DNA from: Dermatophagoides farinae
Taxonomy: Eukaryota > Arthropoda > Arachnida > Sarcoptiformes > Pyroglyphidae
Assembly: GCF_024713945.1 (NCBI RefSeq)
Contig: NC_134679.1
Coordinates: 7,073,001 to 7,137,000, forward strand
Direction of reading: 5' to 3'
DNA: 64,000 nucleotides
Shown piece by piece: positions 1 to 64,000 of this stretch. The notes beneath the pieces are model-generated. The model was given only the letters and a program-made list of their open reading frames with translations. It was not told the origin of the DNA and searched no databases. Every line of letters begins with the position of its first letter. Position 1 is the first letter of the stretch. The position numbers were made by a program, and so were the translations under genes.

Positions 1-3000
1 CAAATTGAATGAATGGCCATTTTTTGGCTTCATTATATGTTTTTTTCCACCAAGCTTTATTTATGCCGGAATGGATGTAGATTTTTAAATGGAATCTAAA
101 TGGGATTTCTGTACGTTCAATGTGGTTCATCATCATCAGAATAATCATTTGTCAACATGTAATAAATGGGCCATTTTCCGTTATTTTATATCCTAATAGA
201 CAATGATGATGATGATTTGAAATTCGATTCATCAATAAAAAACGATTACTATTCTTGTAAAAAAAAACATCTAGGGAAAAAGACATTACATTCAAAGATA
301 GAAATAGCTATTTGGAACAAAAAATTAAGGTAGCTTCACGATTCTTGACAAGTTGCCGTTGTTGTTGTTGCAGTTCCATTTGATTAAAGATTGGATCATA
401 AATGGATTTCGTAACCATATATTCTCTCTTGACTATTTTTTATAAAAACTAGTAGATAACGGACCGGAATTGCAATGTTGTCGAAATGTTGAATGATGGC
501 AAAAAATGCTACCTGAAAAAGTATGGCTAAATCGCGTGACCTCTTTTTGAAAGCGCACAGCACTTTATAATAAAAATTCTTCTTCTGGATTGGTGGATTG
601 AATCCATTCATTATTGGCAATGTCGATGATGATTCTAGAATTTTAGGCGGATTTCCTTTTTTAATACTCATTTTTTTGGTGTGAAAATCGATTGGAAAAT
701 TCTAGAAATGCCTATTTTGTTGTTTATTTGGATCCATGATGTCCACTATCATTCTACTATTCGAATCATATTAATGTGATAAAGATTCGTCTTAATTGAA
801 TTGCATCGAAATATATCTGATAAACAGCAACAAAGACCATAATACAGGCAACCAATTCAATCAGAATAAAACAAGGAAAAATTAATATCCACAATCAATG
901 AAGCAATAATTTTTTTTTTGTATATGCTTCATTGGCCACCACCACCACTACTGAAAAATGGCTATTTAAATTATGTCGAAATGTACGAATGGACCCATAC
1001 TCTAATTATCTTACCAATAACAATACCGAACAACCAGAACAATAACAACAACACCAAACCCACCATGCATATATCGATTCATTCAACCATATTAAAACCC
1101 ACACACATGGAAAGCGAAAATGCAACAACAAAAAAAAAAATATTAGCTTGATTTTTTGGATGAATGGATGGATGGATGAAAAAAAATCTCTGATCTGTAT
1201 CCAAATCAAATAGATAAATGGATCGAATGGATAGAGCCAGCTGAAAAATAAAAAAACAGATCAGCCAATGTTTTTTTGGTCACAAAATGTAGCCTAACTA
1301 TCATTATCATCATCATCATAATCATCTGCTACTGTTTCGATTTTTATTTCTGTTGATCCTCGACATTTATTATTTTCAAATTGTTATTAAATTGTCATGG
1401 CTAAAATATGGACAAAATTATTATTTTTTTTTTGGTTTTATTTTGTCATTCGTTTATGGTAGGGAGAAAATCCATCGATCCATTATGACTTGTCAAAACA
1501 ACATTGACAATGATGATGATGAGGGCATGATGAAATGAATCCATCACCGAACCTAAACTTAAACACAAAAGAACAGTGTACGTTTTTTCTCTCACTGGAT
1601 TTGGAAATGATTTCGTTTTTGACAAAAATATAATTAAGTGAAATGAATTCTTTTTTCGGGTACTTTATTATGAAAAGCATTAGAATAGAATATTGCCAAT
1701 ATATCTTATGCATAACCAAGACAAAATTGTCACTCAAACTTAAGATATCATGATCATAGCATTCAGGAAATTAGAATATGGTGATTAGCGTGTTGCACAT
1801 ACATAACACGAATTAATTATTGTATATTTCACCTTCAAACAGAATTTTTTTTCTTTTGTTTCGACAAAATAGTTTGGCAATAGATGAGAAAAACATTTGA
1901 AAGAATGATTCCTGGGAATTATGAAAATTGAATATTATTGAATTTCAAGTCAGTCATGTGGTTTCTTCATTTGCATTTTTCCAGTCTTTTTTTTACCAAA
2001 CACAAGAAATGCCTGTCTATCATTGTCATTATTTGGGCCATGATATTTTCTCTTAATTATTCACAGCAATAATAATAATGATGATGATGATGATAATGAA
2101 TATTATTATGAAGATTGGTGGTGATGAAATTATTGATATTTTTCTACCAATTCCATATCATTCTCTATAGGATTCTCTTTATGCTTGTGCATTGTACAAT
2201 ATAAGTGCTTTGAATTATAACCAAAGAGAAAAAACGGAGAGATTCAATAAATTTTTTTCCTAAAAACTCCAATCATACAATCGATGACAATTTCTGAATT
2301 GATCCATTCATTATTACTATGACTATTGCTGTTGTTTAATAACAAAAACAGCTAGCTTAATTTTGATGATTAAATTCACACAGTTTGCATTTTTTCTGGT
2401 TTTCAGCGCTTTTTTTTGTTTTTGTTTTTGTTTTGTTTCAATCCACTTGTAAAGCGATGAATATACAATAAAAAACGCTTACGATTGCCATACATTCATT
2501 AAATGATGATCGACGAGTTGATCATAATAATCATATGGAATCATTACTGTTTTCCTTGTTTTCCACTTTGCAAAGCGGTATTTTATTTAGATTCACTACG
2601 TATTCTGGCCCTTAAGGCTATGATTATTACTATTGTCAACAGCAACATTCAGCTATATCGTATACGATTCTGAGTTTTTTTTTGCAATTCTGAACGCGTG
2701 TATGCATGTTTTTTTCTTTGCTACACCACGAGTAATGATGTCGATGTCGATGTCGATGATGATAATGATGATGACAGCAGAAGAATGAGAATAAAAAGAA
2801 AAAACCTCAAAAATTCAATTGATTTAAATTGATTAATATATAGAAACAACATACTGTGTGTGGAGGAACAAGGACAAATATTTGATTGAATGGAACAAAG
2901 ATAAAAAACCGAGCAATTTTTTTTTGGCTGTTCGGATTGTTATTTGTGGCCATTTGAATGGTGTTTTGTTATTTTTTCTGGTTCTATTCATGGCCTACGG

Positions 3001-3247
3001 TCATAATGTTTGACAAAAAAAATAGCAAAAAAAAATGAGCAAAAATTTTGTTTGTTCATCTATCCAAGATCTAACCAATGCTACTATTTCCACTATAGTT
3101 GGAAAATAAACCAACAATTCAGGTCATGAATCGTTCGTTGACAACGACAGAGAATTCTCAGATTCTGATAGTTTGAAACACGGATTCATCAAATAAAAAA
3201 AAATTCTGGCTAACATTCGTCCAATTCGGGTAAATCCCTCCCACAAA

Positions 3248-3268
3248 ACACACACACACACACACACA
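3248..3268. repeat. (CA)n microsatellite
   Basis: An uninterrupted CA dinucleotide tract of about 10 units in non-coding sequence. Similar CA/GT tracts occur near 6308-6328, 9632-9656, 12159-12179 and 53134-53156. Confidence 0.9.
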
Positions 3269-4084
3269 TAAATGGTGATCGTTCAATCGAACAAGTTTAA
3301 TTAGAATATAACCATAGAGAGAGGAAAAAAAATTTGCCAAAGGAAAAAAATCCTCTTATTCACACATCATCGTGATCATGGATCAAATGATTGTTTCTGG
3401 ATCAAAAAAAAAAAAAAAAATAAAATAAAAGACTTGCATCAATTGATTTTTTATTCTCCAACATTTTGTTGTTCGATTGGATGGGAATTTTTCTCTCCTT
3501 TTTTGAAATGCTTTTTAATTCTGACTTGCTTGAAAAAAACAATATCAAATTATTATTGAACACTGATGATGATAACAATTTCATCATCATCCAAATATAT
3601 TAGAAAAGAACTTTTTCGCCCTGAAGGATTTGCTTGTTCCAATATCTTGATATAATGATGATTTGTTGATAATTGTAATTAAATTTCAAATATCTTGAGA
3701 ACACTGCAGATGAAAACTTGAAAAAACCTAAATCGAGCTATCGATTATAACCATATTACTAATAGGATCAAATTGCATTTTGACTATCAATGATTTTTTC
3801 TTATCCAGCAAAGAAATTTTGCTGTTGCTGATAATTTCAACTTTTTTCGAGACAAACCATATTGTTGTAGTCGTCGTTTTGGATCCATTGAAGATAGTAT
3901 CGATTGTATTCATCATCATTTGTGACACACAAACACAGTGTCAACAATCGACATGGACAATCGTGAATAGTGTTAATAGCTCTGTCATCACACTAACAAT
4001 AACAATTATTACAATCATCGACAGCGAATTTTATGATTACAATTTTAATGGGCGTGTTTTTCTCGTTCCATCTTTATCGCTCTG

Positions 4085-4086
<2 letters not shown>

Positions 4087-4131
<45 letters not shown>
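4087..4131. repeat. (TC)n microsatellite, about 45 bp
   Basis: A perfect TC/GA tract of about 22 units, one of the longest pure dinucleotide tracts in the window. GA/CT tracts can bind GAGA-type factors in arthropods, but nothing here shows that function. Confidence 0.95.
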
Positions 4132-4137
<6 letters not shown>

Positions 4138-7100
4138 TTCTTTACACCCATAATGAATCATCGTTGTTGTTATTACATACATAGTGTTAAGTGTAATGTG
4201 ATCTTGTTTACGTGACTGTTACGCCCATTGGTATCTTTTTAACGCTGCGGTGAGAATGGAAAAAAAAGAAAATTCATTGAATTCATTTCGTCAAAATTGT
4301 GTCCTGTTTGTGATTGTTTTTTTCGTTCTACTATCGGGCGCCATTTGGAAGTGATTTTATCGTTTAAATTATTCGCAGTTTGATACAGAAATCAAATTGA
4401 ACAGACCACAGTGAAACAATCATTACTTTTTTTGTGTTTTGATGGGCGGATTTGGCTTTGCAAAACATGGCCATGGAACTCAATTAAACAGATTGTTTCA
4501 ATTCATTTTCTTTCCTTTTTTTTATTGTAACAATGATTTATGTATACAACAATCGTTGTGTTTAGGGCGTATTTCGAGCTATTCTTGATTATTTCAATTC
4601 AAACTGGTTAGTGGTAAAGTCTGAGGTTTTCATTTTCTCTTTTTTTCACGTGATTTTATTTTCACAATCTAATGGAAAAACAAATTCTGTCGTTAGTTGA
4701 TGATGATGATCATTATTATTTTGTAATCACAATCATGGCTATTGTGTGACAACTTCATTAACACCCGTACATACACAACAAAAAGAAAGATAAATGTGCA
4801 AATATATCCTACAAATCATTGTTTTGAATGAACAAAAGTGAATGAAAAGAAAGAAAGAAAAAGAGAATCTCGATCGGTCATTGTGTTTGAATCGGACAAC
4901 CAATGTTTGGCCCTAATCACAATCTCAATTTATATTCCGTGTTCAATTTCATGATATATGTGGTGCAGGATTTGATTGCATCTATATTTTTTTTTATTTC
5001 TTGTTCTTCATATAAATACGGTTGCCACGAGACAAACGAATAAACATACAATCCGAATTACGGATTTTTTTCTGGTTTGATACACAATCCTACATGCAAA
5101 AAATGACCATCATCATCATAATGGAACCTAATGATATGAATTTGAAATCTGCATCCAAACAAAATAAAGCAGATCGCATTATGTTTTCAGTTTTGATCTT
5201 TTTGGTTTGGTTCGGCGGTTTTTTTTCTCTTTTTCCAGTAGTGGTTTTATTCAATTTGATTTACCAGGATCAAAAACAACAAAAAGAACTGTCACTCACA
5301 CTTGAACAAACGGATTTAACCTTTTCGATTTTTAGATTTTTAGTTTGTATTCATGTAATTGTAATATTTTTTTTGTATTTTTTGAAAATTTGATGCAACT
5401 TGATTTTTTCTCCATCCATATCATATTTGAAACATTTTCATTTCATTTTTGTTGTTGTTACCCAAAGCTTGTTTTGTTACATAAACTAACAAAACAACCA
5501 CCAACATTTTCCATGGTGCTGAGCACCATCCGAAAACAAATCGGATTAAATATCGGGTTTTTTCTTTTCAATTTCTTTTGGTGAACCAACACACACACAT
5601 AGACACTCGTTCAAATAAAATGATGGATCAAATTTTTTTTCATTGTGTGTCCATTTTGTTTTTTATTTTACTTTTTTGTGATCTCGCTGGTCGCTATTAT
5701 TTTCCAGACCATTCGGTATTCATTGATGATGATCGGCTGCTCCGGTTTCATCATCATCATTATGATCAAATTAATTGGTAATATTACCACTACATCTAAA
5801 TCTACATCTATTCATTCGATACAAATGTATGAATTTTTTTTTTGAAACATTTAAATTTTGAAAAAAACAAATTCTGCAACAACAGATCAATTTTCAATAA
5901 TTTCAATTTGTTTTATGTGTGTGTAGTTTTTATTCTTGTTTCGAAATTAGATATCTGCGATTGGGAGTGAGTAAGTAGAAAAAATGAATTTTTTCATTTG
6001 AATAAATTTTTCCACAATTCAGTAGCAAATAAATGCTATATACAACTGTACTGTAGCCAAAACCAAGGGCTTGATTACTGCATTTACTTAGAGATTTGAC
6101 TACTGTTGTTTTGATAATATCGCAATGCAAATAGGCGGATAAATCCTAATAAGACGTTTTTGTTTTGGGATTTTTTTCATTTGGACTAAATATAATATAC
6201 AATTGATTTAAATTGCTTTATAATACCTGATAATGATGATGATGATAAACATAGTTTTTTCTTGCCGACACGTCAAGTCTGTATGTCGGCATTTATTTTG
6301 ACAGAACCACACACACACACACACACACGCACACATCAAATGACAATTCAAAATCATAATTGCTGAAAACATGGTCAGAACATGATAGACGGTATTAACA
6401 TCAGAAAAAAAGTGTCACCAATAAAAACTGGACTATTTTCTCGCTCTTTTTTTGATTGATTTCATAGCCATAATGTCGCCAAAAATCAATCAAAAAAAAA
6501 AAACCGAAAAACAGCGACTGTGTGAGCATCACATATTATATCCGGCGGCATTATATTTTTTTCTGTTTTCATGCAAGCCTCTAATCCCAATCAAAAGAAA
6601 TTGTTAAACAATCACCAATTATTTTGGCTACTACAATATCAAATATGAAAAAAAATTTGTCGACATCACAAATGAATGGCCTCAATGATTTATTACAGTA
6701 TTTCAGATCAGACAAAAATGAGCATTTGAATGCTAATTCATTTTTTGCTCGGATTAATCATTTATTTATTTGTTTTTTTTTTGTCGAACCAAGGTGGACG
6801 ACGCATCAACTTTATTTTGTGTATGTCGTATCCTTGGTTACCATTCATTTGAAATATCAAAAATCAAATGCATGCTTTTATTGTTTCAATGATTTCTTTG
6901 GACTACTTGTTTTCACAATATCTTGTTTGGTTGATTGTATTGTTGGTGAATGATTGGCGGAAAAATCCTTATTTAGGTTGATTATTCTGGTTTTTTCTCC
7001 TTACATTGATTGCCGCCACAATCGAAAGTCGATCTATGAAACTTGAACAAAAAAAAGAGTTGAAAACTTTTTCTCTACACCCACAAGAGTTGATTTGATG

Positions 7101-10100
7101 AACAATTCTCGAATCGAATGCAAATTCATTCCCATCAACTGTACTGTTGTTTTTGTTATTTGCCTTATTATGAAATAACACTTTAATTTGATTGAAAAAG
7201 GTACGGGTAAAAAAGAGAGAAAAACATGCTTGAAACCCCAAAAAAATGGTAATCGGTAAAAAAATCGTAATAATAATCATCATCATTATCATTAACCTGG
7301 AAAAAAGGATTCGAATCACAAATAACACGAATATCAAAAATCAAGCACAGCGTCAAGCAATGAAGAAAAATCTATTGAGTTTTTGTCGATAAAAAAATAC
7401 AAAAATCAAAAAGTTATGATCACGCAATTTTTCCGACGAGTCAATAAAGTCACACGAACCGTTTTAGAAATTCAAGTTTTTTCTGGTCGTTGAAATAATC
7501 CTGCAATAATTTGTGTATGCCTGTGTGTGATTTCTGGCCAAATGAAAATGGCGAAAATTGTAAAGAATAGTGCACAGTTTTTCATGATTATATCGTGCCT
7601 GCCATAATCATCATGACGATAATAATTATTCACGATTCTTTGGTCCTAGTTTTCGATCGATTTCAATCGGTTTTATAAACCAAAAGTTAAAATCAACTCT
7701 TTAGTCAAGCAGCATTGTGTGTCGAATTGAAAACAAAGTTGACAACGATTTTTGTGTGATCGAAATTCAATGTGACATTGTTTTTAGAGCCAAACTTGAA
7801 GGCAGAAAAAATGATCCGGAAAAAAGACAAGGCAAAAAAATTGATTTAGTAATCTAACTCTAATTACGATTTAATTTGTTTGTCTAAAGAAAATATGTCA
7901 TCATCATAGAATCAATGATTCATCGCTCAAAAACAGCTCGAATGTAGTAGTTGTCTTTTTTTTGTTGTTCTGATTGTTTAATTTGAAACATTCGTGTATA
8001 CGACGACAACCAAGTAACTTTATCATTCCATTTTAAACTCTGGCATTATTTTTAAGCAATATTTTTAGTCATTTTCATTTTCGTCGATCACGATTCATAC
8101 ATAAACTACCATTCATTGGAAAAATGAGCAGACTATCTTCCCATTTCATTCTAAAACCTCGGCATCGTGCAACAGAATTTTTTTCTTTCTTTCCACTGAA
8201 ATTATGTCTCGAAGATTTTTTGTCTTTTTGGAAATGAAATTTTTTCCAACCATATCTCGTCATTGAAGCAATAGAAAGGCAAATAATTTTGAATAAATGA
8301 AAATGATGATCAAATCATATAAAGCATATTGTTCATGCAAACAATCCACTTCCAGAGAATTTTATTTCCAGTCAATTTGTCAATTTTTTGCAAATGACTT
8401 TTTTTTGGAACCACTTTGTGTATCGTGTATGTCAATAGAGCAAAGGAAAAAGAAGAGAGAAAGCGAGAAAAAATTCGAAACCAATCAATCAGTTATGGGT
8501 TGTGTTTGCCCGATTCACATGGCGACGGCTACCAAACACTAGAAATAATAACAATCGAATCGAATCAGAATTTTCTCATTATTATTATGATGATGATAAT
8601 TCACGGACACTGATCACATTTGTTTGGGTGATGGAAAAAAACCATACGATCCAATGGATCGATATGATTTTCTTGTTTCATTGTTTCATCATTATCTAAT
8701 GACATTTTTTTTCACTGATTCTCATTCTCATTATATTTATCATCATCAGTTATTGGTCGATTTCTAATTGCATTCGTCGATATTCATAGATAGAATGGAA
8801 AACTAAATTGGCCAAAAATTGCTTTTCGATTGCCAATGCAATTTTTCTTAAATGATGAATTCTCATTAATGAATGCATTGATGATTGAGTTAATAAAACC
8901 CGTTCATGGGGGATGAATTTGTTTGAAATGTGAACCAATTGGAGTTTTATTATTATATCACCGATTCTATATCTATTTTTCTATTTTCATATGTTATTGT
9001 AGCGAATTGTGGCCAAACGCACATATAGACAACATGAACATATGGCATTATTCTTCCATGTATGTATGTATGTGTGTGTGTTCATTCACAAGAGATTTTT
9101 TTCTCATCAACACCACTCCCCTCTATTATTAGTTGATCGTCATTTTCAAAGATTTTTTCTTGTCACCACCAAATCATTCACCGAGACAGTGACAATCTTG
9201 GGACAATTTGCACTTGTTTTGATTTCGATTTGGTGTGACACTTTTTTTACGTTGTTGTTGTCGTTAGGAAACAATTGTGTTTGATGATTTGGTTTAGTTC
9301 TGGTTCAATTCTAGACTGGATAATACAATCAGGCAGATAGGAGAGAGAACAAAAACTTTTCGTAATTTGATTCAATATTAATGGAAATCGATCCACATAT
9401 AAAACCCGCAAGCGGTTCATGTAGTTGATGTATATAATGTATTCATCCTCATAAAAGAATCACACATGGAAAAGGCAGAAAAAGGGAGCAAACTAGCAAG
9501 CGAGAGAAAAACCAATCATCAATCGAACAAAAAGAACAATAAATGACAACATGCGATATAATTCACACAATCTCAACTTGGACGAGGATTCATTCAAAAA
9601 ATGATTTGGAAAGAAGAAAAACCACAATTCTCTGTGTGTGTGTGTGTGTGTGTGTGATTATCATCAACGAAATCCTGGTTCATGAAACTTTGTTTTCCAA
9701 TTACCACTGCAATCATTATGTTTACGGAAAAGAATCAAAGATTGACGTTTTTACGGAAAAACTTTTTCTTTTCTTTGCCGCCCAAATGACCACAAACATA
9801 GGAAAAGAATATTTCTTTTCTTTTCTTTTGTTTGCATGTCATCAGTAATATCAATGATGATCAACATTTTGGAAATCTTCATAATCTCTTTATGCTCACA
9901 CACGCTTACGCATAGAGGATTAGTTATTTATATACACATTGCATCAGTAAACTTTTATTTTCAATCCAAACTTGCATTCCCGTTTATTGATTAATGATGA
10001 TATTGTTAATCGAATGGATCACAGCCATATTCATCATCATCAATAAATTATTATTTTTTTTATTGAATATAGGAATCCAACTAATAATAATAATATCTAT

Positions 10101-12643
10101 ATTTCTGTATATTATATTTATAGTTATACTTATAATGATTGGTTTATTGTTGTAATTTATTTATTGTTTATTGGTCTTTGGTTTTATAGTCAAACATTGA
10201 ACATTATTATTAGATTAGATTTAGGTTTAGATTAAATTCTTTGAATGGAATTTTTCTCAGATAGATTAAGACAGTTTTTTTCTGCATCATCATCATCATC
10301 ATTGGCTGTCAATGTCAGCGAAAAAAAACTAAATCATTCATTTCTGGATTTTGTTTGTTGTTATTGCTCTAATTATTATGATCCTCTTGTTTTTTGTTTT
10401 GTTTTATTTCATCTAATTTTGCTTTCATTGTCATATTTTGATAACCTAGACTTTATTGAGTTTCATTTCATTTTTTTGAGGTCAAATGGCCAAATATGGT
10501 GATTGTAATATTTTGTACGCACAAGTTATATTTGTTGTTCATTTATTATGATCAATGAACCTGGATTTTCTTTCTTGATATTTGTATTTTTTTTTACTGT
10601 TCCATCGATTGTCGTTGTTGCAGTTTGAATGCTAGACATACATATGAACTTTTTTTATGATTACGGGGTCCTTCTCTTTTTGTTCATCTCTTGAGACTTT
10701 TTTTCAGAGTTTTTCTCGCGCGCACAAACACCAGCTGGCTAGCGAAGCTATACATCCCCATATTTGTGTGTTATCAAATTCTTTCAAACAAACAAACAAA
10801 TAGCTTTTAATTTGATTCGAATTTTTTTTGCATTTGCAAAATAATACCGCTTATCTCTCTTTCTCTCTCTTAGGGGTCAATATAACAGCAGTATATACAG
10901 TAAGGTTTTTCGGAATGATAAATCGTAAAAGGATTTGACTTTGATTCTATGTCTATGTGTCTATCACTATTTTTATGGAACAATAAGTTCGCGTGCTAGT
11001 CTCGTGTGTGCCGCCTTCTTTGTTATTACGGTAATGGTATCATCATCATCATCATCATTCATAACGGTGATGATGGCCCCGGCACACAAATTAATGTCGA
11101 CCCATGTAGTAGTATTGATTTATTCCGAATGTTTTTACAATTGACCACATCAACCATATGCTGTTCATTGATTGCATCATTCATTCATTGATTCAAAGTT
11201 TTTCTTCATTATTTGTGTTGTACATTTATCTCACTTGAGGTGAGATGAGGCCACGTGGCAAGAATGTGATTAAAATTTGAATTAGAATTGTTTTTTTTTT
11301 TTTTTTTTTAGTCAAATCTCTTCATCTCATTATATCTGGCACCAGGCACAGCTAAATGACAATTATGGTTTGAATCATTGTTGTGGAACCTCACCGCTAT
11401 CTACCTGCCTGTCTGTCTTTCTTGTTATCTGTAGGTAAAAAATTGTCATCAGCAATGTTCATTCGACCGTTACATCATCATTAGTTTCTAGTGTTCTTGC
11501 ACGTGTTCCTCTATGTATGAATGAATGGATGGAGGGCAATAATCCTTTGGCTTGTACCACATGGTGTAATGATACGAAATGAATGTAAAATGATCATGAA
11601 TCATGAAACATCTGCATCATAAAGTCTTCAATCATCATCATCATAATGATGATTATTCGAGATTCTTGAATAAAATTTTAACGCATAGTTAATCATACGT
11701 GTAATACGTATTTTGTTCATACATGTTTACAATCGCCAATTGCCAAACATATATTAATCTATAATCTATAATCTATATATATGCTTTTTCACTAAATCAT
11801 TCAGGTCAATCGATTGAAAACCAATAATGAGTGGTATAATCATAACATCGTTCTTCATCGTTTTTAAACAACAAGACACAAATATGTCTCAAACAATAAT
11901 GTTATATTACGAATGTCTAATGAATCCAGCATGAATGAATCAAATCTTTACCAATCAATCATCGATTGCAATCAAACAAAATCGAAAATGATTTTGAATC
12001 ATCTTTTCATCCTTTTCATCGATTCATCGATAATATAGAGAAATATTCATCTCAGAAACTTTCTTTGGATAAAACTTGACGTAACTGTAATTGTATCCAG
12101 ATAACAACTGTATCATATTTGTGATGGTAAGTGATTCAATGTTCCGTTATTACTTATTCACACACACACACACACACACGAATTCTGTTTCAAAAAATAT
12201 ACACGCGCGTGTGTATCAAGTCAAGTGTGTTTTGCCATGTTTTGTTCATCACATCACATATATAACTGCCAATTGTATTTTACTTACACACGCGTCATAG
12301 ATGATGATGATAAATAATGGAATACTGTAAAGACGAAAAAACCATGGGCGGATCTTCACCAAATAACTATTATTTATTATTCAAAATAGGCCACACCTAA
12401 CTGGTGTGTATTAATCTTTTTATTTCATGTTTATTGTCTAGATTTACGTATTTTACTTATACATATTTCATTGTTATTGCTTGCTTCTTCCTCTTTTTTT
12501 TCAGAAAATGATACAGTTATAATAAAAATAAGGCCAATATATATGAGTGTGATACACATCTTTTTTGTGGATTCTGAAATTGGCAAAAAAATATGATTCT
12601 CACCAACCATTTACATATATACACAAACCCAGATGTTCATATC

Positions 12644-12676
12644 ATGTATGTGTATGTATGTATGTATGTATGTATG
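12644..12676. repeat. (GTAT)n tetranucleotide repeat
   Basis: Repeated TATG/GTAT units in non-coding sequence about 700 bp upstream of the senseless start codon. There is no sign of function. Confidence 0.85.
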
Positions 12677-13301
12677 CCGGGTGTGTTTCTCATGATGATG
12701 TTGATGATGACCGAAAATGATTCAAAAAACTCTTGATTCTTCGTTTGGCTCTGGTTTTGGTTTGGATCCTATCTTTTTTCTGTATCGACGTATGTGATTC
12801 ACACTTGCTAACCGCTCTCTCTTGTTTGTGATTCAAAGTGTGATTCTTCACTATTCAGTATCATCATCACCATTGTGTAATAACAACAACACTATGAATG
12901 TCTTTCATGTTTTTTTTTATTTTCTCTCTATCTCTCTTACACACATACACACACGCAAACAGTTTCTTGACTACTACGATTTTTCCTATCATTCATCTTT
13001 ATACTTTTCATTCTCTATATTCTTGAATTCTCTATAATGTATTATCGAAACAACCAAAAAGCAAAGCGAAATGAATTCAAATTCCAGCCAAATTCATTCT
13101 GTAATGATTGTCGTCATTACCCACAACCATCATCATCATCGTCATGATCATCGGCATTTTATAATGATATAAACATTGTTCATTCCTTGGCATAACCGAT
13201 TTAGTATTTGTCGTTGTCGGCTGTGTTAATGCGTGTGTGGTTGATGTTCTTGATACTTTTCTTTGATTTTGTGTTAAAAATTGTTTTGTTCTGCGGAAAT
13301 T

Positions 13302-13307
13302 TATAAA
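13302..13307 (+). promoter_or_regulatory. Possible TATA box of senseless
   Basis: TATAAA lies 60 bp before the first in-frame ATG of the senseless candidate first exon. The spacing would allow a short 5' leader. Such hexamers are common by chance in AT-rich DNA, so this is only a candidate. Confidence 0.3.
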
Positions 13308-13366
13308 GATTTTCTATTCTATCTGATTATAACGATGATAAATTTTTTTCATAACATTAAAATGAA

Positions 13367-16300
13367 ATGGTAAATGATCTTACAATCATGGTGGTCAATT
13401 GCCCATCATCATCATCATCATCATCATCAGCAACAAATTCAACATTGAAGCAATTACAACAACAACAACAAATTCATCAGCAAAAATCCAAATTGGTTAC
13501 AAATGGTAAGTAGAAAAATATCAACATTTTTTTATTGAATCCAAAAAATCAATATTCTTATCTCACGTTACCTTTGTATGCAAAGTTGTTTTCTGGTTTT
13601 GATTATTTACTCACATACTTGAAAGGTCACACCAGGTGTTACATGTGTACAAAGGTCAAACAACTACTGTGCTTTGTTGTTATTAGAAGAATGAAAAAAG
13701 TCCAATGAAAATGAAAATTAGTGAGACAACAACAACAACAACAGCAGTAATGATTGTGATATGAATTTTTTCTTTGTCTGATTTCGAATGGCTGTATTGT
13801 CATAATAAGTCTGATGATAATAAATTAGATCACAATACAAATAACTCTATTACACGATAGGCAACAATCAGTGTTTGGATTTTGTTTCATTTTTATTATT
13901 ATTTTCGCCCCATAAATTCATTGTAGGTGGATGCACCTTGTCGCCAGATTTATTATTGATTATCGATGATGATTATTTGATAATTGATCAAATTTTTCAA
14001 ATGGCGCCGTTATCCACTTTTGTGGCGTCCAAAAAGACAAAAAACAATTTTTTCTCATTCTTAGACTATTGTTATATTTTGTCTGGAGAAACAAAATTGC
14101 TCTATTGTTTGTAGCTTCATCATCGAAGCGATTGTCGTCTGAATCCATACACACACACAAACACAAAAAAAAAATCTCAATCGTACATTATTTAGTCATA
14201 ATCATCATCATAATCGATTTATTGACAATGGTTGGATTTTGATTTGATTTTTCGACGATTATCATTTTCCAAAGGACTTGGATCTTTACCAGTTTATTTT
14301 ATTTTCATCGATTATGAACAAAAAAATAATCACGACAAATTCCTAGTGTTGTTTTTGTTTTTTTCACTCGTTTTATGCATGATTCGTTCAATCATCAGAC
14401 CAGAATTATTAAATTGAGTCAATAATCGAAAACGAAATGATTAGTTAGATAGATATAATGATTATTGATTAATGATTAATTAGAATTTATTCATTTATTC
14501 ATCTTTTTTTGCACTTTTCACTTTCGTTATCTTAATGTCTGTTTATGTTTATGTAGGTAAAAGTGGTGAGTTGGCAGAAAGTGGAAAAAAGGAAAAAATA
14601 CAAGATAAATTTCCAGAAAAAACTCACGTATAAATTAAAGTGCAAAAATTGCGAAATTTTCTCTTACTACTTTTTTATTTTCAATTTCGTCTTCGTTTTT
14701 CCGTTCATCATCATTATTGATGATAATGACTTGGCATGTTATGATTGAATCTGTTGATTGATTTGCCATGTTTACAACTGTATTTTCAGTGAGTGTGTGC
14801 ATGTATGGATCATAGCGAGTTATCATCAATAAGTGATCTTTTTTCGCCATTTCTCGATTTCCAATAAATAAAATTAAACTCATTGAATACGAAATTAATA
14901 TGAAGTTTTTTTATTGCTTTCTGCTTAATTTATTAGGAATAAAAATGAAAAATTTATCAATTCTGGTATCATCGTCATTATCGATGCAGCGAAATTGAAA
15001 ATCTAATCAAATAAATCAAATAAAGTATTGAAATTGATTGCAAAAAAAACTGTAAAGAAAAAATAATTTAGATTAAAACATCTGAAACTCATGAGCCGAA
15101 CGCAATTAGTAATTTTTTCTCTCATGTGATGATGATGACAATGTCAAAAATCTGATTGATTTGAATTGATACTCCTATTGATATTCACCATCAATCGATT
15201 GTAATGTTGATTGTATTTTATTGATTATTGATTGTATTTTATTGATGTTTTTGTTTCATTTTGTAAATTAATTTTAGATCAACTCTATCACTTGATTACT
15301 TGATTACTTGTTGTTGCCTAAACATTATGATAATCATCGATCGATGTTGTCAATCGCCCTTCCCATTAAATGTCAAGATCTAAAGACAGTAGCTTTTTCC
15401 AAGATTTATTTTTAGATAAAATCAAAGACCTTTTTCGACTCGATTGCATTTTTTTTTTGATTTAATTATAAGGAGAACAAAGAAATCTGGAATCCCGTTT
15501 ATATTTCCACTATCTCGAGTGTTTTTGCTCATACAAAAAGATGGAACAAATGCTTGATTCATAGACTGACTGATTGATTGATTGATTGATTTCAATCATT
15601 TTATACAATACTCTCACTGATTTCAATGATTTTTTTGGAAAAAAGATCCAACTCATGTATCATTGAGTTTGATTTCGGTTGTTTTTTCGTTGTTCATGTT
15701 GATCTGGTGACATTTATTTCGTATTCCATTTACGCACATTGTATGAAAATATTCTTATTTCACATTTGTTGACTTTTCAGATGAAATATTGTCATCGCAT
15801 TACTTTCACCATGAAGTGTAAACAAAGCGTTTTGTTTTTTTGGTGATTCGCCTTCGCAATAATTCTGATATTTTTGGTCATTTGTCTCGACTTTTCCATA
15901 ACTCGAATTTTCCATTCCAATAATAGAAAAGAAGAAACTTTGTAAGTATAGATTTCTTTTTATCGTTGTTGTTGTTGTTGTTGTTTTTGATTTCCGCATA
16001 AACCATATACATGTATGTATTGTCGTTTTCGATGTATGTACAGAGATTCTGGAACCATCCTAAAACAAATAAATTTTATTTCTTTTCGTTTTTGCTTTCA
16101 AAAGTTAATTTTCTCCTTTTTTGGGTGACAAGATAAACACAATGTTGTGTCGACGTAGTTATTGTTATTATTTTGGTTGTTTAGTTCATTTTTCTACTAG
16201 TAATGATCAATGAAAAGGAATCTGAAAATAATTGTTTTTTTCTGCCATTGCTCGAATATTCCAAATTTAATTTCAAAAAAAAAAACAAACAAATACAACA

Positions 16301-19300
16301 CACAATAAAAATATGGTGGGAAGCATATCATCAAATCATTAGAGTGATTAACGGTAGAAAATTCAATTGAGTTTTTGTTTTGAATTTCCATTCTTGATTG
16401 ACCGTTATGTATGAATGTATGAATGATATGTGCATATTGCTGGTAAATGTGATTGGAATACAAAAAAAAACAGACACGTGAATTATAACGTGATGTAAAT
16501 TTTTCATGTTTGTTATCAACAATCATCATCATCATCATTTGATTTGATGAGGGCTCACACCTGTTCGGTGTGACTTGGCTTTCTTTCGGCATGGTTCACT
16601 TGATTTTGAAAAAATTACACATGAATGAAAAATGATGACAAAATTGATAACAAAATGCACAAATGAATTCTGTTTCTCATTTGTTTGACGATAGCACAAT
16701 TTTCGTACAATGACTTTTGAATACCTCAACTGTTGTGTTGTGTTGTGTGTTGTTCATTGGCCTCTTTGTCTATGTCTATATTTGACAGATGAATCAACCA
16801 GTTAGAACGATAAACATCACCCAAAAAAAAAAAAAATCAATCAAATACAGTACATTACAACCCGTGTTGACCCGAATCGATAATTTTCCATCATTTCTTT
16901 TTAATAATACACAATATTCGACTTTGGATGAATATGATTAAAAAACGATTTGCACTGTTGCAAATTCTTGTTGTTGCTGTTGTATTTGAACACCTGAATA
17001 ACATTGTTGTTGTTTATAATTTTTCTGGGTTCAAACACACAAAAAAAACATTCCGTAATGTGAATGACAGAGTGAAGATCCTATTCCTATACAATTCAGT
17101 TCCTGTTCGTTATGCTGTCGTTATTAAAATATTTACATTTGATTCAAACCATACACAGATATCATATCCTTGTTGTTTTGGTGATTTGTCAATTGTCAAT
17201 GTTAATTCAATTCGATAATGATGATGAAGACAATGAAAAATTTGAATAAACGGAAACAAATACAAGCAAACAAAAGATTGAATGTGAATATGATGATGAG
17301 TAAAATTTAAAATAACAAACACCAATCAATACAATATAATAACAAGAGCTGCTGTTTTATATATTTTAATATTTCAAATCTATAATTAGTACATCACTCG
17401 GTGGTGGTTATTATTGTTACAAGTGTGAGAAAATCAACTTATGTTTTCTTTTTGAATCGGATTTTTCTTAAAAAATTAGATTGAATCCGTTTGTCGTGAT
17501 AATCAAGTGTTTCTATTCTAGATTCTAAATTGAGATTCATTCAATTTCTTATCTCAACTGCACAAACACACATACACACACACACCTATGTACACCTACA
17601 TATATATATATCAATTTTATTTTATATTTTATTTACCTAGGCGCGTGTGTAAGTTTAGTGATAATAATTAGTAAGTGTGTGAGGGTGTATTTAGATTTTA
17701 TTTTATTGTCAAGAAAATGGATAAATAACATTTTCATTGTTTCTCGTGTGTGTGTGTGTATGTGTCAATGGAATTGTCATTTCAATTCAAGCCTCGCTGT
17801 AATAAACACACACACACACTGAATGTGCACTGAAATGGAGAAAATTAATTTTTTTATTTCATCGATTCAATATTTCTTTTGTTGCCTATGAGTGAGTGTA
17901 TTTGATTTTATGATACATCCCTATTTCATTTGAACGGTAATAAAAAAGCCACTTTGCCACAATTTTTCACACTGATTTTCAGTGTTTATCCCACAAATTA
18001 TTGCAGTGATTTTTGATACATTTACCTTTGATTTTTGATGTTTGATTTTCACTTTGTCACTAACGCGGTATCCTGGTTTCTTTTCTTTTTTTTCATTTGA
18101 TTTCTAGAAATTTTGACTCAAGTTTCCTCCGATTGTGGATTACAAATCCCATCATCATCGAATGAAAATTCAAATTCTTCATCCCCTAAATCGACATTCA
18201 ATAACGTGATTCGTAACATTTCATTTCGTTCAGATAGGAATAATATTCATCAACGAAATTTTGCACCGGATCTAAATCAATTGAATCAATTTTTCAATCT
18301 AAACTTTGCCGGTGGTAATCAACAAAAATCATTAAAACATTCATTCCAATCGAATAATTCATCATCATCATCATCATCATCATTATCATCATCATCATCG
18401 TTTTCGGAATCGTCATCTTCATCATCATCAGTGTCAGTTCCAACAATAGACATGCCAAGTTTGTTGGCAAATTATTCATCAACAATGGCAGCGGTTTCAA
18501 ATTGGCCAAATGGTAATTCAAATAGTCACCATCATTCGTCGTTAACAAATTCAGCTAATCATCATAATGGCAATGAATTAATGATTGGATTACCACCGGC
18601 TGGTTCCGGTTTAATGATAAGTCCAATGATGGATCCTTTAGCATTTGCTGCTGCATATGGATCATTATTTGCCGGATCATCATCATCATCATCCACACTA
18701 ATGCAGCAGAATCTGCAAGCATCATTGGGATTGGGAAATTTACTAAGTCCAAAATCACCGACATCATCATCTACATTAATGAACATGAATGGTCATCATG
18801 ATAATAATCATAAATCGAATGATTTAAATGAAAAGAAATCAATGATAAATAATCATAGAAATAAACGAACAACAAAATCAATTATCAATGACAATAATAA
18901 GAAACCAATTTCAGATTACTCCATCAATTCAATATTGTCATCATCATCAGCATCATCAGCAGCATCAAAAATATCGATCAAAAATCGATCAAATCGATTG
19001 ATTTCAAATAAACAGAATAATAGAAACAATACAAACAGTGATGGTTTGGAAGAATATTCCTTGGTTTCTTCATCACCATTATCATTCTCATCATCCATAT
19101 CTCCATCATCATCCACATCTTCATTATCCGTGTTGAATGGTATCGGCGGTAGTGATCGTTGCCAATCACCAATACAATCATCATCCACTACATCATCATC
19201 ATCAGCATCATTGATTGGTTCACCACCATCATCATCATCGACATTAATATTGAATGGATTTTTGCAGATAAATAACCATCATGATCAAGATATGATTGAT

Positions 19301-20952
19301 ATTAATCAAAAATTCAATGATAATGAATCATTACAACGACAACAACGACGACGACAACGACAATCATCATTGAATAGTAGTCGTACCAATTCGATTACAT
19401 CCGAACGGTTAGAAGATGATAATGTCCAAGATGTTAATGATGATGATGATGATGAGCCGATTATCGATGTGGTTGAAGATGAGGAAATGAAACCAATGAA
19501 TTTGTCCACTAATAATTCGTCTGATAATGATGATGGCAAACATCCGCATCAAAGTCAACATGCGTTTTCAGATCAGACAGTAGCTGAATTATTGTTAAAA
19601 CATTCGGCTGGTACAACGAATTTATATCAACAAATTTGCCACAATAGCAATATGATAACGCCACCAAATTCACCACCATTCTATGCTAATCCATTCCTGT
19701 ATTCAGCTGTAACTACTGCTGCAGCTGCGGCTGCTGGACATGGTCAGCAACAAACAATTGGTTCAACAAAAGATTCAAAAGAAAATCATCACCATCATCA
19801 ACATCATCATTCAAATGATACAAATGCATTCGAATCGCAATTGAATCGTTCTCGTTCATTCATTCTATCACATTTGGCTGACAATAATCACCCACAATCA
19901 CAGAATACGACATCAACATCTGCATCAACAGCCTATCTACAGCCTAAAAATGGTGGATATTCATTCAATAATGAACAACAAAAAACCTTATTACGTTCAT
20001 TATTTCCTTCCGGCGATATGTTCTCTTCCTTGGTTGCAACAGTTCCATCCTCATCATTCAATACATCATCGGCCAATGTTTCTACAGCAGCAGCAGCACG
20101 AAATTCATTGTTGAATTTGGTCGATAATAATCATTTAATGGCTGCAGCCGCTGCTGCTGCCGCTGCCGCTGTAACATCGACCGCTGGAACAACAGTGAAA
20201 TCGAACCATAATCATACAGGCCATAAATTATCATTATCACTACTAAATAGTCATCATCACCATCATCATGATAATAATGGAACAATATCGTCATCTAGCG
20301 GCACGGATCGTACATTTGAATGTAAGCAATGTGGAAAACAATTTAAACGTTCATCAACATTATCCACACATATGTTGATCCATTCAGATACAAGACCATT
20401 TCCATGCATGTATTGTGGTAAGTTATTAAGTGCAAGTGTTATTTTCATTGAATAATTGAAATGATGTATTGATTGGAAAAATGTAGGAAAAAGATTTCAT
20501 CAAAAATCGGACATGAAAAAACATACTTATATTCATACCGGAGAGAAGCCCCACAAGTGCAATGTATGCGGTAAAGCATTTTCACAATCATCAAATCTAA
20601 TAACACATGCCCGTAAACATACCGGTTACAAGCCATTCGTTTGTGATCTATGTCCGCGTGCATTTCAACGTAAAGTTGATCTTCGTCGTCATCGTGACGC
20701 TCAACATATATTGCAACAATCAAATAATAACAATGGTAACCATAATCATAACCATACTGCTAATCTTCGTCATCATCATCATCATCATCCTCGATTAATG
20801 GAAACAATAACAATTCTGTACTAAATCATAATGGTTTATTGCCAGTACCAGCACCACCACCACCACTATCATCGACCACACAACATCCACATCCACCCAC
20901 ATCAGCATTGATGCTGCCACAACAATTAGAGCAATTATTACTGCCTCAATAA
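13367..20952 (+). CDS. sens: Senseless/GFI1-family C2H2 zinc-finger transcription factor
   Basis: Nuclear DNA-binding protein; in insects Senseless promotes sensory-organ fate with proneural bHLH factors, and in vertebrates GFI1 is its orthologue. Four consecutive C2H2 fingers match this family, with linkers [16 protein letters not shown] and TGYKPFVC and the element [18 protein letters not shown]. Proposed exons: 13367-13505 (two in-frame ATGs, 13367 and 13388, then poly-Ser and poly-Gln), 18108-20417 and 20487 onward. Exon 1 ends with GTAAG in phase 1 and joins TTTCTAG at 18107 in frame; the 69 bp intron 20418-20486 falls inside finger 2. The long N-terminal part is Ser-, His-, Asn- and Ala-rich, with an acidic patch followed by PMNLS, resembling a CtBP-binding motif. 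Having four rather than six fingers fits the invertebrate form. Reading straight through, exon 3 stops at 20824, but coding-like sequence continues in another frame to 20952, reachable by a 110 bp intron 20736-20845. The fingers are certain; the exact N- and C-termini are not. Confidence 0.88.
13506..18107 (+). other. Large first intron of senseless
   Basis: This 4.6 kb intron is bounded by GTAAGT at 13506 and a pyrimidine-rich acceptor ending TTTCTAG at 18107. I see no gene inside it. It holds CA/GT tracts and ATC repeats. Its size contrasts with the 57-110 bp introns elsewhere and suggests regulatory content (inference). Confidence 0.6.
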
Positions 20953-22427
20953 TTAAATTGGGAGGGTTGGAGACGAATTGCCTGAAAATTTCAAAACTGA
21001 AAAATAGCCGGTGCCAAATATTTAAAACACAAAACGAAATTGATGATAACAAATTGAGAAATTCAACAACATAACATAACATAACATAACATAACACAAC
21101 ATTATATTCACTAAATTCACTATATTCATTCCCCATACGTTACATAATTTCAATATATTCTCAATCATCATTGGTTATTTATGTTTATCGTAGCTAATTT
21201 TAGTATTATTGGATTACTGATTACTGATTACTAATTATTGATTACTGATTATTGATTATTGATTATTGATTGTCTGCTATATTTTAATGTTTCTTGATAA
21301 TCTTGTTTGAAATATGATGAATGTGTCCCTAACACACAAATAATTTATTGTTCAATTTCAAAGTGCAGTGTTATGCCATGCCACTATTATGAATGTATGT
21401 AAATGCATTTTCATTTTTAAATTGTGTTAAAACCTGATTCTTTTTCCAATCAATCAATAGTCGTGTATTTTGTTTGCAATGTTCGTAGCATCCATTCATT
21501 CATTCATTCATCATTATTATCATTACCGTATCCATTGATTTCATTGTTTGTCATTTTCTTTTGTTTTCACAAGACAAGAATTAATATCACTACTAAATCA
21601 CATCACTACTAAGACACCTTTGTTTACTTTCATTGTTTTTGATTTGTATAAAATAATAATAAAAAATAAAGAAAATAAAAAATAAAAGAAACAAAAAATG
21701 TCCCTGAATTCACAATCTAATTGTGATTGTGATTGACAGATGTCGCTAGCTGATCGCGAATGTATTCATGTGTTTATGATGATGATAACAACAATGATGA
21801 GGTAATGAATAATCAATGACTGTTCAACTATGATGAAAGTAGCCAAAAGTTCTTCTATTGACTAATCCATTTTCCCTTCAATTCAAATGTGTTTTCGTTC
21901 CAATCAAGTTTTGTGTGTGTTTTTTTTATTGAAGAATTGTTTCATTTTACATATAACAATGTTGAGCAACGATGGCACTAATTGATTTAATATAACAAAT
22001 GATTTCATATATTGATTGTGAGCAGTTATTCGTATTTCTTGTTTATCCTAATTGTGTTGCAATCTCATCAACTTTGATCATCATGGATAATTGGCAATTC
22101 GTTGGAATAGTAGGTTGGATTTTTTTCTACATTAACAATCTTATATACTATGCATGAATCAGCTGGAAATGAATTATGACTTTTTGTATGAAATTCCCAA
22201 CTAAATTAAATTAAATTAAATTGATTCAAATCTGACCAAGAAAAAGAGAAACCACATGATAATAGAAATTGGATGATTTGTTGCCCACATCTTTGCAAGG
22301 TCATTGCAAGAGTTGAATTTGATCATCATCATTTATTATTGCTTAGATTTATAAAAACAAAAAAGTGAAAGAGAAATTTGAAAATTTGATGAATGAGAGA
22401 AAAACATGAGTGAGTGAGCGAGATATT
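20953..22427. other. Senseless 3' region and convergent spacer
   Basis: No gene is seen between the end of senseless and the stop codon of the convergent sphingomyelinase. A pentamer ATAAC tract sits at about 21070-21095, and an ATTACTGATT-like repeated stretch at about 21200-21270. Several AATAAA-like hexamers cluster at about 21650-21695 and are plausible poly(A) signals for senseless. Confidence 0.6.
21070..21095. repeat. (ATAAC)n pentanucleotide repeat
   Basis: About five tandem copies of the pentamer ATAAC in the probable 3' UTR of senseless. Confidence 0.85.
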
Positions 22428-24622
22428 TTAAACACGAACAAAAACTTTATCGATCACATTAATCATTGATGAAATTGATTTTGTATCCGTTTGATCATGA
22501 TTATAACGGCCATAATGTTGATAATATCGCCGTAGATAAATAGGATTCACTAAAACTTGTTCAATAAATTGGTGCCATGATTTTGGCGACAATGATGTCA
22601 TATTATATGAGTCACGTGCATTATATTCAAAATCCCAAATTGGTTCATATTTTTCGAATGGTTTGAATTGTTTATCGTCCATGTTTGCTTTGGTTAGATT
22701 CAGATAATATGTCATATGATCGATGAGTTGACCATTTTCAGGGTCCGTTGAATAGAAACGGAATGATGGCATTACATTTAGATAAGTAGTTACACTTGGC
22801 GCTAGATAGGCAACCCCAATAGGCTCTGGATCATTTGGTTGATTTGAATAATAAATACGTATTTCATCTAGATGTGTGTGGCCGAAAAATTGTCCACGAA
22901 TGATATTCTTATATGTTTCAATGATATTGCGATATGTGACAACCCAATGTGTGAAACATTCATCTTCATCCGGTGCAATGTGACCAACAAGATATACGTA
23001 TTGACCGGCTAATGTGGCATTCTGCAATTCTCGTTGTATCCAATGTAACATATCACCCATATCCAGATAGCGCAATACATTCCAAAAATTGAGTCGAGCA
23101 CAATAATTCATATTCATAACAATGAAACGTGCCTTGCCGTCGACTACAGCATAATAACCAAATTGGCGAAATGTTTCATGATATTCGGATGGTATCCATT
23201 GTTTCCATTGTTGTAATAATTCTTCATAAAGCCATTGACTTGAAAATTGTCTGTTCAGATCTTCTGGACAAAATTGATCCACTGGATGTGATTCATGATT
23301 ACCAATCACGGGTATGATAATTTTATCACTGGGAACATGTTTCTTGATCAATGCATTGAATGTTCGTGTTGTATGGACAATTTCATCTTTGGTTGTATTC
23401 CAAATATCATGTGGTATGTAATCACCGGTCAACAATAGATAACGATATTGATCCGAATGATGTTGTGAGATTGTTGCCAGAAGATTTTCAATAGTTCGAA
23501 GTACTGAATCACAATTGTCCATACTGCCCCACATACCAGCGGCATGGCTTCGTTTATTGGCCGTGCTTGTTGCGCGACAACATAATGGTTCACTACATGC
23601 AGCTGGTGCATTCGGTTGATAATAAATATCCAAATGTAGATCGGACAAATGAAGAATTGTGGATACATTTTGCTCAACTTGCAATGCATTTTCTTCTCGC
23701 CACTTTTGTCGATGTTCGAGATCTGTTTGAGAAACGAAAAAATCGTTATAAATGGAAAAGGATTTATTCCAATGATTTGAATGAACTGAATGAACTGAAA
23801 TACCTAGAAGAACATTGGTAACATCATTGGACAATGGTAAAAGTGGTAATTTCCATTTATCACTATATGGATATCGTGCACTATTTGGCATACAACTTGT
23901 ACCAATAACAAGACCGCAAACTTCTGAATGTGATAATGTTGAATGTATTAAAATGTAGATTAATTCTTCACCAAACAATTGGCTTAGACCTTCACAAACT
24001 CGATATTCTTCGTAGCCTAACGAACAAACATTGATAAATATTGTCTGTACGGTCGAAAGACTTGGATATAAACGTATCAATCCAACAGCAGCTGAACAAA
24101 CTTGACATGTAAGCCATGATGCTTTACCTCTCATTGCTGTATTGTATTCCTGAAAGAATTATTCACATCAATGCATTTGTTTGCAAGAAGAAGTACCAGA
24201 AGCGATTGTTAAAGTGGGGGTGGTATATGGGTTTTCGGCAAAGCAAATTATAAGAGAAGAAAAATTACGAAAATTAAAATGATGACAACCGGGTAATGCA
24301 ATGATTATTATGCAAATCTACATTGTTATTAATATGGATTATGGATATGGATATGGATATGGATTTGTCAACTCACTTTAACTAATAATTTTGGATTTAA
24401 AAAGCGCAACATATGAATGGTACTGAAAAGCGTATGATCATGTAAAGGAGAGTGTGAATGACTCACTTTTAGTGAATTTGTTGTCGTTACATTACTCAAC
24501 GTCCATCCATTGACCGAATTATCATGACCAGGTACAATCATACCTTGAACATTATAATCAATTATGATTATTAATGACACAAGAATCGATAACATGACCA
24601 AACTTTTCTTCAATGGTAACAT
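22428..24622 (-). CDS. SMPD1: Acid sphingomyelinase (sphingomyelin phosphodiesterase)
   Basis: Hydrolyses sphingomyelin to ceramide and phosphocholine in lysosomes or outside the cell with zinc. Three exons on the minus strand: 24622-24377, 24149-23804 and 23722-22428, all joining in phase, giving 628 residues, close to the roughly 630 of the family. The ATG at 24622 is followed by basic residues and a hydrophobic run (MLSILVSLIIII), a signal peptide; more upstream in-frame starts are non-ATG. Residues about 83-175 form a saposin B domain with paired cysteines (LTCQVC, NVCSLG, YRVCEG, SEVCGL, GTSCMP). The metallophosphoesterase domain follows with all signature blocks: LHLSDLHLD, TGDYIPHD, IGNHESHP, VGHIAPDED and FGHTHLDE, holding the expected metal ligands Asp, His, Asn and the late histidines. 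Intron 1 is 227 bp with a GGATAT repeat; intron 2 is 81 bp and has no stop in frame. It is convergent with senseless. The family call is very secure. Confidence 0.95.
24334..24365. repeat. (GGATAT)n hexanucleotide repeat in sphingomyelinase intron 1
   Basis: About four to five tandem copies of a GGATAT hexamer lie just downstream, in gene orientation, of the first splice donor of the sphingomyelinase gene. Confidence 0.85.
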
Positions 24623-27600
24623 TTCTGCTAATTTCGGATTTTTGCTGGTGTGCAAATGTAATGTTCAAAATCAAATCAAATCAAATTGCTGGACGAGCAA
24701 AGAACAAAAATGAATTGAAATCATTCGATTTTTGAATGGTGACAATTTAGACTGAAATGTTGATGATTTCGTTGTTTATTTTCCAATTTGATGTGACGAC
24801 AGAAATGTGTGAAAAAAAGGACAACGATCGTAGTTTTGAGCTCATGAATACAATACACTATTGAATGGCCATATCTTGATTGATAACTCGAATCGAACAA
24901 TATCTTTGATGATATCAACTTCAGATTTATGCGTTGTGTTTATGTAAAATGAAATGAAATTGTGATTGTAATTCTATATAGCTCGGTTGATTTGCAAATG
25001 TTTTTAAAAAACTAATATTTTTGTTTTAAAAAAACGAGTGAAAATAAAAACAAAAAAAAACAATAACAACGATGATGATGATGAAAATTAAATTTTTTTC
25101 TATAATCAAATGGTTAAACCCGAATTTTCTTCATCAACGATGATGACAAACACATGATGATTATGGTGAATTATCACTGCCATTTTATGGCTAGAAAAAA
25201 ATGAAAATATTGTATTTTATCCACCAATATCTGAGAGGTGGCTTTTCTGTCAAATGAATGAATGAATGAATGAATGAAAGTGGAGAAATTAAAATTAAAA
25301 TTAAATTTCGATGACCATCAATATCATTAAACACAAGTTCTCTCAATGATCATGGTGGTATTGTGATCACTGATCAGATTTGTTATAGTTGATTACCATT
25401 GATTTGCAATATCATTCTCATGATCCGTCATCATCATGAGAATAATAATAATAACACCCTCCAAAGCTGATGATGATGATGATTATCGTTACATTGAGTC
25501 AATACATTACAATGTGTCGATTATGAAAACATGTTATCAATGATAACGATGATGATGATGATGATGATGATGTTTCAATGAAAAGTGAAAAACGCAGCAT
25601 TTTAGACCAGAAACCCCAAAAAAATGTTTTGGGAAAAAAACAACACAATCATGGTTGTATAAAACAATGTTAATGAGAAGAACAAAAATCATTTTCATTG
25701 AACCTGTTCATTGCCAGGTTATTGTTGTGTGACGATGCATCAAATTATCATATTAAAGCATTGTTTTTTCTGTTTTTGTTGGATGTTTGTCCATGTTCAT
25801 CGAGATATATTTCCATTCATTTTTTGATCGTCATATTGCAAATATATGTTATCATTGATCAGTCTTGATCCTGTATCATTGTACATGATGATGATGATGA
25901 TGAACCAAGGCTCTCTTTGTTGATTCAATTTTTTTTTCTTCATGCTTCTCTCTCATGCTCATCATCATTCATTGATAACGAAATGACGAGGTCCCAACGA
26001 AATGAATTTGTTGAAGGATGAGAGAAGAAAAAGCATTGAAATCAATCAACACTGCAAGGCAAAAATTTAAGTTCGAGGATATACACAGTGTGTAGTTGTC
26101 AAAAAAGTCAACTCAACCAATCCAGATTTTCAGTTTCTCTTTTTTTTTGATCCGTCTCGAAACCATTTCCCACTTGTTATTACGGATATTTTGTTTCCTT
26201 TTTTGATCAATTTATCCAGATCGGAAAAATAGTTCGAAACTCTTTTTGTCGTTTTCTTCATCAATGAAACAAGCAGTAAGTCAGCTGCGCACGCATGAAA
26301 GCTCGACTATTTCCACATTCTTCCCATTTCAACCCAGAAATGTATTATCTGAATATAAAAGTGTTTCTTGGAAAATCCAATAATTATATTATAACCACAT
26401 TTAATTTAATATTAATATAATCATGTCTACTTGTATTTCATTGTTTTGAATAATTTTTTTCCCTTATAAATTGATTACAAATCAAATTTGATTGATACTG
26501 ATGATAAGGATGATGTGGTTAGTAGTCATAATCGAAAGTGAGTTTGTAATATTTTGGCGGTAAATTTAATTCAAATGATGATGATGAATTTGAAAAGAGA
26601 AAAAACACGATCAATATGCTGCCATCTATTTGTTATGGATCGAATTGATTATTTTGGCAGTAAGTAATTTATATTTCTTTCCAATGATTAGTAATGTTTT
26701 CCATTTTCCGAATTGAAATTTTTCATTATCTTTAACAACAACAATGTTAAATGTTTTTTCGTCGGTTTGTTTGTTTGTGTAAAGTTTCATATGTGGGTAG
26801 TCAAGTATTAGAATAGAATAATAGAACAGGCAATTGTAATTATCAGAATTGTATGGACGCACACACTGGGACCAAAACATGTTTTCCAAAACGGAATATT
26901 TGGCATGATAACAACATCATTTCTCAACAATCCACAAATGATGATGATGATGATGATCATAATTATAATCATTCCCTTTCATTTGATTAAAATTGGTTAT
27001 CCAAAAAACTATGAGATCCATCATTTGTAGTATAACAAGGTTGAATGGAAGAAAAAACTATGGCATTGTTGAATGTAACTAAATCATGATTGTCATCGAA
27101 TGTGTAGCACGCAATTTCCTATTGATGACGATCATATCATATCAATGTCAATATCAATTTGACGTTGTAATAAAAACATTTCGATTGATATCTGAAAATA
27201 CCTTGTAATGTTGAATTCAATGTTGATTGTTGACAATACCGGAAAAAAATTGAATGATTGATCAAGGAGAGAGAGAGAGAAAGAGGGAATTTGGTCAAAT
27301 TGGTACTGCTCGAATGGGAAATGATGGACAAAAAAAAACAGCAAACACCATGTTGCAAAATAGTTATCCATTGGCTCATTTTTTGAAGCATAATAAAAAT
27401 TCAAATTTGAAAATGCCCATTTCTTTCGCAATACATTGGTTGAAGAATTATTGTGTTGTCAACATCCATCCACTATTTAATGAAAAGAATTTTTCTGAAA
27501 AACACTATGATTATGGGTTCAATAAAAAAATTTTCAACATGCAACTATAAGCTAAATTCCAATGATGACGATGATTATATGTCATTTATTTATATGAATT

Positions 27601-27730
27601 TCTTTGTAAATGTTCAATGTTCAAACTTTAATTTTGTTTAAAAAAAAACATGGCAACACTGATTGAACATGAGTCTGAAATTTTTCTTTCTAATCAATTT
27701 CGTTCATTTTTGTGATATTTTAGCGTTAAA

Positions 27731-27868
27731 ATTGACACCTTTGGCTGGATGCCAAGCAGGGGGGGCGGCGCAGCCGCCACACCTGCGGGTATCCAGCTAT
27801 ATTGACCGTCAAGGATTGATACCTTTGACTGGATACCAAGCAGGGGGGGCGGCGCAGCCGCCACCCCT
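27731..27868. repeat. GC-rich foldback direct repeat, two copies with an 84 bp period
   Basis: Two near-identical copies of about 54 bp (27731-27784 and 27815-27868) share a GGATNCCAAGCAG lead, a G7 run and the perfect palindrome GGCGGC-GCA-GCCGCC. The first copy is also bracketed by GCTGGATGCC and GGTATCCAGC, which pair with one wobble, and by GCAGG and CCTGC, so about 54 nt (27744-27797) could fold into a long hairpin. The surrounding DNA is strongly AT-rich and nothing else in the window resembles it. An open frame of 97 codons (27663-27956) passes through, but its peptide simply reflects the repeat. The origin is unknown: a mobile foldback element, a remnant of foreign DNA or a structured RNA are all possible. 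Confidence 0.85.
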
Positions 27869-30044
27869 AAACAGAAATTGTGGGCTTTTTTATTTTTCGT
27901 CAGTTTTTGTTTTGAAGCTGTTTTGCCGTTATTGTTTGATGTGTGTGAGAAAATGAAACCCTACAGAATGCTGGATCTCATTTATTTTTTATTTTTTGCC
28001 CAAATAATAATCCCAAACAATCATGTGTGTTACTCTATCACAGGTGTTTTTTGTGATTCAATTTGGGCTATAATAATAATAATAATAATGGAAATGGAAA
28101 TGGAAATGACAATGTTTTTTGTTTTTATTTCAATTTCAAAAATTGCTCTTTTCATGATTACATTATTCAGCGTGGAATGGTTTTTTATTGTTAATTTCAG
28201 TAATTGTTTTTGTTTTCAACTTTTTCTTTCGACGTGTTACGGCAAAGCCAATCCACACACTGTAAACAATTATCATCATTCTGTTTTTGTTGTTGTTGTT
28301 GACGAATGAAACTTATTTATTCGATTTGGTTTCTGGCTGCTGTGTGAACATAATAATAACAATCATCATCATTGTGTAGGTCTCGAATTGATCCATAATT
28401 ATTTTTATATCTAATAAAAACGGTGTTGCAATATACTAGATAATGAATGTGTGCGTGTGTGTGTGTGCGCGAAAACTTTTTGCAAAAAAGAAAATAAAAA
28501 AATTGAAATTTTTTATCCAAAGCTTAACTTTTTTTAAGGCATCGAGTATTGTGCTTTGTTTCAGAAATAAAGTTTACCAAAGTCGATTTTTGTTTTGTTG
28601 TTTTTTCTCGTTTTTTTTTTTTTTTTTTTGATTTCATGTCTGTGTTCCAGGGTAACAAAATTCTGAAGAATTCATTATTTTTCCATAATTATTAGGTCAT
28701 TTGGTTTGCAACAAAAATACCACATCAATCCCAATTCCAGTAGTATTGCCAACACACACACTATTATTCTGTAGTGTCAGTATATCGGTAATTATTTCGC
28801 AAAAGTTTTTTAGAATTTGTCCATTCGACTAATTTTTTTGGAGGTGACGACAAACACAGTCATCCATTTCGAGAATGTTGTTTGTCAGTCATCATTATCA
28901 ATTGAAATTGCATCAATTTAATATGACACCTATCACGTGGGAAAACTTTTCGCATTCATTCTGTCCGATTACGTATCAATACAATTGGAAAAAATGACTA
29001 TTATTATTTCTGGAATGTTTATTTTCCCAATAAATTATTCATCTATACCAAGTATGGTCTCCGACTCTTTTTTCACGCTTACTGTTCAATAAGATGTTAA
29101 ATAAATTCCATAAACATAGCCGACCAGAAGTACTGGAATCTATCTTCACCTACGTTTATTTATACAGTCCAGGAATGCGGTATCAAAGTGAAATGGTGCA
29201 TTATTCATACACACACACACACACTGCTGCTAACAACCTCATAGTGATAAAATCCTTATTGAAAGACTAAAGTTTTATTTGAACATGGAAAAGTAAATAA
29301 AAAATAACAAAGAAAATCAAATAGATATACTTGTTCCACCTGATCTGGCGTTGTATCTTATTGTTGAAAGAAACGACACAATAATAATAAAGATTGATGA
29401 TTTCGAGATTTTCATTTCGAAGCCATCGATGTGAAGAAAAAACTTTTTCATTTCGCAAGCAAGTTATCCGAAAATCAATAGCTTTGATGTGATTGTGAGC
29501 GTTGTACAACTTTCATATATTATGGGCGTCAATGAATTGAGTTAAATCTTAAAATGTTAAAATTCTCTTTTCATTTCTATTCATTATTGTTTTTTGTTCG
29601 TTTTGTTTCTCTAAAAAATTCATTTTGGATCATTCATCATTATTGTTTATGTGTGTGTCTGGGCCACGAATCATGCAATTAATTGTTATTTTTCTTCGGG
29701 TAAATAATGCACATCTGTTTTTATTGAATCCAACAATCCGGTTGATCCGTATTAAAATTCATTGACGTCATTTGTGTGAATTATCATTGTTATAAACCAC
29801 GATAATTTTGTGGCATTCATCACCATCATGATCGATTGATTAATAGAGAGATTTTTTCGCTGGCATTTTTTTCTTGTTACTGATTGATTGGTTTTCTTCT
29901 TGATATTAGGTCGATGATTTTCGTTTAATTTTAATTTTTAAAAATAATGCCAATATGGAACTTGTGTATTTCTGTTGTTGGATCGCATTTTCTGCCACCA
30001 TCTCCATCAATGATACGACCCGCATGTGGGGAGAAGAGTGTACC

Positions 30045-30073
30045 ATTCACAAGAACCATCTGTTCTTGTGAAT
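30045..30073. repeat. Perfect hairpin, 12-bp stem and 5-nt loop
   Basis: ATTCACAAGAAC is followed after CATCT by its exact reverse complement. It lies in non-coding DNA, and no flanking direct repeat or gene is evident. Confidence 0.85.
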
Positions 30074-32831
30074 CAAGAATATGAATATATATGATATATT
30101 CTCGAAAATTTATAGCATTTTTATTCCGAATTCGTTTGAACATCTTTCTTTTTTGCTTTTTTCATTTTCTTATTTATTCATCATGATATATTCTATGATA
30201 GAAACGGAACAGATGGTTCTCAGTTTTTTTGATTACGATCCACAAAAAAAATTCACATGATGGAATCGCGAACAAAAAAAGTCAAATTACATTGAAATAG
30301 AGTTAATACAGTTGGTCTTTGTTTTCAATGCTACTCATTGCTTTACTTGGAAAGATTGTTGAGATTATCATCATTAATAATCTTTGACTGAATCTTTTAC
30401 TCAATTCATATATGTGATGACAGTTTTGTTTGAATAATATTTCCTCTTTTGTGACGGAAAAACTGACAAATACGTCAAACCTTGCCTAGGTAGTCTTTTT
30501 GTGTGAAAAAAAAAATTATTGATTTCAACATATTTTACTCTTTTCTCTTATTCATTCACTTTACTTGACGTTTTCTTTTAACCGAAAAATTATTTGAGGA
30601 CACCACAAGTAAGAAAGCGACCGAAATTATTGTTTTTTTCTCATTTTCTTTGATGATGACAATTTTTCGAAACGAAAAATTCTTATGTTTGATGTACGTG
30701 TGAATAATGATGGTAATTACCCCTAGTGTGTATGAAAAATTTATCAAGAAAACTTAATGCCAAATGTTTCCTTGTGTTCTCCCTCGAGAGAGAGAGAGAA
30801 ACTCTTCAAAACCTAATATTATCAGATGATGAAAGAATGAAAATTCTTGCAAGTTATAATTTATGAACGAAAAATAGACCTATGATTAAATGCAGACTAA
30901 AACTAAAAAATAACAACCATGAGCAAATTGCACATGGATTTATGTGCGATTTTGTCGATGATTGAAAATTTTCTCTTATGAAACATTAATTTCGAAATTG
31001 CATTGCAGAGAAAAATTCCTATTCCTGATCCATATGTTTCTCAAAGCACTTGAACTGCTAATAATATGGTGGTTGTTGATTGAAATATCACAAAAAATCT
31101 GGTTCAACTTGATCCGTATGAATAATTTTTTGTCAACTTGTTTATTTCATCCACAAAAAAAAACAATACACAATGCCCTCCAGTTTTGTGTCATGAAACA
31201 CAAACCATAAGTTAATGGGATTAGAAATCATTGGATGTCTTTATTTAATTTTTTTCGATAAAAGTTCCAAACATCATCATCATCCGGTATTTTGCTCAAC
31301 TTATCAACCATGAGTATGATTTATAGAAATTGTTAAAACAAACAAAAACGTTTTTACAACCGATTTGACATTGAACAAATTTTTTCTCTTTCTAATTCCC
31401 TGAGAATCCAGAACCTGTTTAATTTTTTTTTGTTTCCGTTTTCAAACAAAACATAAATGATGGACATGACTAATGCAACTCTATTCTATTACATTCCATT
31501 TTTTGCTTGAATTGTGCAACAATCATTATCAAAACATGTTTGTATACTACAAACAAACAGATATACGCACATGTCTATTCTGGGACCAAAAAATGAGAAA
31601 AAAACAAGGAAGAAGCATAGAATTATATATGAATCTTTTTAACTACAAAACAAAAAATGATCCACAATTTGCAAAATTCCTACCTTACTATCAATTGTAG
31701 GTATCAATTGAAGTTTGTTTCTTTTTGTCCCCTGTTGATGATGATTTTTCCATTTGTTATTCATTCGATTCAATGAATGAAATACAAGTATTTTTTCCAT
31801 TTTTGCTTTGTATTTGTGTTTTTAAGTGAATTAAAACTGTCGCTGAATCACTGATTTACTGACTGACTGACTGAATGAGTGACAGAGATTAAGCGTTCAT
31901 TATTCTTGTACATACACCACAATCCAAATGGAGAAATGAAACTGTGAAACGAAATTCGTCCGTTCTCTAAACACACACGCATTTATATATACGCGCATTG
32001 TATACATGACAGATATCAGATAGAAAACAGCCAGCAGCCTGTGTAACCAGTAACCATTAACCACGAATAAATTGAATGAAAATCCGTTAGATCGCAATAC
32101 AAAATCTGATATTTTTTGTCGAACCGTAAATGAAATTTCATCCTCATCATCATCAGCGGTTTGTTTTTGTTGTAATTTTTTTTCTCCATTCACTACGTTT
32201 ATTTGTTGTTTCAACATCTTTCATTTCTTGTTTTTTTCTGGCTTCTTGTTGTTTCTCTTAAATTGTGTCTATGTGTTTAGCATTCAGTGCCAAGAATCTG
32301 CCTGAAACGATATACAACAACGCAGAACTGGACCCCATATACGTCGTTAAATTTACTGTCTGTTTGTCAGACCTTAGGGCGACCTGAAACTTGAATAAAC
32401 CGATAAACTGTACGAAAACAACGATCCACGACAACCAACAGTCAACTACAGCTACTACGAAAACAGAAAAAACACCAAAACATTCAATGGTGGAAAAAAA
32501 GAAATGATCCACTTTTTGTGTTTTTTAATTTGACTATCGACAAGCAAAAAGAAAAACCGAATAACGTAAAATTACGATCGACATTTTCGACGACAAAAAA
32601 TCGACAATGGTTCTCATGAAAATATACGTAAACGGGAGAAAATAGTGGCCAAATTTTTCGTTTTCTATTTCGTTCTCGGGTTCGTTGAATGGTTGTACCA
32701 ATTTTTTTCACTATATTCTAGCACTTCTTGGTAGTGGGTGGTGGTGGTGGCGGTTGTTGTTGTTACCGATTCTTCTTAGATATACTTTTTTCATTCTTTC
32801 TTAGTTTGGCTTCTATTTTTATTCTTCGTGT

Positions 32832-32866
32832 TTCTGTCTGTGTTTCTGTTTCTGTTTCTGTTTCTG
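32832..32866. repeat. (TGTTTC)n hexanucleotide repeat
   Basis: Imperfect tandem TTTCTG/TGTTTC units in non-coding DNA upstream of the KCNQ exons. Confidence 0.8.
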
Positions 32867-33361
32867 TGTTTGATGTGTGTGTGTGTAACAGGCCATCCGG
32901 CTACCCATATGTAATGTGTTTGTGTGTTGTATGTCCGTGTTATATATTGTTATGATTATGATTATTATTGCTGGGTCGTATGATTTGTGTTTTTTCGTGA
33001 AAAAAAACGTTCGAATAATAAATATTGTCTTTATCTTCGCTTGTTTTCATTCAGATTCATCAGATCTGATTCAGTAGTATTCTCAATCATCGTGTGTTGT
33101 TCATTCATTACATTGTACATTGTCTCTTGTCTTTTGTTTTGTTTGATTTTTTTTTCTTTGCAAACATTCAAGGTGTAAATTAATAATCCCACATCTGTTT
33201 TTGCACATTATGTTTGGTGTGATTGATTACAGCATACAATACTTGTCTATTTTTTTGATATTCATCTATTTCCAGCGAAATTCTATTTTCGAGAAAAAAA
33301 TTCAACCAAAGTGAAAGTAAATGGAAATTTGATCTTGCCAATTTTATTCACAATCAATCAA

Positions 33362-33398
33362 ATGAAACGACTGCAGAGTAACTCGAATCAACACCAAA
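33362..33398 (+). CDS. KCNQ: Candidate start exon of KCNQ version A
   Basis: Alternative exon A at 40062 has no in-frame ATG and so needs an upstream exon. Here an ATG opens a 37-nt reading frame (12 codons plus one base: MKRLQSNSNQHQ) that ends at a consensus donor AAA|GTAAGT. The leftover base gives phase 1, exactly what the acceptor at 40061 requires, and the join reads on without a stop. An acceptor-like TTTCCAG sits about 85 bp before the ATG. The intron would be 6.7 kb. No homology supports this short peptide, so it rests only on splice signals and phase. Confidence 0.3.
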
Positions 33399-34349
33399 GT
33401 AAGTGATGCTAAACTGGTGAAAAAACGATGAATTGAGCACGTAACTTTGATCTTATCGGAAGAAAACGATAACATTTTTTTAAATGAAAAAATCAATGAA
33501 TTAACATGTTTGTCATGCTATAGATTTGTATTCTTAAAAACTTGACTTGCCATGAGAATCGAAAGGGTAAATCTAATCACCATCATCATTTGATTGCATG
33601 GCATAATTTTGTTTTCCATTGGTTGTCAATCAATGTTTTAACATTTAAATGATTCGGATGTTTTGAATAACTGACATTTTCGGTGATGATGAACTGATTC
33701 ATTTTTGTTTGTTTCAATTTTTGTGCCGTTATGAATTGCGAGAATGACAATCGTTCCCTTGAGTGTCCCGTAACAAACGGTTATCGAAAATGATTGACCA
33801 TATGAATGAATGCCGACCATCGTTTTCCATCGAATCATTCATTGACAATTGTGACAATTAATTGATCAACGAAAACACTCTTTTTCTTCTTTCTTCTTCC
33901 ACACATTTGTACCACAGTGAAATTTTTCAATTTTCAAAAATTTATACATTCGCATCTTCATTCGATCTGCAATCCGATCATCCGAGAATTTAGAAAGCAA
34001 AAAAACGACAAAAAGAAAAATCTCTCCCACACACACTCACACGTAAATGTGATTTCACATCATCGTTTGTTTTGCTCGGAGGTAATTTCACTTTTTGCTT
34101 TCATCTATGCCCTCATCCTATTGTTGTTAACTAGAGGATTTTTTTCATCATTCAAAATGATTAAAAAAGAGAAGAAAACCAATTTACTAGATTCACTTTT
34201 AACCTATAGCGCATAACGATAACACCTAACTTGAAATGAAAAAAAGCAAAATAAAAATAAAAATCTCATTTGTATTCAATGTGTTTGATGATAATCATAA
34301 TAATAATAACAATAATAACGACAATAGTGGTTCAAAATTGCAAAATTCA

Positions 34350-34350
34350 A

Positions 34351-34377
<27 letters not shown>
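34350..34377. repeat. (CA)n microsatellite
   Basis: A perfect CA tract of about 14 units in non-coding DNA. Confidence 0.95.
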
Positions 34378-34381
<4 letters not shown>

Positions 34382-35995
34382 GAATCCAAAGACTTGAAAA
34401 GATGGTCCAATTATTGCTGGATTATCGTTACTTTTTGTTTCCATCTGTTTTGCATGCATGTATGTGAGTTTGTATGCGGCAAATTTTATTTGTCTGAGTG
34501 GATTTTATATTAACATCGTTTGTTTTATCATTTCAAACATTCGAAATGGGTTTATTTATGATTGTGGTGGCGGTGGTTGTCGATTTAAGGTTTCCTTTGG
34601 GACAATTGAAGGAAAAAAAGAAGAAATTGAGTTTCGTTTCTCATCATTTTTGTATCGATCCGTTTTTATTTACTTTGTTTTTACTTGCTGTAGATGATGT
34701 CATGTTTCGACATTCTGTATTCTTGAAGCGCTCTCCTTTGTTCACCAGTGACCAGAATTCGAAAAAAGAGAATCCGTAAAAATAACGATAAAATATTGAT
34801 AATTATCATCATATTGATTCTATGTGTTTGATTTCTGAAATTTTTTGTTTCTGGATTCTGGAAATTCCAGAGCCATCATGTTGATTATTCAAGCTTCTTT
34901 TTTTCTGAATTTCTCGTTGATTTCATTTGGCTCAAGATGAATTAATCTTTAGCCACGACATATATAAATTGATATATGACATTTATTTTATTTCATAAAG
35001 ACAGATATTAGCTAGCAGTATGATCAGAATGAATTTGGGTGTAACTTTAGATTGAACAAATACATGAATGACACCAAAATTATCAAAAAAAAAAAAAAAA
35101 AAAATTAGGCCGACCATGTCGATGATTGCGATGAAACATAAGAGAGAAAATAATACTAATTTCAAACCTGTTCGTCGAAAGTATTGTGTATTGTGTTTGC
35201 CTTGTTTTTTTTCATACGAAATTCTGGTATATCGAATTTCTTTGGTTATCTGAGTCAGATAATTACATGGAATATGTTGATTGAAGAATTTGAATCAATT
35301 TCAATCAAATTGGATTGAATATTTTAAAAATATACATTACACATTATTGAAATGATATCACTTGATAAACTTGAATTTTTCCATTCTGTTCATTCATTCA
35401 TCACGAAAATTAACGCGTCATAATAATTATGATAATGGTTGACATTGGATAAATGATTTGATTTCCTTTTCAACATTTTCCATTAATTCATTAGCCAAAT
35501 TGTTACGGACTCGACCGGAGGTTTTTCCACCCTCGCTCGTTTGAAAGATTTTTCTCACTTTATAGTTCTGATGAAAATGATGATGATAATAGCTTGAACA
35601 TCATCATCAAATGGAATTTTTTTTTGTCACAACTGAACTTTAATCATTCTATTCGATATGTGTATATTACATATAAATCTTTTTTCTATGTGAAAATGAT
35701 GAGCTTCGTTTTATGTTCTCTGGTCAATTCTCCTGAATGTGACTATATGAATATTCATGATGCACGAACCATCAATTTAGAATCAATTAAAAAGGAATGA
35801 CAATGATAAATGAATTTGCAAGATTGTGCAATTTTTGCAGCCATAATTATTCATTAATTAAACAATGAAATCATGACACACACGCACTGTGTGTATGAGA
35901 TTCATTAGAAATAATTCCTATTGACAGCAATTTTTTTCTTTCCTCATTTTTTGTCTTTAATTTGATAGACGGAAAATTCATTTTGCGCAAGATTA

Positions 35996-36027
35996 TTAGT
36001 ATTAGTATTAGTATTAGTATTAGTATT
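35996..36027. repeat. (ATTAGT)n hexanucleotide repeat
   Basis: About five perfect tandem ATTAGT units, ending where the sequence changes to ATTATCGTTATC. Confidence 0.9.
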
Positions 36028-39000
36028 ATCGTTATCATCAGCCATAATATCGACAGAATTTTTATTTTTGCATTTTTATTTCATCTCGCTCATTCAACTA
36101 GTTCTATATTTAGCCATTTAGTTTCGTAACTGAAAAACTAGGAAACAAGGATATAGACGTATTGATTATGAGAATAATAATAAATTTGACTGACAAGTTC
36201 ATTTTTATTTTCTTGTTGGACATTTTCTACATTCGTCATTCGATTCATTTCGGGTTTCCTTGAAATTTTCATGGTTTATTGCCAAGTTTCATGAATGTTT
36301 GAAAAGCAAACACCAAGTGAGATATTTTGACTAAAACGTCGCTGACATTTTCACAATCCTAATCATGTTATTTTTGCCTTTTTTGATTCGGAAAATTTCA
36401 CGTGAATGCAATGGGCAATGTATGCACTCTGAAATCTTTTGAATGGCATTATGATCATTATATATGTAGAAATGAAACCAAAGTGAATTTTTATTGAATC
36501 AATTCGTGAAACCTTTGAATTCTATTGTTTCAGAAAAATGTTGTTGTTGATTTTTTCACAAATCGAATTCGTGCTTGTCAACAATTATTTTATAACAACA
36601 ATGCTTTCAATTGGCTAATCATTTTCATCTTGATTTCTTTGCTTATTTTCGAATGGCTAAATTGAGTGACAATCACCATTATCTTCATGGTGATGATTGC
36701 ACTATGGCCATTCAGTTTTACCTTTATTCAATTCAGAATCCTAATAAATTCTTTTGATGAGAGGCGAGAATTTGCCATTTTCAATATTTGCTTTTGATTG
36801 AAGAAAAATCATTGCCCTTTTTTCTCTCCACTATCATCATCATTACCAACGTCACAGAATTGAAAAGAGTAAAAAATTTATTCAAAACTGAATGAATGTA
36901 AAAATAGAAAAATTTGTTACCCGGCAATTGAGAAATTTATTTTATTTGTCCAATCAACTAACGAACGTTTAAACAAACAAACAAACAAACAAAAATCAAA
37001 CCAAGTAGAGTGGATAGATAATTCAACAAGTCACGCACATGATTCTAAAGCTGTCACAAAAAACATTGGAAAATTTTATTCTTTTCCGACACAATTTTTA
37101 TGGATGTCAAGTTTTTCTCTACACACACAAAAGAATTTCTTGATAGTTTCAAATTCATGTGTGAACGATGAAAAGTTGTGATGAAAAAATTTCATTATTC
37201 TATGTTTGTTTGGTCGAAATTTGGCTGTTTGAACATAGAAAATAACAACCAATACCAACCAAAAAGAAGAAAACAAAACCCATGACACGAATTTACAATT
37301 TTTCTTAAACTTTCCCTTTCAACCATTATATTCGATCGGAGCAAAGAAATTATGGAATTTCAGTCTGCAGACAAACGAATCATCACCATACTGATACACT
37401 GTGCGATAGACATTTCATCAAGATCTGTCATCATCATCAGACATGGAATATTACAAACTCCCAATGTGTTGTGTGTTGTGTGTTTCTCTGGTTTTCGTCG
37501 ATTTTTATTTTTATTGTCGTTTCAGTTGATGATATAGCTATAGCTATAGTGTACTAATTTGAAACAATCGAATTGTATTATTTAGTGATCCATATCTATA
37601 TATAACTTTGAGCAAAGTGAAGCAGAAAAAATGAAAAAATCACATGTCAAAAATGATGTATCCTTGGTTACTCGCAACGTAACGAACGAACCGAAATAGG
37701 AATCAGAATTGAAATGAAATGAATCGCTCCAACTCTAAAATGACTCATAAAGCTTGGTCTTCAATCGTCTCCCATTCAGTAGTGAGAAAATAAAAAAGAG
37801 GAAAATTATTGGGAATTCTAAAGTTAAAATGAGCGGGCAAACAACAAAAAAGATACTAAAAAAACTGCTAATATTTAATTGTATTAGTTTTACGAAAACA
37901 CACTGGATACATTCTGTCCGTGCGTATGTGCACATGTGTGTGTGTGTGTGTTTGTGTTTGAAAATCAAAATTTTTCTTACAAGGAAACCAAATAAAAATT
38001 GCGTAAAATGTTATCTTTTCTGCCGTTCTCACGCTATACATAAATCATTTCATGATTCACAAATTTTATTCTTAACTTGTCTTGCGGTTTGTTTGTCGTT
38101 GTTGTTGTTAGAATTTCAATAATTCAAACATTGTCTATATTTGTTTCACAACGTTATTTTTGCAGATCAATTTGGTTTTCACAAAAAGTTATTAGATCAA
38201 ATCTGATGATTGTCTGATTTTCCATTTTGTAACAGAATTATCAAAACACTTTTTGTTTTTTGCAATGTTTGACTCAAATATTGTTCAGATGATCAAACAG
38301 AGCAAGAATCCAGATGGATGCACATGACGCTCATGACGCTCATGATGATGATGATGATGATGATGGTTACAGTTAATTTTTCGCCACAACCATAGTGAAA
38401 GTGATTCATATATGGCAATGTCATAATTCTCAATTCATCTCCTGAATAAACTTAGACTGGTGGCTCTCAAAGAAGAAAATAATCCAATCCCTAATGGTCG
38501 AATAATAAAATGCAAACAACAAATAATGATGTACAGTAAACATTGATATTGTCGACCAACCTTGCCATTAAGCATAAAGCAGACAATTTTTCTCTCATTC
38601 TTTAGCAATTATCCACCAAGCTATTCAGTTTGTTTCATGAATTTATACTGGAATGAATGAGTATACTATTATACAATATATTTTTAATGTTTATTTTTCA
38701 CATCATGAATATATGAAAAAATTTCAATTCTGAGAATGCATTCATTTGTGTCCATCACCATCATCATCATTTTTTATTTTCACATTTCTAAGCTTGTGGG
38801 CGCTTTTTTTATCTAATTAAATTATGCCATTTTTTATCAACATCACCGTCGGTATGTCATTTTTAGTTTTTTCTCTATCTCGCTCATTTGTATGTTTACT
38901 TGATATTAAAGTTTTTTTCCTATGACTTAATCCTTTGGGTTACCAGAATTCATCTTGTGAAGAGAAATTCTAGAATTCATATCCACAAAAATCGATCAAT

Positions 39001-40061
39001 CTGTTTTCATGGAATTTTGTTCTTGTGGTAGTGCTGTTGATGGATTGATTTAATGGTTCGTTCGGAAATCGATAATGAATAGATCAAGAATCGAATGCAA
39101 AACTCGATGACAATAATAAAAATAACAATAATTAATAATAATAATAATATTCAGAAATTCATTTATTCATTTTTTCGGAATCGATTTGTCCAAATGTCTT
39201 TGCAATCTCATTTATGAAAGATGAAAAAGAAAGTTACATTACAAGTTCATTTAGAGAACATGAATAATTATCATTATTATTATTATTGTCGACCTTCCAC
39301 AACAGATATTTTCGATAGAGCAACAAGAAGAAAATTCATGTTGAGTGTTGATGTGTGCAATGTAATGTAGTTTTTGTTTCGTTTTCATTTAGCAACCACT
39401 GTTGGTTGCTACAGGATTGTTTTAGCTCGTTACAACACTCACTCACACTCACTCGCACACACCGGAAGAGCTATTGATGTAATGAGAAAATTTTCATTAT
39501 TTTTCGTCTCGATAATAAACTTATTGGTTCATAACACGGTTAATGTTTTGGTCTCTCTATGAGGTGTGTTTGTTTGTTGCTGTTGTATCTTGGTGAACCA
39601 GGTGTAAATATAGCTAAACACACTCACACTCACACGCCTATGAATATGGACCGGTTCAAGTATATATTGTATAGAATTTATGGCCAGGTGCATATTCCAA
39701 TTATTGCATTTCCATATCCACGATGAAAATGAACGAAGCGCGCCAAAATTTCGCTCTAAATTCATTACTCTTATCTCGATGACTGACATATCTGATGACT
39801 CAATTTCTAATCAATTTTTCTCATTTTCAGATCATACTTTACCTTATGTTGTAAATTATCAAATGAAAGCCAATCGAAACGCTCAAGTTATTGTCAACAT
39901 TATAGACGATTTCTGTGAAGTGAAAATACCACTCAATAACAAAGTAAATCTGAACATTGATTGATTGGTTGATTCAAGTGATTGTTTTTGACGAAACCAA
40001 GTTCATAAATAACCGCCACACTGATTCAAACTGCCTTCATTTGATTATTGTAATCCGGAAG

Positions 40062-40299
40062 CCGACCTGTTGGAACTTCGTCAACTAGAGGCCGGTGAGC
40101 GTTATGCCCGGTCACACGGTCCATTTGGTTGTACGCCGCGACCATCATCCGAAGTATCAAGAACCAGCTTATTGGGCAGACCAATCAAACCGGGTCCACA
40201 TAGACATCATGATCCACGTTATCGTAAATCACAATCATTTGTATACAATTTCCTTGAAAGGCCGCGTGGATGGAAAGCATTCGTCTATCATCTTTGCAT
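40062..40299 (+). CDS. KCNQ: KCNQ alternative N-terminal exon A
   Basis: Encodes the cytoplasmic N-terminus and start of S1 in the form closest to KCNQ1: [18 protein letters not shown], then [20 protein letters not shown] and KAFVYHLCM. The donor at 40300 (GTAAGT) is in phase 2, and codon AT|G is completed by the first base of the shared exon at 55046. The frame is open upstream only to a TGA at 40022 and contains no ATG, so this must be an internal exon; the acceptor at 40061 (CCGGAAG) is my best guess. Another frame across the same stretch is open for 94 codons but shows no family pattern. Exons B and C are its paralogues. Confidence 0.85.
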
Positions 40300-43200
40300 G
40301 TAAGTGTACATTGTTCGTTTTTCTTACTAGAAAAATTGCACATTCCATGTTGATTGAAAAACATAACATGACAACATGACAAAGATCAGATTACATTACC
40401 AGATTCTCATTTCTTTGTTTATTCATCCAATTTTCTCTTTCTCTGTGTGTGTGTGTGTTTGTCTGGGCTCTGTTGTTCTTTGGTTGTAGTCCATTATCTG
40501 TTTGAAACGTTTCACTTGTTTGCCATTTCTCTTCAAGCCAATAGTAATTTCCTATTGCAAACATTAATACTCGAAATTCTGGCAAAACTAATGTTTTCCA
40601 TTCATGTCTACTGTAAGATTTATGGCCACTGAAAATATTTTTCTACATGGTTGTCTTTGTTTGCAGATGCGAGCAGAAAAAGCGATTTGAAAGTTTTTTC
40701 TCACAAATGTTTATTTCCGGTTGTTTTTTGTTTGTTTAAATTTTTAAAATTTCCTCATATCTACTTGAATTTATGATTTTTGTCATTTCCCGAATTGTTA
40801 ACAGTTTTGATGAACGAAAAGGAATTAATTTGATCGTGATCATTTAAAGATTGGTTCCTTTTGATGAGGATGGAATTTGAAATTGCCATGGTAACCGGAA
40901 CGTTGAATTTATTGACATTGATAAGTCTCTCTGTCTTTGTGTGGGTAGCATTACTGGTTGACAGAAAGGCAAAAACAAATTCATCAACTTTAAATGAAAA
41001 GTTTGAATATTCATTGATTCATTCATTCACCCAGTTTCCAACAAGCAAAATTCAATTCAATCAAATTGAAACGAACCATCCGGCTGGTGACCTTACCCAA
41101 AATTTTGTTAGATTTTTTCATTCACAAAAAATTCTGCTACTTTAAAACTTTTGCATTTTTTTCTTCTTTACTTTTTTTCTATTCATAATCTCTTCTCTTG
41201 CGAACCTTCTAATGCAATTTGGAAATGTTTCTATTGAAAAAATCTGGTCTGTTTTTGTTTGACAAAAAACAAAATCTATACCCCAGGTATCACGTACGGC
41301 ACAGAGTAAACAACAAAAAAATTATGCACCTGACATGAATGAATAGTGGATGTATAAATTAATTTTGAATAAAAAAACTAAAAAAATCCTCCTTCATCAT
41401 CTCGAGTTTCCTTGATGTGTGTGTGTGTGTGCTATCATCACCATTGTCTGGTCCAAAACCATGTCACGTATATACGAACAAGGGAGTGAAAAGAATTTTA
41501 AACTTGCATTGAATTTAATTCATCAACAAATGAATATGATGCCGCCACCGGTGCCCAGGAAACAAAAGCGAATGATAAAATTAGTGATTCATATGGATGT
41601 AGAAAATAAATTCTATGAAATCCTCTAGGCCGGATAATTTGTTCTGGTCGTTGTTGCCAAAATGATAAAAACACAGAACGAAAGAAATTTAATTTAATTT
41701 GTCTTTGCTTTTTGTTTTTTTTTTTGTTTTGTTTGAACTGAATGAATGCATGATGAGAAAGAGACAGACATGAAAAATAATGATTTGCTTGCTCAGAAAA
41801 TTGTTTTCAAAATTCAAATTCATTTATAATTGACATAATAATAACTTATAACTTTGTAATGCTGACTTTTGAGATATGATCATTTACAATGTAAGCTTAA
41901 TTTGTCTTTTCAATACAAAATAATGAACAGAGCATAATTGCAAACTTTTTCATTTCAAGTTTTTTAATGGTTGGGAAGAAATGAAATTTTTGAATTCAAT
42001 TCAATTCCATAATGCAATAATCTATGATAGAAAAAACATCAGGCGTCATCTGTTGACTTTGGACGTAGATTTTTTTCGTGATTCTAATCATTACCTTGAA
42101 GAAAATTCTAATTATTTTCTTATGTCTAATCCAAATTTCGTGATGAATAGACAGGAATGTAAATGATTTTTATTTGCCGAATGGATCCATAATGAAATAT
42201 TTGTAGCAAATGACAAGGAAAAAACAACTAAAGAATTGGCAGGTGAATTTCTGATCTGGCGAACTTTTTTCTAATTTGGTTATTTATACATTACAATAGA
42301 ATAGAATAATAATTACACATGAACATGATTATATAATTTTATCGACAAAACAACACACACACATACATACACATTTCAAATAACAAAACAACATGTCCAT
42401 GTAATAATAATAAAGATAAATAAAACAAAACATAACCAAATGGTAGATGTAGTTTAGTAGCCAAAATCAACAACATATTACACAAATTGTAATCACTGAT
42501 GATGATGATGATGATGGACATTGGGAATATATAGCAAAATCCATCGACCATAAATATTTCATTTGTTTTTCCTTTTTTTTCGCAATTTCCTTCAATTTTT
42601 TCTTAAAGGTAATCATAATCATCATCAGATTCTGAACGATTTGATGATGATGAAAGAAAAATGGTGCTTACTTCTCGTCATAATGTTCATCGACACACAA
42701 TTACTCCCACACAAACACTCAGACATCATTGTTGATCTTGTACCGAATTCAGATTGACACCCGTTGATTGTAGAATGACTGAAATTTGGAAATAAATACA
42801 ACGATTACACTTCAGTTGAAGTTTTAATTTAACTGCATTTTTCTCTCTTTTTTACTTTCATTCAGCAATTTACGTTTTCCATCATATTAATAATTGGGAA
42901 ATTTTATGATTTTCAAATTGAAATTTTTGTCCAACTTTTCATAACTCTGTGTGTGTGTGACAAATAATTATCATGAATTTTTGTTCATTTCCAATGTAAT
43001 TCCAAAGGTAAATACAGACATAACAGAGAAAGAGAGTAAAACACTAAGCTAAACTCACGCAAATGATTGCAAATGGTGCAAACAGAATCTAACATTAATC
43101 GAATTCTGACACGAATCACACAATGAACACGGAGAAAAAACAATTAAATGTCGATAGATAGACAGATGACGCCCATTGTTGATTAGCCATTCACCATTGT

Positions 43201-46200
43201 CTCGTTGATAGTTATCGACATCGATTGATTAGTAATATTTCCATATTGAAATTTACCAACAACGAAAACAACGGCAGAACAAACAAACATGAATAACCAT
43301 GGATTATCATTCTCTTTCGATAATTAGTATGTTCTTTATTGCTGCTGTGTGTATGTGTGTTTTGTGTGAGATAATGAAACTTGGCCAAAGAGCATTTACT
43401 CGAAAATTAAAATCATAGTATGATTCTGTGCGGCACACCTTTACCCCCTCTACTTACGTCAACTTTCGTCAAAAATTTAACTTTTTTTTGCAAAATTTGT
43501 CAGTTTAAATATTTGTTCACTACTTTAATCCTCAGAAATTTACATCACATTACCATTTTCCACCTTGGCTTGGAATTCTAAATGATAAAATATGGTTATT
43601 ACAAGTGTAATTCAATTCCCGAGAGTGGAACAAATGAATTCAATTGTTATTGTTGTCGTTGTGAGAAAGAGAATAATTTCTTTTTCAATTATTAGAATGC
43701 TATCATATATCATATATATCCCTGTGAGAAAATTTTTAATTTTTCCCATAGTTTTTAATTGTTAACTTGACGTTTTGATATATGTAGATGTTGGTGTTGA
43801 TGTCACACAATGGACCCAATCTAATCTGATGAATGGTGGATAACCCCCATACGAATGTGCAAAATAAAATTTCATCATGTTAATCATGAACATTGGTTAT
43901 GAAAAACATTTTTTTTTTTCATTTAAATTTCATAATCGTCAATTGTGTGATGTAGAAATCAAGTTTATTATTCAATTTCGAATCGACTGAATGAATGGAT
44001 TTTTCTCATGATTTTTTTCCTTGACCAAAGAATGCATGATAAAATGGAAACGGATTTCCTTTTTCCATTTTGTTGACATATTTTCTCTGTAAATCAAAAT
44101 AAAATGCTGGATGGATACAAGATGTTTTCAGTGAAAACTATCGACGGTGATCGTATCGTCTTCACTTTGCTTATGAAATGCCTTTTTTTCGTGAATGTGA
44201 ATTTAATACTTTTCTATTTAACGAAAAAAAGGCAAACTTTCAAATTTTCATTTGATTTTTGTTTTTTGAGGAATTCAAGATTGACGAGCACTTTAGTTAT
44301 TTGCACAAGTACAAGTCTATACTGATGTCTGTTTGTGTACTTTAGTATATGTGATTTATGGACGAACCAAACTTTCGTTCATTATTTCTTTTGTGCGTTT
44401 TTTTCGTTTCGTTTTGTTTTGTTTTGTTTTGTTTTTCGGTGAAAGCCAAATTGACGTCCAGATGATGATGTTCATCATGATTTGATTCATTAAATAATGA
44501 TATCATGAATGTTGATTCATATCGATTCATCTCTAAAAATATCATAATTCGATAAATCAGAAAACATCAACATTTGCAGCGAATGGAAAATGTTTTATTC
44601 GGTGAAGAATCATTAAATGTATGAAATGTATGAATTATGTCATGGCAACAACCATATTGAAAGCATGGACGATGATGGAAGCTTTAATGATCAACATCAA
44701 AGATGGCAAAAATGAATTTTTTTGGTTTTTCCAAAAAATCACATTTTTCAGTATGTGTGTCGGTATCATTGATTGGCTTTCTTTTGAATCGAATCAAATC
44801 AGAAGAAATCAAAAATAAAATTGTTGAAGACAACTGATTCTCACTGCTAACCAATCATAATAATAACAACAAAGATTTATCCGGCCTTTAGACGAATTGC
44901 ACGAATTTAACGCTTCTACGTTATTCCATCGTTGAACATAACCACCAGCAAAAAACAAACAAACAGAATTAAAGAATCATTTTGAATCGAAAAAACATGC
45001 GCACTTTGAGTGTTTCCAATGTTTTCCTTTTCATCGTCTTGTTGATCCATACCACACACACACACTGACACACGCATAATACAGTAGTCAATTTGCTTGA
45101 ATTTTCGAATGATTCGTCATTCACAATTCATTATTCGTTCTTGTTCACATTCTTCATCTGTGAATTTTTTTTGATTTTTAAATTTCAAATTTTAAAAGCC
45201 AAATCATTCATTTGTCTTGAACTTAATCTTGATCTGGTTAATATTTTTATTGATTCATTCCATGCGTATGCTTTGTGAGTGCGTGTGTGTGGGTATCCAC
45301 CAAATTATTTTTTTAGTTGTATTTAATTTTGTTTTTGTGATGTGATTTGATTTTCTGATGATGATGATGAAGGTTTTTTCAATACAATTTCTTTTGAATC
45401 GAAATAACAACGAAAACTACGAATTATTATTAATCTGGTGTGGTGATCTGAATGACTAATCAAATGATACACACACACTGAATGTGCGCGTGTCTGTAAA
45501 ATAGTTTTCTGCAATCACCAATATGGTGACCATCATCATTGATGAATCTAAATCAAATGTGATGTGATGATTCTATATTTGTTTATGATAATCTAATTTT
45601 CGTTTTCGTCATTCGTCATCAACATCACAATCAACAAAGTTCAATTTTTCTTTTGTTTTGTTTTCTGATCAGCCATCGATAATGAGAGAAAACCTTGATG
45701 ATGATGAGTGAATTTTTGTTTAATTTCACTACATTGAAAAAGTTTTTTCCTCGCACACTATTTCAGAGATTTGAGCAACATGGAATTTGTGTTGGAAATC
45801 TAAAAGATTTCACCTCGAGACCATGATGTTGATTTTTGATTTAAATTTCAATTAAATGCGACAGTTTCATAGCTTAAAATGGTTCAAAAAGATTCTACTA
45901 GCAAACAAATCGAAAGTCTCAATAGCAATTGAAAACGAATTTACGAACTACTGTTTAAGAAATGAATGAAAAAAGTGAAAATTCTTTTCATTCATTCATT
46001 TCCTCAACAATGATTGATTGGAAATTGAATAAATCTATTATATTTTCTCTCTCTCTTTCTCTCACAAATACACACGCACGCACACACATCTCAATCATTG
46101 TCGTTGTGCGATATGATCAAAGGTAAATAATGGTTTCATGTAAGAAAAGTGTTTATGAAAGGCATCTGGAATCATTTTCTTTTCCTTTGAATGCTTTTAA

Positions 46201-49200
46201 TGATTCGAAGGAAAAAACTCATTATTAACCCACCTTTTTCGCATATTGATCCCAATGATCGAATAATAATAAAGTGCATGATTCGAATCGAGTGTAGGGG
46301 AAAAAAACGCATTAGCATTGTTCATTAACAACCATTTATTTATCATGAACCAGTATTTTGCTGAGGAAATTTTGTCATCTTTTTTCTGTTCCAAATGTAT
46401 GGTTGGAACAAGGCAAAAAAAAATAAAGATGGAGAAAAAAATTCCCCATAAACCAGTCATCATTTGTTATATTCGTGCTTCTGACTGTTGTCATTTCGTA
46501 TGACATTGACTATAAATTAGATCCTGTTTCACAAGAAAAAATTTTTTTATCCACCTTAGAGTTCATAGGTTTGTCGATGTGATGTTGTCATCAACACTGG
46601 CTGCGAGAATAAGGTAGTCATGTGCCCGTGTGTCTAAGGTAGAATAACAACAACAATAATGACAATGACAAAAAATGAGCCAACAATCTCGACATCAATT
46701 TATATTTGGTGTCATTTTTTTTTGTTGGTTCGGTGCCGGCAACACTATTTCGATATACAATATTTGTATGGACAGCATTGCTATGGAATGCAATGTTTTT
46801 CATGTCCAAATAAATCGTACCGAATTCGGGTAGTTTTTCTTTTCAATTTTTTTTTGTTTGGGTCTCAGGGCACTATATTCAATTTCCTTTTCATTCTTTG
46901 CTTCCTTTCTAACATTGTAACTGCATTTTTCACGCCTTTTGTCATTATACTAGTGTAATGATCTATAGAAATCTTGTCGAAGGAAATAATTTCGACGACA
47001 AGAACATTATTTGCAGACAAGGTAGCTCTAAATTGTATTTATCTGTAGGTATCCAGTACCGACAACAACAACAAACGATCCGAATAATGGTTTTTCTCTT
47101 GTTTTTGGCTATTGTTCAGTGTTTACCGTTGATGGTGATATCATAATTCTTTCATGATGACTATTTACCTGATGTCTGATGCATTTATTCCATGAAATGG
47201 TTTCATTTTTTGATAGATCAGATACCATTTGTATGTAATACATTGATGAACATGAATTTCGTGAAAATAAATTCAAAGCTTTCTTGATATTAGCAATAAA
47301 ATCATTCGCTAATTGATGCATCCCAGCAGATTCAAATAAAATTCACTGATCCATGATTATGATTGCTAGTAGGTGCTTATTTGTTTGTTTTGGAGAAAGT
47401 AAAATGTTTCCTTATCGAAAGAATGGGCCACACTCATGCTCATGCTGAACGTTTTTTTAAAATCCTAATTCAAATCGAATACTGTTGAAATGTCTATTAG
47501 CATTATTTATTCTATACATTGGCCATTTATTTATTGTTTTTTTTGGCGTGTTTGTGGCCACTTAAACTTGCAAATATTAAATAGTATTAGTGTACATTGG
47601 ACACTAGCACGAAATCTTACGTGTGTGTGTCGGTAATGTTTTCACAGATTCATGAGTGACACTCATCGACTATGATGATGATGGCTTTATTGTGATTAGT
47701 GAACCCGTTCTCATCGAAGTACTATATTATCAATCAATATAGTACTTGACAATAACCAAACTATTGTTTCAATGATTGAGTGATTGAGTTTTCAGGATTT
47801 CCTACCCGCCAATATTGAAATGTTTGTCGGTTTTTTTTCGTGCGCGCATGTTTCAGATATTCTTTTTTCATTTGCGAGAGAGAAAAAAATGCGATTCCTG
47901 AATTCTTGTTCTTCATTCATTCATTCACATTAGAATACTGACATCAGCAACCTGAAATTCCTGTTGTCATCATTTTAACCTGGTAATTAGAATAGTGGTG
48001 ATGAATGGCAAAGATTTCTACTCTTTAAACATTTTTTTTGTTCAAGGTTAAAAACATGTGTGTGTATTTGATCAAGTTGAGATAATTAAATGTGAAATGA
48101 AACGAACATGAATGAAGAATTTATAATTGATTATGTGCTTGAATTTATGTCATCTCCAAATGAATGATGAAACTGATTCGATTATAACATTTTCATCATC
48201 AGTGATCATAGTTTGTCGTTGTGCATTAGAGAATAATGTGATAATCACCAAGAATAATAAATGCAACATCATTATCATTATTGTGATTGTGATTGTTATA
48301 TGGCCAAGAATTTGGATAAACTTTCCATTTGAAATTATGATCAATTCAGATTCATTACAAACTGATCGTAGCAATAATAATGAATCAACACTATCACAAC
48401 CGTCTTGTGAATCCTCATCATTCGATACATCCACGACATTATCATCAAATGAAACTTGTTGTTGTAGTTGTAATAACAATTATGATGACGATGACAATAC
48501 ACTCAGCACTACGATAACCTCAACAACAACAGCGAATCAATGTTATTGTTGTGTAACTGAATCTTCAGAATCATCAGCATCAACATTGACATTAACGTCA
48601 CCTGAGTCACCAAGTTGTCAACTAACAGGTGGTGGTGGTGGTGGTGGTTATTGCAGTAGTAATAATGATGATGATGATGAGAATCGAATCGATATCAAAG
48701 TCAAAGTTGGTATTGAATTGTTGTATTTTTCTTTCTGAAATGACCATGATGTTTTTGTTTATGTTCAAATCATATGACCATTTATTTAGTCATTTCCGAT
48801 CGATATCGATGATGATGAAAAAGGCAAACAAGATGAGACAACATTGATTTTTATTGTCGATCCAAAATCAAATTGTCACTCACAATCACAACATAAATGT
48901 CTACGTAGAACCACCAAAACGACTACCACAACGACAACAACGATTGAATTGGATGAAATTATCGCCAAAGAAACAAACTCAGGAAAATTGATGACCAATG
49001 ATGATGATAAATATGATTCCTATCTTGAATTGCATAGATGGAAAAAGATATCATCATTAATGGAGATGGACAAATTGACCAAACATTATGATGCTGGTGG
49101 CGATGGAAACAAAGATGGCCAACAACAATTAAGAAGGCCATTCAAACGACGTGTTGAGTTCATTATGGATCATCATCATAGCCATTATCGTCATCATCAC

Positions 49201-52200
49201 CATCATCATCAACAGCAGCAGCATAACCAACATTCGATTGACAATGATTCGCGTGAACAACTTGATTCAGATTCGGTCGTTGTTGCCGTTGGAAATGATA
49301 ATGATAGTGTTGACGATAACGATAACGATAATCAATCCGATTCGGAAGATTCGAAAAAAATGCCAGAAACCGAAATGGAAAATTGTATCGATCTTAATGC
49401 TGATGATGATGGTGATTCGATGGAATCAAATGAAACAACTGATACAAAAGCCCAGATACGCAGAGAATCCGATTTACTTAGTTTTTTACGCTCATCGACC
49501 AATTCTGGTCACCAAATTCATCGTTCATCGGCGTATAACGCATTTCGTGCCTCAAAACGATCACAAATGCATCGTGTTAGCTTATTAGGACGGCCAATAC
49601 ATTGTCGTCAACATCGTCATATTACGAATCCACGTTATAAACAATTACAGAATGATCTACATAATTTTCTTGAACGTCCACGTGGTTGCTCACCAATGTT
49701 CTACCATATAACAATGTGAGTAATGTCATTGTAATTGTTGATTGAAAATTCAAAAATCGTTGCCTTTTTCTCGTACAAGATGGCGTAAGTGACTAGTGTA
49801 AGTGTAATTTTTTTGCAAATAATATTTGCATCAAGTTTGATAGAAGATAAGATGACTGTTCATCTAACATGGTCAAAAAAGAAGATTGAGTGACAACTGT
49901 TACGAACAAATATGGCAATAAAAAATGTTTTTTTTCTGTTGAAAAGACATTTCCGTGTCTGTGCCGGGATGTCAAAACATAGAAATAGAATTATTGAAAT
50001 TCTATCCGGATTTCGGATGTGAAATCTAACCCGAATGTGATGAATCTGAAATTCATTGAAAATCGAGAACTTAATTGATAAATGTGATCACCATCATCGT
50101 CATCAGCGTAATAGATGGTGGATGTTGTTGTTGTCGTTAATCTGAGTGAATCTGACAAAAATCATTGGTTTTTTTTCATGAAATATTTCAGTCGGAAACT
50201 ATTTTGGCAATTTTGACATTACTCTGTTTGTTTTCTTGTATCTTTTCATTTTTTGTTTGGATTAGAGTAGGTTATTTTTCATAAATACAAAATAAATGAC
50301 CACTGAATGAAAGCAATCTCGAACCAAAACTAAAAACTATTGGGATGCTTTCATTGGCGATACTTTTTTTGTTTGAAAAAATTTCGTTTTTCTATGTTTT
50401 GTCCACTTTGCACACACACACACACTACCTTCAATCCTTGTCTCTATGGATGATGATCAAACTCCTCAATTTGAGAATTGCAATTCTGTCGTGTTGTTTT
50501 TCTTTGAAAAGAAAATAGAAAAATTCCATTTAAACTATTGAAAACACGAAGTTTAATTTGTTATGATATCTGGTATTGAAAAATATGTTTTTTTTTTGTA
50601 AATGACGCATTCATCTATGTGATGGGTTTTTCTCTGCACCCATTTTAAATGAATATTTCGGATCAACCACTGTCCACAATATGGTGATATGATATTCATT
50701 TTCATTTCATATGCCTTATGATGATGATGATGATGGTAGTCGTTGATTTGTCTACTGTATATGATAAAATGGAATTTTCGATTGATTCGGTTGATTCGGT
50801 TCTATTTGACTGATTGTCCAAATGACGAAAGGAAGAGAAGAGAACATGCCTAATATGAACTCTGTATTTGTGAGCCAAATATTTTCATCCATCAGTGTGT
50901 GGTTGTGTGTGTTTGTGTGTGTGAAAGAATTCTGGAAATGGATTCAATAATAATAATATTTGGTAAATATTTCATTCCATCGACTCTGTTAAATTTCCAT
51001 AAATGTATGCTTTGACTGAAATCAAAAACGTAGAATTCAACAAAGTTATCATCATTGGGACAGATGATGAGAATATTTTTTCAATTTATCTCCAAGTATT
51101 TTGTCTACTCTACTACTGTGTGGTGCTCGAGTTTTTTAATTTTGTTATTTGATAAATTGGATGATCAGTGCCTTCATTTGTTATTAACAACACAAGTGAA
51201 TATAAAATATTTCTCGATTGTGTCAGAGTCAACTATGATTATCTACTAGTTATCATTATCATTATTATTGCTGGTTTTGTAGGAATAAAGGAGAAGGAAA
51301 AAATCACACCAAAAATTATTGACTAACAATTTTCTTCTCTCTGTTCATGTTTGGATGATGATTAATAATTTTTCTTAAGTGAAACATCAAACATCAACTT
51401 CAGCATTGCGTGAACGGTGTGTCTTTGTGTTTGTATGTGTGTGGTGTTGGTTGCATCCATTATTTTGGTTGTCATAAGTGTTCAGTGTTCATTTGGCTCA
51501 TAAATGGACAGAATTATTTATTAATTAACACGACAGTGGCGAAAAATAGGAAAAGATTTATATTCAAACACATGGCCACCTATATCGTTTTATTATTATT
51601 GACGCTGTTTCATTAGTTTGGATTTTCCTTGAGTCTAAACTATTGAATGAAGCAACAAAAAAGCATTCATTATTATAATGAACGAAATTCAAGTGACAGC
51701 AGAATTAATATTTGAAAGGAATGGATGAGTGAAATGAGAAAAATTTTCACCACCGTAGTGATGATGAGAAGAGAATTACTTTGATCATTTTTTCATTTGT
51801 CCATTTTGAAGTTGCAACCAAAACAAGAATGATGATAACGATTAGTCGGTCCACCATGAAAAACAACAACCACATGACCAAATTGTGTGTGTGTACGTGT
51901 GGATGAACAACAACAACAACAAGTATAGAATGTGATGACCAAAGTTTAGTTTTGTTCTTCTGTCTACTTGATTCCTTTGTGGCAGTGATAATTGATTATT
52001 ATGGAACTTTTAATGGATTCACCGCTATCTGGTTGTTTTTGTTTGTCGTAGTTGGTTGAAATGTTTTTTTTTCTTGCTTTGTCATATTTATTATCATCAT
52101 CATTGCATGTTTTGATTGTTTTTTGTTTTGTTGTTTTGGTGTTTGTTTTTTATTTGTCGTTCTTTGTTTGTTCACTGTTTATATGCGGATGGAGCCGACA

Positions 52201-53501
52201 AGAATGCTTCAATGAGCAAACAACAGTGGTGTTTTGTCCATTCACTGAAAGTTGTCCTAAATCATAATGGATCTAGATAAGCCAAACACACAAAATGTTG
52301 CATTTTTCTCGTCATCACTGATTTCTTTTATCACTTGACTATCTGAATGGCTCAATTTTTGAAATTTTCAACAAGACTAAAATTGTCTTCCGTTTATTGT
52401 GCCAATGTTTTACCGTTATTTCGATTCATAACTTTTTGATTCTATTTTTTTTTTCATTATTTTCAACCATTCATTCCCAAGCGTGACATAGATTTTCATG
52501 GGTTTGATATTTGAATGTATGCGTGTACGTCTATTTTTTATGAGTGCAGTAATTTTTCTTCCGTACAGTTTCTGTCTATTTTGATGATGACGGTGGAAGA
52601 AAGACGAAACTCTTAAATGAAAAGGTACTACTTGTTCACAGGAATTTTTATGAACCACAGAGAACAAAGAAAGTAAAGTTGAACAATCGAATTTTTTCCT
52701 ATAAAGTTGGCGGAAGGAAAACGAGAGAGTGAGAGACAGAGAGAGAGAGAGAGAAAGATCGATTGCAAATGACGGTATTTGATAAGGGTAATTTGATGTC
52801 GAAAATTATCTTCATTCATTCTCATTCACTACAACTTGATTCCCTTTTGTGCGTTGCTTACACTGTTTTTTTATTTTCGAGTATCAATCGGTACTTTTCT
52901 GTGCAACGGAGAAACGGAGAAAAAACCAAACGATTCAAGTCATTTGGCAATTTTTGATTATATTTAGAGAGACCAAGAGAAGAGGATGGAAACAAATCGA
53001 CATTGCCACAATTGGATTGTTTTTGTTGCACTCCTTGTTTATCATTCATTCATTGCTCATATATTATCATTTCGAGTGGCTGACAAAATATGAATTTCAT
53101 AATTTCCAAATGATTTTTGCTCAGGTATAGGTTTGTGTGTGTGTGTGTGTGTGTGCAGCAAACCTTTCACTTGATTTTGGTTTTCATTTTTCATGCGAAA
53201 ATTACTTAGTCTGAGTCAATCTATGTGATGACAACGGCATCAAAGTGCCTGACTTGTATGCTAATAAAAGATGAGACAAAAAATGAATGACTCTAGTGTG
53301 CGTGTTTATGCGTGCGTGTGTGTGAATCCAGAATTCTAGAATAACTCTGTTCAGTTCTCTTTTTTTCATTTTTATCGTCATTGTCGTAGTTGTATTATCA
53401 GTCGTGTGTTCCTTTTATTTTCTGCTGTCTCGTCTCTATTATCTACTTAACGTTTGCACACATTATTTGGAATGCACATTTTTTATGAAAGAATTTCTAA
53501 C

Positions 53502-53540
<39 letters not shown>

Positions 53541-56500
53541 TCTCAAATCAAAACAATGGAAAAAATTGATGACGCTGATAAGCGATTGATTAAGAAAGTA
53601 TTTGACTTTGTTCACCGTGATCACTTGATTGAATTATTGTTATTTGACGCGAAACAGGAAAGAATGAGAGAGGGCAAAATATGACTAAAAAACCCAGAAG
53701 CAACAGCAGCAAACATTGGCACATGAGTTCATTTGAATTGTGATTCTGTGATTGAATGAATGAGTCCAATTGTGTTACAATGAATTTTACGTCTGCATTT
53801 TGTTCCATTCGTGTATGATTATTTCATTTCCCATCGCTGTACATGTATCCTCGAGCTTTTTTGGTTTATTTTTGATTTTTTTTTCATCATTTCATTTCTC
53901 ATTCGTTGATTCCTTTGTGTGTGTGTGTACTCTTGGATTTTCATTTTCATTGTCTTTTTGTTGTTGTTTTGAAATGATAATGAAAGAAAATGAAATCAAA
54001 TTTACATCTATTCTCATTACACAACACCTGTCATCATTTGTTTTGACCACCAATGTTCACCATCTGATGCAAGAATCAAATTTGAAATTTGAAATTTTTT
54101 CCTTTTTAACATCACAACACCATCGTCAATTGACTTTGCTTCATATGCCTGTGTGTGTGTGTGTGTGTGTTGAGCAAAACTCATATGTTTTTGTATGATA
54201 ATTTTGTGATTTTCAATGATGAGACTGAAATCATGGCCACATGATAACCATGTTAACGATGGTCAATACAATGCTAATAAGATTAGATTATGAATGTGAA
54301 CAAAATCAATGTCCGACAATGATTAAATCTAACAATACATCGACAATGGCAAAATCTTCGGTCATTGTAATGGATAATAATGACAACAGTAATGGTGCAA
54401 ACAATCAACGACAAAATGTGTGGAAACGTTTATCGGCTCCTTTTTCCAAACATCACCACCACCCACCATCAATAACAATGGCTGCTTGCCATGACTTCAA
54501 TGATGATGGTGATGATGGAATGAAACAACAGCCATTCAAACGAATACGGATGTTACGTCAACATCAACATGGTGGATCATTAATGGGGACATATGGCCGT
54601 ACAGGCAGCTTTGTCAATTATAATCGGCCAGAATATTATTGTTGGCGACACGATCAACAATTTCGTCGCTATCAAATGATTGTAAATAATTTTTTTGAAT
54701 TACCAAATGGAAAACTATCAATTTCCTATCATATTATGGTGTGAGTTTCTTATTCAATTTTTTTCCAAAAGAAAAATTTGCCGTCCAATGTCCTATTTTC
54801 TCATTCTGATTGGATGGTATGACAAGAATTGAATTGAGTTGCAGAATGAAATGAAATGAAATTCAAATATTCTGCTCTGCCCTAAATATAATAAATATCC
54901 CGAATTCCAAACAGACACACGCACACACAAAACATTGCCATTCAATTGCAATAGATTGCATTTCTTTATTCTTATTGACTATGTTCATTTTTCTCATTCG
55001 TTGTTCATTTATTTATTATTCATCTGTATATCAATATTTTTACAGGTTTTTTATGGTGTTTGCTTGCCTGGTTCTTACCGTATTCTCAACGATCGACCAA
55101 TATGAAGAGGTGGCATCACGTATTCTACTCAAGATGGTATGTATTACATTGATTCTTGTGAGTGATTTGCACTGATGATCTGATGGTTTGATCAATAATA
55201 GGAAATCGTTATGGTAGTTTGGTTCGCCATGGAATTTATGCTTCGTATGTGGTCGGCTGGATGTCGTTCTCGTTATCAAGGATGGATGGGTCGGCTTCGA
55301 TTTTTACGCAGTCCATTCTGTGTTATAGGTTTGTGGTTAATCGTGTTTGATTCAAGCAATTGATTTTCATCATTGTCCACATTGAACATCCATAGATTTG
55401 ATTGTGATAGTAGCATCAACAGTAGTACTTTCATTGGGCAGTTCGGGTCAAGTGTTCGCTGCCTCAGCATTACGAGGCCTTCGTTTTTTTCAAATTTTAC
55501 GTATGGTCCGTATGGATCGTCGTGGTGGCACTTGGAAACTATTAGGTAGAAAAAACAATTGAAATGAATTGGCATTAACCTAACATCATGATGATGATCA
55601 TTACAGGATCTGTAGTATATGCTCATCGACAAGAATTAATTACCACCGTTTACATTGGTTTTTTGGGCCTAATTTTCTCATCATTTTTAGTATATCTTTC
55701 GGAGAAAGGTGTTCATCCGGAAAAATTCACCAATTATGCAGATGCCTTATGGTGGGGTGTGGTTAGTATCCATTATTGATTGAGTGAAGCGATGATGAGT
55801 TTCATGTTCATGTTTGTCCTTTGGCCAACAATAGATAACATTAAGCACAGTTGGCTATGGTGATCTCGTTCCACAAACATGGCCAGGAAAATTGGTTGCC
55901 TCGTTTTGTGCATTGTTGGGCATTTCGTTTTTTGCCCTACCTGCTGTGAGTATGGAAAATTAGTTTTTGGAAAATGAAATGAATTCATTCTGTAAATTTG
56001 ATATTTTATACCCAAACAATAATCCTAGGGTATTCTGGGATCAGGTTTCGCGCTAAAAGTACAGCAACAACAACGACAAAAACACATGATCCGACGACGA
56101 GTTCCGGCAGCTACATTAATACAATGCCTTTGGAGATGTTATGCAGCGGATGAGAATTCAATGTCTATTGCAACATGGAAAGTTCATCAAGTTCCATTGC
56201 CCAGTCCGTCTGTGTAGGTTTTTTTTCTCACATAATTTCGGATTGCAATTTATGCATTTCAATCGGTTGTTTGTGTTTTCACAACCAATTTTATAGCAGT
56301 TTCAAGCACAACACATCATTTGTTAGCCGTTTCTCCACAATTCGTCGTTCACATAAATCGGCAACACATTCACCACTAACACGGTCTGGTGGCCGTTATG
56401 GTGGAGGAAACAATGGTGGCGGTAGCACTGGCTGTCAGGCTCCCGTTGCAACTGGATCAACATTCGAAACATCTACCGGTAATGTTCGCGAGGATTCATT

Positions 56501-59500
56501 GGTCAGTACCACAATTGGCGGTGGACGTGATTCTCGTATACCCGGGAGTGTGAGCGAAGATAGTGTTTTAGCCAAAGAACTTTCTGAATTTTCCAAACGA
56601 AATTCTGATGGTGAGTATATTTTATTATATCTATAAATGAAATGGTAAATGGAAAAAACTATCAATGATGATGATGATGAAACGGGGCAAGTGAATTTAA
56701 ATGAACAAACCATTAGGATAGAATTGGGTACCACATATTTGTAATACAATTGTTATCGATCGACAAAATATATTTAGAGAACATTGGTAAAACAATGGTT
56801 CACACAATTGGACAGAATGATGATGATGATGATGATGATAATTCACAACAACACCGTTCAGCCACCACAATGCCGCCATTCATTCACTTATGTCAAATGT
56901 TACAAAAAGAATATCAGCATCCACCGTTTCTAACACTGACACCGACATTTCTCGGGAGTCATGATCAAAATTTTCCGCCATTTCCAACAACAACAACAAC
57001 AACATCAGCAGCCGCAACACAAGCACATTGTCAACCGGCATTATTCCATGCGGCAGGACATCAACATCATCATTGTTCAGGTTCGATTCATGTATCTCTT
57101 GTGTTTGTTGTTGTTGATGCGTGCATCTTTTTCTCACGGACCCAATGACTATTTTAACTCACACTGACACACTTGTTGTAATTAGCAATTGTAGCAATTT
57201 GTTGTTGTTTTTCGCTACCTCAGTTCATTCGATTAGTAGCCAATCCTCACTCACACATGTCCTCATTGTTTCCAATTCAAAATGCTTATTCGTGTCCACT
57301 TTCCTCCACCCATTACCCAATTGTTTCAAGAGAAAAAAAAATTGTGCTAATTTAATTCCTGTCTATATTGATTGTTAAATGTGCAAATATATGAAAATCA
57401 GGTCGTGGTGATCAACAACAAAACAATAATGAGAATGAGAATAATCAAAGTGCACAGATGATGAGTAGTTTCATCTGTTCTGGTACATTTTTTCCATTCA
57501 CAATGCCAAACACTCAACGACGACATCAACATGGTTTCGGTAGTCATCGTCATAATAATAGCAGCTGTGCAAGTTCAGATGATGGTGGCACAATGTTTGG
57601 TAAGCAATTAATCAATCAATCAAATCAAATGCAATCGAATTTGGCTATGATGCAATTTCAAATGCTTTTCAATCTCCTATATGTGTATATATACGCAACA
57701 CGTGTCTTCTAATTGGCTTCTTATTGTTTTGTTTTGTTTCACACACATTCATTTTATGTTGTGAGCTTTTTTTTCATGTCACTAGAATGGTGTTTTCCTG
57801 GGTAACATTTCCAATGCTTTCTTCCATAATACTCAATTCAATTCAATTCTTCTCTATTCTGTTCTATTCTATTCTATCTCAATTCATTTCTATTCTGTTT
57901 TTCGCTTTATTTCCATACATTCTTGTTTACAAAGTTGGCCATTGTATCGGCTAAACTGGAAATTGTATTCCATCGGAACGAAAAAATGTTGATCCAAACT
58001 TAATGTTGTATGATCATAATCATTTCTTTCATTTTTTTTCAATTAGATGATGATATTGAAGAACATCAGCCTCGATTCACAATCCTGACCAAACAGCACA
58101 AAAATGCCATTCGTTGTCTTCGTAAGGTGAGTTTTGTAATGTTGCTGTCATTTTTTCCACTAAATAATACTACATCATTGGCAGATTAAATATTTTGTCG
58201 CACGACGAAAATTCAAAGAAGCGCTAAAACCATATGATGTTAAAGATGTGATTGAACAATACTCAGCTGGTCATGTTGATCTATTGGCCCGTGTTAAAAA
58301 TATTCAAACCAGGTATCACGATGATTCGTTCAATTTGTTAATTAATTGGATATTTTCTTTTTTCACAGACTCGATTTAATATTGGGCAAAGTTGGTTCCA
58401 AAGCCAAAGATGTTTATGAGTCCAAAGTTAGTCTTGCATCACGTATTGTCAAAGTTGAACGTACAGTGGAAGATATCGAAACCAAATTGGAAAATCTGCT
58501 CGAAATGTATTTGGAAGATCGAAAAATGCGTAAACAACAACAACAACAGCAACAACAACACCCACCACCACCACCACCTCCATCTCAACCATATCGTTCT
58601 TGTATTGATAATGATCAATCACAATTAAATCAGCAGCAACAACAATCATTATCACACCATCCACATTATCATCACCATCATTCTCCCACGATACAATATC
58701 ACCAGCAAATGTCTTCAAAACAATCGCCACAACAACAACAATCAACATCATCGATCATCATTTGTCAACAACAACAACAACAACAACAACGAAATTTGAG
58801 CTCAAATATTCCGAATTCTTCCTCATTAATTTTTACTACTTCAAATGATGATGATATTGTTGCTGGTAGTAATATGGCTATAATTACTGGTGATATTCAA
58901 GCCAACAATTCAAGCCAATCATTAAAATCGATAACCTCAACTGCCACGACCATAATGAAATCATCAAATGGTCATCATCATCCATATCATCACCACCATT
59001 ATCACCATCCCCATCATCATTCACAATCACAAATACATCCGTCCTCGAATTCGGGCATCAATAACAATAAACATCAACAATCAATAACGTGTTCAATGTG
59101 TGCGGAATCACCAACAGTAACAACAGTAACAACGACTATATCGAATACGATAACAAATGCATCATCATTGTTTTCATCATTATATACACCGGACCCTGAA
59201 TTGACATTAACAACACCGACAATGACAGTCGCTACAGCATTTGGTGGCCAACCAAAATGTGCGATGGAAAAGGAATGTGAATTGTGTTCAATAAGACAAT
59301 TTATCGATGATCAACAACAAGATCCATCGATAGCCGACGACTATTCCTCATCATCAACGGCCGATGTGTCATCATCGAACAAATCAGCAGCAACAACAAC
59401 AACGTCAACGACGATTGCAACACGTAATTTAAACAAGGTTCGTTCTTGGATGTAATGACTTGGTAACTGAAAAAGAAATGTTTTTCTAGATTTAAAATTT

Positions 59501-60353
59501 GCAAGTCCCGTTTTCCTTGATTGTTGTTTATGTGTATGTGTGTGTGTAGAATAAATATAAATGTCCTTGATATGATGATGATTGAGTTGAATTTTTTCTT
59601 TTTTGGTTTCCAATAATTGCGTCCAAGAACCATTGTGTAACCTTGTAATAAAAGCTTTATTTCTTGAATTGAAATTAATCTCAATCCTAACCAAATATTT
59701 TTTTTCTTCAAAAAATTCTTGTTTTCTCTTTCTTTTTCTTTTTTTTGTCTTGTTTGTTTGTGTGTGTGTGTGCTTGTATCGCTTGTTGTTGGATATATCC
59801 ATCCTCGTATTTGTTTTCCTTTTTTCTCTCTTGTTCCTAACAAAAATGCTAAGTATTATGATCAATTATTATTGTCAGATGACAATGGTGGAACGACATT
59901 CAATCAATCCACATCGTCGTGTTGATTCTGTACCAAGTTCTCATCGTTATTCTAAACGCAAAGTAACCATAAGACATTCATTGGATATTGTGCTACCCAC
60001 ATCGACGCCAACAACATCATCTGGTTCATCGATATTCGTGCGTCGCAATGGTAATGATGATGATTTAAGACGAATTTGTTGGTCAACTAATCAACAATCG
60101 ACAGCAGCAGCAGCAACAACAACAACAACAACGACACAACGTTACGGTAGTGTAACATTATTAGCATCGGCAACAGGATCTACACCGGCCATACGGCTTG
60201 AAGTGAGATTCTTTTGTTTATTTCGAATATTTCCAATTTTAATGTTTTTTTCTTTCATCATAGACCGAAGATGATTATATCGACAATACGGAACTACTGC
60301 AACATTCAAATTCGGACCAAAGATTATCATCACGTTATGATAGGAAAAGCTGA
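40062..60353 (+). CDS. KCNQ: KCNQ (Kv7) voltage-gated potassium channel, KCNQ1-like, with alternative N-terminal exons
   Basis: Tetrameric plasma-membrane channel carrying slow, non-inactivating K+ current and needing PIP2 and calmodulin. One of three N-terminal exons (A, B or C) splices to 14 shared exons: 55046-55136, 55202-55328, 55396-55545, 55607-55761, 55835-55945, 56029-56213, 56297-56610, 56778-57080, 57402-57599, 58047-58126, 58185-58312, 58369-59437, 59879-60202 and 60264-60353. All junctions are GT-AG and in phase. Predicted lengths are about 1539 residues (with B), 1274 (with C) and 1199 (with A plus the candidate start exon), longer than vertebrate KCNQ because of poly-Gln, poly-His and poly-Thr stretches in the C-terminus. 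Similarity to KCNQ1 rather than KCNQ2-5 shows in [48 protein letters not shown] and [12 protein letters not shown]. The family is certain; the ends of the cytoplasmic exons are less so. Confidence 0.93.
40300..48336 (+). other. Spacer or intron between KCNQ exons A and B
   Basis: No further copy of the KCNQ N-terminal exon and no other gene is supported in these 8 kb. Contents are ordinary AT-rich sequence with GT/CA tracts, a TTTTG repeat near 44410, ATG repeats near 42500 and 45355, and a perfect hairpin at 47717-47747. Confidence 0.5.
47717..47747. repeat. Perfect hairpin, 12-bp stem and 7-nt loop
   Basis: AAGTACTATATT is followed after ATCAATC by its exact reverse complement. It sits about 600 bp upstream of KCNQ exon B. 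Confidence 0.85.
48337..49715 (+). CDS. KCNQ: KCNQ alternative N-terminal exons B1 and B2
   Basis: A long alternative N-terminus. B1 (48337-48705) starts [12 protein letters not shown] and is rich in Ser, Cys, Thr, Gly and Asp. B2 (48790-49715) is low-complexity (poly-Thr, poly-His, acidic) until its conserved end, [17 protein letters not shown] then [20 protein letters not shown] and YHITM. The 84-bp intron between them has an in-frame TAG at its acceptor (TTTATTTAG) and a weak donor (GTTGGT), both phase 0. The final donor at 49716 (GTGAGT) is phase 2, as in A and C. In-frame ATGs also occur at 48133 and 48160; starting there would add an Ile/Val-rich hydrophobic run that probably comes from ATT repeats. 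The conserved C-terminal 60 residues are secure; the start is not. Confidence 0.75.
49716..54240 (+). other. Spacer or intron between KCNQ exons B and C
   Basis: No gene is supported. The stretch holds CA/GT tracts (50410, 53134), ATG repeats near 50720, GA tracts at 52736-52757 and 53505-53537, and CAA repeats near 51910. Open frames are short and without family features. Confidence 0.5.
53505..53537. repeat. (GA)n microsatellite
   Basis: A perfect GA tract of about 16 units, some 700 bp before KCNQ exon C. Confidence 0.95.
54241..54740 (+). CDS. KCNQ: KCNQ alternative N-terminal exon C, divergent
   Basis: A self-contained first coding exon with ATG at 54241 ([18 protein letters not shown]), 166 codons plus two bases, ending at GTGAGT in phase 2 only 305 bp before the shared exon 55046. 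The end aligns with exons A and B: RPEYYC, then [18 protein letters not shown] and LSISYHIMV. The LERPRG core of A and B is replaced by FELPNG, and the SLLGRP block is not recognisable. It is clearly homologous by position, phase and the YH-plus-hydrophobic end, but has diverged a lot. It could give a channel with altered N-terminal regulation. Confidence 0.75.
55046..56213 (+). CDS. KCNQ: KCNQ shared channel core: S1 to S6 and IQ helix
   Basis: Six exons encode the membrane domain. S1: [17 protein letters not shown]2: [21 protein letters not shown]3: [20 protein letters not shown]4: [20 protein letters not shown], with regularly spaced arginines and the Q typical of Kv7. S4-S5 linker: [21 protein letters not shown]5: [20 protein letters not shown]. 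Pore helix and filter: YADALWWGV then [12 protein letters not shown], with intact GYGD. S6: [20 protein letters not shown], including the PAG hinge. The block ends with helix A, carrying a calmodulin-binding IQ motif ([15 protein letters not shown]). All junctions are phase-consistent and introns are 59-83 bp. This looks like a functional channel. Confidence 0.95.
56297..60353 (+). CDS. KCNQ: KCNQ cytoplasmic C-terminus: linker, helix B, coiled-coil region, tail
   Basis: After the IQ helix, exon 56297-56610 gives a basic Ser/Gly-rich linker ([12 protein letters not shown]). Exons 56778-57080 and 57402-57599 are low-complexity, and each starts and ends in phase 1, so either can be skipped in frame. 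Exons 58047-58126 and 58185-58312 encode helix B and the conserved KCNQ block: [20 protein letters not shown] and [18 protein letters not shown]. Exon 58369-59437 begins with the coiled-coil A-domain ([19 protein letters not shown]) and then runs into poly-Gln, poly-Pro and poly-His. The last two exons end at TGA 60351-60353 (SRYDRKS). If the intron at 59438 is retained, translation would stop at 59455 after VRSWM. Confidence 0.85.
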
Positions 60354-61027
60354 TCTCAATGAATTCACTCACTCACTATATAATATATGCATTCACATTT
60401 GTTGATGATAACTTGTTAGCACAACTCACTCGGGTTTTTTCGTTTGTTTTATTCTGGACTTTACACACCCACTCAATTATGAAAATTGAAGAAATTTTTT
60501 TCGAGCCAAATAATTGATTATACTTGATGGTCTCAAAAATTTCAATACTCTTTGTACACCTATTGTGTCTTCCCGTTTCGTTTTTTTTGTTTTGTTTTTG
60601 TTGCTGTTAAATGTTGGCTTGGATTTTCTTGGCTTTTTTCCTATTACTTTACTTTGCTTTCGATCATCATTATTGTTTATTGTTAATTTATTTATGGAAT
60701 TTTTCAATTTTAATTGTACATCATCATCATAATCATATATGATTATTGAATTGAGATTTTGTGTGTCTGTGAGTGTGTGCTGCACATTTGTACATGAACA
60801 TTGAACTATTGATTCATTTTAATTTATTTGTGAAATCAAAGTGCATTAATTGAAACTCATCACACACACACACACAGACATTGAGTCATTTGTGTTTATA
60901 TGAAAATTTTCAAGTTTAAAATGTATGAAAAACGGCGTGAATTTTTCTAAATTAAATATTGAAAATATAAAAAAAGAGAAGATGAAAAGAGAGAAAATTT
61001 ATCATTTTTCAATTCATTCGGTTGAAT
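60354..61027. other. Convergent spacer after KCNQ
   Basis: No gene is seen. This is T-rich sequence with a CA tract near 60860 and AT-rich poly(A)-signal-like stretches near 60950-60970. It probably holds the 3' UTRs of KCNQ and of the convergent minus-strand gene. Confidence 0.6.
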
Positions 61028-61894
61028 TTAATTCATTTGGCTTTGATCGCTAAAATGTTTCAGATAAACTTCAATGACAACTGTTTGCATCTGTCGTCGA
61101 AGTATTCGACATACATTGATCACTTCATGACATTGGTGAACCGTATTGATGACGGATTGTTTCAATTGGAAAATCGAGTTTGGATCCTGTTGAAATTCAC
61201 TTCGTTTGTAATGTTCGGGTATCTGAAATACTTTGGCAATATATCTGATGTGTTCTTTATTCGAATTCAATGCCCATACTATCTGTTCTAAATTGATGGA
61301 AATTGTACGAATTTCGCGAATTTTCTCCACAAATTCCATCTGGATCTGTGCCACCTGCTGTTCCGATTGTGTGTTTGCCGAATATTCTTTCAATGCATCG
61401 ATAGCTGCTTTTGCATTGATGATTGTACGTGTTTTCCGTGCAATCAGATTCAATGTTGACATCTGGTAAAAAAAATTAGATTAGCAACAAGATTATTACA
61501 TCAAAAAAAATGACATTACCAATATTTCAATGATACATTCACAGATTCGTTTTTCGATCGGTAGACGTTCAATGGAATTTTTGAAATTAATCAATCGATG
61601 ACCTTTCATTATGCGCGATAGATGATAATCGATACGATTTTCCAATGAATAAACATCAATTTTATTTCGTACACAAAAATTCAACAAACTGCCTGGTGCC
61701 TGTTTCGGCAGATAATTCGAACTACTAAACGATAACTGCTGCTGCTGCTGTTGTAAGATTTTCACCTGATTATCATTATTGATATCATAATCATCGCCGG
61801 AAGAACTTGCAATAGGTTTTTGAATTGTTGCAGAAATCATCGATGAATTATCGACAATTGTTTGACCTGATAAGGGCGAATTGATCATTGTCAT
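61028..61894 (-). CDS. Unrecognised helical protein, 269 residues
   Basis: Two exons, 61894-61520 and 61462-61028, flank a 57-bp intron (GTAATG...TACCAG), both phase 0. I chose the first ATG (MTMINSPLSGQT); earlier in-frame codons include only a GTG. The first 60 residues look disordered, with a short poly-Gln. From about residue 70 the protein is rich in Ile, Leu, Lys, Arg and Glu, with predicted helices (YSLENRIDYHLSRIMKGHRL, then IEKRICECIIEIL, IINAKAAIDALKEYS, VEKIREIRTISINLEQIVWA and VINVCRILRRQMQTVVIEV). No signal peptide, membrane segment or catalytic motif is visible. It lies 265 bp downstream of the cysteine protease stop codon, on the same strand. The balanced coding look and clean intron suggest a real gene; I do not recognise the family. 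Confidence 0.7.
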
Positions 61895-62159
61895 TGTCAG
61901 TGGTGAGAAAAGAAAGACTAAAGTTTGCACGTGAACGAATTCGAAAAAAAAATCATTTGTGGTTATAAATATCCAACTGTTCTAATAGTTCGAAAATTTG
62001 ATCATCATATTTGCTTTGAGCGATCAACAGATGGCAGCTGAATCACGGTTTGCAATCATTTCATCTGCTGTTCAGTGATTAAACATATACTCTCATGGCA
62101 GATGATTTTTTATTGATAAAATTACTCAGAGAATTCGAATTAGAAATTTTTTAAAATGT

Positions 62160-63412
<1,253 letters not shown>

Positions 63413-63460
63413 TTTCACTTTTTGGATTTGAATCAACAAATCGGTTTGCTCATGAAGATG

Positions 63461-63470
63461 ATTTATATAG
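63461..63470 (-). promoter_or_regulatory. Possible TATA box of the cysteine protease
   Basis: On the minus strand CTATATAAAT lies 49 bp before the ATG at 63412. This spacing would give a very short leader, as is usual for highly expressed digestive enzymes. It is a candidate only. Confidence 0.5.
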
Positions 63471-63542
63471 AAATTTCTGTTATCAGTGGGCAAAATTGAA
63501 CCGGTATCTCAATTACGTAAATTGATTTAGTGATTGATTACT

Positions 63543-63880
63543 TTAATTACTGATGATGATGATGATATTGTGGTACATTTGCAGATAGAAAAATCCTTGA
63601 TTACCCCATGTTATATTGCAGCTATGTTTTAGTATCCAATAGTCGACATTATCTTTACTGGTACCATATCCTGCATCTTCTTTTATTATCGATTTGCCAC
63701 TATACAATCAATTGGTTAATTGATTTATCTCAATCCATACTCATAGAAACGAAACTGGCTCCAATCTTTAATGCCAATGATGACCGAAGTTTTGTGCTAA
63801 TATCTGTTTGATATGATCTTCATTTCACCGGATAAATATGGCAAAAATAGCAAATTTACATGGCTTTTGTTGTTACAATT
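63543..63880 (-). pseudogene. Decayed second copy of the group 1 cysteine protease
   Basis: An upstream neighbour of the better-preserved copy, on the same strand. An exon-5-like piece (63699-63543) has an acceptor at the equivalent position (TATAG then TGG), reads GKSIIKEDAGYGTSKDNVDY then WILKHSCNITWGNQGFF, and stops at TAA 63543-63545. Compared with its neighbour, it lacks about 13 residues that include the catalytic His, and the VRNSW block reads LKHSC, so the catalytic Asn is also gone. An exon-4-like piece ends at 63741 with the same donor (GA|GTATGG) and reads SVIIGIKDWSQFRFYE; before it, YFCHIYP and IKQILAQN lie in different frames, with stops between. The remainder would lie beyond the window edge. 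This is a dead copy of a tandemly duplicated family. Confidence 0.75.
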
Positions 63881-63939
63881 ACTTATTTGGATAGATTTAA
63901 TGATTGGTTTTTCAACAGGAAAATGCACGAACCACGGTG

Positions 63940-63973
63940 ATCAAGTGCTATCAATAATCTTATAGCACTTGAT
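63940..63973. repeat. Perfect hairpin, 12-bp stem and 10-nt loop
   Basis: ATCAAGTGCTAT is followed after a 10-nt loop by its exact reverse complement, inside the region of the decayed protease copy. Confidence 0.85.
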
Positions 63974-64000
63974 TTTTAACAAAAAAAAGATTGCTCATTA

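Follow-up and report, generated by a model that had tools for sequence, protein, structure and literature searches.

Probable alternative 5' ends of a single KCNQ (Kv7) channel gene in the mite Dermatophagoides farinae

Three related exons precede one set of channel exons, all on the + strand, in a 64,000-nucleotide stretch of the Dermatophagoides farinae genome (NC_134679.1, 7,073,001 to 7,137,000; hereafter the window, in which all positions are counted). The locus raises the question of whether the three belong to one gene with interchangeable N-termini and, if so, what would select among them.

To characterize the shared part, we assembled the exons downstream of the junction. The body begins with exon 2 (55046..55136, 91 nt), which supplies the remainder of S1, and continues through exon 3 (55202..55328, 127 nt), exon 4 (55396..55545), exon 5 (55607..55761), exon 6 (55835..55945; pore, TVGYGD filter and start of S6), exon 7 (56029..56213; end of S6 and helix A) and the cytoplasmic exon 8 (56297..56610), whose borders were placed by eye without homology support. 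The Ion_trans domain (PF00520) scored 128.2 bits, and the TVGYGD pore signature in exon 6 carries the GYGD taken as a mark of KCNQ. Among the best 60 of 197 PDB matches, KCNQ5 was the closest (E 6e-132) with other KCNQs slightly weaker (KCNQ chains from 6e-132 to 1e-107, and a 159-residue KCNQ1 fragment at 1.5e-57), and the closest non-KCNQ was Kv2.1 at 4e-28. By homology, the channel body (S1-S6 and helix A) is clearly KCNQ (Kv7), to which it is most similar among voltage-gated K+ channels. An open frame at 58346..59452 matched the distal KCNQ C-terminus (PF03520) at 23.0 bits, below the Pfam cut-off of 25; this is one open frame only, and the region 56610-58346 lies outside the gene model. 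Within the window, no second or duplicated KCNQ body exon was found and there was no match to Rfam at gathering score or to tRNA. The tandem repeats (10 rows) fail to explain the three exon ends.

The introns of the body measured 61-83 nt, and that from exon A to exon 2 measured 14,746 nt. Exons B and C are located within this 14.7 kb first intron, 5.3 kb and 0.3 kb (305 nt) from the shared exon, respectively. The donors read CTTTGCAT followed by GTAAGT after 40299 for A, ATAACAAT followed by GTGAGT after 49715 for B, and TTATGGT followed by GTGAGT after 54740 for C. All three exons end in phase 2, leaving two codon bases that the G at 55046 completes to M, M and V, respectively. The first-pass annotation had described three exons ending at these GT donors in phase 2 and fitting the single exon at 55046, and had quoted their C-terminal peptides; the sequence confirmed the former and the peptides were borne out. 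The same annotation regarded a splice inside S1 as unusual, but this is the ordinary KCNQ exon 1/exon 2 junction, as the split codon of the mite exons aligned with residue 129 of human KCNQ1. The variant c.387-5T>A, reported at the intron-1/exon-2 junction, places the end of the human exon 1 at c.386 (PMC5606890), which is the same phase-2 site in S1, and exon 1a is described as encoding 129 residues and so ends inside S1 at the position where the mite exons end (PMC5465588). What differs from this canonical junction is that the mite first intron hosts two additional coding exons. The human KCNQ1 exon 2, like that of the mite, is 91 nt long. The three exons had also been credited with the outer half of S1; because the KCNQ N-terminus is cytoplasmic, they supply instead the inner, cytoplasmic end.

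Exon A (40062..40299) is, by homology, the canonical KCNQ first-exon type, encoding the pre-S1/S0 region and the inner end of S1. Searched alone against PDB, A matched KCNQ chains best (KCNQ1, E 4.9e-7), with the first non-KCNQ at E 0.73. Its frame was open over 40025-40300 (92 codons) and contained no ATG, so an upstream exon is required. No convincing upstream coding exon was found when 24.2-40 kb was scanned for exons that combine an ATG and a GTRAG donor: of 20 candidates, the best scored 2.1 (14 codons) and the longest (92 codons) scored -13.6. The 5' boundary at 40062 is uncertain, with seven listed AG candidates preceded by just 9-12 pyrimidines in 20 bases. The codon-usage score of A in frame was 16.7; in the comparison between frames, one antisense frame came close to the true one (14.9 versus 18.1).

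Exon B (48991..49715) would provide an alternative N-terminus. Its frame was open over 48790-49716 (309 codons) with the first ATG, a putative start, at 48991, and it resembled A across the last ~46 codons. B alone also matched KCNQ chains best in PDB (KCNQ4, E 0.0032; first non-KCNQ, E 0.072), and its codon-usage score in frame was 56.7. The membership of B in the KCNQ gene is well supported by its sequence. A candidate coding exon upstream of B (48337..48705) is in phase 0 to an acceptor at 48789 and has a weak donor, GTTGGT; its codon score of 36.0 in frame versus 40.4 in one antisense frame leaves its coding status ambiguous.

Exon C (54319..54740), the other putative alternative N-terminus, lay in a frame open over 54229-54741 (171 codons) with 12 ATGs, none singled out as the start. 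Its codon-usage score in frame was 19.3 and Y125 and H126 were retained, and C alone matched nothing in PDB at E up to 10. Support for C is weaker than that for A or B because it is without its own match among solved structures.

To determine whether the three exons are related beyond chance, we compared them within the window by tblastn. A matched B at 54% identity over 46 columns (E 1e-12) and C at 41% over 29 (E 3.6e-5), and B matched C at 30% over 37 columns (E 0.009). Among unrelated matches the strongest was that of A at 8367-8432 (E 0.016), so the B-C match by itself is near chance. A pre-S1 profile was then built without B and C from four of the eight mite paralogs (L022, L023, L026 and L027), four of the five human KCNQs (KCNQ3 omitted) and A; the identity table held these rows plus B and C. 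The profile ranked A, B and C first to third in the window with 66.5, 22.3 and 14.2 bits, the value for A being circular, as A itself contributed to the profile, and the next hit scored 6.0. Two of 30 null windows (the reversed window and 29 random ones) exceeded 14.2 bits. Among 150 random windows, four reached this score, one did so at the profile end, and none had an in-phase GT there.

The chance per frame of stop-free runs of 92, 309 and 171 codons (A, B and C) was 3e-3, 3e-9 and 2e-5, respectively. Stop-free runs in + strand presumed to be non-coding extended up to 167 codons, so the length of C is unexceptional by itself. The ranking of codon scores is partly circular, as the non-coding training set includes stretches that yield the low-scoring comparison ORFs and the coding set includes the top-scoring gene exons; A, B and C belonged to neither set when the exons were scored, and joined the coding set for the scan upstream of A. 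No credible fourth copy was found in the window, either by tblastn of the three peptides or by the profile search. Across the genome, at E up to 10, A as the query returned five matches, namely the three exons and two paralog loci, and C as the query returned two (C and A).

Could B or C be part of another gene? Their distances from the shared exon and their long private N-termini would fit such an origin, which is nevertheless very improbable: the window has no other KCNQ body exon, and all eight KCNQ-like paralogous genes examined, a set that excludes other, weaker channel matches, have their own pre-S1 in one open frame with S1. The proposal that the three N-terminal exons are interchangeable on one KCNQ body was supported, and neither B nor C had another partner in view.

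The S0 motif YxxLERPxGW was complete in A. B kept five of its seven fixed residues, with H at position 111, and C kept three of seven, with N111, F114 and L116. This divergence of C, the greatest of the three, would be expected if only A (or A and B) were used and C, perhaps B too, were a decaying duplicate rarely or never joined to 55046. The missing PDB match for C points the same way, as do dN/dS values over 30 codons of 0.50/0.94 for A-B, 0.58/0.81 for A-C and 0.70/0.71 for B-C (ratios of 0.5-1.0), in which the purifying signal is not strong. Against decay, the frames of B and C are intact at their full 309 and 171 codons, the donors are consensus and in the correct phase, the in-frame codon scores are positive, and Y125 and H126 persist. 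We consider loss of use improbable.

The remaining matter is how one of the three would be chosen. The first-pass annotation took them for mutually exclusive exons, and a single upstream exon and promoter, with splicing selecting A, B or C as a cassette, would account for the upstream exon that A must have; AG dinucleotides of every phase within the B and C frames could serve such a choice. The acceptor of A itself is unclear, though, and the three open frames are unequal in length. B and C, moreover, each contain ATGs of their own, their frames are closely preceded by in-frame stops, and their long N-termini are unlike that of A. Alternative first exons are favored because of these start codons and dissimilar N-termini, making promoter choice more likely than cassette choice, which we regard as unlikely.

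We therefore prefer, with a probability of roughly three in four, the reading that one KCNQ (Kv7) gene has three alternative 5' ends, separate starts for B and C, and one shared body. Each exon encodes a distinct cytoplasmic N-terminus together with S0 and the innermost residues at the start of S1; the anatomy of the locus suggests that transcripts join each of them to the common body at the exon 1/exon 2 junction. Each of B and C is most likely served by a promoter of its own, so that the transcription start site would decide the isoform.

Isoform A is expected to be a normal KCNQ subunit. In human KCNQ1, Y111C, L114P and P117L mutants of the S0 motif were reported as undetected at the cell surface (PMC3472549), and positions 111 and 114 are each listed with at least 10 dominant-negative variants in a preprint (PMC12724399). 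B is changed at 111 and C at both 111 and 114, which are these dominant-negative hot spots, so B and C may be low-surface or inhibitory subunits. Judged from the human data, the altered S0 on the same body could tune surface expression or gating, and B and C could act as partners of A that traffic poorly or are in part dominant negative. B and C resemble Y111C/S and L114P (PMC12724399, PMC3472549) in that the same residues are altered with the rest of the channel kept, but the mite changes (H111; N111 and F114) are natural and exon-encoded. Against an inhibitory role, both human KCNQ1 first-exon isoforms reportedly form functional channels (PMC5465588), and F114 is present also in the mite paralog L027. 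A more speculative possibility, which we hold to be doubtful, is that the gene supplies brakes on its own channel. Promoter choice would then exchange the normal S0 of A for one altered at dominant-negative residues, and B or C would co-assemble with A to retain part of the channel pool in the cell or to set open probability, by cell type.

The closest known arrangement is that of human KCNQ1, whose exons 1a and 1b give the kidney and pancreas isoforms; these alternative first exons are likewise reported to place N-termini, described as highly dissimilar, on an identical body (PMC5465588). The mite gene differs from this pair in having three exons, with B and C still visibly homologous to A across S0/S1. 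Among the literature matches listed, none concerned alternative N-termini of KCNQ channels in mites, ticks or insects, a weak result as most subscription journals fell outside the scope of the search. Should B and C be expressed, this invertebrate gene would supply KCNQ channels that differ naturally in S0 and are otherwise identical, and the disputed contribution of the KCNQ N-terminus (to surface export or to open probability) would become directly testable. The old intron inside S1 would, in that case, be a recurrent site of N-terminal diversification, because human KCNQ1 uses the same intron too.

The KCNQ gene lies on the plus strand of the window, which is located on contig 3 of the assembly (62.4 Mb, 22 contigs). 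Seven exons with GT...AG borders run from 55046 and encode the remainder of S1 through S6, then helix A and a portion of the cytoplasmic tail; the six introns of this shared body measure 61–83 nt each. Among the best 60 of 197 matches in a PDB search with exon A plus the body, KCNQ5, 4, 2, 1, and 3 chains scored E values from 6e-132 to 1e-107, with the exception of a 159-residue KCNQ1 fragment (1.5e-57), and the next family was Kv2.1 (4e-28). The distal frame 58346–59452 matched the KCNQ C-terminal domain at 23.0 bits, below the cut-off of 25. Two further features of the window lie upstream of the KCNQ locus: a C2H2 zinc-finger gene whose open frame is very long and of low complexity (18101–20824, +), and a frame that matches the C-terminal part of acid sphingomyelinase (22431–24158, −). 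A papain-family cysteine protease exon (62663–63052, −, PF00112) resembles the group 1 house-dust-mite allergens, which would suit the astigmatid mite proposed in the first-pass annotation.

The N-terminal exons A, B, and C end at 40299 (+, donor GTAAGT), 49715 (+, GTGAGT), and 54740 (+, GTGAGT), respectively. Each leaves two codon bases, and the G at 55046, in shared exon 2 (55046–55136), completes the codon. The first-pass annotation had described this arrangement well, and its observation holds up. A and B are alike over ~46 codons (54%, E 1e-12), including the upstream SLLGRPI block, and A and C over 29 codons (41%, E 3.6e-5); likeness between B and C is weak (E 0.009, the best unrelated match being at E 0.016). 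Searched alone against PDB, exon A matched KCNQ best (E 4.9e-7; first other protein 0.73), as did exon B (E 0.0032; first other protein 0.072), and exon C gave no match up to E 10. Over 29 columns, A shares 19/28 residues with human KCNQ4, 15/29 with B, and 10/29 with C; A is thus nearer to human KCNQ4 than to B or C, and the latter two have diverged further than A.

A pre-S1 profile made without B and C, for which A's own score is circular, gave A, B, and C, in that order, as the window's three top hits (66.5, 22.3, and 14.2 bits; next 6.0). Two of 30 null windows exceeded 14.2 bits. C's score was reached in 4 of 150 random windows generated from the window's dinucleotide frequencies, and in 0 of 150 when an in-phase GT at the end was also required. 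Whole-frame codon-usage scores, trained without the three exons, were 56.7 for B, 19.3 for C, and 16.7 for A. In the comparison set of 118 ORFs of at least 80 codons, which is partly circular because the compared ORFs sit in non-coding training stretches, every other ORF with a score above 5 coincides at least in part with a known or candidate exon or with the antisense of one, or lies in the 3' part of the KCNQ gene (56717–57145 and 57395–57709, a region outside the exon model), and the next score was 4.6. The antisense of a real exon may also score high (14.9 versus 18.1 for exon A). Pairwise dN/dS among the exons in 30-codon blocks was uninformative to weakly purifying. Exon B is well supported as a KCNQ N-terminal exon, and exon C is a likely one, if not a secure one.

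That B or C belongs to another gene is very unlikely. No further KCNQ body exons were found in the window. The genome carries at least eight diverged KCNQ-like genes, whose main matched pieces are ~27–46% identical to the window's KCNQ body. The eight paralogs examined (C8:2244031, C4:1111043, C4:2700395, C3:1274393, C3:1277736 on the minus strand, C4:3796345, C3:3158668, and C2:3954797, by contig) lie in seven stretches, L022–L028; weaker channel matches on contigs C1, C2, C4, C5, and C9 fall outside this set. For the three of eight compared with PDB (in stretches L028, L025 on the minus strand, and L024), KCNQ was the best match each time. All eight carry pre-S1 and S1 within one uninterrupted frame, so the S1 intron is missing from them and B and C would be of no use to these genes. 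Together they amount to a sizeable KCNQ expansion in the D. farinae genome.

The KCNQ N-terminus is cytoplasmic. The split codon of the mite exons aligns with human KCNQ1 residue 129. The splice inside S1 had been called unusual, but this is where KCNQ genes ordinarily join exon 1 to exon 2. In human KCNQ1, the known splice variant c.387-5T>A is placed at the border of intron 1 and exon 2 (PMC5606890), so that human exon 1 ends after 386 bases, in phase 2, and exon 1a is given as 129 residues (PMC5465588). With S1 listed at KCNQ1 residues 120–143 (PMC12724399, Table 1), the cytoplasmic N-terminus places the swapped part at the inner end of S1, and not in its outer half as first proposed. Two alternative first exons are already described for human KCNQ1 (PMC5465588); the three-exon arrangement is a new variation on these and not a new mechanism.

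The frames of exon B (48790–49716) and exon C (54229–54741) have ATGs downstream of in-frame stops, and their long N-termini are dissimilar to that of A. Exon A's frame has no ATG and so requires an upstream exon, for which no confident candidate was found in 24.2–40 kb. The distances to exon 2 are 14,746 nt for A, 5,330 nt for B, and 305 nt for C. The ATGs behind stops, the private N-termini, and these distances set against the short body introns give the look of alternative first exons, and we infer that B and C most likely have their own promoters. A coding-like low-complexity frame just 5' of B (48337–48705) is a candidate further exon of the B isoform, although one antisense frame scores equally high. 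GAGA-type runs can mark arthropod promoters. A perfect (AG)16.5 run at 53505–53537, one of five GA/TC-type runs in the window, lies ~0.7 kb upstream of C's frame and is possibly relevant to a putative C promoter.

The pre-S1 segment S0 has the motif YxxLERPxGW, common to human KCNQ1-5 (PMC3472549). Exon A retains it, whereas the ten-residue motif stretch differs by Y111H and W120C in exon B and by Y111N, L114F, R116L, and W120K in exon C; Y125 and H126 are kept in all three. Position 111 is Y in 7/8 and F in 1/8 of the diverged paralogs, and position 114 is L in 7/8 and F in 1/8, so that H (B) and N (C) at 111 are unusual even among paralogs, and F at 114 has one precedent. According to PMC3472549, KCNQ1 without its first 114 residues has lower surface expression and the mutants Y111C, L114P, and P117L are undetected at the surface; another study, of KCNQ2/3, is quoted there for an N-terminus that works mainly through open probability. 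In a multiplexed KCNQ1 screen (PMC12724399, preprint), the S0 positions with at least 10 dominant-negative variants were 111 and 114. B and C may possibly act as inhibitory subunits, but such a role is not to be presumed, since both human KCNQ1 first-exon isoforms reportedly make functional channels (PMC5465588). The best reading, by analogy with the human channels, is that B and C would encode subunits altered in surface export or gating.
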